Of a DNA stretch of 64,000 bases, positions 1-64,000 are shown in pieces. The DNA is from Amycolatopsis balhimycina FH 1894. GTDB taxonomy: Bacteria; Actinomycetota; Actinomycetes; Mycobacteriales; Pseudonocardiaceae. Both the position numbers and the translations under genes were made by a program. The stretch's first letter is position 1. Every line of letters begins with the position of its first letter. The notes below the pieces were generated by a model. The model was given only the letters and a program-made list of their open reading frames with translations, made no database searches and had not been told where the DNA came from. Location of the stretch: NCBI RefSeq assembly GCF_000384295.1, contig NZ_KB913037.1, positions 9,437,508 to 9,501,507 on the forward strand. Direction: 5' to 3'.

Positions 1-48
1 CGAATCGCGGCGGTGGCCAAGTCTGTCCTTCGTCGGCTGTGCCGGCAT
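1..48 (-). CDS. Possible N-terminus of a divergent gene, perhaps TetR-type regulator (cut by window edge)
   Basis: Sixteen open codons run off the left edge from an ATG at 48; they read MPAQPTKDRLGHRRDS. Basic residues followed by an R-(D/E)-x pattern are common just before the first helix of TetR proteins. The position also fits: the gene would be divergent from a TetX-like monooxygenase, with a tandem palindrome between them, which is the usual arrangement for a TetR repressor and its target. No convincing ribosome binding site is visible, and the piece is too short to prove coding. The TetR assignment is inferred mainly from context. Confidence 0.3.
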   Translation of the reverse strand, partial: MPAQPTKDRLGHRRDS

Positions 49-56
49 GTCACGCT

Positions 57-85
57 ACGACCATGGTCGTCACGACCATGGTCGT
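57..85. promoter_or_regulatory. Tandem palindromic operator
   Basis: The perfect palindrome ACGACCATGGTCGT occurs twice, at 57-70 and 72-85, so the two copies repeat every 15 bp. It lies about 50 bp before the monooxygenase start. Two adjacent palindromes between divergent genes are typical of TetR-family operators. The regulator itself would lie left of the window. Confidence 0.6.
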
Positions 86-133
86 GTACCGTAGGCGGTG
101 AACCCGCCCATCGAGCCAGGGGGCAAATCGACC

Positions 134-1318
134 ATGTCACGACGGACCATCGCCATCGTCGGAGCGGGATTGGCCGGCCTGGTCTGCGCTCGCATCCTGC
201 AGGTGAACGGGATTCCGGTCACCGTGTACGAAAAGGACGACTCTCCGACCGCCCGCCGGCAGGGCGGCTCACTTGACATCCACACCGACGCCGGCCAGGT
301 CGCGCTCAAAGAAGCCAACCTGTACGAGGAGTTCCTGACGAGAACGCACCCGGAGGGCGAGTCGATCCGGGTGCTGGACAAGAACGCGAAGGTGTACATC
401 GATCGGAAGGAACCGAAAGGGGGTAATGGCAGGCCGGAGATCGATCGGAAGGTGCTGCGCCGGCTCTTCGTCGACTCACTCGAAGCCGGCACGATCGCCT
501 GGGGTCGCAAGGTTGTCGCGGCTCGCCCTGCCGGGGGAGGACACGAGCTCGAGTTTTCCGACGGCGGAATCGTGCGCGCGGACCTGGTGGTCGGCGCCGA
601 TGGGGCGTGGTCGAAGGTGCGATCGTTGCTGACCACCGTCACGCCGGAATACGTCGGGATCACCTTGGTTGAATTGCACCTGTCCGATGCGGCTGCAAAA
701 CATCCTGATGCGCTTGCGGTCACGGGTCCGGGAATGCTTTTCGCGCTTTCTGACAACAAGTACATAGGCGGTCACGGCGGCGAGCACATCCAGCTCGGCT
801 GCGCCATCCGCGTACCCGAGGACTGGGCCACCGCCGGCGGCACCGACTGGGACGAACCCGCCGTCGCCCGGGCGGCTCTGCTGCGGGAGTTTCGTGATTG
901 GGCACCCACGCTGACGAATCTGATCCGCGACAGCGACGACACGTTCTGGGTGCGCCCGCTCTACGCGCTGCCGACCGGTCACACGTGGAAGCGCGTGCCC
1001 GGTGTGACGCTCATCGGCGACGCCGCGCACTTGATGTCACCATTCGCCGGTGAGGGTGCCAATATGGCGATGATCGACGGTGCCGACCTCGCTCGCGCGA
1101 TCATCGAGGAACCTGACCTCGGCTCCGCCTTGGCTGCTTACGAAAAGAAGATGTTTCCCCGTGGCGCGAAGGCGGCTGCGTCCTCGCAGAAGGGTCTGGA
1201 CACCATGTTCGTCGATGGGCCGCCGCGAAAGCTCGTGGCGTTCTTTCGTGGCATGATCGTTTTTTCCCGTGTGATCCGGCCGTTCGAGCGCTTCTTCGCC
1301 GGAGGGAAGGCATCGTGA
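134..1318 (+). CDS. TetX-like FAD-dependent monooxygenase
   Basis: A 394-residue flavoprotein of the aromatic hydroxylase/TetX class, using NAD(P)H and oxygen to hydroxylate a small, usually cyclic, substrate. The Rossmann motif GAGLAGL lies near the N-terminus, the middle motif GADGAW follows, and the second FAD motif LIGDAAHLMSPFAGEGANMA is near the C-terminal third. The ATG at 134 is chosen over an in-frame ATG at 98 because a purine-rich stretch (AGGGGG) lies just before it and the protein then starts directly with the FAD fold. The upstream palindromes suggest repression by a TetR protein. The substrate is unknown; family members inactivate tetracyclines or rifamycins, but some act in catabolism. 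Whether it belongs to the peptide cluster downstream is unclear because about 440 bp separate them. Confidence 0.85.
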   Translation: MSRRTIAIVGAGLAGLVCARILQVNGIPVTVYEKDDSPTARRQGGSLDIHTDAGQVALKEANLYEEFLTRTHPEGESIRVLDKNAKVYIDRKEPKGGNGRPEIDRKVLRRLFVDSLEAGTIAWGRKVVAARPAGGGHELEFSDGGIVRADLVVGADGAWSKVRSLLTTVTPEYVGITLVELHLSDAAAKHPDALAVTGPGMLFALSDNKYIGGHGGEHIQLGCAIRVPEDWATAGGTDWDEPAVARAALLREFRDWAPTLTNLIRDSDDTFWVRPLYALPTGHTWKRVPGVTLIGDAAHLMSPFAGEGANMAMIDGADLARAIIEEPDLGSALAAYEKKMFPRGAKAAASSQKGLDTMFVDGPPRKLVAFFRGMIVFSRVIRPFERFFAGGKAS

Positions 1319-1754
1319 GTTTGCGTTGGCTCGAGTAGTGTCGAATACCGGCTGACGGATCATGTCGTCGCACGCTCGTGCTACGTCGAGGCCCCGGAAT
1401 GGTCACCTCGTCGACCTGTTGGCCGATCGTCAGTAACACCGGCGCGACCACCTCCACCGCGTTCATCGAGGCGCTCGGACGCCGCTGTTCCTCTCCGAAC
1501 ACACCGAGCTGCCGGCACTCAAGACGACTCTGCCGGCCGGACCGACCGGGCCGTCGATCGTCCGTGTCCCACGGGAACTCCCTCCGTCGCGTTTCGTGGC
1601 TGAACCGAGGAAACCAGCGCGCCCCGGGCACCGGTGGGCCAGAGCGCGCACTCCGGGAGACGTGCGCCGACGGGCCGGGGCGGCAGCATCGGGACGTGCC
1701 GGCGGGTAGCGCCGTACGTCGGATCCGGCACTGCACAGCGACGAGAGGTCCGCG
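1319..1754. other. Intergenic stretch, possible degraded coding remnant
   Basis: No intact gene is seen. On the plus strand two frames join into protein-like text (…TSTAFIEALG, then TPLFLSEHTELPALKTTLP… near 1,450-1,590), which would need a frameshift. I do not recognise the family. The last 60 bases carry the ribosome binding site of the next gene. Confidence 0.3.
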
Positions 1755-3128
1755 ATGGAGAGAACGAAGTTCCAGCTCGACGAGTCCCAGATTCCGAGCA
1801 CCTGGTACAACATCGCCGCCGACCTGCCCGGCGCGCCGATGGCACCCGCGCTCAACCCCGCGACCGGGAAACCGCTGACTCGCGACGAAATGGGCGCGAC
1901 GATGCCGGAGCCCATCATCGACCAGGAGCTGAGCACCGAACGGGACATCGAGATCCCCGAGGCGGTGCGGCAGCTCTACACGCAGTGGCGGCCCAGCCCG
2001 CTCTACCGCGCGCGGCGGCTCGAGCAGGCCCTCGGCACCCCGGCTCGCATCTACTACAAGTACGAGGGTGTCGCGCCGTCCGGGAGCCACAAGCCGAACA
2101 CCGGGATCCCGCAGGCCTACTACAACAAGCAAGCCGGCAAGACCGGCCTGATCACCGAGACCGGCGCCGGGCAGTGGGGCAGCGCGACCGCCCTGTCGGC
2201 CGCGCTCTTCGGGCTGACCGCCAAGGTGTTCATGGTCAAGGTGAGTTTCCAGCAGAAGCCCTACCGCCGGGCCCTGATGGAGTCATACGGCGCGACCTGC
2301 ATCCCCAGCCCGAGCCCGGAAACCGCGGTGGGCCGGGCGATCCTGGCCAAGAACCCCGACTCTCCCGGCAGCCTCGGCATCGCCACCTCGGAAGCACTCG
2401 AGACCGCGGCCACCGACCCGTCGCTCGGCTACGTGCTCGGCAGCGCCGCGAACCACGTGCTGCTGCACCAGACCGTCATCGGGCAGGAAGCCCTGCTGCA
2501 GATGGAACTCGCCGGGGACTACCCGGACGTCATCGTCGGCTGCTCCGGTGGTGGCAGCAACCTCGCCGGGCTGACGTTCCCGTTCATCGGCGCGCAGTTG
2601 CGCGGTGGGCCGGCCGTACGCGTGCTGGCCGTCGAGCCGGCCGCCTGCCCCACACTGACCCGCGGGACGATCGCTTACGACTACGCCGACACCGGACGGC
2701 TCGGGCCGCTGTTCCGGATGCACACGCTGGGCCACGAGTTCATGCCGCCGCCCGTGCACGCCGGCGGCCTGCGCGCGCACGGCATCGGCCCGCTGGTCAG
2801 CCGTGCGGTCGAGGACAAGCTGATCGAGCCGATCGCGGTCGGGCAGACCGGGTGCTTCGAGGCGGGCGTGCAGTTCGCCCGCACCGAAGGGATCCTGCCC
2901 GCGCCGGAGTCGACACACGCGATCCGCAGTGCCATCGACGAGGCTCTGCGCTGCCGGGCCGAAGGCGTCGGCCGGACCATCCTTTTCGGACTGTCCGGGC
3001 ACGGGCACTTCGACCTCGTCGCCTACGACAAGTACTTCGCCGGCACGCTCGAGGACGACGTCGTCAACGAGGAGCAGCTCGACATCGCCGCCGCGTCGAT
3101 CCCGAAGCCGGCCGGAGCCACGTCGTGA
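1755..3128 (+). CDS. TrpB-like (TrpB2-type) PLP-dependent enzyme
   Basis: A 457-residue fold-type II PLP enzyme related to the tryptophan synthase beta chain, closest in style to TrpB2. Lys113 in SGSHKPN is the expected Schiff-base lysine; ETGAGQWG (Glu135) corresponds to the catalytic glutamate loop, with Trp where classical TrpB has His; SGGGSN at 264-269 binds the phosphate. It has no TrpA partner nearby. The ATG follows a GAGAGG site. The gene overlaps the next one (GTGA), an ATP-grasp ligase, so it probably starts an operon. In this setting it likely makes a non-standard beta-substituted alanine or another amino acid used as a building block, rather than housekeeping tryptophan; that role is inference from neighbours. 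Confidence 0.85.
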   Translation: MERTKFQLDESQIPSTWYNIAADLPGAPMAPALNPATGKPLTRDEMGATMPEPIIDQELSTERDIEIPEAVRQLYTQWRPSPLYRARRLEQALGTPARIYYKYEGVAPSGSHKPNTGIPQAYYNKQAGKTGLITETGAGQWGSATALSAALFGLTAKVFMVKVSFQQKPYRRALMESYGATCIPSPSPETAVGRAILAKNPDSPGSLGIATSEALETAATDPSLGYVLGSAANHVLLHQTVIGQEALLQMELAGDYPDVIVGCSGGGSNLAGLTFPFIGAQLRGGPAVRVLAVEPAACPTLTRGTIAYDYADTGRLGPLFRMHTLGHEFMPPPVHAGGLRAHGIGPLVSRAVEDKLIEPIAVGQTGCFEAGVQFARTEGILPAPESTHAIRSAIDEALRCRAEGVGRTILFGLSGHGHFDLVAYDKYFAGTLEDDVVNEEQLDIAAASIPKPAGATS

Positions 3129-4351
3129 GAGTGGCGGTCGTCGACGCCGACGGCATAGCGGCGCACCTGCCGGCGGCGCTGGCCGCGCACGGCCTGGAAA
3201 CGGTGCGTGTCCGGTCCGAGTCGCCGGACGTGCACCTGACCGGGTCCGCGGCGGCCGACGTCCGGCACCGCGGCGACGTCGCCGTGACCGCGGACGCGTT
3301 GCGGCGCCGCGACGTCGGGTTCGTGCTCGCCGGGACCGAGTCCGGCGTGCTGCTCGCCGACGAGCTGTCGGCGGCGCTGGGCACGCCGGGCAACGGGATG
3401 ACCCGGCCACGGGCACGGCGGGACAAGTTCGAGATGGTGACAGCGGTGCGCGAGGCCGGCCTGGCCACCGCCGCGTCGTTCGCTTCGCCGTCCGCGGACG
3501 AGGTCGTCGCGTGGGCGGTCGCGCTGGGCACCTGGCCTGTCGTGCTGAAGCCGCCGGCCAGCGCGGGCAGCGACAACGTCCGGATCTGCGGATCGGTGGA
3601 CGAGGTGCGCGCCGGGCACGCCGCGATCCTGGCCGCCACCACGCGCTACGGCTCACGCAACGAAACCGTGCTGGCGCAGGAGTACCTGCACGGCGACGAG
3701 TACTTCGTGAACACGGTGAGCCGGGACGGGGCACACCACGTCGTCGAGGTGTGGCGCTACCACAAGCGCGCTCTCGACGGCGGCCATTGGATGTACGACT
3801 ACGAGCAGCCGGTGCCGCTGGACGAGCCGCGCCTGTCGGACCTGGCCGGCTACACGCTGGACGTCCTGAACGCGCTCGAACTCCGCAACGGCGCCGGGCA
3901 CACCGAGGTGATGCTCACCGCGGCCGGCCCGGTGCTCGTCGAGTCCGGGGCGCGGATGGGCGGATCGCACCAGCCGTCGGTGGTGTCGCGGTGCATCGGG
4001 ACCAACCAGGTCGAGTGCCTGGCGCTGGCGGTCGCGCGGCCCGAAGAGGTCACCGAACGGCGGCTGCCGACCTACCGGCCCCGGTCGTTCCTCCGCTACG
4101 TCACGTTGATCAGCCCCGGCGACGGCGTGGTGCCGGACGAAGCCGGGTTCGCCGTGGTGCGGGCGCTGCCGTCGTTCGTGGATCTGGTGCTGACCACGCC
4201 GGCCGGGCGACCGGTCGGGCGGACGGTCGACCTCGCCACGTCGGTGGGCTACGTCTACTTGGATTCGGCCGACCCGGAGCAGGTGGAGTCGGACTACAAG
4301 CAGCTGCGCGAGTACGAACTGAACGGGCTCTACACAGATGAGGCGGTGTGA
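3125..4351 (+). CDS. ATP-grasp amino acid/peptide ligase
   Basis: A 408-residue ATP-grasp protein. The GTG at 3125 overlaps the stop of the TrpB-like gene, indicating translational coupling. Visible ATP-grasp features are the central lysine strand WPVVLKPPASAGSDNV, the adenine-binding stretch LAQEYLHGDEYFVN, and the metal-binding region HTEVMLTAAGPVLVESGARMGG. Family members activate a carboxylate as acyl phosphate and couple it to an amine; the closest architectural relatives by eye are BacD-type L-amino acid ligases, which make dipeptides. Its partner is probably the product of the preceding enzyme. A second ATP-grasp enzyme is encoded at the end of the convergent operon, so two ligation steps are plausible. 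Substrates cannot be read from sequence. Confidence 0.85.
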   Translation: MRVAVVDADGIAAHLPAALAAHGLETVRVRSESPDVHLTGSAAADVRHRGDVAVTADALRRRDVGFVLAGTESGVLLADELSAALGTPGNGMTRPRARRDKFEMVTAVREAGLATAASFASPSADEVVAWAVALGTWPVVLKPPASAGSDNVRICGSVDEVRAGHAAILAATTRYGSRNETVLAQEYLHGDEYFVNTVSRDGAHHVVEVWRYHKRALDGGHWMYDYEQPVPLDEPRLSDLAGYTLDVLNALELRNGAGHTEVMLTAAGPVLVESGARMGGSHQPSVVSRCIGTNQVECLALAVARPEEVTERRLPTYRPRSFLRYVTLISPGDGVVPDEAGFAVVRALPSFVDLVLTTPAGRPVGRTVDLATSVGYVYLDSADPEQVESDYKQLREYELNGLYTDEAV

Positions 4352-4355
4352 CCAG

Positions 4356-4865
4356 GTGACCAAGGCGATCACGGAACTCAGCGAGCTGGCGGACATCCCG
4401 GCGGAGTGGGTGCACGTCGAGAAGCGCATCCACCCGGGCGATGACCTTCGGCTGCCGGGTGCGTACCTGAAGTGGTACGACATCCGCGAGGTCGGCGAGC
4501 CGGCCGCGCCGGCGATCAGCGAGCAGGCCCGGCAGTACCTGCGCGACCAGGCGGAGGCGGGCGAGCTGGAGTTCCGGAACGAGCTCGGCTACGCGATGCT
4601 CCACCACGACGGCGGCTATTACCTGATCGTCGGCCTGTGGCGCAAGGACGAACTCTGGACGGGCATCTTCTTCTTGGACGGCGACGAGTTCAAGCGCTAC
4701 CCGGCCAAGCCGGGCGCGTTCCGCGCGACGCAGAACGTGGTCGAGCTGGACGCGACGGCCCACGAGCGCCGTGCCTGGGCCCGCTTCCTGCGCACGGACC
4801 GCGACGACGCCGCCAAGCGCGCGTATATCGAGGACTACTGCACCGGAGTCGTCGGGGTGCCGTGA
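4356..4865 (+). CDS. Unknown protein, third gene of the TrpB/ATP-grasp operon
   Basis: A soluble protein of about 169 residues with no recognised domain. It is rich in charged and aromatic residues (LPGAYLKWYDI, HHDGGYYLIVGLWRKDELWTGIFFLDGDEF), suggesting a compact alpha/beta fold. The GTG at 4356, four bases after the preceding stop, is preferred because GAGGCGG lies at a good distance; an in-frame ATG at 4338 would overlap the ligase gene but has no ribosome binding site. Immediate coupling to the two biosynthetic genes suggests a role in the same pathway (tailoring, cyclisation or immunity), but nothing in the sequence decides this. Confidence 0.75.
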   Translation: MTKAITELSELADIPAEWVHVEKRIHPGDDLRLPGAYLKWYDIREVGEPAAPAISEQARQYLRDQAEAGELEFRNELGYAMLHHDGGYYLIVGLWRKDELWTGIFFLDGDEFKRYPAKPGAFRATQNVVELDATAHERRAWARFLRTDRDDAAKRAYIEDYCTGVVGVP

Positions 4866-4908
4866 CCCGCGCCCGGGAGCCTGCCACCCCGAAGCCGGAA
4901 TTGTGACT

Positions 4909-4968
4909 ACGGACGGCAGTACCGGGTCAAGGCGGGAAAGCGTGCCTTGACCCGGTACTGCCGTCCGT
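4909..4968. terminator. Strong bidirectional hairpin, 25-bp perfect stem
   Basis: Arms at 4909-4933 and 4944-4968 are perfectly complementary around a 10-base loop. There is no U-tract, as is common in high-GC actinobacteria. It ends the plus-strand operon and can serve the convergent one. Confidence 0.7.
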
Positions 4969-5118
4969 GTTTCGGCTTCGTATCGGGGTTGCGGGGAAGG
5001 TCTGGGTGATCCGGGGGAAGGTTGTCCCTCGGCGTGCCGTTCACGCCGGGCGCACGAAAGCGCTGCCCGCCAAGCGAAGGCGGCAGCCCAGCCGGCAGAC
5101 CGTCGTCCGTGCGAAGGC

Positions 5119-5148
5119 CCCCCGGTGCCGCCGAAGCGACACCGGGGG
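5119..5148. terminator. Hairpin after the second ATP-grasp gene
   Basis: CCCCCGGTG at 5119-5127 pairs with CACCGGGGG at 5140-5148 around a 12-base loop. It lies 12 bases after the minus-strand stop at 5161 and probably terminates that operon. Confidence 0.6.
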
Positions 5149-5160
5149 CCGGCCATGACC

Positions 5161-6408
5161 TCAGGACTCGACGGGCCGCGTCCGGACCTTGATGTCGCCT
5201 ACCCGGGCCCGGCTGAACTCGATCGCCGCTGTGGTGCCGGCTGCCCGGACCGCCACGTGGCCCAGGCCGTCCCAGGAGCCGTCCAGTGACCTCACCACGT
5301 CGCCCGGGGCCGCTCCCCCCAGGTCCACCGCCAGCGTTGCCGGGTCCGCCGCCACGGCCTCCACGCCGGCGATCTCCAGGATCTCGCCCGGCTCCGCCAC
5401 CGCCAGCCAGCTCGCCGCCGCTCCCCGGGCCGGCAGGGCCGCCACCACCGGGGCCACCGAACCATGGGGCCATTTCATCGTCAGCTCGTGCATGTCGATG
5501 CCGTGTACCTCGTGGACCATCTCGTTGATCAGCGCGCCGCCGATGCGGTTCTGGGACTCGATCACGACCGGGCCGCGGGGGCTCAGCTTGAACTCCGTGT
5601 GGCTCGGGCCGTCCGTGTACTCCAACGCGTCCAGGAACGCCGGGATCATCCGCTCCACCGCGGCCACGTCCGCGGCGGACAGGCGGGCCGGGATCGCGTG
5701 GCCCGCGTGGACGACCGTTCCCTCGAGCGTGACCGCTTCGGTGATCGCCAGCACCGTGTGGCGGCCGGCGAACGAGAACGCCTCCGCGCTGTACAGCGTT
5801 CCGTCGACGTACTCCTCCAGCACGTACTCGTCCAGGTCGTACTGGCCGAGGAACGGATGCTCCGGCACGTCGCGCTCACACGAGACCGCCTCGAAGACCG
5901 GATCGACGTCGTCCGGGCCGTCGACGCGGTGGACGCCGAAACTCGCGGTGCCCGCGCCCGGCTTCACGATGAACGGGTAGCCGTGACGTGCGCCGAACTC
6001 CGTCAGGCTGTCGCGGCCGGCGAGGACCGCCGCGCCGATCACCGGGACGTCCGGGGACGCCACCTCCGCGATCCGGCGGCGCATCACGTTCTTGTCGGTG
6101 AACCGGTGGCTCACCTCGTACGACGGGCCGCCGAGGCCGAGCAGGTCCCGGACCCGCCCGGCCGGGTCGAGGCCCGGCTCGGTCAGCGAAACGACCGTCG
6201 TGAACCCCCACGCCCGGTGCGCTGCCCGCACGAGCGGGCGGAACGTCGCCCAGTCCGTGTAGTCGGCCAGGATCGCGCCCACCACCTGCGGGCCGTATTC
6301 CGGCTTGAACTCGCCCGGGTTCTGGCAGTAGACGACTTCGAGGCCGGCCGCCTTCGCCGCCTGGAAGTGCTTGGGGTTCCCGCCGATCAGCAGGATGCGT
6401 GGTGCCAT
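5161..6408 (-). CDS. ATP-grasp ligase (second)
   Basis: A 415-residue ATP-grasp carboxylate-amine ligase. ATP-binding features are the lysine strand YPFIVKPGAGTASFGVH, the loop YVLEEYVDGTLYSAEAFSF, and the metal-binding block SHTEFKLSPRGPVVIESQNRIGG. The N-terminus MAPRILLIGGN is a typical pre-ATP-grasp nucleotide-like domain. I chose ATG 6408 because AGGAG lies ten bases upstream; an in-frame GTG at 6420 would sit directly on that site. It is the last gene of the minus-strand operon, 22 bases after the exporter gene. With the ATP-grasp gene at 3125 it suggests at least two ATP-dependent amide bonds, consistent with a small modified peptide. It resembles dipeptide ligases more than D-Ala ligases or carboxylases. 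Confidence 0.82.
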   Translation of the reverse strand: MAPRILLIGGNPKHFQAAKAAGLEVVYCQNPGEFKPEYGPQVVGAILADYTDWATFRPLVRAAHRAWGFTTVVSLTEPGLDPAGRVRDLLGLGGPSYEVSHRFTDKNVMRRRIAEVASPDVPVIGAAVLAGRDSLTEFGARHGYPFIVKPGAGTASFGVHRVDGPDDVDPVFEAVSCERDVPEHPFLGQYDLDEYVLEEYVDGTLYSAEAFSFAGRHTVLAITEAVTLEGTVVHAGHAIPARLSAADVAAVERMIPAFLDALEYTDGPSHTEFKLSPRGPVVIESQNRIGGALINEMVHEVHGIDMHELTMKWPHGSVAPVVAALPARGAAASWLAVAEPGEILEIAGVEAVAADPATLAVDLGGAAPGDVVRSLDGSWDGLGHVAVRAAGTTAAIEFSRARVGDIKVRTRPVES

Positions 6409-6430
6409 TTCGCCGGTCACTCCTGAACGC

Positions 6431-7732
6431 TCAGACGGGCTCGGGTTCGGGTTCGGGCCGCACCGGTTCGGGTTCCGCGGGCTCCGGCTTCGTGGCGCGG
6501 ACCGACGGCAGGCAAAGGCACAGCACGCCGCCGGCGACGCAGGCCAGGCCCGACAGCGCGACCACCTGCGACGCGCCGAAGTGCTCCAGCAGCAGGCCGC
6601 CGAGCGCCGCGCCGGTCGGCGAGGACGCGACGATCACCGAGCGCCGGGCGCCGAACACCGCGCCGTACTGCTCGGCCGTCACCGCGTTCTGGATGACGCT
6701 GATCTCCGTGGACGCGTACGGCGCCCAGACGAACCCGCCGACGAACATGATCACCAGCGCGAGTGGGAGCGTGTGCACGAACACCAGCGGCAGCAGGATG
6801 AGCCCCCACACCGCGGCGCCGACCGCGTTGACCACCGCCGGGCGGAAGCGGGCCAGCCGCGGCACCATCACCAGGCCGAGCAGTGCGCCGACGCCCATCG
6901 CCGACCACATCGCGCCGTAGCCCGCGCCACCGGCGCCGAGGTTCTGCTGGGAGAACACCGGGATCGCGGTCAGCAGCGGGCCGTAGGACAGGAAGTAGAT
7001 GACCGTCAGGATCATCATCGCGCGGACCACCGGCACGGTGATCAGCGGACCGAATCCGGCGACGAAGCTGTTCTTGGCCTTCTTCGGCGGTCCCGAGGGC
7101 ACCGGCGGGGCCACGGCCGGGTTCACCCGCACGCCGAGCACCAGCGCCGTCGCGACCAGGCACATGATCGCCGGGATGAACAGCGACCAGATCCCGATGA
7201 AGCCGGCGAGCGAACCGCCGAGGATCGGGCCGACGAGGTAGGGGAACTGGTCGCCGATGGTCAGGACGCCGTTCGCCACCTGCAGCTCGCGGCGCGGGAT
7301 GAGCAGCGGCGTGATGACGCGGGTGCCGACCTTGGCCAGCGGGTTCGTGACGCCCATGACCAGGCACAGCCCCAGCACCACCGGGATGCTGAACGTGCCG
7401 ACGACCGACAGCAGCGCGATCCCGCCGATCGCGATCCCGCGGACGGCGAAGCCGATCGCGGTCAGCCGCACCGGCGACCAGCGGTCGAACCACGCGCCGA
7501 GCAGCGGGCCCGACACGATCTCGGGGGCCCGGCGGAACAGCACCGCCAAGCCGGCGAGTGCGGGCGACCCGGTCTCCACCAGCACGATCCAGATCAGGGC
7601 GACGGAGGCGAACTCGTCGGCCGTTTCCGACAGCAGGCTGCTCATGGTGAGCTTGCCCAGGCCCGGGAACCGGCCCAGCACCGACCGCTGCCACCGCTCC
7701 CGGACGAATCCGGGCGCCAGGTCCACCATCAC
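6431..7732 (-). CDS. MFS efflux transporter
   Basis: A 433-residue membrane protein with about twelve hydrophobic segments and the basic loop GAWFDRWSPVRLTAIGF between segments 2 and 3 typical of the drug:proton antiporter group of the major facilitator superfamily. The C-terminus is an unusual proline-glutamate tail (PEPAEPEPVRPEPEPEPV) that probably lies in the cytosol. Its place between the transglutaminase-like gene and an ATP-grasp gene of the same operon suggests that it exports the cluster product and gives self-resistance. This role is inferred from position; the substrate is not readable from sequence. Alternative ATGs lie at the first two codons, with little effect on the protein. 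Confidence 0.82.
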   Translation of the reverse strand: MMVDLAPGFVRERWQRSVLGRFPGLGKLTMSSLLSETADEFASVALIWIVLVETGSPALAGLAVLFRRAPEIVSGPLLGAWFDRWSPVRLTAIGFAVRGIAIGGIALLSVVGTFSIPVVLGLCLVMGVTNPLAKVGTRVITPLLIPRRELQVANGVLTIGDQFPYLVGPILGGSLAGFIGIWSLFIPAIMCLVATALVLGVRVNPAVAPPVPSGPPKKAKNSFVAGFGPLITVPVVRAMMILTVIYFLSYGPLLTAIPVFSQQNLGAGGAGYGAMWSAMGVGALLGLVMVPRLARFRPAVVNAVGAAVWGLILLPLVFVHTLPLALVIMFVGGFVWAPYASTEISVIQNAVTAEQYGAVFGARRSVIVASSPTGAALGGLLLEHFGASQVVALSGLACVAGGVLCLCLPSVRATKPEPAEPEPVRPEPEPEPV

Positions 7733-7817
7733 TGCCCCTTTCCGATCCGCCGCCGCGGCCGCGGTCCACCATCCTCCCGGGCGGCCGCGGACCGCATCTC
7801 CCGCAGTGCCCGGCCGG

Positions 7818-8525
7818 TTACGCGGCCTTGCCGAGCGCGTCGCCGGTCTCGTCGGCCGCCTCCGCGATCAGCGAACCCTGGGCCGTTTCGTAACGGCCGG
7901 CGAACAACGCCGGGTGTGCCGACCGGATGCCCCCGACGACGAGCTCGTACGGGAAGTCGTCGAAGTCGCCGTAGTCGTGGAGGAACTCCATGTACCGGCG
8001 GCCCTTGCTGTCGTACGGGTGCGACATGCTGTCGGCGGTGCCGTCGAACTCGAGCGGCGTGATGCCGTAGAGCCGGCACAGCAGCTTGTTGAACACCGGC
8101 GTCGCGCGGACCCACCTGCCGTCCAGGTACACCGAGTTCAGCGCGTGGAAGCGGAACACGTCGCCGCCGACCAGCTCGCGCAGCCGCGGCGACGCGAGGT
8201 GGTTGCGGACGTCGGTGAGCGCGATCCGGCTCGGCACGCCCGCCGCGCGGCACACCGCGGCGTACACGATGGACTTGTGCACGCAGAACCCGCGGCCGCG
8301 CTCGATGATCGAACTGGCTTTGAGGCCGGTGCGGCTCAGCGCCGCGCCGTAGACCTCGTAGTGCAGCTTGTCGCGGACCGCGTAGTACAGCGCGACCGCC
8401 TTCTCGGTCGGCGTGGTTTCCGTGCCGTCGAGCACCTGCCCGGCGAACTCCCGCACGACCGGGTGGTCGTGATCGAGGAACGGGGTGACCCCGAGCAGGT
8501 CCTGGGGAGGCGTGTCGGCCACCAT
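7818..8525 (-). CDS. Transglutaminase-like cysteine enzyme
   Basis: A 235-residue protein of the transglutaminase-like superfamily. The nucleophile motif GRGFCVHKS places Cys81 at the start of a helix, and His127 in FHALNSVYLDGRW fits the catalytic histidine. The usual Asp after the Trp is replaced: the strand reads VRATPVFN, with Thr142 at the expected place, so the third catalytic residue must be elsewhere or absent. The ATG follows AAGGA. In andrimid biosynthesis a transglutaminase homologue (AdmF) forms an amide from carrier-protein-bound acyl groups. A similar job is attractive here, moving the oxidised aminoacyl group from the carrier protein onto an amine, because the adenylation, carrier and dehydrogenase genes lie just upstream. 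That role is inference. Confidence 0.75.
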   Translation of the reverse strand: MVADTPPQDLLGVTPFLDHDHPVVREFAGQVLDGTETTPTEKAVALYYAVRDKLHYEVYGAALSRTGLKASSIIERGRGFCVHKSIVYAAVCRAAGVPSRIALTDVRNHLASPRLRELVGGDVFRFHALNSVYLDGRWVRATPVFNKLLCRLYGITPLEFDGTADSMSHPYDSKGRRYMEFLHDYGDFDDFPYELVVGGIRSAHPALFAGRYETAQGSLIAEAADETGDALGKAA

Positions 8526-8554
8526 TTCGTCCTTCTTCCGGTTTCCGGCGCCTG

Positions 8555-9697
8555 TCAGCGCACTCCGAGCATTCTGGCGACCTTGTCCCGCTGGACCTCC
8601 GACGTTCCGGAGTAGATCGTGCCGCCGGTGGCGTCGCGCAGTTCCTTCTCGATCCCGAACTCGCTGAGATAGCCCCGGCCGCCGAAGATCTGCACGGCGT
8701 TGGTGGCGGATCGGACGTTCGCCTCGCTGGCCAGGACCTTCGCCATGGCCACGTCGACCATCACGTCCTCGCCGGCTGCGAACCGCTTCGCGGTGTCGTA
8801 GAACCAGTTGCGGGTGGTCTCCAGGTCGATCTTCATCTCGACGATCTTTTCCGCGATCAGCTGGCACGACGCTATCGGCGCCCCGAACTGCTTGCGGCTC
8901 TTCGCGTATTCGATGCTCTGCTCCAGGCGGTACGCCATGGCGCCGAGGCTGATCGCGAAGGAGAGGAGCACCTCCCACTTCATCACGTAGTCGAGCAGCA
9001 GGAAGCCCTTGCCCCGGCGGCCGACCATGTTCGCCGCGGGCACCACGCAGCCGGTGAACGTCAGGTTTCCCAGCGGCGACGTGCGCAGGCCCATCTTGTC
9101 GATCGGCGGCCCGGCTTCGAAGCCGGGTGTGCCCTTCTCGACGGCGAACACGCTGATGCCGAGCGGGCCGGTGCCCGGTGACGTCCGGGCGTAGACCAGG
9201 ACGACGTCGGCCACCGGGCCGTTGGTGATGAAGAACTTCCGGCCGTTGAGGACGTAGTCGTCGCCCCGGCGTTCGGCGGTGGTCTGCATGGCGGCCGCGT
9301 CGGAACCGCCGTGCGGCTCAGTGATCGCGTGCGCGCAGATCACCGAGCCGTCGCAGACCCGGGGGAGCAGCCGGTGCTTCAGCTCCTCGGTGCCATACCG
9401 GTGGATCGGCACGCCGGTGCTGACGAGCTGCGTCGAGATCGAGAAGCTGAGCCCGCCGTCACGGCAGTGGTACCCGAGACCCTCCAGCACGTGCATGGTC
9501 GTCGGCAGGTCGTGCCCACCGCCGCCGTACCCGGTGCCGAACGGCAGGCCGAACAGGCCCGTCGCGCCGATCTCCGGCCAGAGCCCGCCCGGGAACTCCG
9601 CTTCGCGGTCCCGGCGGAGGTGGTCGGCGCCCCAGGCCCGGAAGGCTTCGGTGTAGCCGTCCCGCAGCGCCTGCTGCTTGTCGGTCCACTGCTGCAT
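8555..9697 (-). CDS. PltE/RedW-like acyl-CoA dehydrogenase acting on a carrier-bound aminoacyl group
   Basis: A 380-residue flavin dehydrogenase with the full acyl-CoA dehydrogenase fold: AHAITEPHGGSDAAAM (FAD/substrate contact), YAKSRKQFG in the C-terminal helical domain, and IFGGRGYLSEFGIEKELRD. The usual IYEGT motif holding the catalytic glutamate of short- and medium-chain enzymes is IYSGTSEVQR, with Ser363 in its place. This is the pattern of PltE-type enzymes that oxidise prolyl-carrier protein to the pyrrole. The adenylation and carrier genes two and three places upstream complete the same trio. I therefore expect a carrier-bound aminoacyl thioester as substrate and a dehydro amino acid or heteroaromatic product. 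The stop of the cupin gene lies 15 bases before the ATG. Confidence 0.82.
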   Translation of the reverse strand: MQQWTDKQQALRDGYTEAFRAWGADHLRRDREAEFPGGLWPEIGATGLFGLPFGTGYGGGGHDLPTTMHVLEGLGYHCRDGGLSFSISTQLVSTGVPIHRYGTEELKHRLLPRVCDGSVICAHAITEPHGGSDAAAMQTTAERRGDDYVLNGRKFFITNGPVADVVLVYARTSPGTGPLGISVFAVEKGTPGFEAGPPIDKMGLRTSPLGNLTFTGCVVPAANMVGRRGKGFLLLDYVMKWEVLLSFAISLGAMAYRLEQSIEYAKSRKQFGAPIASCQLIAEKIVEMKIDLETTRNWFYDTAKRFAAGEDVMVDVAMAKVLASEANVRSATNAVQIFGGRGYLSEFGIEKELRDATGGTIYSGTSEVQRDKVARMLGVR

Positions 9698-9712
9698 CGG
9701 GGGAACTCCGGC

Positions 9713-10087
9713 TCAGTCGTAGTAGGAGTATTCGTCGTCGAGGTTGTGCGACTCGTCGCCGATGAGCGCGGGCGTGAACATGCAAACCAGCACCATGTCC
9801 TGGTCCGGCGACGCGATCAGGTGGTGCGGGTCGTGCTTGTCGAGGGCATAGAGCGTGCCGGCCTCGATCACGTGCTCGTCGCCCGCGGAGTCGATGACCT
9901 TGCCGCTGCCGGCGATGCAGTAGCACGCCTCGAGGTGGTTCCGGTACTCCAGCGCCGAGTCGGTGCCGGCGCGGACGATCGTGTGCGTGACCGTGTAGCC
10001 CATGCCGTCCTTGAGGGTCAGGAAGCGGTGGCTCAGGCCGTTGCCCCATTCGACGCCCGCGGTCTCCGAAAGTTTGCGGATGATCAC
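9713..10087 (-). CDS. Ectoine synthase (EctC)-like cupin
   Basis: A 124-residue cupin that closely follows EctC along its whole length: KDGMGYTVTHT, YRNHLEACYCIAGSGKV, GTLYALDKHDPHHL and VCMFTPALIGDE. The metal-binding residues known for EctC (Glu57, Tyr85, His93 in the Paenibacillus enzyme) have counterparts at Glu53, Tyr80 and His88. EctC closes N-acetyl-diaminobutyrate into the cyclic amidine ectoine. No ectA, ectB or ectD is present; the gene sits four bases after the carrier-protein stop. GTG 10087 is chosen because it gives the canonical EctC N-terminus. A reasonable inference is ring closure of an amide and an amine in the peptide product, giving a tetrahydropyrimidine or another cyclic amidine; a water-adding or other cupin activity remains possible. 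Confidence 0.82.
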   Translation of the reverse strand: MIIRKLSETAGVEWGNGLSHRFLTLKDGMGYTVTHTIVRAGTDSALEYRNHLEACYCIAGSGKVIDSAGDEHVIEAGTLYALDKHDPHHLIASPDQDMVLVCMFTPALIGDESHNLDDEYSYYD

Positions 10088-10091
10088 GGTG

Positions 10092-10376
10092 TCAGGCCGG
10101 CTTTCCCAGGTAGGCCACATCGGACGAGCTCGACGCCGAGTGCGTCTCGACGAACCGGGAGATCGAGGTGATGGAGGTGAAGTCCTGCTCGACGATCTCG
10201 ACCTCCTCCATCGGGATCTCGAACGTGGCCTCGAGCCAGGTGACCACGCGCAGCAGGCCGAGGCTGTCGATGACGCCGTTGGCGCGCAGGTCGTAGTCGG
10301 CCTCGAGCTCCTCCGGGCCGACGCCCGGCAGGAACTCCTCGAGGACGTATTGCTTGATCTGCTCGGAACAACTCAT
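10092..10376 (-). CDS. Stand-alone peptidyl/acyl carrier protein
   Basis: A 94-residue acidic carrier protein. The phosphopantetheine attachment site is Ser38 in NGVIDSLGLLRVV, matching the DSL core. Its size and sequence style resemble PltL-type single carrier proteins used with a free adenylation enzyme. It lies one base after the adenylation gene and four bases before the EctC-like gene, so the three are translated together. It must be activated by a phosphopantetheinyl transferase encoded elsewhere. The C-terminal tail (SASSSSDVAYLGKPA) looks disordered. Confidence 0.88.
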   Translation of the reverse strand: MSCSEQIKQYVLEEFLPGVGPEELEADYDLRANGVIDSLGLLRVVTWLEATFEIPMEEVEIVEQDFTSITSISRFVETHSASSSSDVAYLGKPA

Positions 10377-10377
10377 G

Positions 10378-11892
10378 TCAGCTCCCGTTCAACAGGTTTC
10401 GGATGACGGCTTTGCGGTCGGTCTTGCCCGTCGACGTCGTCGGCAGCGGGTCGTCCACGACGCGGATCGTGGTGGGCAGCGCCGCCCGCGCCAGGCGCTC
10501 GCGGCAGAACTGGCGCAGCCCGAGCACGCCGAGCGGTTCGGTCGTGTCGCGGCGGACGACCGCGTGGATGGCCAGCCCGGCCACGTCGTCGGGCACCGCG
10601 ACCACGGCCGCGCCGGCGATCCGCTCGTGGCCGAGCAGAACCTGCTCGATCTCCTCGAGGTTCACCCGTACGCCGCGGACCTTGACCTGGGAGTCGGTGC
10701 GCCCGACGAGGGTGAACACGCCGTCTGCGGCACGCTCGACGAGGTCACCGGACCGGAAGTAGACGCGGCCGCCGCCGCGTTCCACGAACTTGCCCGCCTC
10801 GCCGCCGACCGCGTACCCGGCCGTCTGGAACGGCGTCGACACGAGCAGCTCGCCGGTGGCCGGGCCGTCGGCGACCTCGCCGGCGGCGTCGAGCACGAGC
10901 GCGTCGACGCCGGGCAGCGGGCGGCCGATCGGGAGCGGGCCGTCTCCCCGGAGGTCGGCCGCGGTGATCTCGTGGATGAAACTGTCGTTGGTCTCGGTGG
11001 CGCCGTAGATGTTGTGGAAGCGCGCGTTCGGGAACAGCCGCGGGAGCTCGGGCAGCAGCTTCGCCGGCATCTTGTCGCCGGTGACGATCACGTGCTTGAC
11101 GGACTCGAACGGCCGGCCGTCGTGGACGTCGGCGAGCAGCCGGTAGAGCATCGGGACCGACTGGACGACCTCGACGCCCTCGGAGCGGATCACTTCGGCG
11201 AGGTGCTTGCCATGGGTGGCCTTTTCCGGCTCGACCAGCACCGCCGTGCCGCCGGCCTTGAACGTGGCGCGGATGTCGAGCAGGCACAGGTCGAAGTTGA
11301 ACGGCGCGTAGTTGAGCACCACCGTGCCGGGGCGCAGCCGGAACTTCGTCACCGCCCACTCGGTGAAGCGCTCGACGGCCTGGAAGCTCAGCGGCACCAC
11401 CTTGGGCAGGCCGGTGGAGCCGGAGGTGGTGAAGATGAACGAGGTGGCGTCCGGGCTGACGTCCGGGCCGGTGATGCCGTCGAGCCCGGCGAGGTCGCCG
11501 TCCGGCGGGACCGCGGTGGTGTCGATCTTGTGGATCCGCCGGCCGCCGACGCCGGCGACGGGTTCGGCGGTCAGCACGTCGGTGCAGCCGGCCTTCTCCA
11601 GCAGCGCTTCCAGCGCCGTGGCGCCGAGCTCGGTGGAGGGCAGCATGAACTGACGACGCGCCAGCAGGCAGGCCACGATGAGCGCGACCGTGCGCGGGGT
11701 CTTCGCGGCGTGCACCGCGACGCGGGCATCGGCCGGCAGCCGCATCGCCGAGAGGCCCTCATAGGCCGACATGGTCATGGCGCACACTTCGGCGTAGGAC
11801 ACCCGGACATCGCCCAGCACCAGTGCGGCCGACTCCGGCCGGGTGCGGGCGAAGTCGGCCAGGCAGCCGAGCAGCGAACGCGAATACGGCAC
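10378..11892 (-). CDS. Stand-alone amino acid adenylation enzyme
   Basis: A 504-residue ANL-superfamily enzyme that would activate an amino acid as the adenylate and load the neighbouring carrier protein. The P-loop TSGSTGLPKVV, the core YGATETN, SGDLVERAADG and the catalytic lysine motif TSTGKTDRKA are present. The aspartate that binds the alpha-amino group is present in FNFDLCLLDI. Hand alignment to the GrsA pocket gives roughly D-L-L-S-I-T-I-D-S. The first three residues match known prolyl-activating enzymes, but the rest does not (those read about D-L-L-Y-L-A-L-V-C), so the substrate may not be proline. GTG 11892, preceded by GGAG, is chosen; in-frame codons upstream run into the hairpin region. 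First gene of a seven-gene operon. Confidence 0.85.
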   Translation of the reverse strand: MPYSRSLLGCLADFARTRPESAALVLGDVRVSYAEVCAMTMSAYEGLSAMRLPADARVAVHAAKTPRTVALIVACLLARRQFMLPSTELGATALEALLEKAGCTDVLTAEPVAGVGGRRIHKIDTTAVPPDGDLAGLDGITGPDVSPDATSFIFTTSGSTGLPKVVPLSFQAVERFTEWAVTKFRLRPGTVVLNYAPFNFDLCLLDIRATFKAGGTAVLVEPEKATHGKHLAEVIRSEGVEVVQSVPMLYRLLADVHDGRPFESVKHVIVTGDKMPAKLLPELPRLFPNARFHNIYGATETNDSFIHEITAADLRGDGPLPIGRPLPGVDALVLDAAGEVADGPATGELLVSTPFQTAGYAVGGEAGKFVERGGGRVYFRSGDLVERAADGVFTLVGRTDSQVKVRGVRVNLEEIEQVLLGHERIAGAAVVAVPDDVAGLAIHAVVRRDTTEPLGVLGLRQFCRERLARAALPTTIRVVDDPLPTTSTGKTDRKAVIRNLLNGS

Positions 11893-11957
11893 AATGGTCT
11901 CCAACCCCGGCCGGGCGCGGCGACCACCGTCGCGCGCCGGCCAGTCACCCCAGCTCC

Positions 11958-12010
11958 CCACGCGGAGCCCGGCCCGGACTCCGGCGGTGCCCGGGCCGGG
12001 CTCCGCGTGG
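11958..12010. terminator. Perfect 20-bp hairpin upstream of the adenylation gene
   Basis: Arms 11958-11977 and 11991-12010 pair perfectly around 13 bases. It lies 66 bp before the adenylation start. It may block read-through from the AfsR-like gene at 13171-16173, or form a leader structure for the biosynthetic operon. The remaining part of 11893-12395 shows no gene that I can support. Confidence 0.5.
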
Positions 12011-12395
12011 ACTCCACGGTAGCTTCGTCCCGGAGCGACTGGCTTCTCGCGCAGTGCGGCTCCCGATCAGCCGATCGGCGTCCCCTGTGGACGGTCCGGC
12101 CATGACTCCCAGCGCCACAGCCGCCCGGTGCCCTGATCGTCGACGCGTTGATCAAGGTGTTCGGATCGGCACGGCGCAGGTAGCGGGCCTCGACGGAGCA
12201 GACGGGGGACCGGGCGGTGGCCGGCTCGGCGGCGGTTGCGATCGGTACCGCGGTGATGACTCTGTGTGGATTGTGTGTCGAGATCACCTGATCCGGCGAC
12301 GTCCGCCGCGCGGTCACAACCCGGCTGCAACCGGGGTGCGGTACGCATGCCGGGTGGCGCGCTCCACCGCGGGCCCGGACGCAAGGGGGACTCCG

Positions 12396-13187
12396 ATGAG
12401 AACAGCGGTGCTCGCAGCGGTCGTGCTCTTGCTCGGCCCAGGAACGGCGGTGCCCACGGGCGCGGTGGCCCCTGGCTGTGGGCCCGCGTCGGTGGCGGTC
12501 GCCGACCGGACGCTCTACGAGGGCACCCCGGCCGCCGGGGAGCGCAGCCCGGCCTACACCACCTTCGAGTTCACCGTGTCCGTCACGGCGGCCGCGGGGT
12601 GCGCGCCGACCGGCTCGGTCGCCTACAAGACCGAGGACGGCTCACCCGGCGCGACCACCCCGGACGACTACGTTCCCGCCGAGGGACGGCTGAGCTGGAC
12701 CGGTGACTCCAGTTCGCGCACCATCGCCGTCCAGGTCGTGAAGGACGCCGCCGCGGAGCCGAACGAGCCGTTCCTGCTGCGCCTGTCCGATCCGGTCGGC
12801 CTGGTCCTGGCCGACGACCTGGCCGCGGGCGGGATCCTCGACGACGACGGCGGCGTCGGGCTCCCGATCATGGTCTCCACCGACGGCGGCAAGATCTGCT
12901 GGCACGTCTGCACGGTCGGGGTGCAGCTCGGCGGCGGCCCGGCCAAGGCGCCGGTCACCGTGCACTACCGGACCTTGGCCCTCGGCACCGGCGAACCGGC
13001 GTACGTGCCGGTCAAGGACGCGATGGTGACGATCCCGCCCGGCGCGTCCGGCGGCAGTGCCGTGGTCAAACTGCTGGACGGCAATCCCGGCCAGACCGAA
13101 TCCCGGTTCGTGCTGGAGCTGTTCGCCCCGTCGGCCGGCACGCTGGGGAACGCGCGGACGGAGGTGACGATCAAGCCCGGCGGTTAG
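12396..13187 (+). CDS. Secreted Calx-beta domain protein
   Basis: A 263-residue exported protein. A short signal peptide (MRTAVLAAVVLLLGPGTAVPTGAVA) is followed by a Calx-beta-type region: TPDDYVPAEGRLSWTGDSSS and RTIAVQVVKDAAAEPNEPF, then FLLRLSDP and ILDDDG, which is the usual signature of this calcium-binding beta-sandwich. A second, weaker beta-rich unit follows with the same layout (YVPVKDAMVTIPPG, FVLELFAPSAG). The ATG follows AAGGGGGA. Its last 17 bases overlap the end of the convergent regulator gene. The role is likely extracellular adhesion or a structural function; no catalytic residues are seen. Confidence 0.8.
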   Translation: MRTAVLAAVVLLLGPGTAVPTGAVAPGCGPASVAVADRTLYEGTPAAGERSPAYTTFEFTVSVTAAAGCAPTGSVAYKTEDGSPGATTPDDYVPAEGRLSWTGDSSSRTIAVQVVKDAAAEPNEPFLLRLSDPVGLVLADDLAAGGILDDDGGVGLPIMVSTDGGKICWHVCTVGVQLGGGPAKAPVTVHYRTLALGTGEPAYVPVKDAMVTIPPGASGGSAVVKLLDGNPGQTESRFVLELFAPSAGTLGNARTEVTIKPGG

Positions 13188-16173
13188 CCACCTCGCGGGC
13201 CTCGGCCGTCGCGTTGGCCTGGGAGTACAACGCGGCGGCCGTGGCCCACTGCCGGGCCGCGTCGGCGGGCCGGCCGAGCCGCGCCTCCAGGTCACCGAGG
13301 TCGCGGTGCAGGTGCGCCTGCTCGTAGCCGTCGGGCACCGTGGCCCGCACGGCCAGCCCGCGTTCCAGGTGCTCGCGCGCGGCGGCCAGGTCGCCGGCCT
13401 CGAGCCGGGCCCGCCCGAGGTGCTCCAGCGCGGCCGCCTCGCCGTGCCGGTCGCCGACGTCGCGGCTGAGGTCGAGGGCCTGCCCGAAAAGGTCCGACGC
13501 GGTGGCGAAGTCGCTTCGGCCCAGGTGGACCCGGCCGGTGTCGAGCAGCGACTCCCACTCCAGCCAGCGGTCGCCGAGCACCCGGCTGACCGCGAGCGCC
13601 TCACCGAGGTGCGCCAGCGCCGCCCGGTGGTCCCCGCGCTGCAGGTGCGCCTCGCCCAGTGTGTCGAGTGTGGCGGCTTCCAGCCGTGCGTTGCCCAGCG
13701 CGCGGAACGTCGACAGCGCCGCCGTCAGCGGTTCCAAGCTTTCCGGGGCGCGGCCCATCCGGACGTAGGTGTGGCCGAGGTTGCGCTGGGACAGCGCGTG
13801 CCCGAGGTCGTTGCCGGCCGCGGCGTTGCGGGCGACCGCGAGCCGGTGCGCGGCGATGGCTTCGTCGAAGCGGCGCAGTTCGGCGTAGGCGTTGGCGGTG
13901 TTGTTGTGGATGTGCCCTTCGCCCTGGACGTCCCCGGCGGCCTGAGCCGTCCGCAGCGCGGCCGCGTTGGTCTCCAGCGCCTCCGGCAGCCGCCGGGTCA
14001 TGAAGTACGCGACACCCAGCGCTCGCAGCATCTCCGCCTCGGCCAAGGGGTCGCCGAGCCCGGTCGCGGCGGCGGCGCCCTCGCGGCACAGCTCGACGCG
14101 GGTGTGCCAGTGCCCGGCCGTGTCGTAGAAGCTGGTCAGCAGGTACGTCAGCTGCCACGCGGCTTCGGCGCGGCCGTGCTCGCGGGCGAACCGCACGACG
14201 GGCAGCAGGTTGTCGCGCTCGGCGGTGAGGAAGGTCAGCGCGGCGTGCCGGTCGGCGCCGACCGGCACGTCCGGCGCGGCGAACCGCGGTGACGGCTTGA
14301 CCAGGTCTCGATTCGGGTCGATGGCCCGGTTCGCCGCGGCCGCGGCCACCAGGTACCAGTCGACGAGCCGGTCGGCGATCTCCGCACGGGCGGCCGGAGG
14401 CTCGTCGGCCCGCGCGCATTGCCGCGCGAACTCGCGGATCAGGTCGTGGAACCGGAACCGGCCCGCGCCGGCGGCCGTGACGAGGTGCGCGGCGGCGAGC
14501 CCGGCCGCGGCGCGGTCGCCGTCGGCGCTCGGCACCTCGCAGAGAGAAGCCCCGAGCGCGGTGCTGAACGTGGCCCCGGGGCCGAGGGCGGCCCGGCGGA
14601 AGAACCGGGCCTGCGCGGCGGCCAGCGGACGGTAGGCCGTGGCGAGCACCGTCCGGACCGTGCGGGAATCCCCTTCCACGGCCAGGGTTTCCAGCCGCCC
14701 GGCCCCGGCCAGCTCGGCGGCGAGCTCGGCGATCGGCCGCTTCGGCGCACCCACCAGCCGGGCGGCCGCGATGCGCAGCGCCAGCGGCATCCCGCCGCAC
14801 AGCCGCGCCACCCGCGCGGCCGGTCCCCGCTCGCGCCGCACCCGCTCGGCGCCCAGCACCCGGTCCAGCAGCGCGACGGACTCGGCGTGCCCGAAGGCGT
14901 CCAGGGCGATCGGGCGCACGGCGTGGCGGGTGCCCAGCGCGGCGAGGTGCTGCCGGCTGGTGACGACCAGCAGGGCCGGGCCGGTGCCCGGGATCAGCGG
15001 CAGGACGTCCTCGAGGCCGGCGACGTTGTCCACCACGACCAGGAACCGGCGCCCGTGCAGCAGCGACCGGTACAGCGCGGCGCGCCCGGCCTGGTCGCCC
15101 GGGATGTTCTCTTCGGGCACGTCGAGGCTGCGCAGCAGGTGCGTCAGCGCCCACGCACCCGGCAGCGGCTCGTCCGGGTCCTCGCCGCGCAGGTCGAGGA
15201 ACAGCCGGCCGTCCGGGAAGCGGGCCGCGACCCGGTGCGCCCAGTGCAGCGCCAGCGCGGTCTTGCCCATGCCCGCCGCGCCGGAGAGCACCACCACCGG
15301 CCGTTCGGGCTCGTCGAGCACGGCGTCGAGCGCCGCGAGCTCGGCTTCGCGTCCGGTGAAGTGCCCGACGCCCGCGGGCAGCTGCGACGGCCCGGTCGTG
15401 GCCGGGCGGAGGTCCAGAGCGGCGTCCCGCCGCAGGATCGCCGTGTGCCGGGCCAGCAGTTCCGGGCCGGGGTCGACGCCGAGCTCGTCGGCGAGCCGCC
15501 GCCGCAGCCGCTGGAAGGCGTCGAGCGCGTCGGTGTGCCGCCCGCAGCGGTAGAGCGCGAGCATGTGCAGCCCGGTCAGCCGTTCCCGGGTCGGGGCGTC
15601 GGCGAGCAGCCGGGGCAGCTCGTGGACGGCCTGTTCGTGGTGGCCCAGCCGCAGTTCGGCGTCCCAGAGATCTTCCATCGCGCCCAGCCGCAGTTCGTGC
15701 AGCCGCTCGACCTCGCGCCGGCCCCAGCCGGACGGCGCCGCGTCGGCGAAGGCGTCCCCGCGCCAGAGTGTGACCGCCGCGCGCAGGGTGGTGGCCGCCC
15801 GCTCGACGGCGCCGGCCGCGAGGTCGGCCGCGCCCGCGCGGACCTGCTGCTCGAAGCGGTACGCGTCGACCGTCACCGGCGGGACGGTCAGCAGGTAGCC
15901 CGGCTCCCGGGTGACCAGGACGCCCGGGAACCCGCAGCTCTCCAGCGCCTGGCGCAGCCGCGCGACGTGGCTGTGCAGCGTCTTGACCGCGGTGCGCGGC
16001 GGGTCTTCGCCCCACAGGACGTCGACCAGCCGCGGGATCGGCAGCACGGTGCCCGCGTGCAGCGCCAGCACCCCGAGCACGACCCGCTGCCGCGTCCCGT
16101 GCAGGGTCGCGGGCCCGGCCGGGCCGACCGCTTCGACCGGCCCCAGCACACGCAGCTCCCCGGGTTGGGACAC
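13171..16173 (-). CDS. AfsR/SARP-like regulator (OmpR-type HTH, BTAD, NB-ARC, TPR)
   Basis: A 1,000-residue STAND-type transcriptional regulator. Residues 1-95 form the winged helix (LRVLGPVEAVGPAG … LHSHVARLRQALE); the bacterial transcriptional activation domain follows to about 250 (GWGRREVERLHELRLGAMED, RLTGLHMLALYRCGRHTDALDAFQ). An NB-ARC ATPase starts near 270 with Walker A SGAAGMGKTALALHWA and FLVVVDNV as Walker B. The C-terminal part is a long run of TPR helices (EGHIHNNTANAYAELRRFDEA, ALSQRNLGHTYVRMGR). Members control antibiotic clusters or phosphate/development signals. The GTG start follows GGAAGGAG. It is divergent from the secreted vWA gene, which it may control, and it lies one gene from the peptide cluster; either target is inference. 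Confidence 0.9.
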   Translation of the reverse strand: MSQPGELRVLGPVEAVGPAGPATLHGTRQRVVLGVLALHAGTVLPIPRLVDVLWGEDPPRTAVKTLHSHVARLRQALESCGFPGVLVTREPGYLLTVPPVTVDAYRFEQQVRAGAADLAAGAVERAATTLRAAVTLWRGDAFADAAPSGWGRREVERLHELRLGAMEDLWDAELRLGHHEQAVHELPRLLADAPTRERLTGLHMLALYRCGRHTDALDAFQRLRRRLADELGVDPGPELLARHTAILRRDAALDLRPATTGPSQLPAGVGHFTGREAELAALDAVLDEPERPVVVLSGAAGMGKTALALHWAHRVAARFPDGRLFLDLRGEDPDEPLPGAWALTHLLRSLDVPEENIPGDQAGRAALYRSLLHGRRFLVVVDNVAGLEDVLPLIPGTGPALLVVTSRQHLAALGTRHAVRPIALDAFGHAESVALLDRVLGAERVRRERGPAARVARLCGGMPLALRIAAARLVGAPKRPIAELAAELAGAGRLETLAVEGDSRTVRTVLATAYRPLAAAQARFFRRAALGPGATFSTALGASLCEVPSADGDRAAAGLAAAHLVTAAGAGRFRFHDLIREFARQCARADEPPAARAEIADRLVDWYLVAAAAANRAIDPNRDLVKPSPRFAAPDVPVGADRHAALTFLTAERDNLLPVVRFAREHGRAEAAWQLTYLLTSFYDTAGHWHTRVELCREGAAAATGLGDPLAEAEMLRALGVAYFMTRRLPEALETNAAALRTAQAAGDVQGEGHIHNNTANAYAELRRFDEAIAAHRLAVARNAAAGNDLGHALSQRNLGHTYVRMGRAPESLEPLTAALSTFRALGNARLEAATLDTLGEAHLQRGDHRAALAHLGEALAVSRVLGDRWLEWESLLDTGRVHLGRSDFATASDLFGQALDLSRDVGDRHGEAAALEHLGRARLEAGDLAAAREHLERGLAVRATVPDGYEQAHLHRDLGDLEARLGRPADAARQWATAAALYSQANATAEAREVANRRA

Positions 16174-16340
16174 CCCCGCTCCTTCCCGCGCGGAACCACC
16201 GCTCAGCGAGCGTAACCAGCGCGAAGGAGGGCGAAAACAGCCAACCAGCCGATCCGCGCGGGGATCGACAACCGGTTCACAACCGGTCGCGGTGACGCTC
16301 GGTTCGGAGTTCCTGTTCCGACTCGTGTGAGGAAAACCGG

Positions 16341-17978
16341 ATGAGCACCAGATCGCGGCCCCGGCGCCGCAGACCGTTCACCGCCGCGCTCGCGTTCGCC
16401 GCCGCGGCCGCGTTTCTGCCCGTGGTCCCCGCGGCGGCGGCCCCGGCCGTCGCGCCGCAGCCCACGTCGCCGTGCGGGCCGCTCGACGTCGCGTTCGTCA
16501 TCGACGACACCGCCAGCATGGGCCCGGCGCTGACCAACATCAAGAGCGAGCTGGGCAACGTCGCCACGGCCGTGCAAGCCAATTCCGGCAACGACTACCA
16601 GCTCGGCCTCGTCACGTTCAAGGACGACGTGACGGTCCGGACCGACCTCGCGCCGCTCAACCTGGCCGCGGTCACCCCGCAGATCACCGCGCTGACCGCG
16701 ACGAACGGCGCCAATGAGCCCGAAGCGTCCGACGAAGCGGTCAACACCGCCGTCAACAACCTGGCCGCCACCGGGCGCCCGCAGACCGGCGACTTCTCCG
16801 GGACCTGGCGGTCCAACGCGACGAAGATGGTCATCCTGGTGACCGACGCCCACCCGGGCGGCTTCGACGACACCTTCACCGCGGCCGACCAGGCCAACGC
16901 CCACCTGCGGGCGGTGCAGGCGGCGAACAAGGGCATCAAGGTCTCCACGGTCTACGCCCAGACGAACGCGCTACCCGGCATCTCGACGATCATGCAGGAC
17001 TACGCCACCACCACCGGCGGCACGTACTCGGCGACACCGGCCAACGGCGCTGGCGCGGGTGCGGCGATCCTCGACGCGCTCAAGAACTGCCGGAAGACCG
17101 ACGTGTTCATCAAGGACGCGCCGGGCGACACCGGGGTCGCGCCGCACGGCCTGAACCCGATCTGGACGAGCCCGGACATCAAGGTGTGCACGACGCTGCC
17201 GCCGTGCGTGGGGACCAACCCGGTCATCGGCCCGACGAACTACGTGGTCGTGACGCTGAACAACCCGGGCCCGGGCGGGTCCGGCGCGTCGACCGGCCAC
17301 GTCGAGGTCTCCTACACCGCGCAGGGCGGGGCGGCGCTGTGGCCGATGGACTGGATCCCGGTCGGGTCCTCGACGATGGTGACCGTGCCGGCGGGCACCA
17401 CCCAGGTGGCGATCCCGTGGACCTCGGTGCCCGGACCGGGCCACTTCTGCCTGCTCGCCCGGTGGATCTCGGCGACCGACCCGATGACCTTCCCCGAGCT
17501 GACCGGCTCGAACACGCTGGTCAACACGCGGAACAACAACAACATCGCGTGGCACAACGTGGACACGGTCAAGCTGAAGCCCGGCACGCCGGTGACGCAC
17601 CCGTTCACCCTCGGCAACCCGGCCGCGGACCGGCCCACCCCGACCGACCTGCTCTTCACCCAGCCCGGCAAGCCGTTCGCGGGCGGTCCCGGCAAGGTGG
17701 TCGTCGACCTCGGCAAGGTGCTGGCCGAGCGCTGGCGCCAGAGCGGCCAGAAGGGCGTCGGCGTGCGTCAGGTGGGGGAGACGCAGGTCGAGATCACCGG
17801 TGGCCAGCAGGCGGTCTTGCAGGGCCTGCTGATCCAGCCGAAGGAACGCCTGGAGACGGCGGTGACGTTCACGGCGTCGGACGCGGCGGCGGGCACGGAC
17901 TTCGTCTTCCGCGTCTCCCAGTCCACCGGCGACGAGGACCTCGGCGGCGTCGAGTTCCAGCTGTCGACTGAGCGGTAG
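16341..17978 (+). CDS. Secreted von Willebrand factor A domain protein
   Basis: A 545-residue exported protein. A basic N-terminus (STRSRPRRRRPF) and a hydrophobic alanine-rich stretch make a long signal peptide cleaved near residue 35. The vWA domain begins at about 48 with the metal-ion adhesion site D55-x-T57-x-S59 (FVIDDTASMG), a threonine variant of the classic DxSxS. VILVTDAHPGGFDD is the matching second strand. The C-terminal half is beta-rich (repeated proline-bounded segments such as VEVSYTAQGGAALWPMDW) with no recognised enzyme motif. The ATG follows GAGGAAA. It is divergent from the AfsR-like regulator with about 170 bp between. Likely role: extracellular or wall-associated adhesion; the ligand is unknown. 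Confidence 0.85.
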   Translation: MSTRSRPRRRRPFTAALAFAAAAAFLPVVPAAAAPAVAPQPTSPCGPLDVAFVIDDTASMGPALTNIKSELGNVATAVQANSGNDYQLGLVTFKDDVTVRTDLAPLNLAAVTPQITALTATNGANEPEASDEAVNTAVNNLAATGRPQTGDFSGTWRSNATKMVILVTDAHPGGFDDTFTAADQANAHLRAVQAANKGIKVSTVYAQTNALPGISTIMQDYATTTGGTYSATPANGAGAGAAILDALKNCRKTDVFIKDAPGDTGVAPHGLNPIWTSPDIKVCTTLPPCVGTNPVIGPTNYVVVTLNNPGPGGSGASTGHVEVSYTAQGGAALWPMDWIPVGSSTMVTVPAGTTQVAIPWTSVPGPGHFCLLARWISATDPMTFPELTGSNTLVNTRNNNNIAWHNVDTVKLKPGTPVTHPFTLGNPAADRPTPTDLLFTQPGKPFAGGPGKVVVDLGKVLAERWRQSGQKGVGVRQVGETQVEITGGQQAVLQGLLIQPKERLETAVTFTASDAAAGTDFVFRVSQSTGDEDLGGVEFQLSTER

Positions 17979-17989
17979 CCCGGAGCTGA

Positions 17990-18020
17990 GCGGCCACCTC
18001 GATCCGGGCGAGGTGGCCGC
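17990..18020. terminator. Hairpin after the vWA gene
   Basis: Twelve-base arms 17990-18001 and 18009-18020 pair perfectly around a seven-base loop, 11 bases after the stop at 17978. Confidence 0.65.
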
Positions 18021-18109
18021 CCAGCGTGCGTCAGCCCGGGCACTGGCGCACCTGACTTGGCCGGGCGGGCTGGTCACACTGGCCGCCGACCTCCGCTTCG
18101 CCCATATGC

Positions 18110-18830
18110 TCGTCGATCGTGTTGACCGGTGGGCAGCGTGGTGACAGCCCGCAGTTCGTTCCGGTCTTGGCCGGCATCCGGTGCCCGCTCGTCGCTGCGG
18201 GTGGCGGCCGGCACACCGATCGGCTGCTCGACCAGGAACACCAGCCAGCGCAGCGACGGCCCGTCGGCGCACTGGGATCGTCGACCACGATCAGCAGCGG
18301 CGTCCGCTCCGCCAACCAGTACAGACCGCGCAGGATCGCGAACGCCGCGTCTGAGGCCGCGACGTCGCCCAGCTCTGCAGCGGTGCCGAGCACCATCCGA
18401 GCCGCAGCCGCCGGACCGGCCATAGCTCGTCGCGCTTAGTGATCACCGTCGGAAGTTCTCCGGGGGTCTCGACGGCAACCACTTAGCCTCCGGCAGGGCC
18501 GGCGTGTGTCCCTCGAATAAGGTCCGCGCCACACCCCAGGCAAAGCTCGTTCCGGTTGATGGTCGCAGGCCGGCAACACCAGGAACCCGTCATCGCGAGC
18601 TGCCGCAGCAGCATGCTCGAGAAACGTCGACTTGCCCAGCCCCGCGGCCCCAGCCACCAGCAGCAGCAACCACCCCTGCCCGCACCTGCGTCGGCCACCA
18701 GCCCGGCTACCGCGCTTAGCGCCCCGGCGCGTTCCAGGAGATCCGCCGCCGGGAGCCGGCATCCGGCGCCCGCGTCGCCCGGCACAACACCCCAGCGTGG
18801 CACGGCGATCATGCTCGGTCGGCCCTTCAC
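18110..18830 (-). pseudogene. Frameshifted remnant of a LuxR-family (LAL) ATPase regulator
   Basis: The minus strand holds consecutive pieces of a large ATP-binding LuxR regulator in different frames. First DLLERAGALSAVAGLVADAGAGRG, then in another frame LLLLVAGAAGLGKSTFLEHA (intact Walker A) with AFAILRGLYWLAERTPLLIVVDD in a third, then CADGPSLRWLVFLVEQPIGVP again shifted. These occur in the order of the N-terminal ATPase domain of LAL proteins. At least three frame changes are needed, and the rest of the protein (about 700 residues including the HTH) is missing. It cannot make a working protein. Sequencing error is unlikely to explain three shifts plus a large deletion. Confidence 0.75.
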
Positions 18831-19023
18831 GGACCCTGGGGTGTGATGTCTGGGGTCTGCCCTAGTGACCCCCAGCAGGCCTGCCCTGCAGGCTGACTAT
18901 CACGTGCCGCGCACCGACTCCCGTGTCGGGAAACGGCCACCCAGAACCCGGTACAGCGCCAAGCCGGATGGTGGTCCCAGCGGTCGGCCCGGCTACATCA
19001 CAACGAGAGGAAACCCACGTATC

Positions 19024-19944
19024 ATGTTCAATTTCCTTCGGCGACTGGTCGTCACGAGCGCACTGGTCGCCACCGCCGCCGGCGGCGGCGGCGCGTACAT
19101 GTTCGCCGGCCCGGCGTATGCTCTCGGCCCGTCCAACGACGACGTGGCGAACGCGGCGAGCCTGGTCGGCGTCAGCGGCCAGTACGCGCCCTCGCTGAAC
19201 AACAGCAGCGCGTCGGCTGAGCCCGGCGAGCCCGCGCACTACGTCAACGGCCAGATTGTCAGACCCGCGAACCACTCGGTGTGGTTCAAGTGGACGGCGC
19301 ACGCCACCGCCGAGGCCGTCTTCCGTTCTCAGGGCAGCAAGTTCGACACTGTACTCGCTGTGTACCAGCAGTTCGGTTCGGGCTTCTCCGGGCTGGTCCA
19401 AATGGGTTCGAACGACGACACCGATTTCGCCGAAGGCCACAGCCTGCAGAGCCAGGTGTCGTTCGTCGCGAGCCAGGGCCAGGAGTACCTCATCGCCGTG
19501 GACAGCTACAACTCGACCAACACCGGAGGCGTCACGCTGACGTGGACGGGCAACGACGACTTCCACGGCGCCCAGCCGCTGAGCGGTCCGCTGCCAGGCA
19601 GCAATTCGATCGTCGGCTTGAGCAACGAGGGCGCCACGCATGAGATCCAGGAGCGGGCTCACGCCGGCGACCCGGCGACGCACTCGGTCTGGTTCGCGTG
19701 GCAGGCGCCGCGCACCGGCATGGCCACCTTCGAATCCACCTTGGACAAGTATGACACTCAGCTTGCCGTGTACACCGGTGACAACGTGGCGGCGCTGAAC
19801 CTGGTGACCGAGAATGACAACACCCCTAGTGGCCGGCAGGCCAGGGTGACGTTCCCGGCGGTCGCGGGCACCACGTACATGATCGCGTTGGACGGCGTCG
19901 GCGACCAGCGCGGGCGCACCGTGATCCAGTACAGCCTGCCGTAA
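19024..19944 (+). CDS. Secreted protein with two PPC-like repeats
   Basis: A 306-residue exported protein. The signal peptide is MFNFLRRLVVTSALVATAAGGGG… and probably ends after YAL near residue 37. Two similar units follow: NHSVWFKWTAHATAEAVF with GSKFDTVLAVYQQF, and THSVWFAWQAPRTGMATF with LDKYDTQLAVYTGD. This VWF-x-W…FDT-x-LAVY layout is that of the bacterial pre-peptidase C-terminal beta-sandwich often attached to secreted enzymes, but no enzyme domain is present here. GAGAGGAAACC lies before the ATG. Upstream is the LAL pseudogene; downstream is a strong terminator, so it is transcribed alone. It probably binds a surface or polymer. Confidence 0.8.
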   Translation: MFNFLRRLVVTSALVATAAGGGGAYMFAGPAYALGPSNDDVANAASLVGVSGQYAPSLNNSSASAEPGEPAHYVNGQIVRPANHSVWFKWTAHATAEAVFRSQGSKFDTVLAVYQQFGSGFSGLVQMGSNDDTDFAEGHSLQSQVSFVASQGQEYLIAVDSYNSTNTGGVTLTWTGNDDFHGAQPLSGPLPGSNSIVGLSNEGATHEIQERAHAGDPATHSVWFAWQAPRTGMATFESTLDKYDTQLAVYTGDNVAALNLVTENDNTPSGRQARVTFPAVAGTTYMIALDGVGDQRGRTVIQYSLP

Positions 19945-19964
19945 TTGACCAGCACGCGAGTTTT

Positions 19965-19999
19965 GAGTGCCGCCCGGCTCTTCCCGCCGGGCGGCACTC
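19965..19999. terminator. Rho-independent terminator
   Basis: GAGTGCCGCCCGGC (19965-19978) pairs with GCCGGGCGGCACTC (19986-19999) around a seven-base loop and is followed by TCGTTTT. It lies 20 bases after the stop at 19944. Confidence 0.85.
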
Positions 20000-20054
20000 T
20001 CGTTTTGAGCTGCTCGAACCCACCGAGAGCTGACTCGCTCCGCGATGAGGAAGG

Positions 20055-20570
20055 TCATCCGTCTTGCGGGCGAACTCGCAGGCAAGCCGGCCCGCTGTCG
20101 ATGCGGTCGAGCACTTTCCCGGAGATCCGGTGCAGGGTCCGCAGCTCGTGCGGGGTGAGAACGTCGACGAACAGGGTGAGTACCCGCTCCACGTGTGCGG
20201 GTGCCGCGCCGGCGAGGTGGGCGTAGCCCGCCTCGGTCAGCACGGCCAGCGTGTAGCGCCCGTTTTCGGGGTCCGGCTCGCGGTGGGCGAAGCCGCGGCT
20301 TTCCAGCCGGCCGATCAGGTGGGAGAGGCGGGACAGCTCCGTGGTGGCCAGGGTGGCGAGCTCACTCAGCCGCATGCGGCGTCCGGGTTGGTCGGACAGG
20401 TGCGCCAGGACGTGGTACTCGAGCAGGCTGAGCTTTGAGTCTTGGTGAAGCTGTGCTTCCAGTGCCGCGGGCAGCCGCTGCAGAAGTTTCATGAACCCGC
20501 GCCACGCCGCCAGCTGGTCGTCGGTGAGCCAGCGCGGCTCGTCCACGTCGGGGTCCTTCGGAGCAGGCAT
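20055..20570 (-). CDS. MarR-family transcriptional regulator
   Basis: A 171-residue winged-helix regulator. The MarR core is clear: SLLEYHVLAHLSDQPGRRMRLSELA, then the recognition helix region TTELSRLSHLIGRLESRGFAHRE and the wing DPENGRYTLAVLTEAG. The ATG at 20570 is preferred to a possible start at 20612 because the longer form would begin inside the operator. It has no clear Shine-Dalgarno and may be leaderless. It is divergent from the FMN reductase gene, and two CTTGAA-NN-TTCAAG palindromes lie between the two genes, so it very probably represses both itself and the aromatic-catabolism operon and is released by an aromatic ligand. Confidence 0.88.
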   Translation of the reverse strand: MPAPKDPDVDEPRWLTDDQLAAWRGFMKLLQRLPAALEAQLHQDSKLSLLEYHVLAHLSDQPGRRMRLSELATLATTELSRLSHLIGRLESRGFAHREPDPENGRYTLAVLTEAGYAHLAGAAPAHVERVLTLFVDVLTPHELRTLHRISGKVLDRIDSGPACLRVRPQDG

Positions 20571-20599
20571 GGGGGGAGTGTAATAGCCGGGACGCCACG

Positions 20600-20645
20600 C
20601 TTGAAAGTTCAAGTGAACCAGTGTAGGTTAACTTGAAGATTCAAG
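20600..20645. promoter_or_regulatory. Paired MarR operators
   Basis: CTTGAAAGTTCAAG at 20600-20613 and CTTGAAGATTCAAG at 20632-20645 are two copies of the palindrome CTTGAA-NN-TTCAAG. Their starts are 32 bp apart, about three helical turns, so two dimers would bind the same face. They sit between the divergent MarR and reductase genes. Confidence 0.75.
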
Positions 20646-20668
20646 TCCCGCAGATTCGGAGGAACACC

Positions 20669-21232
20669 ATGAGCGACCTGAAGCTCGCGATCATCCTCGG
20701 CAGCACCCGGCCCGGCCGCAACGGCGAAGCCGTGGCCGACTGGGTCCTGACCAGGGCCAAGGAACGCACCGGCGCCGACTACGAACTGATCGACCTGCTC
20801 GACCACCCCCTGCCCCCTCTCGACGAGCCCATCCCGGCCAGTGCCGGCAAGTACACCGGCGAGCACACCAAGGCCTGGGCTGCCACCATCGCCAAGTTCG
20901 ACGGCTTCGTCTTCGTCACCCCCGAGTACAACCACTCCACCTCCGCGGTGCTGAAGAATGCCATCGACTACCTCTACGGCGAGTGGAACAACAAGGCCGC
21001 CGCCTTCGTCTCCTACGGTTCACTCGGCGGCGCCCGGGCGATCGAGCACCTGCGCGCGATCTGCAGTGAACTGCAGATCGCCCACGTTCGTCAGCAGCTG
21101 TCCTTCTCCTTGTTCGACGACTTCCGGGGTTTCTCCACCTTCACACCCGCGGCCGTGCACGACCAGGCGGCCACGGTCCTGTTCGACCAGCTCGAAGCCT
21201 GGGCCGGCGCGCTCAAGACCGTCCGGAGCTGA
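20669..21232 (+). CDS. NADPH-dependent FMN reductase family protein
   Basis: A 187-residue flavodoxin-fold reductase. The phosphate-binding loop GSTRPGRNGEAVADWV and the conserved TPEYNHSTSAVLKNAIDYL mark the NADPH-dependent FMN reductase/azoreductase family. CGGAGGA lies seven bases before the ATG. First gene of a three-gene operon (next start is 8 bases after its stop). It may reduce quinones or supply reduced flavin during breakdown of aromatic compounds; the exact electron acceptor is not evident. Control by the divergent MarR protein through the two palindromes is strongly suggested. Confidence 0.88.
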   Translation: MSDLKLAIILGSTRPGRNGEAVADWVLTRAKERTGADYELIDLLDHPLPPLDEPIPASAGKYTGEHTKAWAATIAKFDGFVFVTPEYNHSTSAVLKNAIDYLYGEWNNKAAAFVSYGSLGGARAIEHLRAICSELQIAHVRQQLSFSLFDDFRGFSTFTPAAVHDQAATVLFDQLEAWAGALKTVRS

Positions 21233-21239
21233 CCTCGCG

Positions 21240-22232
21240 ATGCGGCTGTACGGACTGGAGGAGCACTTCCTCACCGCCGAGGTGGCGGAGGCCTGGAGGC
21301 GGCACGATCCGCGGCTGGCCGAGCCGATGATGAAGCGCGCTCTCTCGGAGGAAGTCGCTCCCGCGCTGCTCGACGTCGGTGATGGCCGGATCGCTGCCAT
21401 GGATGATGCCGGGATCGATACGGCGGTGTTGTCCCTGACGACTCCCGGCCTGCAGAACCTGCCCGCCGCCGAGGCGGTCGCGCTGCAGGTGGCCGTCAAC
21501 GACGGCCTCGCGGCAGCGGTCCGCCGCCATCCCGGACGCTTGCAAGGGTTCGCGACGCTGGCCACCCCGGCGCCGGCAGCCGCGGCCGGCGAACTGCGGC
21601 GCGCGGTCACCGAACTCGGGTTCACCGGAACGCTGGTGAACGCGCACTCCGGCGGCCGTGCCCTGGACGCGGCCGAATTCTGGGACATCTACGAAGCCGC
21701 TGAGGACCTGCGTGCTCCGGTCTACCTGCATCCTCGCGCGCCGGTGCCCAGCGTCACCGATGCGTACTACCGTGGGTTCGGCGAGCCGGTGGACAGCATG
21801 CTGGCCACCGGCACGTTCGGCTGGCACTACGACGCCGGCCTGACCGTCCTGCGGATGATCATCGCGGGTGTCTTCGACCGGTTCCCCGGCCTGCAGGTCA
21901 TCCTGGGGCACTGGGGTGAAGTCGTGTTGTTCTACCTCGACCGCGTAGCCGCCATGGACGACCTCACCGGCCTCCGGCGCCCGATCGCGGAGTACTTCCG
22001 CACCAACATCTTCATCACTCCCGGCGGGATCTCCAGCCACAAGTACCTGCGGTGGAGCATGGAAACGGTGGGGGCGGAGCGGATCATGTACGCCTCCGAC
22101 CACCCGTTCAACCGAGAGCGTGCCGGGTCCGCGCGGGCCTTTGTGGACGGTGCGCCCATCGGCGATGCCGAACGCGAGCTCATCGCGTACCGGAACTGGG
22201 AGAAGCTCGTCGCCGGTATCCGGCGGCGCTGA
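21240..22232 (+). CDS. Amidohydrolase family 2 protein (metal-dependent decarboxylase-like)
   Basis: A 330-residue TIM-barrel protein of the amidohydrolase-2 group, which includes gamma-resorcylate decarboxylase and ACMS decarboxylase. Features are GLEEHF at the N-terminus (the metal-binding EEH/EEHF variant seen in resorcylate-type decarboxylases), PVYLHPRAP (metal-binding His), VILGHWGE and the late YASDHPFN with its conserved Asp. It probably removes CO2 from a hydroxybenzoate (giving a di- or trihydroxybenzene) rather than hydrolysing an amide. That product would be the substrate of the dioxygenase encoded next. The ATG overlaps no other gene and follows GGAG at a workable distance. Confidence 0.83.
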   Translation: MRLYGLEEHFLTAEVAEAWRRHDPRLAEPMMKRALSEEVAPALLDVGDGRIAAMDDAGIDTAVLSLTTPGLQNLPAAEAVALQVAVNDGLAAAVRRHPGRLQGFATLATPAPAAAAGELRRAVTELGFTGTLVNAHSGGRALDAAEFWDIYEAAEDLRAPVYLHPRAPVPSVTDAYYRGFGEPVDSMLATGTFGWHYDAGLTVLRMIIAGVFDRFPGLQVILGHWGEVVLFYLDRVAAMDDLTGLRRPIAEYFRTNIFITPGGISSHKYLRWSMETVGAERIMYASDHPFNRERAGSARAFVDGAPIGDAERELIAYRNWEKLVAGIRRR

Positions 22233-22245
22233 AAGGGACCCTCAC

Positions 22246-23109
22246 GTGAACGAGCCTCAGAGACGGCTCCAGGTCGTGTTCGCCGATCTGCGCCGCGCTG
22301 TCGACGACGTCATCCTCAAGCACCAGGTCACGCTCGACGAACTGCTCGGCGCCATCGACTGGCTGCGGCAGGTCGCGGACGCCGGTGAGCTGCCGTCGGC
22401 GAGCATTCTGTTCTACAAGACCGTCCTCAAAGCAACCGCGGGCGCGACCTACGCCCACCCGGAAAAGGACGGCGCGAGTCACTGGGAAATGGAAGGCCCC
22501 GCCCACCGGCCCGGAGCGCCCGTCCTGCACAGCCCCGCCGTGCTGCCCATGCGGCCCGACGAGCCCGGCGAGCCGCTCATCGTGTCCGGGACGGTGCGCA
22601 CCACCACGGGGGACCCGCTGCCCGGCGCGGCTCTCGAGATCTGGCAGATCGACGCCGACAACGTCTATTCCGGCATGGACACCAGCGATTTCGGACCGCT
22701 GAACATCCCGAACGACTCCACCGGCATTCCCGCCGACAACCTCCGTGCGAGGATCATCGCCGACAGCGACGGCCGTTACGAGTTCCGCACGGTCATGCCC
22801 GGAGTCGAGACCTTCGGTCTCGCCACGGAGAGCCCGCTCGGGGCGTTGACGCAGGCCTTGCAGCTCGAAGGCCTCCGTCCCCTGCACATCCACTCGATCG
22901 TCAGCGCCGAGGGGTGCCTGCCGTTGACCACCCAGATCTACTTCGACGGCGACCCGCTCGTCGAGAGCACCATCGAAGGCGCTGTTCCCGCCGAGGCGGT
23001 GAAGACGACCACCCGCCACGAAGACCACCACGCCCGAGGCATGGACCGGCCGTACCGCGCGCTCACCTACGACTTCGTCCTGCGCCCCGAACAAAAACCT
23101 GTCCCATGA
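22246..23109 (+). CDS. Intradiol ring-cleavage dioxygenase
   Basis: A 287-residue non-heme Fe(III) dioxygenase of the catechol/hydroxyquinol 1,2-dioxygenase type. The helical N-terminal dimerisation region (RRLQVVFADLRRAVDDVI) precedes the beta-sandwich: GTVRTTTGDPLPGAALEIWQIDADNVYSGMD, DGRYEFRTVMPG and LRPLHIHSIV. The ligands are the Tyr in NVYSG, the Tyr in GRYEFRT and the two His in HIH. GTG 22246 follows AAAGGGA, 13 bases after the decarboxylase stop. Cleavage would give a cis,cis-muconate or maleylacetate-type product. The preceding decarboxylase makes resorcinol or hydroxyquinol-like compounds plausible substrates. Confidence 0.88.
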   Translation: MNEPQRRLQVVFADLRRAVDDVILKHQVTLDELLGAIDWLRQVADAGELPSASILFYKTVLKATAGATYAHPEKDGASHWEMEGPAHRPGAPVLHSPAVLPMRPDEPGEPLIVSGTVRTTTGDPLPGAALEIWQIDADNVYSGMDTSDFGPLNIPNDSTGIPADNLRARIIADSDGRYEFRTVMPGVETFGLATESPLGALTQALQLEGLRPLHIHSIVSAEGCLPLTTQIYFDGDPLVESTIEGAVPAEAVKTTTRHEDHHARGMDRPYRALTYDFVLRPEQKPVP

Positions 23110-23316
23110 ATCACCTGGCGCAGATCGAGGCGTCTTCGAAGCTGGCGGGGCTCGTCTCATCGCCAGGCCGCCCGGACGCTACTACGCGAGGTGACAACGG
23201 CCGCAGCTGATTCCCCCGGCTTCTTTCGCTTTGTTACGAAGACGAGGCGGACTCTTCGCCAATATGGTCGATCAGCCGTCGTTCGACGGGTTGCTCATCG
23301 GGGAAAGGAAGCCATC

Positions 23317-23604
23317 ATGCGAAGAGGGGAGCCTGAACGCTGTTCGCGGCAGCCCTGGCTTTGATCATGGCGATAACGCCGGGCAAGGCCAAAGCCGTGC
23401 CCAGCCGTGGTGCGGAACTTCCTGCCAGTGTGGAGATCGGCGGCATGGCGGCTGCGGCGAACAACGTCGGGCCGGTCGCAACGTACGCGCCTCCCGCGTG
23501 GCGCACCTTCGAGATCAGGCTGCCATGGGTACTCTTTTTTGATACGGCGTCACAATTGACGCTGTTGCGATGTCGGAAGCACATGACATACGAAATGAGC
23601 TGCG
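23317..23604 (+). pseudogene. Possible broken small secreted protein
   Basis: A strong site (GGGAAAGGAAG) precedes ATG 23317, but that frame stops after 15 codons. In the neighbouring frame a good signal-peptide-like stretch appears at once: LFAAALALIMAITPGKAKA, then a soluble tail (VPSRGAELPASVEIGG…). One indel would join them. The next gene is also a small secreted protein, so a decayed paralogue or independent peptide is possible. The remainder of 23110-23316 shows no gene. Confidence 0.35.
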
Positions 23605-23991
23605 ATGAATATCTGGAAAGCAAGCATGACGAGAATGGGCATGTTCGTACTCGGGCTGGGACTCTTCGCGGGCTCGATGGCGGCCACTCCGGCTGTGGCG
23701 TCGGCGGCCGAGACCGCCACGCAAGCGGTGAAGACAGTCGTCCGGCAGGAAAAGGCCACCGCGTCAGCGGAAATCCAAGCCAGTTACATCTGCAGCGTCA
23801 ACTTCCGCACCAGGTACCTTGTCACGTGGGACTGCCGGGTCTTTTCGGGAGCCGTCCGGGTGTGGATCAAGTGTTCCAACAACCAGACGTACTACAGCGG
23901 GTGGCACCCGGTCGGCCTGTACTACATCACCGGAAACTGTGCCGTTTTCGGAGCGACACTGCTCGACACCGGCGTCGAATCAATGGGATGA
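23605..23991 (+). CDS. Small secreted cysteine-containing protein
   Basis: A 128-residue exported protein of unknown function. The signal peptide covers about residues 1-34 (MGMFVLGLGLFAGSMAATPAVASA). The mature part contains four cysteines (YICSVNF, WDCRVF, IKCSNN, GNCAVF) that could form two disulphides, and is rich in aromatic residues and beta-branched residues, suggesting a small beta-sheet protein. The ATG at 23605 is used; later ATGs at 23626 and 23635 would still leave a signal peptide. It ends 38 bases before a terminator hairpin. I do not recognise the family. Confidence 0.65.
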   Translation: MNIWKASMTRMGMFVLGLGLFAGSMAATPAVASAAETATQAVKTVVRQEKATASAEIQASYICSVNFRTRYLVTWDCRVFSGAVRVWIKCSNNQTYYSGWHPVGLYYITGNCAVFGATLLDTGVESMG

Positions 23992-24028
23992 CGCCCCCGG
24001 TGGAGCAGCGAACCATCCAGTGGCAGTA

Positions 24029-24054
24029 GGGGCCGCCCGCCTCTGGGCGGCCCC
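24029..24054. terminator. Bidirectional terminator
   Basis: GGGGCCGCCC (24029-24038) pairs with GGGCGGCCCC (24045-24054) around six bases, between the convergent small secreted protein and MprF-like genes. Confidence 0.75.
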
Positions 24055-24095
24055 GACCCTGTCCTCGACTGCTGTACCAGGGATTGTCCGACAGT

Positions 24096-26243
24096 TCACC
24101 GGCCACCTGGGCGGTCCGTGTGGGTGGTGGCCAGTTTCAGCAAGGTGTGCAGGTTCGTGTCCGGCAGGTACGCGCGGGTGAGCGCCATGCCGATCCGCGG
24201 GAGGTCGCCTTCGTCGCGGTAGGCCAGGTACATCGGCTCGTGGCGCGGGTTGAACTTCGCCTTGAACGAGTGCAGTGACCGGAACCCGTACACGGGCTCC
24301 AGTTCCCGGCTCAGCACGTCCAGCAGCCGCTCGACCGGCGCCGCTTCGGTGTCCGATCCGGACCGGGCCAGTGGTGCACCCGACAGCGACACGAACCGCA
24401 TCCCGTCCGCTTGGAAGGCCAGGATGGCGGAGCCGATCAAGAACTCCATGGCGGGCCGGAACCCTTCGCTGCGGCGGCGCATGAGATCCAGGGTCCAGCC
24501 GTGGACCTCGCCATCCGGGCCGTGCACCGGCAGCCACGAGGTGACCCCGTGCACGCTGCCGTCGGCGTCGACGGCCAGGCCGACCCGGGTCGCCGGGTCC
24601 AGCGCCTCCTCCATGCCGCCGAGCGTGAAGCCCATTTCCGGCATGCCCTTGTCGCCGACCCATTCGTCGCAGATGGCGCGGACCTGGCTGCGGACGCCCC
24701 ACGGCTCGTCGGCCAGCACGACGTGGCGGTAGCTCATCCCTTCCTTCGTGGCGCGGTTGAGCGCCGAGCGCACGTTCTGCCACTTCCGGCCCCGCAGCTC
24801 GAGTCCCTCCAGGTCGACCAGCGTGTCCTCGGCGATCTGCACCCGGCTCCAGCCCAGCTGCGCGGCGGCGTCGGCGACCGGCCGGGTGACGGAGAACAGG
24901 CACGGCACGACGCCGGCGTGCTCGCAGGCCGCGGTGAACGCGCGGACCGCGCCGGCCGGGGATCCGGCCGGTCCGATCGGGTCGCCGAGGCCGACGGCCA
25001 CCCCGGCGTGCCGCCGGTAGGCGAGGACGGACTGCCCGTCCGGGGTGCGGAAGTGCGCGTTGTCGGGCCAGGTGGCCATCCAGGACAGCGTGCCGCCGCC
25101 GTGCCGGCGGAGCAGGTCCCTGGTGACAGCCGCGTCGGCCCCGCCGATTCCCGCGGCCACCCCGAATCCGCGTCGCAGGGGGGCCCGGAACGCCCAGCGG
25201 GTCAGGACGAGCAGCGCCAGCTCGGCCGTCCACAGCACGGAGCCGGTCATGGTGAGCGCCTTCTCCGCCGTGGTTTCCTGGCCGAAGGCGAACCCGGGCA
25301 CGGCCAGCGCACCGGCGAGCACGTTGATCGAGGCGAGCGTCGTCGCTCCCCACCACGCCACGCGCCGACCGTTGCGCAGTCCGTTGGCCAGCAGCGCGAC
25401 GAGGGCGATGTTGACGGCGATGCCCCAGCCGGTGTCCTCGCCGCCGGTGGTGCCCAGCGGGCTGTCCGCGGGGAACAGCCAGAGCACCAGTTCGGCGACG
25501 GCGATCAGGGCGAGGCCGGTGGCGGCGAACAGGCGCCATTCGCGGCGCCCGGCCCGCACCCGTCCCGGCGGGCCGACGCGGTGGCCACCGGCCAGGCGGC
25601 GGCTCAGGGGAAGGGCGATCGCGACGGCCCACAGGTGCTCGAGGTCGGCGAGCCCGCCGAGGAACAGGAAGGACACGCCGACGTAGACCCACAGCCCGGC
25701 GCGCAGCCGCAGCCGCCACGGCGAACGCACCGTCGCCGACACCGCTGCCGCGCACGCGAGCGCGCCCGCGGAGAAACCCACGTCGAGGTGGGTGGCGAGC
25801 TGGTGCGCCCACGGCCACCCGGTGTCGCGGAAAGCCAGCAGCGTCAGCGCGGCACCGAGCACGCCGGCCAGCTGGCCGAGCCCGCAGATCGCCGCGGTCC
25901 GCCCGGTGCCCAGCCGCCATTCCGCACTGCCGGCGAAGACGGCGAACGAGAGCAGCACCGGGAGGTAGAAGAGCGGGGTGAGAGCGAGGAACGAGCCGGT
26001 CACCGGTGTCCACCACCGGCCGTCGGCCAGCGCGGGCAGGCCGTAGCCGATGTGGTCGAACCACGTCCGGTCTTCCGCGGCGTCCCACAGCGTTCCGGTC
26101 GCGATGCCGGTGACGATGATCGCGACCAGCACGCCGGTCGTGAACGGCAGCCGCCGGCGCAGCACCGTGGCCAGTGCGTGGACGCGCGAAGCCGGGGCCG
26201 GCGGGGCGGTCACTGCCTCGGTGGTGGTGAGCGAGCTGCTCAT
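24096..26243 (-). CDS. MprF-like aminoacyl-phosphatidylglycerol synthase with rhomboid-like N-terminus
   Basis: A 715-residue membrane protein. Residues 35-230 hold about six membrane segments with a rhomboid-like layout (DGRWWTPVTGSFLALTPLFYL, HLDVGFSAGALACAAA), then more segments to about 385, then a soluble DUF2156/GNAT-like synthase domain (LSWMATWPDNAHFRTPDGQSVLAYR, VALGLGDPIGP-type turn, EGFRPAMEFLIGSAILAF, LHSFKAKFNPRHEPMYLAY). The C-terminal domain is that of MprF/LysX enzymes that move lysine or alanine from tRNA to phosphatidylglycerol and protect against cationic peptides. Serine protease activity of the rhomboid-like part is uncertain: GFSAG is present, but I cannot place the histidine with confidence. 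The two-component genes next door may control it. Confidence 0.82.
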   Translation of the reverse strand: MSSSLTTTEAVTAPPAPASRVHALATVLRRRLPFTTGVLVAIIVTGIATGTLWDAAEDRTWFDHIGYGLPALADGRWWTPVTGSFLALTPLFYLPVLLSFAVFAGSAEWRLGTGRTAAICGLGQLAGVLGAALTLLAFRDTGWPWAHQLATHLDVGFSAGALACAAAVSATVRSPWRLRLRAGLWVYVGVSFLFLGGLADLEHLWAVAIALPLSRRLAGGHRVGPPGRVRAGRREWRLFAATGLALIAVAELVLWLFPADSPLGTTGGEDTGWGIAVNIALVALLANGLRNGRRVAWWGATTLASINVLAGALAVPGFAFGQETTAEKALTMTGSVLWTAELALLVLTRWAFRAPLRRGFGVAAGIGGADAAVTRDLLRRHGGGTLSWMATWPDNAHFRTPDGQSVLAYRRHAGVAVGLGDPIGPAGSPAGAVRAFTAACEHAGVVPCLFSVTRPVADAAAQLGWSRVQIAEDTLVDLEGLELRGRKWQNVRSALNRATKEGMSYRHVVLADEPWGVRSQVRAICDEWVGDKGMPEMGFTLGGMEEALDPATRVGLAVDADGSVHGVTSWLPVHGPDGEVHGWTLDLMRRRSEGFRPAMEFLIGSAILAFQADGMRFVSLSGAPLARSGSDTEAAPVERLLDVLSRELEPVYGFRSLHSFKAKFNPRHEPMYLAYRDEGDLPRIGMALTRAYLPDTNLHTLLKLATTHTDRPGGR

Positions 26244-26346
26244 CGCTGTCTCCTGGTGAGTCGCTGGGGATCCCAGCGTGCGCCGGATGTTCCCGGCCGG
26301 GTACCAGGTCAGCCCCGGTCGGCGCCAGGGTTAACCCTGGCGAAGG

Positions 26347-28134
26347 TTATGGCGTGGCCTCCGCGGGCCGCACCGGTAACTCCGCCCGGACCACGGTTCC
26401 GCCTCCTGCCGGGCTCACCACGGTCAGGTGGCCGCGGAGCGCCTCGACGCGGTCGGTGAGGCCCCGCAGCCCCGAGCCCGCGGTGGGGTCCACCCCGCCG
26501 ATGCCGTCGTCGGCGATTTCGACGACCGCCGTGGGACCGTCGCGCCGGACTCGCACGGTGACGACGCCGGCCCGCGCGTGCTTGGCGACGTTGGCCAGCG
26601 CCTCGGACGCGACGAAGTACGCGGCGAACTCGACCGGCTGGGGCAGCCGCGGACCCGTGGCGTACTCCACCGTCGTGGGCACCGGCGAGCGGGTGGCGAG
26701 CGCCTCGAGGGCGACGTCCAAGCCCTGATCGAGCGCGGCCGGGTGGATGCCGCGGGCGAGCTCGCGCAGTTCGGCCAGTGAGCGGGCCAGTTGATCGCTG
26801 GCCGAGGTGACGAGCTGTTCGGCGTCCGTGGGGTCGCGCCGGATCTGCCGCTGGATCAGCGAAAGCTGCATCGCGAGCGTCACCAGGCCCTGCTGGGCGC
26901 CGTCGTGCAGGTTGCGTTCGATGCGACGGCGTTCGGCGTCCCCGGCGGCGATGATCCGCTCGCGGGAGTGCTCGACCTCGGCGAGGCGCCGCCGTGCCTC
27001 GGTGTGCAGGTGCTGGTTCTCCAGTGCGATGGTCGCCGCGGCGGTGACCGCTTCGACCAGCTCGGGGTCGTCGTCGAGGGACCGGTCGTAGACGAGAACG
27101 GCGACCCGGCTGCCGTCGCGCTCGACACCGGCCACCGACCGGGACGTACCGGCGCCGGGCAGGGTGATCGAGTTGCCGTCCAGATCGGCGTAGGTGCCCG
27201 ACGCGGTGGCGTAGCCGACCTCCAGATCCGGGTCGCCGAGTGCCTTCGCCAACGCGCCGCGCAGGTCGTCGGGCCGCAGGGTGCCCATCCCACGGAACAG
27301 GTCGGCCAGCCCGCCTCTGGCCAGCCGCGAACGCAGCAGTCCGATCAGGAACGCGACGGGCACCGTGAGCAGCGAACACACGCCGATCCAGAGCAGCAGC
27401 ATCGACTTCTCGCCCGTCAGGAACTGCGCCACGAGCAGCCACCCGAACAGCAGCAGGCAGGCGGCCCCGGCGACACCCGGCGCCAGCGCCCGCCTGCCGG
27501 GCGTGGACGCCGAGCGCCAGCGCACCGCGACGACGACGGCGGTACCGGTCACGGCGGCCAGCAGCGTGCCGCGCTGGGCGACGTCGACGATCTCCGCGAG
27601 CCCCTCGTGCGGCCAGATCGCGATCGAGTTGCCCGGCACCCCGGAGAACAGCAGGAACAACGGGGCCAGGACGGCCAGTTCCAGCAGGACCGCACCGGCG
27701 AGCACCCGGTCCGCCGCGGTGCGCACCCGTCCACCGGTGAGGAAAGTCAGCACGAGCAGGACGAAGAACAGGACCCACAGGTCCGGCAGCCACAGGCCGA
27801 CGACCTGTGCGGGCGGCCACGCGAGCTGGCTCACCAAGGGGCTGACGAAGAAGGCGAAGCCGGTGATGGTCATCAGCAGCCCGCTGTGGTTGTCGGGCCG
27901 GCGGCGCCAGGCGATCAACCCGCAGGCGGCGAAGGAGCCGCCGATCAGCCGGAACGCGACGTCGATCGCCGCGACCGGTGCCCCGCTCGGGAACAGCACC
28001 GGGACCAGCGCGCCGAACTCGGCCGCGAGTGCCACACCCCAGAGCAGCAGCCAGAAGCCCGGCCCGTGCCCGGAGCGGGCGAACCGGTGGGTGGTGCGGG
28101 CCTGCCCGCCGGCGAACGCCGTTTCCGAAGCCAT
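26347..28134 (-). CDS. NarL-type sensor histidine kinase, membrane bound
   Basis: A 595-residue sensor kinase. Residues 25-270 contain about seven hydrophobic segments (a 7TM-like input region), followed by a GAF-like linker at 290-375 (LEVGYATASGTYADLDGNSITLPG), a coiled coil, the HisKA_3 box with His410 in RRRIERNLHDGAQQGLV, and a HATPase_c domain (EALANVAKHARAG, IADDGIGGVDPTAGSGLRGL). ATG 28134 is chosen over longer frames because those run into the divergent receiver gene. AGGAC precedes the start. Its divergent neighbours are a receiver-only protein, a second, soluble kinase and a NarL regulator, which together look like one signalling set. The signal is unknown; the MprF-like gene 100 bp downstream suggests envelope stress. 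Confidence 0.88.
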   Translation of the reverse strand: MASETAFAGGQARTTHRFARSGHGPGFWLLLWGVALAAEFGALVPVLFPSGAPVAAIDVAFRLIGGSFAACGLIAWRRRPDNHSGLLMTITGFAFFVSPLVSQLAWPPAQVVGLWLPDLWVLFFVLLVLTFLTGGRVRTAADRVLAGAVLLELAVLAPLFLLFSGVPGNSIAIWPHEGLAEIVDVAQRGTLLAAVTGTAVVVAVRWRSASTPGRRALAPGVAGAACLLLFGWLLVAQFLTGEKSMLLLWIGVCSLLTVPVAFLIGLLRSRLARGGLADLFRGMGTLRPDDLRGALAKALGDPDLEVGYATASGTYADLDGNSITLPGAGTSRSVAGVERDGSRVAVLVYDRSLDDDPELVEAVTAAATIALENQHLHTEARRRLAEVEHSRERIIAAGDAERRRIERNLHDGAQQGLVTLAMQLSLIQRQIRRDPTDAEQLVTSASDQLARSLAELRELARGIHPAALDQGLDVALEALATRSPVPTTVEYATGPRLPQPVEFAAYFVASEALANVAKHARAGVVTVRVRRDGPTAVVEIADDGIGGVDPTAGSGLRGLTDRVEALRGHLTVVSPAGGGTVVRAELPVRPAEATP

Positions 28135-28276
28135 GACGTGTCCTGCTGCGGTCGACGGGTCCCCTGGCAGCCCGCACGGTAATGCAGGACCGCCCCGGCC
28201 GGTACCGCTGAACCGCCGCCGCTCCGCAGGGTTGTCCCTGTAGCTGCGGGGGCGGCGGCGCTGCGACCATGGCGGG

Positions 28277-28639
28277 ATGGTTCCCCGGGTCCTGATCGTG
28301 GACGACCACGCCGCGTTCCGGTCGTTCGCCCACCGTGTCCTGGTGGCCGACGGGCTGGTCGTGGTCGGCGAGGCGGCCGACGGCGCGGCGGCGATCGCGG
28401 CCGCGCCCCGGCTGCGTCCCGACGTGGTCCTGCTGGACGTGGGCCTGCCCGACATGGACGGCTTCGCCGTCGCCGCGGCGCTGGACGCGCAGGACGAAGC
28501 GCCCGCCGTGGTCCTGGTGTCCAGCCGCTCCCGGGACGACTACGGGTCGCTCGTCGACGCCAGCAGCGCCGTCGGGTTCATCGCGAAGTCCGCGTTGAGC
28601 GGCGACCTCGTCCGGCGGCTCCTGGAGCCCGGCAGGTGA
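28277..28639 (+). CDS. Receiver-only response regulator
   Basis: A 120-residue CheY-like receiver with no output domain. The acidic pair is at Asp9-Asp10, the phosphoacceptor Asp54 lies in VVLLDVGLPDMDG, and the conserved lysine is Lys104 (FIAKSAL). The reading frame ends in the GTGA overlap with the next gene, the small histidine kinase. As a stand-alone receiver it may act as a phosphate sink or as a relay between the two kinases, or bind a partner directly. It is divergent from the membrane-bound kinase, with about 140 bp between. Confidence 0.85.
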   Translation: MVPRVLIVDDHAAFRSFAHRVLVADGLVVVGEAADGAAAIAAAPRLRPDVVLLDVGLPDMDGFAVAAALDAQDEAPAVVLVSSRSRDDYGSLVDASSAVGFIAKSALSGDLVRRLLEPGR

Positions 28640-29247
28640 CGACGTCCAAGCCGGAATGCGCCCGGATCGTCGACGCCGCGGACGAATTCCGGCGCGGGCT
28701 CGAACGGCAGTTGCACGACGGCGCCCAGCAGCGCCTCGCTTCCGCCGTGCTGGCCTTGGGCCTGGCCGGCCGGACGCTCACCGGTGACGCGGCCGTACTC
28801 GTCGCCGAAGCGAGGGAAGAACTGGGCCTGGCCATGGCAGAGTTGCGGGAACTGGCCCGCGACATCTACCCGGTGCTGCTGGCCGAAGCCGGTTTGGGGC
28901 CGGCGCTCGCCTCGCTCACCGACCGGTGCCCGGTGCCTGCCGTGGTCTCGGCCGTGCCCGGCGGGCGGCTCCCTCCGACGGTGGAACGGACCTGCTATTT
29001 CGTGGTGTTCGAAGCGTTGAAGAACGTGGCCGGGCACTCGTCCGCCACCCGGGCCGAGGTCGTGGTCCGCGAGCAAGGAGGTCAGGTGAGCGTCGAAGTG
29101 AGCGACGACGGTGCCGGGGGCGCCGACCCGGGCGGGCCGGGCCTGAGCGGGCTGGCCGACCGCGTGGCCGCCCACGGGGGCCGGCTTCGGGTGGAGAGCC
29201 CCCGCGGCGGCGGCACTCGAGTGCGGGCCGACGTGCCATGCGGGTGA
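28636..29247 (+). CDS. Soluble NarL-type histidine kinase without sensor domain
   Basis: A 203-residue kinase consisting only of the HisKA_3 dimerisation domain (His27 in LERQLHDGAQQRLA) and the ATPase domain (FEALKNVAGHS, VSDDGAGGADPGGPGLSGL). It has no membrane segment and no sensor domain, which is far shorter than normal kinases. The GTG start overlaps the stop of the receiver gene, and its own end overlaps the start of the DNA-binding regulator by 10 bases, so all three are made together. It probably works with the receiver-only protein and the downstream regulator; how it senses input is not visible. Confidence 0.85.
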   Translation: MTTSKPECARIVDAADEFRRGLERQLHDGAQQRLASAVLALGLAGRTLTGDAAVLVAEAREELGLAMAELRELARDIYPVLLAEAGLGPALASLTDRCPVPAVVSAVPGGRLPPTVERTCYFVVFEALKNVAGHSSATRAEVVVREQGGQVSVEVSDDGAGGADPGGPGLSGLADRVAAHGGRLRVESPRGGGTRVRADVPCG

Positions 29248-29882
29248 TGATCGCGGACGACGCGGTCCTCTTCCGCGAAGGCGTGGCGCGGGTGCTCGCC
29301 GAAGCCGGGTTCGACGTCGTGGCGCAGGTCGGCGACGCCGCGTCCTTGCTCCACCGGGTGCGCGAGGATCCACCGGACGCCGTCGTCGTCGACATCCGGA
29401 TGCCGCCGACCCACACCACCGAGGGCCTGGACGCGGCCAGGGACCTGCAGGAGCGGCACCCGTCGGTCGGCGTGCTGGTGCTGTCGGCCCACGTCGAACC
29501 GCACTACGCGCTGCAGCTGATCGAATCCGGCGCGCGCGGCACCGGTTACCTGCTCAAGGAACGCGTCGCCGACCTCGACGAGCTGACCGACGCCGTCCGC
29601 CGGGTCGCGGCCGGCGGGCTGGTCATCGACCCGTCCGTGGTCGCGCAGCTGGTCGGGCGCCAACGCACCCGCAGCCCGCTCGACGAGCTGACCGACCGCG
29701 AGCGGGATGTGCTGAAGGTGATGGCCGAAGGACGCTCCAACCAGGCCATCTGCCAGCGGCTCTACCTGAGCCAGAAAACCGTGGAGGCCTACGTGCGCTC
29801 GGTGTTCACCAAGCTCGGGCTGCACCAGGGCGCGGACGACAACCGGCGGGTCCTCGCGGTGCTCACCTACTTGCGCGGCTGA
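29238..29882 (+). CDS. NarL/LuxR-type response regulator
   Basis: A 214-residue DNA-binding regulator. Receiver domain with phosphoacceptor Asp52 (AVVVDIRMPP) and the switch region VLVLSAHVEPHYALQLIESG; LuxR-type HTH at about 148-208 (LTDRERDVLKVMAEGRSNQAICQRLYLSQKTVEAYVRS). It starts ten bases inside the end of the small kinase gene. Likely targets include its own operon, the ABC exporter genes downstream on the opposite strand, and perhaps the MprF-like gene; that is inference. Confidence 0.9.
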   Translation: MRVMIADDAVLFREGVARVLAEAGFDVVAQVGDAASLLHRVREDPPDAVVVDIRMPPTHTTEGLDAARDLQERHPSVGVLVLSAHVEPHYALQLIESGARGTGYLLKERVADLDELTDAVRRVAAGGLVIDPSVVAQLVGRQRTRSPLDELTDRERDVLKVMAEGRSNQAICQRLYLSQKTVEAYVRSVFTKLGLHQGADDNRRVLAVLTYLRG

Positions 29883-29895
29883 CCGAAGCCGGACG

Positions 29896-29942
29896 TGAAG
29901 GCCACCTTGAGGAAGTTCAAGTTCCTCAAGGTGGCCTTCACG
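29896..29942. terminator. 20-bp hairpin between convergent genes
   Basis: Arms 29896-29915 and 29923-29942 pair perfectly around seven bases. The arm begins GTGAAGGCCACCTTGAGG, a motif I recall as frequent in Amycolatopsis intergenic regions; a genome search would be needed to confirm that. Confidence 0.75.
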
Positions 29943-29955
29943 GCGTTGCCCCGGC

Positions 29956-30690
29956 TCAGGCGTCCCGGCGCTTGGCCACCGCGATTGCGATCGCGATCAG
30001 GACACCGCTGACCGCCGCGAAGTAGCCCATCGCCACCCACGGCTGTTCGGTCAGCGCCGCGCCGTCCGCGGGACGGCCGCTGAGCAGGAACTGCTTGGCG
30101 GCCTGGAACGGCAGCCAGCGGGCCGCCGATTCGAACCCGGGGATCATGGCGAGCAGCGACTCGACCATCATCGCCCAGGTCAGCACCAGCGCCACCGCGC
30201 CCGCGGTGTGCCGGACCAGGATGCCCACCGCGACGGCGAACACCGCGGCCACCAGGTAGACCAGGCCGACCCCGCCGACCTGACGCCATTCGGCAGGCCC
30301 GTGCAACGCGAGGTCGCTGCCCGGCATCAGGACCAGGCCCAGCGCCCAGCTGCCGAAGGCGGCGAGCAGACCGACCAGCCCGGCGGCGAGCCCGACGACC
30401 AGCGTCTTGGCCAGCAGCACCGCGCCGCGGGCCGGCGCGGCCAGGAACGTCGTCCTGATCATGCCGACGGAGTACTCGGTGGTCACCGCGAGTGTCGCCA
30501 TCACCATGACCACGGCCAAGCCCAGGCCGTAGCCGAGCTGGGTCGAGGGAACGCCGGAGAACCCGGTTTCCTGGTTGCCCGCCATGGAAATCGAGTCCAC
30601 GCCGATGGTGGCGACGACGCCGAACGCGGCGCACCACCACGGCGACCTGATCGACGTCAGCTTGATCCGTTCGGCTGCGATGAGGGACAT
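29956..30690 (-). CDS. ABC-2 type transporter permease
   Basis: A 244-residue integral membrane protein with six hydrophobic segments of the ABC-2 permease type (LGYGLGLAVVMVMATLAVTTEYSVGMIRTTFLAAP is the conserved first cytoplasmic region). ATG 30690 follows GGGAAGG and overlaps the stop of the ATPase gene by 7 bases, so the two proteins are co-translated and form the transporter. Exporters of this class often handle bacteriocins or antibiotics and sit beside two-component systems, as here. Confidence 0.85.
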   Translation of the reverse strand: MSLIAAERIKLTSIRSPWWCAAFGVVATIGVDSISMAGNQETGFSGVPSTQLGYGLGLAVVMVMATLAVTTEYSVGMIRTTFLAAPARGAVLLAKTLVVGLAAGLVGLLAAFGSWALGLVLMPGSDLALHGPAEWRQVGGVGLVYLVAAVFAVAVGILVRHTAGAVALVLTWAMMVESLLAMIPGFESAARWLPFQAAKQFLLSGRPADGAALTEQPWVAMGYFAAVSGVLIAIAIAVAKRRDA

Positions 30691-30695
30691 GGTGG

Positions 30696-31655
30696 TCACC
30701 TTCCCGCCGCGGCGAGCACCGCGGAGTCGTTCCGGTCGACGGCGGATCCGCCGGCGCTGTACTCGACGTCGTGCCCGGTGATGTGCATGAACGCCTCTTC
30801 GAGCGAGCCGCGCTGCAGGGCCAGCTCGTGCAGCACCACCCCGGCGCCCGCGGCCAGCTCGCCGATCCGGGCGATGCCGGTGCCGGTGACGACCAGCGAC
30901 GCGTCGTCGCCGGGCTCGGCTCGCACGTCGATTCCTTGGCGCATCAGCACTTCCGCCAGCTCCAGCAGCTGGGGGCTGCGCACCCGCACGGTCGAGGTGA
31001 CGGCGCCCTCGACGAACTCGGCGGTCGAGCTCTCGGCGATCAACCTGCCCCGCCCGATGACGACCAGGTCGGTCGCGGTGAGGGCCATCTCGGGGAGCAG
31101 GTGGCTGGACACCAGCACGCTGCGTCCTTCGGCGGCGAGGTCCCGCATGAACCGGCGGATCCAGACGATGCCCTCCGGGTCCAGTCCGTTGACCGGCTCG
31201 TCGAACAGCAGGACCCCCGGATCGCCGAGCAGTGCACCGGCGATGCCGAGCCGCTGGGACATACCCAGCGAGAACGTGCCGGCCCGGCGGTCGGCGACCG
31301 CGGTCAGCCCGACCTGGTCGAGCACCTCGTCCACCCGGGCGGCCGGCAACCGGTTCGACCGGGCGAGCCAGCGCAGGTGGGCGCGGGCCGACCGGTGGGG
31401 GTGCACCCACTTCGCGTCGAGCAGCGCACCGACCTCCCGCAGCGGGTGCGGCAGGTCCTCGTACGGTCTGCCCCCGATCAGGGCGTGCCCCGACGTCGGC
31501 CGGTCCAGCCCGAGGATCATCCGCATGGTCGTCGACTTGCCGGCGCCGTTCGGGCCGAGGAAGCCGGTGACCCGGCCGGGCTGGACGGTGAAGGACAGGT
31601 CGTCGACGGCGAGCGTCGGGCCGTAGCGCTTGGTGAGTCCGCGGGTTTCGATCAT
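30696..31655 (-). CDS. ABC transporter ATP-binding protein
   Basis: A 319-residue ATPase. Walker A GPNGAGKST, signature FSLGMSQRLGIAGALLGDP (LGMSQ in place of LSGGQ, usual in this subgroup), Walker B VLLFDEP, and the H-loop SSHLLPEM are present. A C-terminal extension of about 100 residues follows the ATPase core, as in BcrA/DrrA-like exporters. GAGGAGG lies seven bases before the ATG. It pairs with the permease gene overlapping its end. Confidence 0.9.
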   Translation of the reverse strand: MIETRGLTKRYGPTLAVDDLSFTVQPGRVTGFLGPNGAGKSTTMRMILGLDRPTSGHALIGGRPYEDLPHPLREVGALLDAKWVHPHRSARAHLRWLARSNRLPAARVDEVLDQVGLTAVADRRAGTFSLGMSQRLGIAGALLGDPGVLLFDEPVNGLDPEGIVWIRRFMRDLAAEGRSVLVSSHLLPEMALTATDLVVIGRGRLIAESSTAEFVEGAVTSTVRVRSPQLLELAEVLMRQGIDVRAEPGDDASLVVTGTGIARIGELAAGAGVVLHELALQRGSLEEAFMHITGHDVEYSAGGSAVDRNDSAVLAAAGR

Positions 31656-31838
31656 GAGTTCCTCCTCGTGGCGTTGCCGAGATGCCACTGTGGCCGCCGC
31701 GCCCACCGCGTCGGCAGCGGGAAAACCCTGGCGGTCACGGGGAAAACCCTCGCCGGTCGCCGGGGGCCGCCCGCTACCGCCCGGACACCGGCCGGCGCAT
31801 CGTCGACGGGACCGCACGGCCGACTCCAGGAGGCACCG

Positions 31839-32651
31839 ATGTCAATCTCCGCGTGGACCCGCCGCCACCGCCTCACCGTGTTCTTCGGTCTCGCCTTCGC
31901 CGTTTCCTGGTGGGCTTGGCCGTTCTACGTCGCCGGCATCGCTCCGACGCCGTTCTTCGCCTGCGGACCCGTGCTCGCGGCGATCGCCGTCATCGCCGTC
32001 GCCGACGGCCGGGCCGGCTACCGCGACCTGTTCGCGCGGCTGACCCACTGGCGGGTCGGCTGGACCTGGTGGGCCGTCGCCGTCGCCGGCCCCCTGGCCG
32101 TGCTGGCCGTCGCGGTGGTGGCGAACGTGACGATTTGGCAGGCTCCCGCCCCTGACTTCGGCAGTCTCGCCTGGGCCGACATCGGGCTGTTCGCCGCGTT
32201 GCGGTTCGTCAACCCGCTCGACGGGCCGATCGGCGAAGAGCCGGGCTGGCGGGCCTACGCCCTGCCGCGCCTGCAGGCGAAGTGGTCCCCGCTCCGCGCC
32301 GGCGCCACCCTCGGCGTGGTGGTGGCGCTGTGGCACCTGCCGCTGGTCACCTCGGGCATGCTCGCACCGTTCGGTCTCGCCGTCACCTTCGCGATCACGC
32401 TGGTCTACGTGTGGCTGGTCAACCGCACCGGCGGCAGCGCGCTGATGGCCGTGGTCTTCCACGTGACGCAGGGCGCGGTCAGCTCCGCCGCCCTCGGCTT
32501 CACCGGTGCCGACGCCGACCGGATGGGCTGGCTCACCGGCGTGCTGTGGTGCGTGATCGCCGTGGGCCTGGTGACCACCGACCGCGCAGCTTGGCGCACC
32601 GCCTCCGGATCGGCCGTCACCCGGCCGTCCCGCGGGCGCGCCCGCGTCTGA
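31839..32651 (+). CDS. CPBP-family intramembrane glutamic protease
   Basis: A 270-residue membrane protein with about seven hydrophobic segments. The ABI/CPBP motif EExxxR is present as GEEPGWRAY (Glu133, Glu134, Arg138), with the second motif LWHLP and the third HVTQGAVSS. These residues form the catalytic site of Rce1-like proteases. CCAGGAGG precedes the ATG. It is divergent from the ABC exporter. CPBP proteins next to exporters often process or give immunity to peptides, but here the substrate is unknown. Confidence 0.86.
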   Translation: MSISAWTRRHRLTVFFGLAFAVSWWAWPFYVAGIAPTPFFACGPVLAAIAVIAVADGRAGYRDLFARLTHWRVGWTWWAVAVAGPLAVLAVAVVANVTIWQAPAPDFGSLAWADIGLFAALRFVNPLDGPIGEEPGWRAYALPRLQAKWSPLRAGATLGVVVALWHLPLVTSGMLAPFGLAVTFAITLVYVWLVNRTGGSALMAVVFHVTQGAVSSAALGFTGADADRMGWLTGVLWCVIAVGLVTTDRAAWRTASGSAVTRPSRGRARV

Positions 32652-32815
32652 GCTGTTCGGGGCCAGAGCATCCCGGCAGGATGCTCGTCCGCCGGTTCCA
32701 CGCCGAGACCGGGCAGCCTCCAGCGCCGGAGTGCGCGCCGGTGCGGAAACAGCTTGCGCGGCATCCGCTGATGAGCGAACTCGGCGCATCCGCGGGCTGA
32801 CGTGCCGGCCGGAGA

Positions 32816-33568
32816 CTAGCGCCGTGGGTTGCCGCGGCTGGCGAAGTCCGTTGCCAGCAAAGCGGTTGTGGTGGCGGTGGCGATCTCGGCGCCGCGCCGG
32901 AGGTCGCCACCGCTCTCGACCAGGTCGGCCGTCAGCTCGTTGAGACCGCCCGAGATGATCAGCGCCAGGTGTCGCGGCGCGGGGCCGAGTCCTGAGCGGC
33001 GGAACTCTTCGTTGTCCGACAGGTCGTGGATGAGGTCGACGAAGGCGTCGTTCGACTTGCGGATCACTTCCTCGGCGACGGCGCCTGGCCGCGATCGGCC
33101 GCGTCCAGCCATCATGCGGTCGCCGAAGACCTGTCCGCGGCGGGTGCCGAGGTGAGTCTCGCGCAGTTCGTCCATGAAGGCTTCCCACAGCGGGGGACCG
33201 CCGGCGGTGAGCACTTCCGCGCGGGCCGCGTAGGCGTCGGCGACGGGCAGGTGCCGCACTCCCCAGGCGCTGAGCTGCACGAGCACCGGGACGAGGTCGA
33301 CCGCGCGTTCGGTCAGGCTGTAGGTGACCTTCTGCTTGTGCGACGCGTCCCCGGCCCGGGTGAGCAGCCCGTGTTCGACGAGCGCGGCCAGCCGGTCGGC
33401 CAGCCGGTCGGCCAGCACGTTCGACGAGATCCGTTCCGCACCGCCGAGCAGCTCCCGGAAGTGCCGCGCCCCGCCGAAAACGACGTCACGCAGGACGAGC
33501 AGCGTCCACCGGTCGCCGAAGATCTCCAGCGACAGGTTGATCGGACACCGCGACCGGGCTTCCTTCAC
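32816..33568 (-). CDS. HxlR-type regulator with a TetR-like C-terminal segment
   Basis: A 250-residue protein in two parts. The first half is a typical HxlR winged helix (CPINLSLEIFGDRWTLLVLRD, GARHFRELLGGAERISSNVLADRL, TYSLTERAVDLVPVL), ending in the usual FMDELRETHLG. From about residue 153 it reads AVAEEVIRKSNDAFVDLIHDL … LALIISGGLNELTADLVESG, which looks like the ligand domain end of a TetR protein. No HxlR protein normally carries this tail. A deletion that fused two regulator genes is the simplest reading. GTG 33568 follows GAGG. The longer open frame upstream belongs to a peptidase remnant. Confidence 0.7.
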   Translation of the reverse strand: MKEARSRCPINLSLEIFGDRWTLLVLRDVVFGGARHFRELLGGAERISSNVLADRLADRLAALVEHGLLTRAGDASHKQKVTYSLTERAVDLVPVLVQLSAWGVRHLPVADAYAARAEVLTAGGPPLWEAFMDELRETHLGTRRGQVFGDRMMAGRGRSRPGAVAEEVIRKSNDAFVDLIHDLSDNEEFRRSGLGPAPRHLALIISGGLNELTADLVESGGDLRRGAEIATATTTALLATDFASRGNPRR

Positions 33569-33599
33569 CGCTCTCACCTCGAAACTGGTTGCGTTACGA

Positions 33600-33800
33600 G
33601 AGCGGTAGTACCCCGGAACGACCGGCGCCAAACCCCGCCGAAGCCGTCCAGCACCGGGGTGGCCCAGCGCGGCCACGAAGTTGCCGTCGCTCACGCCGCC
33701 GACCGAACATTCCCGCAGCGTGACGCCCAGTTCCGCGGCCTCGTCGCGGGCCAGTTCGTACAGCTGCGCGATGGGGTCCGGCCGTTCCTCACCGGGCCCT
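33600..33800 (-). pseudogene. Remnant of an M20-family metallopeptidase
   Basis: The minus strand reads DPIAQLYELARDEAAELGVTL followed by the M20 signature VGGVSDGNFVAALGHP, then shifts frame to VLDGFGG. In intact M20 enzymes the text is GG-x-SDGNF-x-AALG-x-P-x-LDG-x-G. Only about 65 residues of the C-terminal region survive, without a start and with a frameshift. Confidence 0.65.
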
Positions 33801-33802
33801 GT

Positions 33803-34315
33803 TCATGGTGTGTCCCCGTCGGACGAATAGCACACCTTCAGTGACCGGAGGGCCTCTCCTGCCGGCTGGTTGTCTATCTGCGAAACGAGATTCTCAAAGA
33901 ATGGACAAACCGGCGCATGACGAAGAACCCTTTCTCTTCGTATGTAGGGTTCTAATGCTTCCCACGCGCGTCGAGTTCGAAAATGAAAGACTGCTATGAC
34001 AATACGGGGGGCCACTAATTTGAGAGTGGAGATCATCCTGATATAATCGTAAGTGAATGCAACATTGCGCACCGAAGAGCGAGCGGGCTCCGGCAGGCTG
34101 TCGATCCCCTGATCCGGTCCGTGATCCAGTGCAAGTTGGGTCAGTACATACCTTTGATCATTCTGGAACTCTTTATCCCTGATATTGTGCATTGCCACCT
34201 CGAGAACCATCTTCAGCTCACTTGCGGATCGCGTGCTCCGGAGTTGCCTGAACGTGGCGAACACGGATACGGCTAACGCTGTGACCGAGATGAAAAAAGA
34301 GACAGTCGCATACAT
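33803..34315 (-). CDS. Membrane-anchored protein of unknown function (second of pair)
   Basis: A 170-residue protein with one N-terminal membrane segment (MYATVSFFISVTALAVSVFATF) and a soluble domain rich in charged helices (ELKMVLEVAMHNIRDKEFQNDQRYVLTQLALDH, VRNVAFTYDYIRMISTLKLV). The layout resembles DUF4760-type proteins found in variable parts of genomes. ATG 34315 is preferred to 34321 because GGAGG lies seven bases before it. The base composition is clearly lower in GC than that of flanking genes. It starts 33 bases after the end of the other membrane protein gene, forming a two-gene unit. Confidence 0.7.
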   Translation of the reverse strand: MYATVSFFISVTALAVSVFATFRQLRSTRSASELKMVLEVAMHNIRDKEFQNDQRYVLTQLALDHGPDQGIDSLPEPARSSVRNVAFTYDYIRMISTLKLVAPRIVIAVFHFRTRRAWEALEPYIRRERVLRHAPVCPFFENLVSQIDNQPAGEALRSLKVCYSSDGDTP

Positions 34316-34348
34316 GAGCATCCCTCCGGAACTTCCATGAACGAGCCG

Positions 34349-34963
34349 TCACGGAGTGCCCCTGCCCGGACGCCGGTCCCGCAGCCCGATATTCAGGGCA
34401 TGGCCGAGTCGTGGCGCCTCCAGTCTGAAGTAGTTCCACATGAACAAGGCAAAAAGCGCGACATCCGCAACCGTGATGATTATCGATATCGGCACAGAGT
34501 TTGCGTAGGTCCATCCGAGTCCGATGGCAACGAAGGTCGGTACAACCACAAGAACGAGCATCGGGATGTGGTACGGCATGAATGTCTGTTTGAAACGCGA
34601 GGACCTGCTGCCCTCGAACGTATGCCAACAGGCGGAGTCGGGTGCCAGATGGTTCAGTTTCGGTTCCACCACTTCCCGCAGATAGCCGACGATGCGGTCA
34701 ATCTGCGAACTGATGTAGGTGGCGATATTGCTGAACATGATACTGACTATCGGCGCGAGCAGGAGCAGTACCCCACTTTTGCGTTCAACTCCCACGGCGG
34801 TCGCCGCGAGGGTAAGAGTCAGCGCTGATATTCGAAAAGTGACGCGATGGTCCATCTTCTTCGCTATCTCATCGCGCAATGCCTTGTATTCCACAAGGAC
34901 GATATCCCGCACCATCGCGTCGTCCGAATCACCCGCATTCTCGACGGAATCGACAAAATTCAT
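34349..34963 (-). CDS. Four-helix membrane protein of unknown function (first of pair)
   Basis: A 204-residue integral membrane protein. An N-terminal cytosolic helix (VLVEYKALRDEIAKKMDHRV) precedes two pairs of membrane segments (FRISALTLTLAATAVGV, GVLLLLAPIVSIMFSNIATYI, then MLVLVVVPTFVAIGLGW, IIITVADVALFALFMWNYF). The EYKALR-x-EI start followed by membrane helices is a pattern I know from uncharacterised membrane proteins in many bacteria. GAGGAGA precedes the ATG. Like its partner it has low GC for this genome and probably came by transfer. Similar two-protein membrane sets occur among phage-defence and signalling modules, but there is no direct evidence here. Confidence 0.7.
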   Translation of the reverse strand: MNFVDSVENAGDSDDAMVRDIVLVEYKALRDEIAKKMDHRVTFRISALTLTLAATAVGVERKSGVLLLLAPIVSIMFSNIATYISSQIDRIVGYLREVVEPKLNHLAPDSACWHTFEGSRSSRFKQTFMPYHIPMLVLVVVPTFVAIGLGWTYANSVPISIIITVADVALFALFMWNYFRLEAPRLGHALNIGLRDRRPGRGTP

Positions 34964-35066
34964 ACTTGTCTCCTCATCGCCGTTGGCCTGTCCGTCAACG
35001 GTATCGCTACAGATATCTCGCCGTGAACTGCGGACTGATTCCTCGCTTGGCAAGCCGTGTTCGTGC

Positions 35067-36767
35067 TCAGCACGTAGCTTGTGCCACGCAAGGGTCGAGG
35101 ACCCGGAGATGGCTCCACACGTGGGCCAGCCACCACTGGTCCGGGTCGGGGTCATGGGGGTTGAAGAACTTGCCGACGTAGTCGTAGGTGCCGTCGTGGC
35201 TCCACAGCTCCCAGTTGGTCTGCCCGTACGCGAGCCAAGGATCCGACTGGCCGAGCGACGTGTACTGATTGCCGGCCTCGGCCTCGATCGAGAACAGTCC
35301 GCCGGCTCCGGTGTCGCCCAGATACATACCGTACTCGGCCATGGCTCGCAGGAACACCTTGTGCCATGGGAGAACCGGCAGGGCATCGATCTGCGTCGGC
35401 GTCAGATCCAGCTGGAACAGGGCACCCATCGGCGGTGCGTCAACCGTCGGTTTGCCGATCGTGGCGCAGCTCCGGCCGCTGCGTTTGGCCGGATACACGG
35501 CTGTGCCGCTATCGCAGTCGACGACGATGGTCAGTGCGTGCTCGATCCGGCCTGCCTGGAGCTCTTCGACCCGGACGCGTCCAGCCAGTCCGCCCAGGTG
35601 CGCCGCGGTGCCGTTCCCCGGCGTGGTCGGCTCGCAGTTGCGGCCGTCGGCGGCCAGGCCATCGCAGTCGCCGGTGACCCGGGTGCGGCCCCCGTAGGTG
35701 AAGGTCAACGTCCCTCCGGCCGGCGGTACCGTGGAACCCTGAACCTGCCACAGGTCGTACTCCCATCCAGTCGCCTGGTCCACGACGGTCAAGTGGCGAT
35801 CCGCCGCCACAGGTGCCGCCCATCCACCTTCGGGTGCCGCCGTCGCCGGTATCCGGATCTGGTGCCCCTCGATGGCGCACGGCTGCCACACGCAGTGCAG
35901 TGTGACCGGCCGGTCGGTGATCCGCGGGTAATAAGTGGGTTCACCACCGGTTCCGGCGGGCCCGGCGGAAAGGTTTCCCGGATGGTTGTCTCGGGAGATG
36001 TCACCCAATACTCGAGCGACGATAGCGGCTGACGAGGTCTCGCTGTCATGGACCGGGCGTGGGTTGGCCGGCAGCTTACGGTTCAGGGGACTCGTCGAGC
36101 CGTACGGTCGCCAACACGCGGGCGGCCAGGCCCCGGGCCCGAAACCACCGAAAGCGGGTGCGCATGCCTCATGGGTGATGACCGCGTACGCAACACGGAC
36201 GTTGGTATCTCCACCGTTGACCGACGTGAAGCGCAGCCGCAGGTCCTCGACCGCGGCCTGGTTCAGGCCCGAGAGCGGCGGTCCGGTCAAGGACCGCCAT
36301 TGGAAGCCCGAGCCCGGCGGGACTGTCGATGTGGCGAGCACGGTAGTTGCTTGGACGACCTCCACCCGCAACGTGGTCCCTGGCCCGGTGTTCGCGAAGT
36401 ACCACGAGGTGACCTGGGCGAAGCCACCTTTGAGGTCGGTGCTCGACAAGCTCACCTCGCTGCTGCGACCGGGATCGCGGGCGTAGATGTAGTCACCGGC
36501 GGGTACCGGTGCCGGTTGGGTGACGTCATCATCGAGGGCAGCCGCGGCCGAGCCCGGTGTGCCACCGAGCCAAGCGCGTGCGATGTCACCGTCCGGACGC
36601 AACACCGAAGAGGCGCTCGTGTCACTGTGCGCTGCCGGCGCCGGCGCGGCCGCACTGGCGGCTGCCGGCACCAAGCTCACCGTCAGCACGGCGGCGGCCC
36701 ATGCCACCGCGAGCCGGGACGGAACGCACGCGCCCGGCCGAACCCACGTTCGTCGTCTACTTGTCAC
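35067..36767 (-). CDS. Large secreted protein of unknown function
   Basis: A 566-residue exported protein. A signal peptide (SRLAVAWAAAVLTVSLVPAAASAA) is cleaved near residue 42. The mature protein is beta-rich (YIYARDPGRSSEVSLSST, WEYDLWQVQGSTVPPAGGTLTFTYGG) and contains several paired cysteines (CDGLAADGRNC, CDSGTAVYPAKRSGRSC). The C-terminal part contains LPWHKVFLRAMAEYGMYLGDTGAGG, a phrase typical of a family of actinobacterial secreted proteins that I cannot name. GTG 36767 follows GGGAG. It is divergent from the membrane-anchored SARP regulator, which may control it. Confidence 0.75.
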   Translation of the reverse strand: MTSRRRTWVRPGACVPSRLAVAWAAAVLTVSLVPAAASAAAPAPAAHSDTSASSVLRPDGDIARAWLGGTPGSAAAALDDDVTQPAPVPAGDYIYARDPGRSSEVSLSSTDLKGGFAQVTSWYFANTGPGTTLRVEVVQATTVLATSTVPPGSGFQWRSLTGPPLSGLNQAAVEDLRLRFTSVNGGDTNVRVAYAVITHEACAPAFGGFGPGAWPPACWRPYGSTSPLNRKLPANPRPVHDSETSSAAIVARVLGDISRDNHPGNLSAGPAGTGGEPTYYPRITDRPVTLHCVWQPCAIEGHQIRIPATAAPEGGWAAPVAADRHLTVVDQATGWEYDLWQVQGSTVPPAGGTLTFTYGGRTRVTGDCDGLAADGRNCEPTTPGNGTAAHLGGLAGRVRVEELQAGRIEHALTIVVDCDSGTAVYPAKRSGRSCATIGKPTVDAPPMGALFQLDLTPTQIDALPVLPWHKVFLRAMAEYGMYLGDTGAGGLFSIEAEAGNQYTSLGQSDPWLAYGQTNWELWSHDGTYDYVGKFFNPHDPDPDQWWLAHVWSHLRVLDPCVAQATC

Positions 36768-36983
36768 GAGGTTTCTCCCTGAACGTTGTTCTGCAATTCG
36801 ACGGGACTGTGCCGATCATCGTGGCCTGACGAGCTGGAATTGATCTGAATCCCGGACAAGGAAGTCTGAAACATGCTGCATGTGCCGGTCGTCCTCGGTA
36901 CGCTGCGCGATGACCGGGCGAACGTGTCTTGTGCGGGCCCGGTCGAAGCACTCGAACCACGAGCCGGCGGCGCGGGAGAGTTC

Positions 36984-38390
36984 ATGGTGGGTGAAAGACC
37001 GGGTTTCCGGGTACTTGGCCAACTGACCATCTCTCGTGAGCGTCAGCCGATTGCGATCAACGGCACCAAGCCGCGAGCGGTGCTGGCGTATCTGTTGATC
37101 AATCGGGGAAAGCCGGTCACCACCACCGCGCTCGTCAACGAGCTGTGGCGCGACCAGCCACCGGCTACACCGAACAACACGGTGCAGACCTACATCCGGC
37201 AGCTGCGGGACATGCTCGAACCGGACCGCCGTTCAGGGTGGGAATGCCAGATCCTGCGCACCGTTCCCGGCGGCTACCAGCTTGACATCCAACCGGGCGA
37301 CGTCGACAGCGCCGTTTTCGAACAATTGCTTGAGCAGGGACGTCAAGCGCTGCGGGAAAGCAGATCGGAGAACGCAAGAGAACTGCTGCGGTCCGGACTC
37401 GCAATGTGGCGCGGGGCTGCCTTCGTCGGGCTCCACGAGTTCGCCACGGCCGCCCAGGAGGCGATCCGGCTGGAGCAGCTGCGTCTGGACGCGATCGAGC
37501 TTCGCGTCCAGTCCGACCTCGAACTCGGCCGCCACGAAGAAGTCGTCGACGAGCTGGCCGAACTGGTCCGCCGGCACCCCGTCCGCGAATCCCTCGTTGG
37601 TCATCTGATGCTCGCCCTGTACCGATGTGGGCGGCAGAGCGAGTCGCTCGCCGCGTACAAGGCGACCCGTGAACGACTGAGCGACGAACTCGGTGTCGAT
37701 CCCCATGTCTCTCTGCAGGAGTTGCATCAGCAGGTGCTGCGCCAAGCCCCCGCGCTCCACCAAGCACGGCAGGATCAGGCCCGGACACCGGCGGAGAAGC
37801 CGTACAAGCCGGCAAACGATACGAAATCAAGGCGGCGTATCGGTCACCGTGCTGTGACCGCCGCAGCGCTGACATTGGTCTTCGTTGCGATGGCCTGCAT
37901 CGTGGTTCTGCGGAACTGGTCCGACACCGGCCACACTCCCGGCACACCATCGCCTTCCCAGCCCCCAGCATCGGCGATCTTCAATGAGTTCGACCTGGCC
38001 GTGCGGCCGGGCATGGGCTACGACCTCGACATACCGCCCGGCCGGCCCACGGACTGGCACTCGACCAATAACCCGAGATCGCCCGACTACAGCTACCTTG
38101 ACCTCTATCGGACCAGCGCCAAAGCACCCCGAGACCAGCTCAGCGGCGTCGACCTCGGCAACACCAACGAATTCAACGTGATCCAGCAGGTCAACAACGA
38201 CGACCCGATCACAACCTGCCGGAGCTTGGCAACCCACGGCGGCGGCAACGCACCGCTCGAACTTCTCAGGCCAGGATCAAGGGTGTGTCTGCGGACTCAT
38301 GAGGACCGGTGGGCAATGCTGACCATCACCAAAATGCCTTCCGATCGGTCCGCAATAGTTCTGCTCCGCGTCACTGTGCTGCAGAAGTAG
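36984..38390 (+). CDS. SARP-type BTAD regulator with a transmembrane anchor
   Basis: A 468-residue regulator. Winged helix at 1-100 (FRVLGQLTISRERQPIAINGTKPRAVLAYLL, NTVQTYIRQLRDML) and a bacterial activation domain at 105-260 (FVGLHEFATAAQEAIRLEQLRLDAIE, VGHLMLALYRCGRQSESLAAY) are followed by a basic linker, one membrane helix (AVTAAALTLVFVAMACIVVL) and an outside domain of about 130 residues. SARP proteins are normally soluble, so the anchor and outside domain suggest a one-component sensor that binds DNA from the membrane, similar in logic to CadC or ToxR. GGGAGAG precedes ATG 36984. Confidence 0.85.
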   Translation: MVGERPGFRVLGQLTISRERQPIAINGTKPRAVLAYLLINRGKPVTTTALVNELWRDQPPATPNNTVQTYIRQLRDMLEPDRRSGWECQILRTVPGGYQLDIQPGDVDSAVFEQLLEQGRQALRESRSENARELLRSGLAMWRGAAFVGLHEFATAAQEAIRLEQLRLDAIELRVQSDLELGRHEEVVDELAELVRRHPVRESLVGHLMLALYRCGRQSESLAAYKATRERLSDELGVDPHVSLQELHQQVLRQAPALHQARQDQARTPAEKPYKPANDTKSRRRIGHRAVTAAALTLVFVAMACIVVLRNWSDTGHTPGTPSPSQPPASAIFNEFDLAVRPGMGYDLDIPPGRPTDWHSTNNPRSPDYSYLDLYRTSAKAPRDQLSGVDLGNTNEFNVIQQVNNDDPITTCRSLATHGGGNAPLELLRPGSRVCLRTHEDRWAMLTITKMPSDRSAIVLLRVTVLQK

Positions 38391-38543
38391 ATCACAGAGC
38401 GGGCTTGTCGAGGGCCGTCTCAGGAGTCGAAGCCGATGTTCGCGCCCCGCTCGACCGGCGCCGGGGGAAGAGTCCTGCCGTTGCGGCTTTCGTCGACGTC
38501 GAGCATCGGAGAAGCGGGGCTGCCCCTGGTAGTGTCGATCATC

Positions 38544-39293
38544 GTGTTCACTCCGGAGCAGCGAGAACAGTTGCGTGACAGCCTCATCTCGGCGGCACGG
38601 CAGGACACGCGGATCGTGGCCGCGGCCTTGACCGGATCGGCGGCGCTCGGACGTCAGGACGAATGGTCCGACATCGATCTGGCGTTGTCGGTGGCCCGGG
38701 ACGCGGACTACCAGCAGGTAGTCGCCGACTGGACTGACCGGATGACCGGCCACGACGTGGTCACGCACCTGGACATGCCGCTGGGTGACGCGCTGTTTCG
38801 GGTATTCCTGCTGCGGAACACCTTGCAGGTCGACCTCTCGTTCTGGCCGGAGGCCGAGTTCGGCGCGACCGGGCCGAAGTTCCGGCTGCTGTTCGGGGCT
38901 GCGGAGGAACAGGAGCAGGTGCGGCCGCCCGCGGCGGAGTGGTTGATCGGCATGGGCTGGCTCTACGCCCTGCACGCGCGGTCGAGCATCGCCCGGGGCC
39001 GGGTGTGGCAAGCCGGCTACATGATCAACGGCATGCGTGAGCAGGCTTTCGCCCTCGCGTGCCTGCGGTACGAGCTGCCCGCGGTGCAGGCTCGGGGTAC
39101 GGACGACCTGCCTGCCGAGGTCACGGCCTCGTTTTCCGGAACGCTCGTCCGGTCGCTGGACTCAGCCGAGCTCCACCGCGCCTTCGCCGCCACCGCTGAA
39201 GCGCTGCTGGCGGAGGCAGTGCTCGCCGACCCCGACCTGGCCGACCGGATCGGCGCGACCCTGCGCGAGCTGGCGGCGGTCGGCGCCGGTTGA
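38544..39293 (+). CDS. Nucleotidyltransferase-domain protein
   Basis: A 249-residue protein with a pol-beta-type nucleotidyltransferase fold: GSAALGRQDEWSDIDLAL carries the GSxxxG and D-x-D metal-binding pattern, and LQVDLSFW supplies the third acidic residue. A helical C-terminal region follows (AEWLIGMGWLYALHARSSIARGR). Family members include aminoglycoside nucleotidyltransferases and MNT-type antitoxin enzymes. GTG 38544 begins the domain directly, although upstream codons from 38436 are open; no good ribosome binding site helps decide. It stands alone between regulators. Confidence 0.72.
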   Translation: MFTPEQREQLRDSLISAARQDTRIVAAALTGSAALGRQDEWSDIDLALSVARDADYQQVVADWTDRMTGHDVVTHLDMPLGDALFRVFLLRNTLQVDLSFWPEAEFGATGPKFRLLFGAAEEQEQVRPPAAEWLIGMGWLYALHARSSIARGRVWQAGYMINGMREQAFALACLRYELPAVQARGTDDLPAEVTASFSGTLVRSLDSAELHRAFAATAEALLAEAVLADPDLADRIGATLRELAAVGAG

Positions 39294-39850
39294 TCCGGCT
39301 CGCGGTCCGTACTCTGGGTTCGCCGCAAGCATCCTGCGCACGCTGTCATTGCCATCGGCCGCCGTGTTCGCCCTTACGAACAGACGCCGGCGCCGAGGCC
39401 GCTCGGTTCGAGGTCTGCGGACTGACCCTGAGAGCTGTCGAACACCAGCGACTCCTGCGCAGGGGACTTGAAGGTGAGCGTGTCGACGCCGGCGCCGTCT
39501 GGGCTTCCTCAGCTACCTTGGGTTGCTGCTGGTCATGGTGGTACGTTCCCGCAGCTTCGGCGTCGACTGGTTTCTCCACGGCTGGCGCCGGGAACCGCTC
39601 CCGGGCGAGTGCATCCCGGACGGCGTCCGCGACACCGGTGCACCTATGTCGCGCCCCGACCCCAGGCTGCCCTCGTGAACGTCGCCTCGCGCACGAGTTC
39701 GCGCGGGATGGCTCAGGGACGGTTCGGGGTCAGAGCCTCCCCGTGTCAGGGTGGCGTTCGACGGGAAGGCGTTGCGGCCGTCGGGTCGGCGTGGTTTGGC
39801 CGACTCTGGTAGTGATCCCAAGAGCGATCGTCGGCCCTGCCGTGAGCAGC
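39294..39850. other. Intergenic region without supported genes
   Basis: About 560 bases. Several frames are open only because of high GC. I see no start with a ribosome binding site, no recognisable domain and no strong hairpin. Confidence 0.5.
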
Positions 39851-39854
39851 GCCT

Positions 39855-39903
39855 TTGACATCGCTGGCTAACGACACTAGCTTAAGGCTATTCACGTTAG
39901 CCA
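39855..39903 (+). promoter_or_regulatory. Promoter overlapped by an inverted-repeat operator
   Basis: TTGACA at 39855-39860 and TAGCTT at 39878-39883 are 17 bases apart, a good sigma-70-type promoter. TGGCTAACG (39865-39873) and CGTTAGCCA (39895-39903) form an inverted repeat that covers the spacer and the start region. The TetR gene in the same operon is the obvious candidate to bind it. Confidence 0.6.
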
Positions 39904-39920
39904 ACCTGATGGAGAGCGCC

Positions 39921-40757
39921 ATGACCGAGCACCTGACCATCGCCGGCAACACCATCGCCTACGACGTGGCCGGGCAGGGGCCCCTCGTCGTGCTGGCGCA
40001 CGGCATCGGCGACAGCCGCCACTCCTACCGGTTCCTCGCCCCGGCCCTGGCCGCGAAGGGCTACCGGGTCGCCAACGTTGACATCCGCGGTTGCGGTGAT
40101 TCGAGCCTTGGCTGGGATGGCTACAGCCGCACCGACATCGCCGGCGACCTGGTCGCCCTCGTCCGCCACCTCGGCGGGCCTGCCGTGATCATCGGCCAGT
40201 CGATCAGCGGAGGTGCTGCGACGATCGCGGCCGCCACCGCGCCGGACGTGATCGCCGGCATCGTCGAACTGGCGCCGTTCACCCGCGCGCAGCCGTTCGA
40301 CCTCGGCGGACTGGTGCGGGTCAAGCGCTTCCGGGCCGGTTACACCCAGATGGCGCTGGTCATCATGCGCGGAAAGCTGAAGAACTGGACGAAGTACCTG
40401 GACGTGGCGCTGCCGGCCAAGCCCGCCGATTGGGGCAATGAATTGGCCCGTATCGAGGCGAAGTTGAGCGAGCCCGGCCGGATGGAGGTCCTGCAGGCCA
40501 TGTGCAAGACCAGCCCGGCCGATGCCGGTGAGCAGCTGGCCAACGTCAAGTGCCCGGTCCTGATCATCGAGGGCAGCGCCGACCCCGACTGGGCAGATCC
40601 CCGCGTCGAGGGCGAGAAGATCATCGCCGACCTGCCGCGGGACCTTGGCGAACTGGCGGTCATCACGGGCGCCGGGCACTACCCGCACGTCCAGATGCCC
40701 GATCAGGTCGTCGCACTCACCCTGCCGTTCCTGGAGAGGACGCTGGATCGTGCCTAG
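39921..40757 (+). CDS. Alpha/beta hydrolase
   Basis: A 278-residue hydrolase. HGIGDSRHSYRFL forms the oxyanion region, Ser94 in IGQSISGGAA is the nucleophile, and GAGHYPHVQMPDQV carries the histidine. The acid is probably in IIEGSADPDWAD. Haloalkane dehalogenase/epoxide hydrolase-like enzymes share this layout. ATG 39921 is preferred because GGAG lies seven bases upstream; ATG 39909 is a close alternative. The TetR gene overlaps its stop, and the promoter carries an operator, so the pair appears autoregulated. The substrate is not known. Confidence 0.86.
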   Translation: MTEHLTIAGNTIAYDVAGQGPLVVLAHGIGDSRHSYRFLAPALAAKGYRVANVDIRGCGDSSLGWDGYSRTDIAGDLVALVRHLGGPAVIIGQSISGGAATIAAATAPDVIAGIVELAPFTRAQPFDLGGLVRVKRFRAGYTQMALVIMRGKLKNWTKYLDVALPAKPADWGNELARIEAKLSEPGRMEVLQAMCKTSPADAGEQLANVKCPVLIIEGSADPDWADPRVEGEKIIADLPRDLGELAVITGAGHYPHVQMPDQVVALTLPFLERTLDRA

Positions 40758-41325
40758 GGCCGGGCTCACTCCGGCAATGGTCACCGAGGCCGGTGCCGCA
40801 GTGGCCGACGAGGTCGGGTTCGCCCAGCTCAGCATCGGCCTGGTCGCCGAGCGGCTCGGAGTCAGGACCCCCTCGCTCTACAAGCACGTCGCCAGCCAGG
40901 CCGATCTCGTTCACCGCATCGCCGTCCAGGCCGCGAACGAGCTCGCCGACGCCATCCGCGACGCGACCCAGGGCCGGGCAGGCGGTGACGCCTTCACCGC
41001 CGGTGCGCAGGCGATGCGGATGTATGTGAGGAAGCACCCCGGTCGGTACGCGGCGGGCAACGCAGCCCGCCCGACCGGGCCCGATGACCCGCTCATCGCG
41101 GCGCTCGACCGGGTGCTCGCCTCCTGGGCGGCGATGGTGCGCGGGTACGGGATCGATCCGGGCCAGAAGATCCACGTTCTGCGGATGGTGCGCACCATGC
41201 TCCACGGGTTCGCGACACTGGAGGTCGCCAACGGCTTCCGGATCGACGCCGACGTCGAGGACAGCTTCGCCTGGATGGTTGACTTCATCGACCACGGCCT
41301 GCGGTCCTTGGACGAACCTCGGTGA
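40750..41325 (+). CDS. TetR-family regulator
   Basis: A 191-residue repressor-like protein. The N-terminal HTH reads GFAQLSIGLVAERLGVRTPSLYKHVASQADLV, with SLYKHV typical of the recognition helix. The C-terminal domain (PDDPLIAALDRVLASWAAMV, HVLRMVRTMLHGFATLEVANGF) matches the TetR_C WHG-type ligand domain. GTG 40750 overlaps the end of the hydrolase gene by 8 bases. It probably binds the inverted repeat at 39865-39903 and controls its own operon. Confidence 0.88.
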   Translation: MPRAGLTPAMVTEAGAAVADEVGFAQLSIGLVAERLGVRTPSLYKHVASQADLVHRIAVQAANELADAIRDATQGRAGGDAFTAGAQAMRMYVRKHPGRYAAGNAARPTGPDDPLIAALDRVLASWAAMVRGYGIDPGQKIHVLRMVRTMLHGFATLEVANGFRIDADVEDSFAWMVDFIDHGLRSLDEPR

Positions 41326-41485
41326 TCCGCCGACGTCGGTGACGTGCCGTTGACAGCCTGCCCCAGCGGTGACGCCCTCCGGGCAACCACCTCCACTCCC
41401 TTCTCGACGCCCCGATCGCGGGACCACCGGGTCGATCGGCGATCACTCTGTTCCACAACCCTTCCCGACAGGAGCTGCGAGGTCC

Positions 41486-42721
41486 GTGAGCGACCCGAAC
41501 ATCGTCGACGAACCCGAGGACACCAGGATCGAACGGCACGCCAGTTGGGCCGAACTCTTCTTCGACCTGGTGGTCGTGGCAGGCGTGGCAGCTCTGGCGC
41601 ACGTGCTCGGATCCGAACTGGACCTCGCGGCGCTCGGCCTCTACGCACTGCTGTTCCTGGCCTTCTGGCTTTCGTGGACGACTTTCATGCTGTACGGCAA
41701 CGTCGCGGCCGGGAAGACCCGGGTCGTACGGCTGATGATCGGGATGTTCGGCCTCGGGATGATGATCGCGTCCGTGCCCGGCGTGGCGCACTCGGTGCTC
41801 GGGCACGAGGGGGACACGCGCCCGCTGACCGTCTTCGCCATCGCCTACATCGCCACGCGCGTTTACGGGTCCCAGTCGTGGCGCAAAGGCGAAGTGCTGC
41901 TGGACTTCCCGGTGGCGCAAGTCTCGACAGGTCTGCTGCCCTGGGCCGCGTCGATCTGGGTCGACGGGCAGTGGAAGCTCGTGCTCTGGGCGGCGGGGAT
42001 CGGCATCGACCTGCTGCTGGTCCTGGTCGTGTCCGGCGCCAAGATCCTCGAGCAGCTCCAGTCGAGGTTCACCGCGCGAGCCACCACTCGACGCCGGCCG
42101 CGGCCCGATGTTCACCACAACGGGGCCGTGCCGGTGATCCACGGGGTGTCCGTCGACCCGGCGCACTTCTCCGAGCGGCTCGGGCTCTTCGTGATCATCG
42201 TGCTCGGCGAATCGGTGGTGCAGGTCATCGGCGCCGCAGCCGAAGCACACTACGACCTCGGCCTGCTGGCCACCGGAGTCGCATCTTTCGTGTTGCTGGC
42301 AGGCATGTTCGGTTTGTCCGTCGTCTTCGGGTACGCAGGCTTGCCGCACCTCCGAGGCGGCCGCATCCCCGCGCGCGCCGCCCTTGGCCTGCACTGCCTG
42401 ATCACCGGCGTCATCGCCACGGTGGCCGTGTCGCTCTCGTCGGTGGTCGAGCACGGCTCCGATCCGCTGCCCGGTCCAGGACGATGGCTGCTGTGCGGCG
42501 CGCTCGCGGCCTACTTCGCCCTCGGCGTGGTCACCGGTGTGGCCAGCCGCAGTTCCGATCTGCAGAGGACGGTCTCGCGAATCATCACCGGCGTCGCGGT
42601 TCCGCTCCTGCTCGGCCTGCTCGCCACCAACGTCAGCGGTCGGACATTGGTGGTCTGCATGGCACTGGTGGTGGTCGCCCACCTCTGGTTCGAACGGCGA
42701 TTGGCACCGATCCGAGGCTAG
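41486..42721 (+). CDS. Low temperature requirement A (LtrA) family membrane protein
   Basis: A 411-residue polytopic membrane protein with about ten to eleven hydrophobic segments. The N-terminal signature ERHASWAELFFDLVVVAGVAALAHVL and SERLGLFVIIVLGESVVQVIG are diagnostic for LtrA proteins. The biochemical role of this family is not established. GTG 41486 is preceded by GGAGCTGCGAGG. It follows the TetR gene by about 160 bp and is probably transcribed separately. Confidence 0.88.
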   Translation: MSDPNIVDEPEDTRIERHASWAELFFDLVVVAGVAALAHVLGSELDLAALGLYALLFLAFWLSWTTFMLYGNVAAGKTRVVRLMIGMFGLGMMIASVPGVAHSVLGHEGDTRPLTVFAIAYIATRVYGSQSWRKGEVLLDFPVAQVSTGLLPWAASIWVDGQWKLVLWAAGIGIDLLLVLVVSGAKILEQLQSRFTARATTRRRPRPDVHHNGAVPVIHGVSVDPAHFSERLGLFVIIVLGESVVQVIGAAAEAHYDLGLLATGVASFVLLAGMFGLSVVFGYAGLPHLRGGRIPARAALGLHCLITGVIATVAVSLSSVVEHGSDPLPGPGRWLLCGALAAYFALGVVTGVASRSSDLQRTVSRIITGVAVPLLLGLLATNVSGRTLVVCMALVVVAHLWFERRLAPIRG

Positions 42722-42867
42722 GACCGGCCGCCGGACATGATCGGCGCCCGCCGCGTGCCGGGTAAGCGGCGATCCCGCTCACGGACTACCCGGCCCGTCC
42801 GCATCGCCACCTGAGCTACCTCCTCGTCGGCGCGTAACAGACCGCTCGGTTTGGCGACTTAACCTGG

Positions 42868-43311
42868 GTGAACGGTCGTTGGGCGGCGCTGGCGCGCAGG
42901 GATCGGGTCATCCGGCTCGGCCCGGAGGCTCTGACGTACGAGGGTGTGGCGCTCACGTATCGCGACGGCGATCGAGCGGTTGCCGAGGTGTGGCTACCTC
43001 AAGGCACCGAGTCGTCGTACGCCGACGACGAGCAGCTGATCGTGCAGCTTCGCCGAGCGTTCCTGTGGTGTGGGGGTGCGGCTGCGGAACCCCCGGTACC
43101 TCCCCCCGCCGGGGGCCTCCGCCGTCGTTCGGTCGGGCCTGCAGTCATCTCAGAGGCCCTGACCAGCGTTTTCGATGTGTGCGTCAGTTCAGGACCAGGA
43201 CGCCATCCGGCGCGTACCTTCCGGCTGTGTCAAGCGATAGCCCAGCGAAGTTGCGACGTGCTTGACGGCTTGCCCCATGCGCAGGCTCCGAATCAGACCG
43301 GCACGCCGTAG
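42868..43311 (+). CDS. Hypothetical protein with doubtful C-terminus
   Basis: Residues 1-65 (LGPEALTYEGVALTYRDGDRAVAEVWLPQGTESSYADDEQ) look like a real small domain; after that the frame turns into proline- and arginine-rich text and its last 123 bases overlap the convergent regulator. A frameshift or truncation around 43,070-43,090 is likely. No family is recognised. Confidence 0.35.
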   Translation: MNGRWAALARRDRVIRLGPEALTYEGVALTYRDGDRAVAEVWLPQGTESSYADDEQLIVQLRRAFLWCGGAAAEPPVPPPAGGLRRRSVGPAVISEALTSVFDVCVSSGPGRHPARTFRLCQAIAQRSCDVLDGLPHAQAPNQTGTP

Positions 43312-44058
43312 TGCCGCGGCATGCCGGCTGGCTGCGGCGTCCGACACGCCGAGCGTCGCGGCCAGTTGCCGTCCGGTGACCCCGCCGGACCTGACGATCG
43401 CCTCGAGCGTTTCCGCTCGGCCGGCGCCCAGCAGGGACCTCAGCGCGCCCCGCTGGCCCGGCTCGGTCCGCGGCGGCGGGCCGGCGGGGACCCGGACGGT
43501 GAGGTGATCACCGGTGGGCTCGCCCAGGGTCACCCGCCGGCTCAGGGCTACGGGCTGGATCCGTAGCGGACGCTCGCCGAGCTCGAGGTCGGCGTCGAAG
43601 GTCGTGGGCACCTCCAGGACGCCGCGACGGAGCCTGATGCCGTGTCCGAGCTGGTGGAGCAGCGCCGCTGCGCCGCTGGTGGCGTAGAGGTGCGACCACC
43701 CGGCCGCGCGGGCCGCGACCGCGGAGCCGATGCCCGGGGAGCCGGGCTCGACGGTGGTGCTGCGCAGGTGGTCAACGGCCTTGTCCAGGACGCGGTGGGC
43801 CTGATCGTCGCCCTCGGCGAGGGCTTTGGTGAATGGTGTGGGCAACCGGCGGGCGAACAGATGTGACAGGTATCCGGGGGTGACGCCCTCGGCGAGATCC
43901 GGTGAAGTGCTGCGCGAGTAGAGCTGCGCCAGCGGGTCTTGGCGCAGCCCACCGTGGGCATGGGCGAACCCGGCCGCCGTCAGTTCGGCGCCGAAGTCGG
44001 GATGCGCGCAGATCCCGACGTTGCCCAGCCCTTCGGACCCCAGGTGAATGCGGATCAA
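43189..44058 (-). CDS. ArsR-like winged-helix regulator
   Basis: A 289-residue regulator. The HTH is at the C-terminus (residues 214-275): LLGAGRAETLEAIVRSGGVTGRQLAATLGVSDAAASRHAAALRRAGLI, then a wing containing GQAVKHVATSLG. The N-terminal part (LGSEGLGNVGICAHPDFGAELTAAGFAHAH) is of the type seen in actinobacterial ArsR-like proteins with a long N-terminal ligand region. The start at 44058 is the first codon of the domain. It stands alone, divergent from the NlpC/P60-like gene; it may control that gene, but no operator palindrome is evident between them. Confidence 0.8.
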   Translation of the reverse strand: MIRIHLGSEGLGNVGICAHPDFGAELTAAGFAHAHGGLRQDPLAQLYSRSTSPDLAEGVTPGYLSHLFARRLPTPFTKALAEGDDQAHRVLDKAVDHLRSTTVEPGSPGIGSAVAARAAGWSHLYATSGAAALLHQLGHGIRLRRGVLEVPTTFDADLELGERPLRIQPVALSRRVTLGEPTGDHLTVRVPAGPPPRTEPGQRGALRSLLGAGRAETLEAIVRSGGVTGRQLAATLGVSDAAASRHAAALRRAGLIRSLRMGQAVKHVATSLGYRLTQPEGTRRMASWS

Positions 44059-44236
44059 GGTGTCCCCCCGGTGCTCTTGACGCCCCCAGCAGCGCTTTTG
44101 TGCGCGCGTGACAAAAGCTACCGGTGTCCGGGGCGCAACGGAAACGATGACGAAGCAGCACCGGGCAACAGCTTCTCGAGGCCCGCTGCTGTCTCCGCGT
44201 GTTCACGCGGGCCTACGCGAACGGAGCACCATCGGC

Positions 44237-45769
44237 ATGACCTGTCAGACGAAGAAGCACAGCAACAGCCGGCATTCCCGGGCCGGTGCCCGGACCACGG
44301 CCCTGGCGACCATCGCCTTGGCCGCGGGGATCGTGACGGCCGGGCCGGCCTCGGCCGATTCCGGCACGTACTACAACAGCGGCAGCCTGACCCCTGTCTC
44401 GACCGGCCTGCTCGGAACCGGGGTCGGGAATCCGCTCACCGGTGAGCAGATGGTCGCCCGGGCCCGCGACTGGGTCGCCCACCAGGTCACCTACAACCAG
44501 AGCCAGTCGTTCTCCGACGCCGAGGTCGGTGGCCCCTACCGCACGGACTGCGGCGGCCTGGTCGACATGGCCTGGCAGCTGCCCGCCAGCCCGGTGGTCA
44601 CCACCCCGGCCCCCGGTATCGACTCCGCCACCTACAGCACCAAGCTCAGCAGCTGGTCGCAGCTGCAGCCCGGCGATGCCCTGGCGGTCGCCGGCGAGCA
44701 CATCAACCTTTTCGCCGGGTGGACCAACAGCGCCCACACCTCCTTCACCTACATCGCCGAGGACAACCCGAGCGTCAGAACCGGCGAACACAGCGCCGAC
44801 CTCTCCGACCCCGTCATCGACGGCTACGCCAAGAGCAGCTTCGAGCTGCTGCGCTCCAAGAACTTGGACACCGCCCCCGTGGCCAACACCTCGGCGCAGC
44901 TGACCGCGGTCGGCAACGACGGCCACATCTACCACGAGATCCGCAATCCGAACGGCACCTGGAGCGGTTTCCAGCCGCTGCCCGGCTACGCCGGGGCCGC
45001 CACGTTCTCGGCGCCGTCCGTGGCCGTGGCCGGGATGCCCGGAGGATCCGCCCAGGTCGTGGCCGTGGGCAACGACGGGAAGGTGTACCACACGATCCGC
45101 CGCACCGACGGCACCTGGACCGGCTGGTCCCCGCTGAACTTCACGGCCAAGCGGGTCTCCATCGCCGCGATGCCCGACGGGAGTTCCCAGGTCCTGGCCG
45201 AGGCGCCGGACGGCACGCTGTACCACAACGTCCGCTACACGCCCTCCGGCAGCTGGCAGGGCTTCCGGGCGCTCGCGGGCTTCGGTTCGGCCGCCACGTT
45301 CCAGGCCGGCTCCGCCGCCGTGGCGGGCATGCCCGACGGCTCCGCGCAGTTCATCGCGGTCGGCAACGACGGTATGACCTACCACAACATCCGCCGCTCG
45401 AACGGCACCTGGCAAGGCTGGTCCCCGGTGGGCTTAGCCGCCGGCTCGGTGGGTGTGGCCGGTATGCCGGCGGGCGGCTCCGCGCAGTTCGTCGCGGTTG
45501 GCACCGACGGCAAGGTCTGGCACAACATCCGCCGCGCGGACGGCACCTGGCAGGGCTGGTCTGCCCCGGGCTTCGTCGCCAAGGAGGTCTCCATCGCCGC
45601 CATCGCCGACGGCTCCGCCCAGGTACTGGCCGAGGCGCCGAACGGGACGGTTTACCACGACATCCGGTACACCTCCGGCACCTGGCAGGGCTTCCGGCCC
45701 CTCGCCGGGTATGAAGGCGGCGCCACGTTCCAGGGATCCGCGATCGGAATCAGCGGGTTCCCCTACTGA
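44237..45769 (+). CDS. Secreted NlpC/P60-like protein with six-repeat beta-propeller
   Basis: A 510-residue exported protein. The signal peptide is long (about 40 residues, ending ASA). The N-terminal domain to about 210 resembles an NlpC/P60-type cysteine peptidase: YRTDCGGLVDMAW has the nucleophile Cys and LQPGDALAVAGEHINLFAGW the histidine. The C-terminal half contains six repeats with the core HIYHEIR, KVYHTIR, TLYHNVR, MTYHNIR, KVWHNIR, TVYHDIR, each followed by GTW-x-G(W/F). That matches tachylectin/PLL-type sugar-binding propellers. A combined peptidoglycan-cutting and glycan-binding role is plausible. ATG 44237 has GGAG about ten bases upstream. Confidence 0.83.
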   Translation: MTCQTKKHSNSRHSRAGARTTALATIALAAGIVTAGPASADSGTYYNSGSLTPVSTGLLGTGVGNPLTGEQMVARARDWVAHQVTYNQSQSFSDAEVGGPYRTDCGGLVDMAWQLPASPVVTTPAPGIDSATYSTKLSSWSQLQPGDALAVAGEHINLFAGWTNSAHTSFTYIAEDNPSVRTGEHSADLSDPVIDGYAKSSFELLRSKNLDTAPVANTSAQLTAVGNDGHIYHEIRNPNGTWSGFQPLPGYAGAATFSAPSVAVAGMPGGSAQVVAVGNDGKVYHTIRRTDGTWTGWSPLNFTAKRVSIAAMPDGSSQVLAEAPDGTLYHNVRYTPSGSWQGFRALAGFGSAATFQAGSAAVAGMPDGSAQFIAVGNDGMTYHNIRRSNGTWQGWSPVGLAAGSVGVAGMPAGGSAQFVAVGTDGKVWHNIRRADGTWQGWSAPGFVAKEVSIAAIADGSAQVLAEAPNGTVYHDIRYTSGTWQGFRPLAGYEGGATFQGSAIGISGFPY

Positions 45770-45888
45770 CACCCCGCACTTCGCACGCGCTGGGCAGCCG
45801 GCTCACCGCCGGCGCCCGGCGCTTCCGGGGCACTTCTCGTGACCCATTTCGCCGCCCTACGCACGATGCCCGGTCTTGCGCGGTAGTT

Positions 45889-45931
45889 GATCGGTCGCCC
45901 CGGTCCAGGAAACGGGGAGGGGCGACCGATC
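45889..45931. terminator. Bidirectional terminator
   Basis: GATCGGTCGCCCC (45889-45901) pairs with GGGGCGACCGATC (45919-45931). The 17-base interior can fold further. It separates the propeller protein gene from the convergent protease fragment. Confidence 0.75.
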
Positions 45932-45948
45932 GCGGTGCAACCCGCTGA

Positions 45949-46305
45949 TCAGGTGCCGGCGAACGACAGCGGATAGGCGCCGGTCGGTACCCCGACACCG
46001 GTGACGGTGTCGAATCCCGGCCCGGTCGACGGCGTCAGGGGGCTCGGCGGCGTCACGGACATCTGGCCGAACATGCTGTACAGCACCGGGGCGTCGTTGG
46101 TGAAACCGCGCATCCTGACCGCGACCGGTGCCGTGTGGTCCGGCAACGTGTACTTGTCGACGTCGCGGATGGCCGGACCGCCCGCGCGCTGGTAGAGCAC
46201 CGGGTTGGCAAAGCCGAGCGGCTTGCCGCCGCGCGCCTGCTGGACGAGCGCCTGCACCGCGGCGAACAGCGGGGCGGCCAGGCTCGTCCCGCCCACGCCC
46301 AGCTC
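45949..46305 (-). pseudogene. C-terminal fragment of an S53 (sedolisin-type) serine peptidase
   Basis: About 119 codons with an intact C-terminus. LGVGGTSLAAPLFAAVQALVQQ carries the catalytic GTS serine; the remainder (GKPLGFANPVLYQRAG, GPGFDTVTGVGVPTG) fits the end of a sedolisin, including the calcium-site region. Everything N-terminal (catalytic Glu/Asp, propeptide) is absent: at about 46,305 the sequence changes to a histidine kinase read from the opposite strand. Confidence 0.75.
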
Positions 46306-47001
46306 GACGGCCAGCACCGGTTCATCGCCAACGCCTCGCACGAGTTGCGCACCCCGCTCACCACGGCCAAGGCCCTGGTCGAGGTCGCGGTCGCCGCCTC
46401 GACCAGCTCCGAGGATGTCCACCGGTTGGGCGGCAAGCTGCTCACGGTCATCGCCGGGCAGGAACGGCTGCTCGACGGGCTGCTCGCGCTCGCGTACAGC
46501 GAGACCACCCTCGACAGGGACACCAGGGTCGACCTCGCCGAACTGGCAGCCGCGGCGGTACACGCGTACGGGGACAAGGCGCGTGACGCGGGGATCGAAC
46601 TCCGCACCGCGCTGTCCCCGGCCCCGCTGTACGCGGACCCGGTCTTGTTGGGCCGGGTGGTGCACAACCTGGTGGACAACGCGATCCGCTACAACGTTCG
46701 CCACCGCGGCCGGGTCACCATCCACAGTGGATTGGAACCGGACGGCACGGCGGCGATTTCCGTGACCAACTCCGGACCTGTCGTCGAGGCGACCGAGGTG
46801 GAATCACTGTTCGAACCGTTCCGCAGGCTGCGCTACGACCGCACCCGCCGGCCCCGCGGTTCCGGACTGGGGTTGTCCATCGTCCGGGCCGTGGTGCGCG
46901 CCCACCTCGGCACCGTGCGGGCCGATCCGCGAGAAGGAGGCGGTCTGACGCTGCACGTGCGGATTCCGACCCACCCCATGACGCCACCAGACAAGCGGTG
47001 A
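46300..47001 (+). pseudogene. Truncated EnvZ-type histidine kinase (HisKA-HATPase only)
   Basis: The frame reads QHRFIANASHELRTPLTTAKALVEVA (H-box), VVHNLVDNAIRYN (N-box), ESLFEPFRR and GSGLGLSIVRAVVRAHLG (G-boxes) and ends at 47001. All sensor, membrane and HAMP parts are missing. The open frame continues upstream only across the antisense of the protease fragment, and no start with a ribosome binding site is present. A membrane-bound kinase cut by a rearrangement is the likely origin; weak expression of the catalytic core cannot be excluded. Confidence 0.72.
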
Positions 47002-47092
47002 CGGTATCGGGCCCGGTGAAGGTCGACAAAGTGCGAACTGGGTTCACCGCGGCACGCTCGCGCCTGCGGAACCGCGGATCGGGGCACAGACA

Positions 47093-47141
47093 GAACTGTC
47101 CTGGGAGGGCCGAGATGATCTCGGCCCTCCCAGGACAGTTC
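47093..47141. terminator. Bidirectional 24-bp hairpin
   Basis: Arms 47093-47116 and 47118-47141 are perfectly complementary. It sits between the kinase remnant and the convergent CU044-like gene. Confidence 0.75.
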
Positions 47142-47151
47142 GGTACGAGGA

Positions 47152-48180
47152 TCAGATCTTGCCCGCGGCCACGTCGGCGAGGGTCACGCGGAAGGCCTTG
47201 TAGTTCACCACGTAGCGCTTGGACGATTCCGCCGAGGTGATCTCCTCCCGGATCGGCAGGCCGTTGTCGGCGTTGATGATGAGGACGTCCGTGCTGCCGC
47301 CCAGGATGGCGGGGGGCGCGGTGAGGGTCAGCGCGGCCTGGCCGTCGACGTTGGTCTTGCCGACGATCATGTCCGGGATGGTCGCGTACAGCTTCAGCAC
47401 GCCCGCGCGGACCTCCGCGTTGGCGGCGTTGGCGAACAGCGCGTGTTGGGCGCTGCTCCACAGGTGGTTGTTGATCAGGTTGTCCAGGTCCTTGCCCGTC
47501 GGACGCGGTTTGGGGGCCGGAACCGGCTTGCCGATCTTGCGGAACATCTCCGCGGTCTCCGCTTGGGCGGCCGCCCAGGCCTTTTCGGCCTCGGCCGGGC
47601 TCAGGCCGATGCCCAGGGCATTGCCGGCCGCGGTGATCATCGCGATCCTGGCCTTGTCGACGTCGCCGTTCGCGGCGAGACGGGCCGCCGCCATCACCTT
47701 CCCGTCGTACGGCGTAGCAGGCTGGGCGTCACCCTTGGCGACTGCGTCCACCAGGGTCTTCGCCGAGTCGCCCGTGAACTGCCGGCCCTGGTCGGTGTAG
47801 AGGGTGTAGTAGAGGTCCGGTTTGTTGTCCAGCCCGAACTTCGTGTTGATGATCAGCGACGCGTCTCCTGGCTGCGTGCCGCCCGCCTGGACCGCGGAGG
47901 CCAGCTTCACCAGCGGTGCCTCGACCGCCCGCGGCGCCGCGTCGGACGGGCCGGCCGGGACGCTGCCGCCGGACGTACCCATCACCACAGCCGCCGCGAC
48001 GGCTGCCGCGCCCACGGCGGCGACGCCGACCTTGGGCCAGGAGAACCAGCGCTTCGGTCGCACGACCGTGGCCACGGGTTCCGCCATCGCCGTCTGCAGT
48101 GCCGTGCGGGCACGGTCATAGGCCTCGGGACTGGGGGACGGCACGTCACGCAGATTCTTCATGAGATCCATTTCATCCAT
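47152..48180 (-). CDS. CU044_5270-like membrane protein, partner of ECF sigma factor
   Basis: A 342-residue protein with one membrane segment. The N-terminal about 55 cytosolic residues (DEMDLMKNLRDVPSPSPEAYDRARTALQ) precede VGVAAVGAAAVAAAVVMGT; the large remainder is outside (DLYYTLYTDQGRQFTGDSAK, VGKTNVDGQAALTLTAPPAILGG, STDVLIINADNGLPIREE). This is the layout of the CU044_5270 family, often found directly after an ECF sigma gene and thought to act as anti-sigma or sensor. Its start is 10 bases after the sigma stop. The start ATG at 48180 lacks a strong ribosome binding site, which fits translational coupling. Confidence 0.82.
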   Translation of the reverse strand: MDEMDLMKNLRDVPSPSPEAYDRARTALQTAMAEPVATVVRPKRWFSWPKVGVAAVGAAAVAAAVVMGTSGGSVPAGPSDAAPRAVEAPLVKLASAVQAGGTQPGDASLIINTKFGLDNKPDLYYTLYTDQGRQFTGDSAKTLVDAVAKGDAQPATPYDGKVMAAARLAANGDVDKARIAMITAAGNALGIGLSPAEAEKAWAAAQAETAEMFRKIGKPVPAPKPRPTGKDLDNLINNHLWSSAQHALFANAANAEVRAGVLKLYATIPDMIVGKTNVDGQAALTLTAPPAILGGSTDVLIINADNGLPIREEITSAESSKRYVVNYKAFRVTLADVAAGKI

Positions 48181-48190
48181 GGGTTGTCTT

Positions 48191-48745
48191 TCAGGTTGTC
48201 GGGACTTGCAGCAGCGCGACCACTTCGGGGGCTTCACGCAATGCCTTACGCGCCTGGTGCAACAGGCGGCGGGCCGTGCCGGCCGGGATGTCGAGCACCC
48301 GCCCGGCCTCGGCGACGGTCAGGTCCTCCCAGGCGACCAGGCCCAGCACTTCCCGCTCTTCCGGTTTGAGCCGGGCCAGTGCCCTGCCCAGCAGCGCCTG
48401 CGTGTCCACGCGGGCATCCACCGCCGGCCAGGGATCCCAGTCACTAGCCACGCCGGTCAGGTCCGACGCCGGCTCCTCGGCCGGTGCGGACCGCCAGTGC
48501 CGGCGCAGCCTGTTCAGCGCGACGCCGTACAACCAGGGCCTGGCTTCGGGATACGAACGGTCATAGTTCGCACGGGACTCGTAAGCCGCCACCCACACAT
48601 CGCCGAGCAGGTCCTCGGCGGCCTGCCGCCCCACTCTGCGCGCCAGATAGTTACCGAGCGCGGTCTCGTGCCGGCCGATCACTTCCACGAAGGCATCGGT
48701 GTCTCCGCGCAGCGACCTACCGATCAGTTCCGCGTCTGACGACAT
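48191..48745 (-). CDS. ECF-type RNA polymerase sigma factor
   Basis: A 184-residue sigma factor with region 2 (RHETALGNYLARRVGRQAAEDLLGDVWVAAYES, ARPWLYGVALNRLRRHWRS) and region 4 (ARLKPEEREVLGLVAWEDLTVAEAGRVLDIPAGTARRLLHQARKAL). ATG 48745 follows AAGGAG. It forms an operon with the downstream membrane protein, which is the presumed negative partner. The organisation is repeated at 57,843-59,260 with different sequences. Confidence 0.9.
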   Translation of the reverse strand: MSSDAELIGRSLRGDTDAFVEVIGRHETALGNYLARRVGRQAAEDLLGDVWVAAYESRANYDRSYPEARPWLYGVALNRLRRHWRSAPAEEPASDLTGVASDWDPWPAVDARVDTQALLGRALARLKPEEREVLGLVAWEDLTVAEAGRVLDIPAGTARRLLHQARKALREAPEVVALLQVPTT

Positions 48746-49239
48746 GAAGCTCCTTGGGTTTCGCTTCGCCCTGACACCCCGTCTTTGCCAACGCGCGCCC
48801 AAAGCGTTCAGGTTATGTCACCCCATGACGAACATCGCTGGTCAGGCGACGTGTGCGATGTCGAAGTCCCTTGCCTTCGTCACCTTGCGTCTCGTGCACT
48901 TCGGGTCCGGACCAGGGCTACATCATCGCAGGTCAGCCCTCAATAGAGGCCCTAGGCACGCAGGATGTGGACCTGGCCGCGCCCAGCAAGTCCGCCATGC
49001 ACGGCGGTGGCGCGGACCCACGTCCACCTGCGTCCGCGGCGCTCGTACCCCGTGAACCCCGCGGCGGCCGATCAGGCGCCGTTCGAAGGCACCACCCAGC
49101 CGGGCTCCCCACCGACAACGCCCACGCGGTCACGACTTGGGGCGCCGCGGAGCCGCGGGCGTGCGGCACAGGTGAAGTCGCTTGACACGCCTCGCCGCGC
49201 TTGCTTTTCTCACGATTCACACATTGGACTGGGGGACCT
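48746..49239. other. Intergenic region without supported genes
   Basis: About 490 bases between the ECF sigma gene and the divergent DUF4328 gene. It must carry both promoters. I see no recognisable coding frame, RNA or long hairpin. Confidence 0.5.
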
Positions 49240-49851
49240 ATGCAGCCACACTTCTCCGTGCCCGTTCCGCAAAGACCGATGCCGCGGGTTCGGCCGCTCG
49301 CCGGATGGCAAAGCGCGTCCGCGATCCTGATCATCGTGACCACCGCGGTCGGCGTCGCCGACGTCGCGGGGGAGTGGGGTGCCTTTCCCGATTCCGTCTG
49401 GTTGGCCGTGGACTGGATCTACCTCGGGATCCAGGCCGTCACCGGGATCGTCGTCATGCGGTGGCTGTGGCTCGCCCGCACCAATGCCGAGGCGATCGAA
49501 CCCGCCCGGCACCGGCACTCGCCGATGTGGGCGGTGCTCGGCTGGATCGTGCCGATCGTGAGCTTCTGGTTCCCGCAGATGGTCGTCCGGGACGTCTGGA
49601 ACGCCAGCAACCCCGAGCGGCCGCGTGGTGCGGGGCGGCTGTCCCCGACGCCGGGCGCCGAGCTGGTCTCCTGGTGGTGGGCCGCGTTCCTCACGAACGA
49701 GGTGCTGTCCACGATCAGCGGCCGCCTCACCGAGGACGCGGTGGTCGTGCGCGACGTCGACACCGTGGCGGCCGTGGCCCAGGTCGCCGCCGCTGTGCTG
49801 GTCATCATGATCAGCGCCCGGATCACCGCCTGGCAGACGAACCCCGGCTGA
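49240..49851 (+). CDS. DUF4328 membrane protein
   Basis: A 203-residue membrane protein with four hydrophobic segments. FVQ-type opening is absent, but the DUF4328 hallmarks WLWLARTNAEAIEP, HSPMWAVLGWIVPIVSFWFPQMVVRDVWNAS and a late AVAQVAAAVLVIMI are clear. The N-terminus is a short proline-rich cytosolic tail. GGGGGA precedes the ATG. The function of the family is unknown. Confidence 0.85.
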   Translation: MQPHFSVPVPQRPMPRVRPLAGWQSASAILIIVTTAVGVADVAGEWGAFPDSVWLAVDWIYLGIQAVTGIVVMRWLWLARTNAEAIEPARHRHSPMWAVLGWIVPIVSFWFPQMVVRDVWNASNPERPRGAGRLSPTPGAELVSWWWAAFLTNEVLSTISGRLTEDAVVVRDVDTVAAVAQVAAAVLVIMISARITAWQTNPG

Positions 49852-50013
49852 GGATTGGGGGCCGGGTGTCTGGTTCGCTCACCGGGATGTGGCGCAGGCA
49901 CGCGCTGCTGTCGGGCCAGTGCCCAGGCCTCGCGGAGTACCTGGCATGGGTGCCGGATCCGCGGAATCGGCCCTCGCAGAGGGGTGAAGGTGCCGGACGT
50001 GGCCTGCGCTCGC

Positions 50014-50859
50014 TCAGGTGACCCGTGCGGCCACCAGGGTCTCGAAGGTATAGGGCCGCAGGACATCGGTACGGCCGGCGAAGTACCGCTGCTGGAGGTC
50101 TGCACGTGCGGGATGGTCCACGACCTTCAGCCCGCACCGGCTGATCAGCCTCTCGATCTCGGATACCGGCCAGCCAGGCTGAAGAGGCTCGCCGACAGAA
50201 GCAGCGATCGGTGTGTAGATACGGGCGAATTCCGTCCCCGCGTCGTCGAGCGCAGCGTCCTCGGTCCGGTAGGAGAACACCACCTCAGACCCGGGAGCAG
50301 CCGCCGCGATCGTGCGCAACGTCGACTCGATCGCCGGTGCCGTCAGATAGGGGGCGACGCCCGTCCAGCAGAACATCGCCGGCTGCGCCCAGTCGAACCC
50401 GGCCGGGCCCAGAGCGTCCTGAACCGGTCCGGCCTCGAAATCAGCCGGCACGAATACCTGCGAGTCGCTGAGCGGCAGGCCGAGCTCCTTGACCCGCTCG
50501 AGCTTCCAGGCCTGGGAGGCAGGGTGATCAACCTCGAACACCGTCAGCGAGCCGAGCAGATCCGGCCGCCGCCACGCGAACGAGTCAAGCCCCGCGCCGA
50601 GAATCACGTACTGCGTGAAGGCGCCGGCAGCCAGCCGGTCCTCGGCGTACCGGCTGCGGGTGCAGACAGCCGCGCGGGATTCGCGACGGACCGGGCCGGG
50701 GAACAGCGGATCGAACCGGTCTCGCAGCTGCTGCCACACCGGGCCGACAAGCACCAGGGCCAGCACATCGTCGAGTACCCACGGCGACGCCGTCTCCAGG
50801 CGAAACAATCCACGCGACACGGCCGCGAACATCGCCGTCCTGCTCGGCGCGCTTTCCAT
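50014..50859 (-). CDS. SAM-dependent methyltransferase, leucine carboxyl methyltransferase (TIGR00027)-like
   Basis: A 281-residue class I methyltransferase of the PPM1/LCMT group common in actinobacteria. Motif I is QYVILGAGLDSFAWRRPD, followed by FEVDHPASQAWKLERV and MFCWTGVAPYLTAPAIESTL. ATG 50859 is preceded by GGGGAGG and gives the usual short N-terminus (ESAPSRTAMFAAVSRGL). These enzymes often sit near secondary-metabolite genes, but here the neighbours give no pathway; the substrate is unknown. Confidence 0.87.
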   Translation of the reverse strand: MESAPSRTAMFAAVSRGLFRLETASPWVLDDVLALVLVGPVWQQLRDRFDPLFPGPVRRESRAAVCTRSRYAEDRLAAGAFTQYVILGAGLDSFAWRRPDLLGSLTVFEVDHPASQAWKLERVKELGLPLSDSQVFVPADFEAGPVQDALGPAGFDWAQPAMFCWTGVAPYLTAPAIESTLRTIAAAAPGSEVVFSYRTEDAALDDAGTEFARIYTPIAASVGEPLQPGWPVSEIERLISRCGLKVVDHPARADLQQRYFAGRTDVLRPYTFETLVAARVT

Positions 50860-51128
50860 GCATTCCTCCCCGCCGGCCAGAACCCAGCACCCGACCACGC
50901 TCGCCCACTCCGCGCACTTCACAGGATGCGCCTGAAGCGCCCTTGACGGCCATAGCCAGATCGCCTGGGCGCCACCAGGACCCCCGAGACCCTCCGACTC
51001 GACCTTTCATGAATAAAACGGGCATAACGCGACTATGTAGCGCCGCTTCGCCCGGTTCGCGAGCGTGGCACCGGAATCGGCTGCGATAATCGATATCCTC
51101 TCGGAGAACGAGAGAGAGGGGGAGTTCC

Positions 51129-51617
51129 ATGGCTGCTGTTGAGCGCACGCTCAGGCCGATCGTGGTCCTGCTGTACGTCAACGTGGGGATTAGCGTTTTG
51201 CTCACGGTGCTGACCTTCGTGTTCAAGAGTTCCGTACTCGATTACCAGGTCCAGCACATGGTCGAGGCGGGGAAGGTCGTACCGGGCCGGGAGGCGGCCA
51301 CGCGTGGTGTGCTGGAGGGCACGCTCTGGATCCGGCCGCTGTCGATCCTGGTCGTGTCGGTCGTTTACGTCCGTTTTGTCGCGCGGCTGAAACTCGGCCT
51401 GCGACGCACTTACTACCGGCTGCTGGCCGTGGCGATCGTCGGCGCGGGTGCGCTGGCCTATCTGATCGTCATCTCCCAGTTCCCGGTCTGGTACCGCGTC
51501 ATCCAGGGCGTGCAGGGACTCGTGCTGCTCAGTTTGCTGCCGATACTGGCCACAAAGGACATCCGGAACCACTTCGCACCGGAGCCGGAGGCGATGAAGA
51601 TCTGGGACGACGCATAA
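51129..51617 (+). CDS. Four-helix membrane protein, unknown function
   Basis: A 162-residue membrane protein with four predicted segments (IVVLLYVNVGISVLLTVLTFVF, LWIRPLSILVVSVVYVRFV, LLAVAIVGAGALAYLIVI, VIQGVQGLVLLSLLPI) and a cytosolic acidic tail. The segment between the first two is a short outside loop with charged residues. GAGAGAGGGGGAG lies before the ATG, a strong site. It is transcribed alone. I do not recognise the family. Confidence 0.75.
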   Translation: MAAVERTLRPIVVLLYVNVGISVLLTVLTFVFKSSVLDYQVQHMVEAGKVVPGREAATRGVLEGTLWIRPLSILVVSVVYVRFVARLKLGLRRTYYRLLAVAIVGAGALAYLIVISQFPVWYRVIQGVQGLVLLSLLPILATKDIRNHFAPEPEAMKIWDDA

Positions 51618-51657
51618 GTCAGGGAAGAAGCTCGGGCGGAGGCGCCGTCCGGGGCAG

Positions 51658-52476
51658 CTACCGCTTCAGCGCGACGCCGCCGAGCGCGGCCCGGACAGCG
51701 ACGTCCGGGTCGTCTGTCGGGTCGGGTTGCCACTGCTCGACCGGGACCAGCCCCGGGTCGAGGAGCTCGAGGGTGCCGAAGAACGCCATCAGTTCGTCGC
51801 GGTTGCGCAGCACGCCCGGGGTGCTGCTCTGCTTGCTGACCTTTTCGAGGTTCTTCAGCTGGTCCTGCTCGATCTCGTCGACGTCGGCCGGGCTGATGTG
51901 CGACAGCACGTACCGGGAACCGGACGGCAGCAGTTCGCGATAGGCCTGCATCGCCTCGCGCACGCCGGTCGAGTCCGGGAGGAAGTGCAGCACCGCGACG
52001 GTCAGCAGGCCGATCGGCTTGCCGGGATCCAACACGCCGGTGTCGAACGCGGCGTCCCAGACCTCCTCAGCGTGGCACAGGTTCGCGTGCAGCACGGCGT
52101 GCCGGTCCGGGTCGCCGTTCTTCGCCAGCAGCAGCCGCGCGTGCGCGACGGCGACCGGCTCGATGTCGACGTACACACACCGGCTGTCGGGGTTGACCTC
52201 GTCGGCGACCTCGTGCACGTTGCGCATGGTCGGGACGCCGGAGCCGAGGTCGAGGAACTGCGTGATGCCCTCGGCCAGGCAGTGCCGCACCGCGCGGCCG
52301 AGGAACGCCCGGTTCGCGTGGGTCGCCTCACGCAGCAGTGGGTACGCCTTGAGCGCCTGCACGCCGTACTCCCGGTCGATGGCCCAGTTCGCGGTGCCGC
52401 CGAGCGCCCAGTCGTAGGTGCGGGCGGCGTTGGGCCGGTCCAGGTCGATGCCTTGCGACGCGTAGTCGGGTTCCAC
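51658..52476 (-). CDS. S-adenosyl methyltransferase, DUF574 type
   Basis: A 272-residue SAM methyltransferase of the actinobacterial family PF04672. DRPNAARTYDWALGGTANWAIDRE (the N-terminal signature), QFLDLGSGVPTMRNVHEVA (SAM-binding glycine loop) and VLHFLPDSTGVREAMQAYRELLPSGS are all typical. GTG 52476 follows GAGGAGG; the long upstream frame is antisense of the next gene. The natural substrate of this family is not known. Confidence 0.88.
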   Translation of the reverse strand: MEPDYASQGIDLDRPNAARTYDWALGGTANWAIDREYGVQALKAYPLLREATHANRAFLGRAVRHCLAEGITQFLDLGSGVPTMRNVHEVADEVNPDSRCVYVDIEPVAVAHARLLLAKNGDPDRHAVLHANLCHAEEVWDAAFDTGVLDPGKPIGLLTVAVLHFLPDSTGVREAMQAYRELLPSGSRYVLSHISPADVDEIEQDQLKNLEKVSKQSSTPGVLRNRDELMAFFGTLELLDPGLVPVEQWQPDPTDDPDVAVRAALGGVALKR

Positions 52477-52585
52477 GCCGTCCTCCTCAGTGCCGGGGTG
52501 CCCCGCAGAGTATTCACCACCGGCCGGTGCCGGGCGCGACCGTCGGCCGAAGTAGCGGCGGGCGGCATGGTGCGATCGTGGCCGG

Positions 52586-52930
52586 GTGAAGATCACCGAT
52601 CCTGCGGGTGGCAAGTGGACGATCGTCCGGCAGGTCGGCGCTTGGCGGCGGAAGAGCAGGGCGATGTGGGCGGTGGAGGTGATGCCGGGCGGGCTGGGCA
52701 ACGACCCTGTCTCGCCTGTCATCGCCATCCCGTTCTTCGCGCTCGCGCTGATCTTGCTGGCGCTCGCCCTGGTCGAGTTGGCGCTGCTCCTCGTGGTGTG
52801 GCCGGTGGCGCTGCTGCTGCGGGCGATCAGGGTGACAGGCCCGCGGATCGTCGTGGTGAACACGGCGAAACTCGACGAAGTGGCGGCGAAGCCCGGCACG
52901 GCGCGGCTGAGGCACGGCCGGTTCTCCTAG
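52586..52930 (+). CDS. Small membrane protein
   Basis: A 114-residue protein with a basic N-terminal region (TIVRQVGAWRRKSRAMW) and one or two close hydrophobic segments (IPFFALALILLALALVELALLLVVWPVALLL), ending in a basic tail. Start GTG 52586 has a weak ribosome binding site. The downstream 52,931-53,188 shows no gene. Function is unknown. Confidence 0.6.
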   Translation: MKITDPAGGKWTIVRQVGAWRRKSRAMWAVEVMPGGLGNDPVSPVIAIPFFALALILLALALVELALLLVVWPVALLLRAIRVTGPRIVVVNTAKLDEVAAKPGTARLRHGRFS

Positions 52931-53188
52931 CCGCCGGCCGCGGTGAGGAACCGCCACCGCATTCCCCGTACCCGGATTGATGTCGTCTTCAATCACCGCG
53001 GCCGGGCGTTGATGATAGGGCGTCGGCGCCGGAGCTGCGGTTGGCCACCGCCCAGGACTGCATCGCTCGCGCTCAACGATCGGAGTGCTGGAGATTCCCG
53101 ATGGAGGACACGACGACCTTGCCGCCGGCCTGCCGCGGCCACCAGGATGTCAACGCCTCCGCTAGGTCGAACACCGATAATGCGGCTG

Positions 53189-54151
53189 TCAGCGACCCAG
53201 GTGGGCCTGCAGCAGGTTCGGGTCTTCGGCGGTGAGGTAGGCGGCGCTCGGCACGTAGACGGTGCGGCCGCGCAGGGCGATCGCGGTCGGCCCCTGGAGT
53301 CCGTCGGCGGCGGTCAGCACCACGGTGTGCGTGCCGTCGGGCTTGACGAGCGTCACCTGGTTGGTGGTGTCCAGGGCAGCGATGATCTCGTTGCCGCTAC
53401 CGGTGAAGGCGAAGTCGTCGATTCCGGGCAGGCCGGTGACTGAAACCTGTGCGGAACCGGCATTTCCGTTTGCGCGCAGGGGAATGCGCACGATGGTGCC
53501 CCGGTCGAGGTTGGTCACCCACGCGGCTCCGTCGCGGAGCTTGATCCCGTTCGCGCCGAGGAACCCGGCCGGTGCGAGCTCCTCGTCGGACGACCAGACC
53601 GTCGCGGTCCCGTCCTGGGTGGGCACTCGCCAGACGACTCCGGTGGAATCGGCGACGTAGAGACTGCGGGTGCTCTGGTCGAGTGCGAGGCCGTTCGGCA
53701 GGCTGGTCGCGGGTAAGGGCGCGATGCGCTGGGGTGTGCCGCCGGGACGCAGGCGCCACACGCCGGTGAGGTCGGCGGTCCCGGTGGCGTACAGGAAGTA
53801 CAGGGTGCCGTCGGTAGCGCGGTCGATGCCGACCGTCAGCGGGAACCCCAGAGCGGGGGTGTTGACTCCGCCGTCCGCGGGGGCAGGCAGTGTGGCCAGG
53901 ATCCGGATCGCGCCGCTGGGCGAGATCTCGGCGATCTGTCGTGCTTTGGCGAAGGCCACATAGGCAGTGCCGTTCGGAGCCAGCACGATGCTCTCGGGCG
54001 TCTGTCCCTTGTCCAGGTCGAAGTGCTGGACAATGCGAGTCGAGCACAGGGGGAAAGTCGCTGCCGACGCGGGAGCGGCGCCGAGTGCGAACAGGGAACT
54101 CGTGGCCAGAACCGCGGCTACGAGTCCGTGCTTGACAGGTTTTGCGGACAT
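53189..54151 (-). CDS. Secreted NHL/SMP-30-like beta-propeller protein
   Basis: A 320-residue exported protein. The signal peptide (HGLVAAVLATSSLFALGAAPASAA) ends near residue 31. The mature protein consists of six propeller-like repeats: ESIVLAPNGTAYVAFAKA, LTVGIDRATDGTLYFLY, NGLALDQSTRSLYVADSTG, NGIKLRDGAAWVTNLDRG, DDFAFTGSGNEIIAALDTT and TAIALRGRTVYVPSAA. Such ScyE/SMP-30-like propellers bind small ligands or act as lactonases, but metal-binding residues are not obvious. It follows the XRE regulator gene by about 130 bp on the same strand and may be its target. Confidence 0.8.
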   Translation of the reverse strand: MSAKPVKHGLVAAVLATSSLFALGAAPASAATFPLCSTRIVQHFDLDKGQTPESIVLAPNGTAYVAFAKARQIAEISPSGAIRILATLPAPADGGVNTPALGFPLTVGIDRATDGTLYFLYATGTADLTGVWRLRPGGTPQRIAPLPATSLPNGLALDQSTRSLYVADSTGVVWRVPTQDGTATVWSSDEELAPAGFLGANGIKLRDGAAWVTNLDRGTIVRIPLRANGNAGSAQVSVTGLPGIDDFAFTGSGNEIIAALDTTNQVTLVKPDGTHTVVLTAADGLQGPTAIALRGRTVYVPSAAYLTAEDPNLLQAHLGR

Positions 54152-54279
54152 GTTTTCCTCACTGTTTCCGGGCGTGCGGCAGTGCCGCGTCTTTCGGGGG
54201 TGACCACCGCCTGGGCGTGCTTCGCGCAGGACGATGGGAACAACGGCCGTCAGTGGCCGTGGGGTCGCGGTGAACCGGA

Positions 54280-55164
54280 TCAGGTGGTGCTGACCCGGTT
54301 CGCCGGCGAATACGGGGTAGTCGACGCTGTGGCTTGGGCGAGCAGGGCCAGCGCGGTGTGCGACGGCGAGCCGTGTGGTGCGGTGGCGACCACGATGCTC
54401 GGCCCTGTTCCGGTGTTCAGGGTTTGCTGTGTGACGGTCAGCGGACCGATCAGCGGGTGCCTCATCTCGTAATCAGCCGTGGCACAGGGTTTGACGCGGT
54501 GGTCAGCCCACATCGAGGCGAATTCGGTGCTCTTCGCGCTCAGTTGTCCCACCAGTTCGTACAGTGCGGCATCGTCCGGATACTGCCCTGCTACCAGGCG
54601 CAGGTTCCCCACGACCGCTTTGGCCTTGCTCGGCCAGTCTGCGTACAGCTCGCGAGTGTGTGGGTCGAGAAAGACCAGTTGTGCCATGTTCGGACGGCGG
54701 GACACCTCCGCCAGGTCGACGTCGAGGTGACCCGCGAACAACGCGTGTCCGAGGCTGTTCCAGGCCACTACGTCACCGCGGCGGCCGAGGACGATCGCGG
54801 GAACGGCGACCAGCGCGTCGAGCAACTGACCGGTCGCTTCCGAGAGGCGCTCGGGCGCCGGCCGGCGAGTCCGGCGATGGTGCCTCGCCGGCCTTGCCAG
54901 GACGTGCAGGTGCCGGCGTTCGGCTTCGTCGAGCCGCAGGGCGGTGGCGAGCGCGTCCAGCACTTCGGGCGAGGCGTTGGACGAGTGCCCTTGTTCGAGC
55001 CTCGTGTAGTAGGAGACGCTCACACCGGCCAGTCGTGCCAGTTCCTCCCGTCGTAGACCCGGCACACGTCGCCGCTCACCGTAGCTCGGCACGCCGACGG
55101 CGTCCGGGCTGAGCTGCGAGCGCCGAGTCTTGAGGAAGTCGCCCAGCCCCGCAGTTTCGCTCAT
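54280..55164 (-). CDS. XRE-family regulator with MmyB-like ligand domain
   Basis: A 294-residue regulator. The N-terminal HTH (LGDFLKTRRSQLSPDAVG, VPGLRREELARLAGVSVSYYTRLEQGHSSNASPEVLDALA) is highly typical of the MmyB-type group, and residues 105-285 form its PAS-like ligand domain (LLDALVAVPAIVLGRRGDVVAWNSLGHALF, FLDPHTRELYADW). These proteins bind fatty-acid-like ligands and usually control an adjacent oxidoreductase gene; here the adjacent gene encodes a secreted propeller instead. Confidence 0.9.
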   Translation of the reverse strand: MSETAGLGDFLKTRRSQLSPDAVGVPSYGERRRVPGLRREELARLAGVSVSYYTRLEQGHSSNASPEVLDALATALRLDEAERRHLHVLARPARHHRRTRRPAPERLSEATGQLLDALVAVPAIVLGRRGDVVAWNSLGHALFAGHLDVDLAEVSRRPNMAQLVFLDPHTRELYADWPSKAKAVVGNLRLVAGQYPDDAALYELVGQLSAKSTEFASMWADHRVKPCATADYEMRHPLIGPLTVTQQTLNTGTGPSIVVATAPHGSPSHTALALLAQATASTTPYSPANRVSTT

Positions 55165-55291
55165 GGATCCGAGTATGCCCTGGCTCTGAGCGCGTTACCT
55201 GTCCCAGCCAGGGATACGCAACGCCGGGAATGGCACACGCGCCGGGTGAAAGCTGAAGCCGTGCCGTCTCGCGGGTTCAGATCGCCGGTGT

Positions 55292-56125
55292 TCAGGGGTT
55301 GTAGTCCACGAGAACTTGGACCTGGTCGAAGCGGCGCTCGGCCAGGTCCCCGCGCCGGATCATCCAGAAGATGTCGGCGCCCGGCGCCCGGTAGATGCAG
55401 CACTGGGCCAGCAGGACCCAGTCCTCCATTCCGGACGGCACCGCGTCGGGGTCGTGCGGAAGTCCGAGTTCTTCCGATGCCAGGAACGAGGCTTGGCCCG
55501 CGGCGTCGCGGACCGGGTCGAAGTCATGGCTCCTTCCATATCCCCCCAGCATCAAGGTCGGGTATTCCCACAGGTCTTTCCACATCTCGGCCAGTACCTC
55601 GCTGTGGGGATATCCCGGCATCGGTGCGACGTACACAGGCGGCGGGGCCGGGACCAGTCCGTCGCTGGGAAGGCAACCCCCCAGGGACAGGTGGATGTCG
55701 CCCAGGGGAAATTCTCGGAGGATCTCAAGGGTTTCCTCGTCCGCCTCGTCGCCGATCCAACTCGGTGGGTGGTGCTCTTCGACCGCGATGCCTGCCGGAA
55801 CGTACGCAGCGCTGCCGCCGACCTCGTGATCCGGGTATCCGAAGAGCAGCAGCTTGCCGTCGGGTGGCAAGGGGAGGTCCGTCGCTTCCTTCGGCACGGC
55901 CGCGCAGTCGATGGTGGCGATCAGCGGGCACCAGGGTTCGGACGCGTCGGCGGGAAGCATGATCGGTCCACCGAATCGGCCGACGACCGGGCCGTCGCCG
56001 TCCGCTGTCAGGGATGCGAACGGGCGGACGAGTTCCAGCCACTTCTCCACATCCGCGGCCGGGATGTCCCTGGTGAGGGCCAAGGCTCGGAATTCGTCGA
56101 GAAGCTGGGTGTTCCGGAGGTTCAT
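55292..56125 (-). CDS. DUF1963 family protein
   Basis: A 277-residue soluble protein. FGGPIMLPADASEPWCPLIATID, LLLFGYPDHEVGGS, HLSLGGCLPSDG, LGGYGRSHDF and DWVLLAQ…DIFWMIRRGDLAERRFDQVQVLVDYNP are the ordered signatures of DUF1963 (YwqG-like) proteins. Their function is unknown. ATG 56125 is chosen over a TTG at 56173 because the domain starts just after it; the ribosome binding site is weak in either case. It starts about 90 bp after the end of the upstream glycosyltransferase-like gene on the same strand. Confidence 0.82.
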   Translation of the reverse strand: MNLRNTQLLDEFRALALTRDIPAADVEKWLELVRPFASLTADGDGPVVGRFGGPIMLPADASEPWCPLIATIDCAAVPKEATDLPLPPDGKLLLFGYPDHEVGGSAAYVPAGIAVEEHHPPSWIGDEADEETLEILREFPLGDIHLSLGGCLPSDGLVPAPPPVYVAPMPGYPHSEVLAEMWKDLWEYPTLMLGGYGRSHDFDPVRDAAGQASFLASEELGLPHDPDAVPSGMEDWVLLAQCCIYRAPGADIFWMIRRGDLAERRFDQVQVLVDYNP

Positions 56126-56217
56126 GGCGAGCAGCCTATCGGCCAGGACTGCCGCGTAACGCTTGGCGGGCAACGAATCGACACGCCCGAAGGTGCCATG
56201 CTCGGCCGGGTTCCGAT

Positions 56218-57744
56218 TCAGGGCGCGGGGACCAGATAGAGCTGCGCTGTGCCGGACAGGGGTGCGGAGATGGTCCAGGTCGCCAGGTAGTTCGATGGCG
56301 GGGTGCCGTTGATCCGCCGCAGAGCGAGGTCGAGTGGGCGTGGCCGTACGGTGTCGTCGAAGAAAGCGAAGTTGACTCTGAGCAGGCCGCGGGTCAAGCG
56401 TCCGGTACGCGCTTCGAGCTCGGTGATCGCGTGGGGCATCAGTCCGCGGTCGGAGAACACGTCGATGATCGCGCAGCCGCAGGTGTAGGCCAGCACGCCG
56501 ATCTCGTCGGCGCTGGCCACAGTCTTGCCACCGGCCAGCCGGGCGACATCGCGCCCGATTTGAGCATACTGTTCGCTGGAGGTGTAGTTCGAGGTCAACG
56601 GAGCGAAGTCACGGGGCAGGCCGGCGCGGGCGTATCCCGCCACGCTGGCCAGGACCAAAGCTGCCACGAGGAGCAGGCTCAGTCCCCGTTCTGCCCGGCG
56701 TACGAATCCGGCGGTGGCGGCGCAGACGAACACTGTCGCAGCGACAATGCCAGGTCCGAAGTACCAGTGGTACGGCGGCACCCGCAACTGAACGTACGCC
56801 AGGCTGTATACCGCTCCCGCTGCGCCGAGCAAGGCGAACGGGAGCAGCCGGCGACCGGCCGAGTTTCGTCGCACCACTAGGATCAGCCAGTACAGCCCAG
56901 CCGGCACCGCCAGCCCGACGGGCAGAAACGCCAGGACGGTCTGCCCGGGCATCCCCTGCCAGTACAGCCCGGGGCCATTGCCGAACTCCCACTGACCCCA
57001 GGCCCGTCGCGCGCCCTGCAAGGTCTTGATGACCACAGTGTCCGGCACCGCCGCACCCAATACCACCCAGCTGAACACGAACCACGGCGCCGCGACCAGC
57101 ACGGCGGCACGCACGCTGCGCCGGGCATCGACCCAGGGTCGTCGCCGGGCCACGAAGATCAACACAGCGAAGATCAGGAGATCGACGCGGACCAACGCCA
57201 CCATCCCCGCGACCAGACCGAACGCGAACGGACGCCCCTCCACCGAGAAAGTGAGCAGCCACGCGAGTCCCGCGGCGCCCAGTTCGACCTCCATCCCGAT
57301 CGAGGACACCAACAGCGGGTTCACCGTCAGCGCGGTGATCGTGAGAACCGGAAACCAGCCCGGCAGGCCGGTGGCCGCACCGAGCCGGCGCAGGGCGAGC
57401 ACCAGTAGCACCTGGCACACCACATACAACACGCCCGCGGCGAACACCGCGTCCCGCACCACGAATGTCAACACCGCCAGGCAGAGCACGTTCAGTGGCG
57501 AGGTCGCGGTGTTGGTGGTGCCCTCGGCCAGCAACCCCCAATGCCCGTGGAACGCGAGATTGCGGGCATAGCTCAACGTGATGTAGGTGTCGTCGATCAG
57601 ATGGACACGCACCAGCAGAAAAACCACTGCCGACGCCACGGCCACCCCGGTCGGCAGCCCACCCGCCGAAGCGAACAAGACCCGCGACCGGTCGAGCACC
57701 GAGGACTCGTTGCTCGACCGACGCGTCAGCAACCCTGTCGCCAT
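56218..57744 (-). CDS. GT-C-type membrane glycosyltransferase-like protein
   Basis: A 508-residue protein with about ten membrane segments. The first outside loop carries DDTYITLSYARNLAFHGHWG, the DD-containing motif typical of GT-C enzymes related to the arabinofuranosyltransferase AftB and to mannosyltransferases using polyprenyl donors. The C-terminal about 130 residues form an outside domain (SSEQYAQIGRDVARLAGGKTVASADEIGVLAY). It probably transfers a sugar to a wall polymer in the outer leaflet. The donor and acceptor cannot be read. It lies about 100 bp from the ECF partner gene and may belong to that regulon. Confidence 0.8.
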   Translation of the reverse strand: MATGLLTRRSSNESSVLDRSRVLFASAGGLPTGVAVASAVVFLLVRVHLIDDTYITLSYARNLAFHGHWGLLAEGTTNTATSPLNVLCLAVLTFVVRDAVFAAGVLYVVCQVLLVLALRRLGAATGLPGWFPVLTITALTVNPLLVSSIGMEVELGAAGLAWLLTFSVEGRPFAFGLVAGMVALVRVDLLIFAVLIFVARRRPWVDARRSVRAAVLVAAPWFVFSWVVLGAAVPDTVVIKTLQGARRAWGQWEFGNGPGLYWQGMPGQTVLAFLPVGLAVPAGLYWLILVVRRNSAGRRLLPFALLGAAGAVYSLAYVQLRVPPYHWYFGPGIVAATVFVCAATAGFVRRAERGLSLLLVAALVLASVAGYARAGLPRDFAPLTSNYTSSEQYAQIGRDVARLAGGKTVASADEIGVLAYTCGCAIIDVFSDRGLMPHAITELEARTGRLTRGLLRVNFAFFDDTVRPRPLDLALRRINGTPPSNYLATWTISAPLSGTAQLYLVPAP

Positions 57745-57842
57745 TATCGCTCTGTTCCTTGCACATCAGATATCTCGAACATTGACCACCTGCGCACACA
57801 TTCGGTAGCCGGGCGCGCAACCACGGATGAGGAACGCGGTTA

Positions 57843-58646
57843 TCAGCGGCTCCGGACAGTCTCCGGGAGATCGAGAACATTCCCGTTCTTCAGGGTCACC
57901 CGGAAGTGAAACGTGAAATGATCTGTCTCGCCCGATGAGAACGGTCGCTCGCTGCCTTTCACAGCGACCGTGCCATCGCGCAGGGAGGCGGGGGTCACCG
58001 AGTTGTCCGGTTCTATCAGCGAAACCGCGGTCACGTCGTCCGTCACGATCCCGAAGAAGAACTCCGGTTCGTGCAGACCGCTGAGGCCGGTGAAGGGGTC
58101 GAAGGGGCGCTCGGCGGTGAGCTTGGCGTAGCCGCCGCGCCTGCCGGTCATGTCGTTGACGTCGGCGCCCATCATGCCGATGGCTTTGCCGCCGTCGATG
58201 ATGCAGACCGCAGCGGCCTTGTCATTGCGGATGACCAGAAACCCGTGCGGGGTGTCCGTATCGACGCTGGCGGCCGGTCGCCAGCTTTCCCGATCGGGCA
58301 CCGCTATCCCCTCTGCGAGGGTGGCGTTCACGCAGTCCCTGACCAGCTTCATCTCCCCTGGGGCGGGGGTGGGCGTCGCCGGCTTGCCCAGGGCAAGAGA
58401 CCCGGATCCCGCGCCGACCGGTACCGCAGTGGTGCTTGGACCCGCGTCGGGCGCCGGCCCGAACACCGCCGCGGCGGCGACCGCGAGGACACCGACCGCG
58501 GCGGCGGCCACCCACGGCTTGCCTGGCTTCCTGCGGCGCTCGCCGTCCCGTGAGGCCGCCAGTTCCGGCTCGAGCCGAGCCCACAGGGCGTAGCGCAGGT
58601 GATCGGGCATCGGACGGTCCCGCGGCAGGTCGGAGTCGTCGGTCAT
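57843..58646 (-). CDS. Single-pass membrane protein, likely anti-sigma partner
   Basis: A 267-residue protein with a cytosolic N-terminus (LPRDRPMPDHLRYALWARLEPELAAS), one membrane helix (PWVAAAAVGVLAVAAAAVF) and an outside domain of about 190 residues with two cysteines (VRDCVNAT, AAVCIIDGG). Its start overlaps the sigma factor stop (ATGA), so the two are translated together. The topology matches membrane anti-sigma factors, but no zinc-binding HxxxCxxC motif is present. It is therefore a non-classical anti-sigma candidate, similar in arrangement to the pair at 47,152-48,745. Confidence 0.78.
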   Translation of the reverse strand: MTDDSDLPRDRPMPDHLRYALWARLEPELAASRDGERRRKPGKPWVAAAAVGVLAVAAAAVFGPAPDAGPSTTAVPVGAGSGSLALGKPATPTPAPGEMKLVRDCVNATLAEGIAVPDRESWRPAASVDTDTPHGFLVIRNDKAAAVCIIDGGKAIGMMGADVNDMTGRRGGYAKLTAERPFDPFTGLSGLHEPEFFFGIVTDDVTAVSLIEPDNSVTPASLRDGTVAVKGSERPFSSGETDHFTFHFRVTLKNGNVLDLPETVRSR

Positions 58647-59260
58647 CGCAGCTCCTCGGTGGCCAGTACGTCATGGGTGGTGTTCCGCAGAAGGCCACGC
58701 AGGCGGCCGCGGGCCCGGGAAATACGCGCGCGCACGCTCGCGTCGGCGATCCCGAGCACAGCGGAGGCTTCCGCGGTGGACAGACCGCCTATCAGGCACA
58801 GTTCGACGGCCCGCCGCTCGGCGCGGGGCAGCGCGGCGACCGCGTCCAGAACCGCCCGCAACCTGCGGTCCGCGTCGACCTGGCCGGCCACGTCCTCGGC
58901 GTGATCACGTACGACGCCACCCCGTGGCAGGCGCGACAACGCACTGGCGAACCGGCCCAGCCTGCGTTGTTCACGGCGGGCCAGGTTGCTGGTCACGGTG
59001 TACAGCCACGGCCGCGCACTGTCATTCACCAACGTCACGTCACCGAGACGCCGCCACGCCGTCAGGAAAACCGAGGAGGTCAGGTCTTCGGCAACCGACC
59101 ACGACCCGGTCAGCCGGTAGGCGTAGTTCCACACCGCACCGGCATGCCGGCCGAACAGCTCCCCGAACGCTGCGGTGCTGCCCTGGGCAGCGTGTTCCCA
59201 TAACGCCCGGTCACTGCCGGTGGGAGAGGGCTCTTCGTCCGCGCTGCGGTCGGGCCGCAT
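58643..59260 (-). CDS. ECF-type RNA polymerase sigma factor
   Basis: A 205-residue sigma factor. Region 2: FGELFGRHAGAVWNYAYRLTGSWSVAEDLTSSVFLTAWRRLGDV, with ARPWLYTVTSNLARRE; region 4: AALPRAERRAVELCLIGGLSTAEASAVLGIADASVRARISRARGRLRGLL. ATG 59260 is used; GTG codons further upstream are possible. It is co-translated with the membrane protein behind it. Confidence 0.88.
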   Translation of the reverse strand: MRPDRSADEEPSPTGSDRALWEHAAQGSTAAFGELFGRHAGAVWNYAYRLTGSWSVAEDLTSSVFLTAWRRLGDVTLVNDSARPWLYTVTSNLARREQRRLGRFASALSRLPRGGVVRDHAEDVAGQVDADRRLRAVLDAVAALPRAERRAVELCLIGGLSTAEASAVLGIADASVRARISRARGRLRGLLRNTTHDVLATEELR

Positions 59261-59522
59261 CCGTCGCCCCCGCTCCTGATCTGCAATTGTCGTCACACCA
59301 CCATGTCCCCGCCGACCTCCACAGCGTTGCGTCACGGGTGCGGTGGCTGGCGCGATGCCCTGCCACCCACTCCGCCAGTGTCGCCGCTTCCGCAGGTCAA
59401 GCCGGCAATCTCGCCTGCGGAGTGGGTGAAACAACCCGACGAGCCGTCATCGCGAACCGACGGGACGTCGGCTCGTAAACGGTCAGCGAACCACATGGCG
59501 GCGAAGCCCAAGGAGACGACGG

Positions 59523-60923
59523 ATGGCGAACATCCCCGACGCCGCCGTGCCGGACCCCGGCACGATCGCGGGCCGGCTCGACCAGCTGCCCATCACGCGC
59601 ACGCACCGCCGGGCCACCGTCGCCGTCGGGCTCGGCCTGTTCTTCGACTTCTACGAGATCTTCCTGACCGGCGTGCTCAGCTCCGTGCTCGTCGAGGAGT
59701 TCAAGCTGACCAAGGCGGACCTGCCGCCGCTGCTGGCGTCGACGTTCGTCGGCATGTTCTTCGGCGCCCTGCTGCTCGGCCGCCTCGCCGACCGGTTCGG
59801 CCGCCGCGGCGCCTTCCTGCTCAACCTCGGCATCTACTCGCTCTTCTCGCTGCTCGGCGCGTTCAGCGGCAGCGCGCTGATGCTGCTGGCGACGCGGTTC
59901 TTCGCGGGCATCGGCCTCGGCGCGGAGCCGCCGCTGGCCGACACCTACCTCACCGACCTGCTCCCGGCCCGCAACCGCGGCCGGTTCATCGCCTGGGCGT
60001 ACACGCTCGCCTTCTGCGGCTTCCCGGTCGTCGGCTTCCTCGCCCGCGGGCTCACCGAGCACGAGATCTTCGGCATCGCGGGCTGGCGCTGGCTGTTCGT
60101 GATCGGCGCGCTGGGCGCCGGCGCGGTGTTCCTGCTCCGGCGCGGACTGCCCGAGTCGCCGCGGTGGCTGGAGTCCGTCGGCCGCACAGAAGAGGCCGAG
60201 CACCTGGTGACCGGTCTGGAAGCCGAGGCTCGGGGCGGCGTCAACAAGAACCTTGCCCCGCCGCGCGGCACCACCCGCAAGCGCGCCGCGGCGCCGGTGC
60301 GCGAACTGTTCGGTCGAGGAGTGCGCCGCCGCACCTGGATGATGGTCGTCTTCCACGTCCTGCAGACTCTCGGCTACTACGGCTTCGGCACGCTGGTGCC
60401 GCTCGTGCTGGCGGCCAAGGGCTACGCCGTTTCGCAGTCGCTGCTGTTCGCCGCCCTGACCTACCTCGGCTACCCGGTCGGCTCGGCCCTGTCGTTGCCG
60501 ATCGTGGAACGCGTCGAGCGCAAGTACCTGGTGGTCGGCTCGGTGCTGGCGATGGCGGTGTTCGGCATCGCGTTCGGCTACGCGGGCTCGATGGCGCTGA
60601 TCCTCGTCTTCGGTTTCCTCTACACGGTGACCAGCAACCTGTTCTCGAACGCCTTCCACATCTACCAGGCCGAGATCTTCCCGACGGCGCTGCGTTCGAC
60701 GGCCTCGAGCGGCACCTACTCGCTGTCGCGGCTGGCCAGCGGCGCGATGCCGTTCGTGCTGGTGCCGCTGCTGAACTCCCACGGCCCGGCCGCGCTGTTC
60801 CTGGTCGTGGCGGGGGCGCTGGTGGTGGTCGCGGCGGACATCGCGGTGCTCGGCCCGCGCACCACCGGCCGCCGCCTGGAGAGCGTCAACGACGAGGTTC
60901 CGACCGCGCAGCCACTCCGGTGA
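59523..60923 (+). CDS. MFS transporter (metabolite:H+ symporter type)
   Basis: A 466-residue membrane protein with twelve segments. GRLADRFGRRGAFLLNLGIY is the conserved MFS loop between segments 2 and 3, and PESPRWLESVGRTEEAEHLV is the signature at the end of the first half seen in sugar/aromatic-acid:proton symporters. DFYEIFLTGVLSSVL in segment 1 fits this group. AAGGAGACG precedes the ATG. It stands alone; the substrate is unknown. Confidence 0.87.
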   Translation: MANIPDAAVPDPGTIAGRLDQLPITRTHRRATVAVGLGLFFDFYEIFLTGVLSSVLVEEFKLTKADLPPLLASTFVGMFFGALLLGRLADRFGRRGAFLLNLGIYSLFSLLGAFSGSALMLLATRFFAGIGLGAEPPLADTYLTDLLPARNRGRFIAWAYTLAFCGFPVVGFLARGLTEHEIFGIAGWRWLFVIGALGAGAVFLLRRGLPESPRWLESVGRTEEAEHLVTGLEAEARGGVNKNLAPPRGTTRKRAAAPVRELFGRGVRRRTWMMVVFHVLQTLGYYGFGTLVPLVLAAKGYAVSQSLLFAALTYLGYPVGSALSLPIVERVERKYLVVGSVLAMAVFGIAFGYAGSMALILVFGFLYTVTSNLFSNAFHIYQAEIFPTALRSTASSGTYSLSRLASGAMPFVLVPLLNSHGPAALFLVVAGALVVVAADIAVLGPRTTGRRLESVNDEVPTAQPLR

Positions 60924-61438
60924 TCGGCGGCGGACCGCCGCAGCGTCAGAGGGTCGCGTGTTTCCGCACCAGCAGCCCGTTCCGCAGCCTGGTCAGCGCG
61001 CGGTGCTCGGCGACGCGGACGGCGCCGGCACTGCTGAGGCCACCCGCGGTGGCCGTCTCTTCGGCGGAAGGCCGCATTCTGCCTCTCACCGAGGTCGCCG
61101 ATTCATCGGGCACGTGAACGATGACCGGAATGGTGTGGTCTCCGCGCCGCCGGACGTCGGATCCTGGCCGGGGAAGAGTCCAGGGCGACCGGGGCACCGG
61201 GCCGAACGTGTCCTGTGTGGATGGTCAGCCGGTCGGGTGGCTCCGGAACCGGCTCCGCGTGCGCGGGGATGACCCGGCGTTCTCGCCGGTCGGCATCGGC
61301 GAGACGGAGTCAGCCCCGCGTGCGCGGGACGGCACTTGCCGATGTGAATTCACCGGCTGGACAAGTTTTCCTGGTTCACTTCGCTGCGGCAGTTCTCGAA
61401 AGCGATCCTGCACACCGACCGGCCGCGAAGGAGAATCG
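60924..61438. other. Intergenic region containing a CRISPR-like trace
   Basis: About 515 bases between the MFS gene and the end of the vanA-like gene. Apart from the repeat pair at 61,251-61,333 I find no gene or clear terminator. Confidence 0.5.
61251..61333. CRISPR. Degenerate two-repeat CRISPR-like trace (type I-E style)
   Basis: CTCCGCGTGCGCGGGGATGA (from 61253) and CCCCGCGTGCGCGGG (from 61314) share CCGCGTGCGCGGG. The matching bases are exactly 61 bp apart, which is the repeat-plus-spacer length of type I-E arrays, and the text resembles actinobacterial I-E repeats. The second copy is degraded at its 3' end. No cas genes are in the window, and no third repeat is found 61 bp to either side. 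Confidence 0.35.
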
Positions 61439-62470
61439 TTACCTCGCGGCCAGTGCCAGCGACACCCACCGGTCGATCATCTCGCCGAACGGCAGGCCGG
61501 CGGCCTTCATCATCCGCGGGTACCGGCTGTAAGAGGTCAGGCCGGGCAGGGTGTTGACCTCGTTGAGCACCACGCTACCGTCCTCCTTGAGGAACAGGTC
61601 CACTCGGGCCAGCCCCCGGCAGCCGAGGATGCGGTAGATGGCCTTGGCGGTCTTCTGGACGAGTTCGCGTGACTCGGCCGAGATGTCCGCGGGGCAGATG
61701 AACGAGGAGTTCTCGGATCCGGTTTCGGGCGCGGCCTCCTGGTGGATCCGGAAGAAGCCGTGGGTCAGCGCGACCCGGTCCGGCTCACCGGCGAACAGGT
61801 CTCCGTCGTTGCCCATGATGGAGCAGCCGATCTCGCTGCCGACGACCGCCTCTTCGATCAATGCCTTCGAGTCGTACTTCCACGCGGTTTCCAGCGCGCT
61901 CCACAGTTCTTCCTTGCTGGACACCTTGCTGACGCCGAAGGACGAACCCGAACGGGCCGGCTTCACGAAGACGGGGTAGTGGAGCTCGTCAGGATCGACG
62001 TTCACGTCTGGTGTAACGATCTGGAAGGCCGGCGTGGCGATTCCCGCGCTGCTGACGACCCGGTAGGTGAGGGACTTGTCGATGCAGAGGGCGGAGCTCG
62101 GGATGTCGCAGCCCACGTAGGGGATGCCGGCGAGTTCGAACAGGCCCTGGATCGCGCCGTCCTCGCCGAGTTTTCCGTGCAGCACGGGTAGTATGACGTC
62201 CAGCCTGACGGTGTCGTACTTGCCGTCCTCCAGCACGACCAGTCCGTGGATGCCGCGGTCCGGTGACAGCATGGCCGGGCGGCTGTTGCTCTCCCAGTCC
62301 TCGTCGGGGCCGTCGCAGACCTTCCATTCACCGTTCTCCGCGATCCCGATGTAGAACGGCTCGTACTTCTCCAGATCGACGCTCGCTGCGACTTCGCGCG
62401 CGGACTTCAGGGAGACGGGGTGTTCTTCGGAAACGCCGCCGAAAATGATGCCGAGCTTCAATCTGGCCAT
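61439..62470 (-). CDS. vanA: VanA-type D-alanine-D-lactate ligase
   Basis: A 343-residue ATP-grasp ligase, the same length as enterococcal VanA and similar throughout: IIFGGVSEEHPVSLKSA, YPVFVKPARSGSSFGVSKV, FRIHQEAAPETGSEN, GCRGLARVDLFLKEDG and NEVNTLPGLTSYSRYPRMM. His243 corresponds to VanA His244, the residue that favours D-lactate over D-alanine; Ddl enzymes have Tyr-Lys-Phe in this loop. It would make D-Ala-D-Lac for vancomycin-resistant peptidoglycan. VanH and VanX genes, normally adjacent, are not present on either side in this window, so substrate supply and removal of D-Ala-D-Ala must come from elsewhere. It probably gives self-protection to a glycopeptide producer. Confidence 0.92.
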   Translation of the reverse strand: MARLKLGIIFGGVSEEHPVSLKSAREVAASVDLEKYEPFYIGIAENGEWKVCDGPDEDWESNSRPAMLSPDRGIHGLVVLEDGKYDTVRLDVILPVLHGKLGEDGAIQGLFELAGIPYVGCDIPSSALCIDKSLTYRVVSSAGIATPAFQIVTPDVNVDPDELHYPVFVKPARSGSSFGVSKVSSKEELWSALETAWKYDSKALIEEAVVGSEIGCSIMGNDGDLFAGEPDRVALTHGFFRIHQEAAPETGSENSSFICPADISAESRELVQKTAKAIYRILGCRGLARVDLFLKEDGSVVLNEVNTLPGLTSYSRYPRMMKAAGLPFGEMIDRWVSLALAAR

Positions 62471-63193
62471 ACTGATTCCCGCTTTCGCATTCCGGTCAAT
62501 TGATGGGAAAATCTTGAATTGTGGTGGATGCACGCGCCGCGTCGAGTCGGCTGAACAGTGGAGTGGTTCCCATGGCCGGGGCGGACGCCGACGCCGCCGA
62601 TCGGGTGCGGCGTGTCGGTCGTGCCTCGCTGTAGGCCATGCGTGGCAGTGTAAACAGCGCGGTGTCGCGGGTATGCACGCGGGGTTCGAGATGTCAACAG
62701 CCGACTGTCGACCGTTACCGTACCGTACGTAGTCGTGTCAAGCGCCGGGTGAACCTGCCGCTCGCAGTGCTGTGTAGCCCTCTCCGTCCGCGTGGTGCGC
62801 CGCCGGAAGTGGGTCGAGGTGACGTGCGGGCCGCCGCTGCGGGACCGGGAGCCTGCCCGACGAGGATCCCCGTTGCGCCGGACATGCAACAGTTCGGTGT
62901 CACGGCGCTGCGGACGTGAAAGTGTGCGCACTCAGTGTAATTTGGTTTACGCCGCCCGGGGGTGTCGGGTGTCGAATTGGCTAATCCGATCGTCGCCGAT
63001 ATCACTGTCGGTGATTCATTTGGTGCGGCAAAGTCGTGGATGTCAACGGTTGTGACGCTGCGGTCGTGGCTGACCTTCGCGGTCCGCGGGGGCGAAAATA
63101 CGACAATTGTCAATGCCGTGAGGCGCGACGATCCCTTGTTATGCTGGAAACGTGCAGGTGGACGTCAGGTGACCTGCCGTCGGCGCTGGGCTC
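62471..63193. other. Mostly non-coding region upstream of vanA-like gene
   Basis: About 720 bases with lower coding signal than its surroundings; 62,930-63,150 is noticeably less GC-rich. It should contain the promoter of the vanA-like gene. I find no intact gene and no recognisable VanR site. Confidence 0.45.
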
Positions 63194-63343
63194 GTGGGTG
63201 GAAACGAAAGTACTTCTCGACGGATTGTCGCGATTGGCGTGGTTCGAGGCCTGCTCCGGCTCGGCGTGTTCGCTTTCCGCGACAGGCCGGGGCTGGTGGC
63301 GGAGCTGAATCGGCTGGTGCGCGGAGCCTGGCCGGCGGGTTAA
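63194..63343 (+). CDS. Possible small ORF (49 codons)
   Basis: GTG 63194 to TAA 63343 encodes a basic, partly amphipathic peptide whose C-terminal half reads FAFRDRPGLVAELNRLVRGA. The frame looks protein-like, but the ribosome binding site is weak and a neighbouring frame is also open. It could be a remnant of a larger gene. Confidence 0.25.
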   Translation: MGGNESTSRRIVAIGVVRGLLRLGVFAFRDRPGLVAELNRLVRGAWPAG

Positions 63344-63530
63344 TATCGGGCAACGGGGGTGGAATCATGGATAGTGCCGCAGGTCGCGGGTTCCATGCCG
63401 GGCGTCGCGCGGTCGTGGCGCGGTCGTCGCCGGCGGAACGTGGACACGGGGAAGCTGCAGGCGGCTGTCCGGAGCAGTCGGCTTCTTGCGATCGAGGAGC
63501 TTTGCCCGGTGCCGCGAGGGAGCTTCTCAC

Positions 63531-64000
63531 GTGACCGGATCCGGAAGGCGGGATCCAGCCACCAAGTCCGGCGAGTCCGGCCGCATGAAACGCTCTCCTG
63601 GTTCGGGTTCGAGCTCTCGTCAACCGGTGATGCGCGTGGCGATCAGCAGCCTGCGTGTTTCGGATTCGCCGCGTCTGGGCGGTGTGAACCAGGAGCATGT
63701 TCGCGGCCTGGCGGAGTCGGGCGCCCACCTGCCGCCCATCCTCGTGCACCGAGCCTCCATGCGGGTGATCGACGGTATGCACCGTCTCGGCGCCGCGCAG
63801 CTGCGGGGCGCCGAGACGATCGAGGTCCGTTACTTCGACGGCGGCGAGGACGAGGCGTTCGTGCTCGGCGTCCGGGAAAACATCGCGCATGGCTTGCCGC
63901 TCACCCTGGCCGATCGCCGGGCCGCCGCACGCAGAATCCTGCTCATCCACCCACACTGGTCGGATCGGGCCATCGCGGCCGAGGCCGGGTTGTCCCCGAA
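63531..64000 (+). CDS. StrR/Bbr-type ParB-fold pathway regulator (3' end outside window)
   Basis: The first 156 codons of a regulator with the ParB/Srx fold. After a basic, poorly structured leader of about 45 residues it reads ISSLRVSDSPRLGGVNQEHV, then LPPILVHRASMRVIDGMHRL, GAETIEVRYFDGGEDEAF, ENIAHGLPLTLADRRAAARR and SDRAIAAEAGLS, where the HTH begins at the edge. This is the N-terminal pattern of StrR-family activators that control streptomycin, aminocoumarin and glycopeptide (Bbr, Tei15) clusters. GTG 63531 follows GAGGGAG; ATG codons further in (63588, 63630) are alternatives. With the vanA-like gene next door it suggests a glycopeptide-type cluster to the right. Confidence 0.85.
   Translation, partial: MTGSGRRDPATKSGESGRMKRSPGSGSSSRQPVMRVAISSLRVSDSPRLGGVNQEHVRGLAESGAHLPPILVHRASMRVIDGMHRLGAAQLRGAETIEVRYFDGGEDEAFVLGVRENIAHGLPLTLADRRAAARRILLIHPHWSDRAIAAEAGLSP

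Follow-up and report, generated by a model that had tools for sequence, protein, structure and literature searches.

Pyrrole-type rings are assembled on carrier proteins in the pathways of PltE, PigA, RedW and AnaB, where an adenylation enzyme, a carrier protein and a flavin dehydrogenase act on a prolyl group, while in dapdiamide biosynthesis an ATP-grasp ligase (DdaF) couples an amino acid that is reactive and non-proteinogenic with a second one. The showdomycin (sdm) pathway of Streptomyces showdoensis is described in a review as converting glutamine into an aminopyrrole carboxylate by means of a stand-alone adenylation enzyme, a carrier, a cyclase, an oxidation and a hydrolysis (PMC8724604). 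The window (the whole stretch of 64,000 nucleotides of Amycolatopsis balhimycina FH 1894 analysed here) shares the adenylation enzyme, carrier, cyclase, oxidation and hydrolysis parts with showdomycin, a likeness of gene content and not of sdm sequences. It differs in that no YeiN-like C-glycosynthase and no HAD phosphatase were found in positions 1-16500 at the survey's match thresholds, and in having a TrpB-like enzyme, two ATP-grasp ligases and a 169-aa protein instead. Compared with the prolyl-carrier pathways, it adds an EctC-like cyclase.

Gene layout, borders and recurrence

All ten genes were confirmed, in two convergent groups of three plus-strand and seven minus-strand genes:

1755-3128, plus strand: TrpB2-like PLP enzyme (TIGR01415, 570.8 bits, cut-off 518.85; NF009057, 667 bits, cut-off 366)
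3125-4351, plus strand: ATP-grasp ligase A (PF13535; NF005543, 336.9 bits, cut-off 302)
4356-4865, plus strand: 169-aa protein, family-less (no Pfam or NCBIfam match at E 0.001)
5161-6420, minus strand: ATP-grasp ligase B (PF13535, PF18603, PF18130)
6431-7732, minus strand: MFS exporter (PF07690)
7818-8525, minus strand: transglutaminase-like enzyme (PF01841)
8555-9697, minus strand: PltE/PigA/AnaB-like acyl-carrier dehydrogenase (closest solved relative 4irn)
9713-10084, minus strand: EctC-like cyclase, a cupin (PF06339, 114 bits, cut-off 27)
10092-10376, minus strand: stand-alone carrier protein (PF00550)
10378-11961, minus strand: stand-alone adenylation enzyme (PF00501/PF13193)

An alternative start is possible for the adenylation enzyme 72 bases further in, the GTG start of ATP-grasp A overlaps the stop of the TrpB-like gene, and the 169-aa protein was initially listed as 175 aa with its start at 4338. 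The first-pass annotation had given the cluster as 1755..11892, which holds for the ten genes and not for the end, as position 11892 falls within the adenylation gene. No condensation or ketosynthase Pfam domain was found among the ten proteins at E 0.001, which bears out the earlier description of a peptide-type cluster without a multimodular NRPS or PKS.

The DNA is about 90% identical to that of two other Amycolatopsis strains over 1563/1632-4872/4879 and 5160/5174-12135, and with both strains the conservation stops just outside the ten genes. The SARP regulator at 13171-16173 and the FAD monooxygenase at 98-1318 were rejected as members because neither relative shows DNA conservation there. 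Among 21 loci found via the 169-aa protein, 12 hold this protein, the TrpB-like gene and the five carrier-branch genes together, so that the two operons do travel together, against the refuting case set out in the first-pass annotation. The whole module and TrpB are present in 12 of the 13 loci with a 169-aa protein match of at least 46%, the thirteenth (L026) being a broken copy. As DNA conservation is limited to the cluster and the genes recur jointly in 12 loci, a chance grouping of the ten genes is excluded.

The carrier branch and its distribution

The genes for the adenylation enzyme, carrier, cyclase, oxidising enzyme and hydrolase lie side by side, and gene content supports well a first stage that would follow the showdomycin base pathway. 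The EctC-like enzyme would cyclise glutamine, either free or on the carrier, into a five-membered cyclic amidine, held as a thioester through the adenylation enzyme and the carrier protein; the PltE-like enzyme would aromatise it to a 5-aminopyrrole-2-carboxyl (2-amino-1H-pyrrole-5-carboxyl) group, and the transglutaminase-like enzyme would release the carrier-bound ring by hydrolysis. We infer that sdm's own cyclase is EctC-like and its hydrolase transglutaminase-like. The presence of EctC and PltE homologues supports the cyclic-amidine and heteroaromatic steps foreseen in the first-pass annotation; the amidine, placed there in the product, is more likely an intermediate.

The adenylation pocket code D[LV][LF]Q.T.DSK (register placed by hand, rows below 200 bits, L094 and L100, excluded) is found in 56 of 57 aligned enzymes, with L010 and L084, from the same genome, counted twice; it spans all second-stage types, including the C-glycosynthase-bearing ones, and the single exception reads DLLQMSIDSK. 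The window and 12 cluster members all have the carrier serine. For the PltE-like enzyme, the best solved relative is the prolyl-ACP dehydrogenase 4irn (305 bits), and a glutamate which we take to be the base is conserved in 31 of 31 rows. It scores below the cut-offs of the L-prolyl-carrier dehydrogenase equivalog NF045652 (337.8 of 650 bits) and of the PigA and RedW models (338.9 of 500 and 337.8 of 650 bits), and may still work like an L-prolyl-carrier dehydrogenase. The transglutaminase-like enzyme keeps cysteine and histidine in all 28 rows (window, 12 cluster members and 15 further loci), with a threonine in place of the aspartate that usually completes the triad. Residue roles in the EctC-like enzyme were assigned from a study of ectoine synthase (PMC6344544). 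Its iron ligands Glu57, Tyr84 and His92 are shared with the canonical enzyme and conserved in 62/62 sequences, unlike Trp21, which is not in its canonical place, a tryptophan lying three residues earlier in 61/62 (the exception, L100, is outside module membership); the ectA and ectB neighbours of the canonical gene are not among the ten genes either. Position 38 is Cys, Thr or Ala in 62/62, against Asn in P. lautus and His in the more canonical EctC of the same genome (L003). These altered substrate-contact residues could point to a carrier-bound substrate, against the order proposed in the review for showdomycin, where cyclisation precedes carrier loading (PMC8724604).

That the branch makes a different heterocycle, for instance a pyrimidine from acylated diaminobutyrate, and resembles showdomycin only in the names of its parts, appears highly improbable. 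The adenylation substrate is a predicted one, and the ectoine synthase study gives N-acetyl-diaminobutyrate as the canonical EctC substrate (PMC6344544), but no acetyltransferase or diaminobutyrate gene was found among the ten genes by Pfam, and one pocket code runs through all second-stage types. Moreover, closure of glutamine is reported there as a side reaction of an EctC, and showdomycin is proposed to start from glutamine. An ectoine-like pyrimidine from diaminobutyrate was rejected on the same grounds, namely the lack of an acyltransferase in the ten genes and an adenylation pocket matching that of the C-glycosynthase-type clusters.

The showdomycin-type reading also draws on the wider distribution. 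With the module defined as the adenylation enzyme, carrier protein, EctC-like cyclase, PltE-like dehydrogenase and transglutaminase-like enzyme, four or all five of its genes are present at 46 of the 50 EctC places, which lie in 44 genomes out of 391 from Streptomycetales. A C-glycosynthase and a HAD phosphatase stand beside it at 7/50 places, which is the showdomycin arrangement, and overall no fewer than four types of second stage accompany the module, two of which derive from tryptophan biosynthesis. Two of the 50 places (L094 and L100) lack the module and have a different adenylation code, DFYHATMRVK; the own-genome pair in L028 consists of EctC and adenylation enzyme only. Same-family transglutaminase-like genes are present at 7/7 C-glycosynthase-type and 15/15 EutA-type places. 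At the TrpD/TrpA-type places such a gene is found in only 4/21, and since it was not found in the other 17, the ring may be released there by another enzyme. Judged from gene content, the carrier branch is a showdomycin-type glutamine-to-aminopyrrole module, already known and not uncommon. The claim of an uncommon, undescribed parts list falls for this branch; of the whole ten-gene combination no description was found in the open-access literature searched.

The TrpB-like enzyme and the proposed fate of the ring

The TrpB-like enzyme belongs to the TrpB2 family, scoring above the TIGR01415 cut-off, and conserves a lysine, a glutamate (ETGAGQWG) and an arginine (GGLR) that are presumably catalytic. 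It differs from the family at large in forming its own clade (14 rows, support 100/100), in the motif GGLRA, which the window shares with all 12 aligned cluster members where the five TrpB2 paralogues read GLRY/H/F, and in having no TrpA gene among the ten. Its membership of the tryptophan synthase beta chain family and its conserved residues would also suit a tryptophan-supply or self-resistance copy outside the pathway; we give this hardly any credence, as the gene lies inside the gene set in 12/12 cluster loci, in a separate clade and with a pocket motif unlike that of the paralogues. In five Streptomyces-family hosts checked, the only other TrpB at E 1e-20 is distant (35-37%), from which the cluster copy is judged not to be their main tryptophan supply.

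In the second stage, the TrpB-like enzyme would take the place of the C-glycosynthase and ribose, coupling the aminoacrylate formed from serine to a nucleophilic carbon of the pyrrole, which would give aminopyrrolyl-alanine. Were the ring then to lose its carboxyl and amino groups and be oxidised, as in showdomycin, it would become a maleimide and the product maleimidyl-alanine, a cyclic glutamine analogue bearing a Michael acceptor. The first-pass annotation had instead seen a dehydrogenated or heteroaromatic acyl cap. The transglutaminase-like enzyme would then be an amide synthase moving the carrier-bound ring onto an amine that the TrpB-like enzyme would supply, for example 2,3-diaminopropionate, and ATP-grasp A would add an amino acid in dapdiamide fashion. 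ATP-grasp A is indeed related to DdaF (183.2 bits with model NF041595, far under the cut-off of 840), and transglutaminase folds can form amides, AdmF of andrimid reportedly being such a synthase. Nevertheless, the same-family gene at all C-glycosynthase-type and EutA-type places has no evident amine acceptor, the TrpB-like enzyme retains the catalytic glutamate, and another Amycolatopsis-genus genome (L140) groups the module and TrpB with TrpD-, TrpF- and TrpA-like genes and UbiD/UbiX, which points to a ring nucleophile. We consider the acyl cap unlikely; because the transglutaminase-like gene occurs at 7/7 C-glycosynthase-type places without such an acceptor in evidence, the ring more probably forms the side chain of a TrpB-made amino acid. 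One UbiD enzyme is known to be a pyrrole-2-carboxylate decarboxylase (PMC7976604).

The proposed peptide step and the wider family

In the third stage, one or both ATP-grasp ligases would add amino acids to give a di- or tripeptide, to be exported by the MFS protein. The likeness to dapdiamide lies in the use of an ATP-grasp to couple a reactive, non-protein building block with a further amino acid; the warhead route is different. ATP-grasp A is present in only 10 of the 12 cluster loci and ATP-grasp B in 7/12 at survey thresholds, the L011 stretch ending before its place. The examined stretches of L016 and L017 yielded no ATP-grasp, so some clusters may do without the peptide step. Glutamate mutase genes occur in 6/12 cluster loci, these being 6 of the 9 Streptomycetaceae loci, for which reason the added residue there is probably 3-methylaspartate. 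A glutamate mutase was rejected as part of the window's cluster, being absent from the ten genes; elsewhere, G000 has only one 39% relative, while there are three in G040 (32-36%) and none in G065. The 169-aa protein has 36 homologues, with W, Y, D, R, E and H residues invariant among 26 aligned, and its AlphaFold model (pLDDT 89.8) gave no clear fold match in the PDB; it is part of the core gene set. In trees of the PltE-like and transglutaminase-like proteins the TrpB-type clusters do not group together, one origin for the window and all Streptomyces TrpB-type clusters appearing in 0% of bootstrap trees, so the pairing of module and TrpB may have arisen more than once; the starred branches are compatible with one origin.

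The TrpB nucleophile, the attacked carbon, the maleimide oxidation and the product of the last two stages are deduced. Taken as a whole, an aminopyrrole made from glutamine, coupled to serine by TrpB and built into a peptide by ATP-grasp ligases is the reading we hold to be reasonably probable. More tentatively, and with the odds somewhat against it, actinobacteria may possess a shadow tryptophan pathway acting on aminopyrrole. The module would supply the anthranilate- or indole-like ring, which TrpD, TrpF, TrpA and TrpB paralogues would process in varied combinations; in the window, TrpB alone would give aminopyrrolyl- or maleimidyl-alanine, a Michael acceptor that mimics glutamine and would, within ATP-grasp di- or tripeptides, attack glutamine-using enzymes after uptake.

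An odd parts list is thereby turned into a testable chemical hypothesis, in which the base-forming module of a known antibiotic would be a common plug-in. If true, it leads one to expect peptides that contain a maleimide amino acid, a warhead class of which no description was found in the open-access literature searched, and it gives a way to sort further clusters otherwise filed under showdomycin or ectoine.

Extent and distribution of the ten-gene cluster

Family scans of the window found all ten genes claimed by the first-pass annotation in their places. One operon (plus strand) codes for a TrpB2-type enzyme, an ATP-grasp ligase (A) and a 169-aa protein (175 aa if an earlier start is taken) without a Pfam or NCBIfam match at E 0.001. 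The convergent operon codes for a second ATP-grasp ligase (B), an MFS exporter and the five proteins of the carrier branch: a transglutaminase-core protein, a prolyl-carrier-dehydrogenase-like (PltE-like) flavoenzyme, an ectoine-synthase-family (EctC-like) cupin, a carrier protein and a stand-alone adenylation enzyme. The window DNA is about 90% identical to the loci of Amycolatopsis sp. A133 (L007) and A. pretoriensis (L008) over 1563/1632-4872/4879 and 5160/5174-12135 and not beyond, so the unit consists of these ten genes and neither flank. A SARP-type regulator (13171-16173) and an FAD monooxygenase (98-1318) adjoin the cluster and are not conserved with it. Between the operons, in a stretch not conserved in L007 and L008, lies a hairpin (4909-4968) whose 25-bp arms pair perfectly around a loop of 10 bases; imperfect hairpin copies occur at two other places in the genome, and two further single arms with 3 mismatches do not exceed the number seen in the control.

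The unit is rare within the genus: of 80 genomes, 3 have the 169-aa protein, and one of these is the window's genome. A search for the family of this protein, with one genome per species, gave 21 loci, and 12 of them (L007-L017 and L021) combine the genes for TrpB and the 169-aa protein with the complete carrier branch of five genes, so the two operons do travel together. ATP-grasp A is present in 10 of these 12 loci and B in 7, the L011 stretch ending before the place of B. The convergent layout recurs in L007 and L008. Seven Streptomycetaceae loci and L015 have a single one-strand run (adenylation-carrier-EctC-PltE-transglutaminase-TrpB-ATP-grasp A-169 aa). In L016 and L017 TrpB is located upstream, and no ATP-grasp gene was found within the stretches compared. 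The Streptomyces samsunensis locus (L026) has only fragments of the set, with best segments 48-60% identical to the 169-aa protein; it is apparently a decaying copy, broken pieces of the adenylation enzyme, ATP-grasp A and 169-aa genes lying at 8693-10410. The eight other loci carry a distant homologue (36-42%) and none of the set besides weak matches to general families.

The carrier branch as a widespread module

The EctC of Streptomyces griseofuscus DSM 40191 (L014), used as query against 391 Streptomycetales genomes (E 1e-30 or better), gave 50 places in 47 genomes, all scored by tblastn; 48 are new and two (L009, L014) were already in our set. Of the 50 places, 46 (in 44 genomes) lack no more than one of the five module genes. 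The carrier branch is thus a widespread module, paired with different second stages.

Second stages at the 50 EctC places (second-stage families were set from one or two examples each)
TrpD-like + TrpA-like: 21/50, 20 of the 21 also TrpF-like (L089, L090, L092, L095, L096, L099, L101, L103, L107, L110-L115, L117, L118, L124, L126-L128)
EutA/arylmalonate-decarboxylase-like, a fold also that of maleate isomerases: 15/50 (L091, L093, L097, L098, L102, L104-L106, L108, L109, L116, L120-L123)
C-glycosynthase (PF04227) + HAD phosphatase: 7/50 (L083, L085-L088, L119, L125)
TrpB + 169-aa protein: 4/50
Module without any of these second stages: 1/50 (L081)
EctC without the module: 2/50 (L094, L100)

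According to a review that covers showdomycin, L-glutamine is proposed to be cyclised by SdmE, and the product is activated by SdmC and carried by SdmD; oxidation and hydrolysis are followed by C-glycosylation (SdmA) and dephosphorylation (SdmB), the maleimide arising by non-enzymatic steps (PMC8724604). The seven C-glycosynthase loci match these steps in gene content. We take SdmE to be EctC-like and the sdm hydrolase to be the transglutaminase-like protein. "Showdomycin" also serves as a cluster name when clusters are compared by similarity; one such comparison gave a 52% match in another strain (PMC8303363). The S. griseofuscus DSM 40191 genome paper counts 29 clusters of unknown product and does not mention showdomycin (PMC8443760). 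No account of the window's combination, a candidate undescribed cluster in the first-pass annotation, was found in a search of mostly open-access literature, so this absence is weak evidence.

A same-genus locus, L139 (G077), has the module at 83-91% protein identity to the window's; the DNA match stops within the transglutaminase gene (window 7856), and the remaining cluster genes were not found within the 19 kb compared. The PltE-like and transglutaminase-like trees do not group the window's set with all Streptomyces TrpB-type clusters: a single origin of the pairing appears in 0 of 200 bootstrap trees, and the best trees require 3 and 2 changes. The starred branches are compatible with one origin. 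Joining of the module to the peptide stage may have happened more than once. Elsewhere in the window's own genome (L028:10644-12403, C1:8272643 region) another EctC-like gene is paired with an adenylation gene of the same pocket code, and the other module genes are absent from the 19.9 kb covered there.

Active sites and the TrpB-like enzyme

The adenylation pocket, read by hand from the alignment in GrsA register, has the code D[LV][LF]Q.T.DSK in 56 of 57 enzymes, and all second-stage types probably activate one common substrate for this reason. In the EctC-like enzymes the iron ligands Glu57, Tyr84 and His92 are conserved (62/62), Trp21 is displaced by three residues in 61/62, and position 38 is Cys, Thr or Ala. 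This position contacts the substrate in P. lautus ectoine synthase (PMC6344544); since the more canonical EctC of the window's genome (L003) has His there, position 38 alone is weak evidence. Four proteins labelled ectoine synthase (P0251, P0259, P0262 and P0273, from Micrococcus, Corynebacterium, Brachybacterium and Brevibacterium) resemble the module enzymes in both the displaced Trp and the residue at position 38, so the label may be wrong. The presumed base Glu of the dehydrogenase and the carrier Ser are conserved, as are Cys and His of the transglutaminase-like enzymes, in which Thr replaces the usual Asp.

The cluster TrpB-like proteins form one clade (14 rows, 100/100), apart from 14 TrpB paralogues of the same genomes. 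Among six non-Amycolatopsis hosts, five (L009, L012, L013, L014, L016) have a single other TrpB, at 35-37%; the L015 host has two at 56% and one at 34%. The catalytic Lys, Glu and Arg are conserved, and the window's enzyme and all 12 aligned members have GLRA, against GLRY/H/F in five TrpB2 paralogues.

The most telling locus for the second stage is L140 (G058, same genus, 5436-16618), ordered adenylation-carrier-TrpD-like-TrpA-like-EctC-PltE-transglutaminase-TrpB-TrpF-like, then UbiD, UbiX and flavin reductase. Its TrpB (66%) keeps GGLRY, and TrpC was not seen in this stretch; the locus would hold a near-complete tryptophan-type branch acting on the same ring. At L081 (2312-10904) the module's neighbours are UbiD, UbiX, a relative of flavin reductases and an enzyme resembling styrene monooxygenase; together these might oxidise the aminopyrrole ring enzymatically. 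The UbiD enzyme HudA is described as a pyrrole-2-carboxylate decarboxylase (PMC7976604). Given both arrangements, it makes most sense that the module feeds an aminopyrrole carboxylate, handled by Trp-type enzymes as a stand-in for anthranilate or indole. In the TrpD/TrpA type, closure at a free pyrrole carbon could make TrpC needless and give a fused bicyclic ring.

Proposed route and product

Sequence shows which parts are present, which active residues they have and what genomic company they keep; the route that follows is a proposal. The carrier branch would very probably convert glutamine into an aminopyrrole carboxylate. The TrpB-like enzyme would couple the aminopyrrole with serine, a step that we slightly favour, and the ATP-grasp ligases would probably form the peptide. 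Oxidation of the ring, put forward tentatively, would give maleimidyl-alanine. Glutamate mutase genes (large subunit in 6 of the 12 full-set loci; MutE in L009, L010, L011, L013, L014, L021 and L082; MutS where checked, in L009, L013 and L082) suggest 3-methylaspartate as a building block in these versions. If the route holds, maleimidyl-alanine would, on chemical reasoning alone, mimic glutamine while carrying a Michael acceptor, so glutamine-dependent enzymes would be its natural targets.
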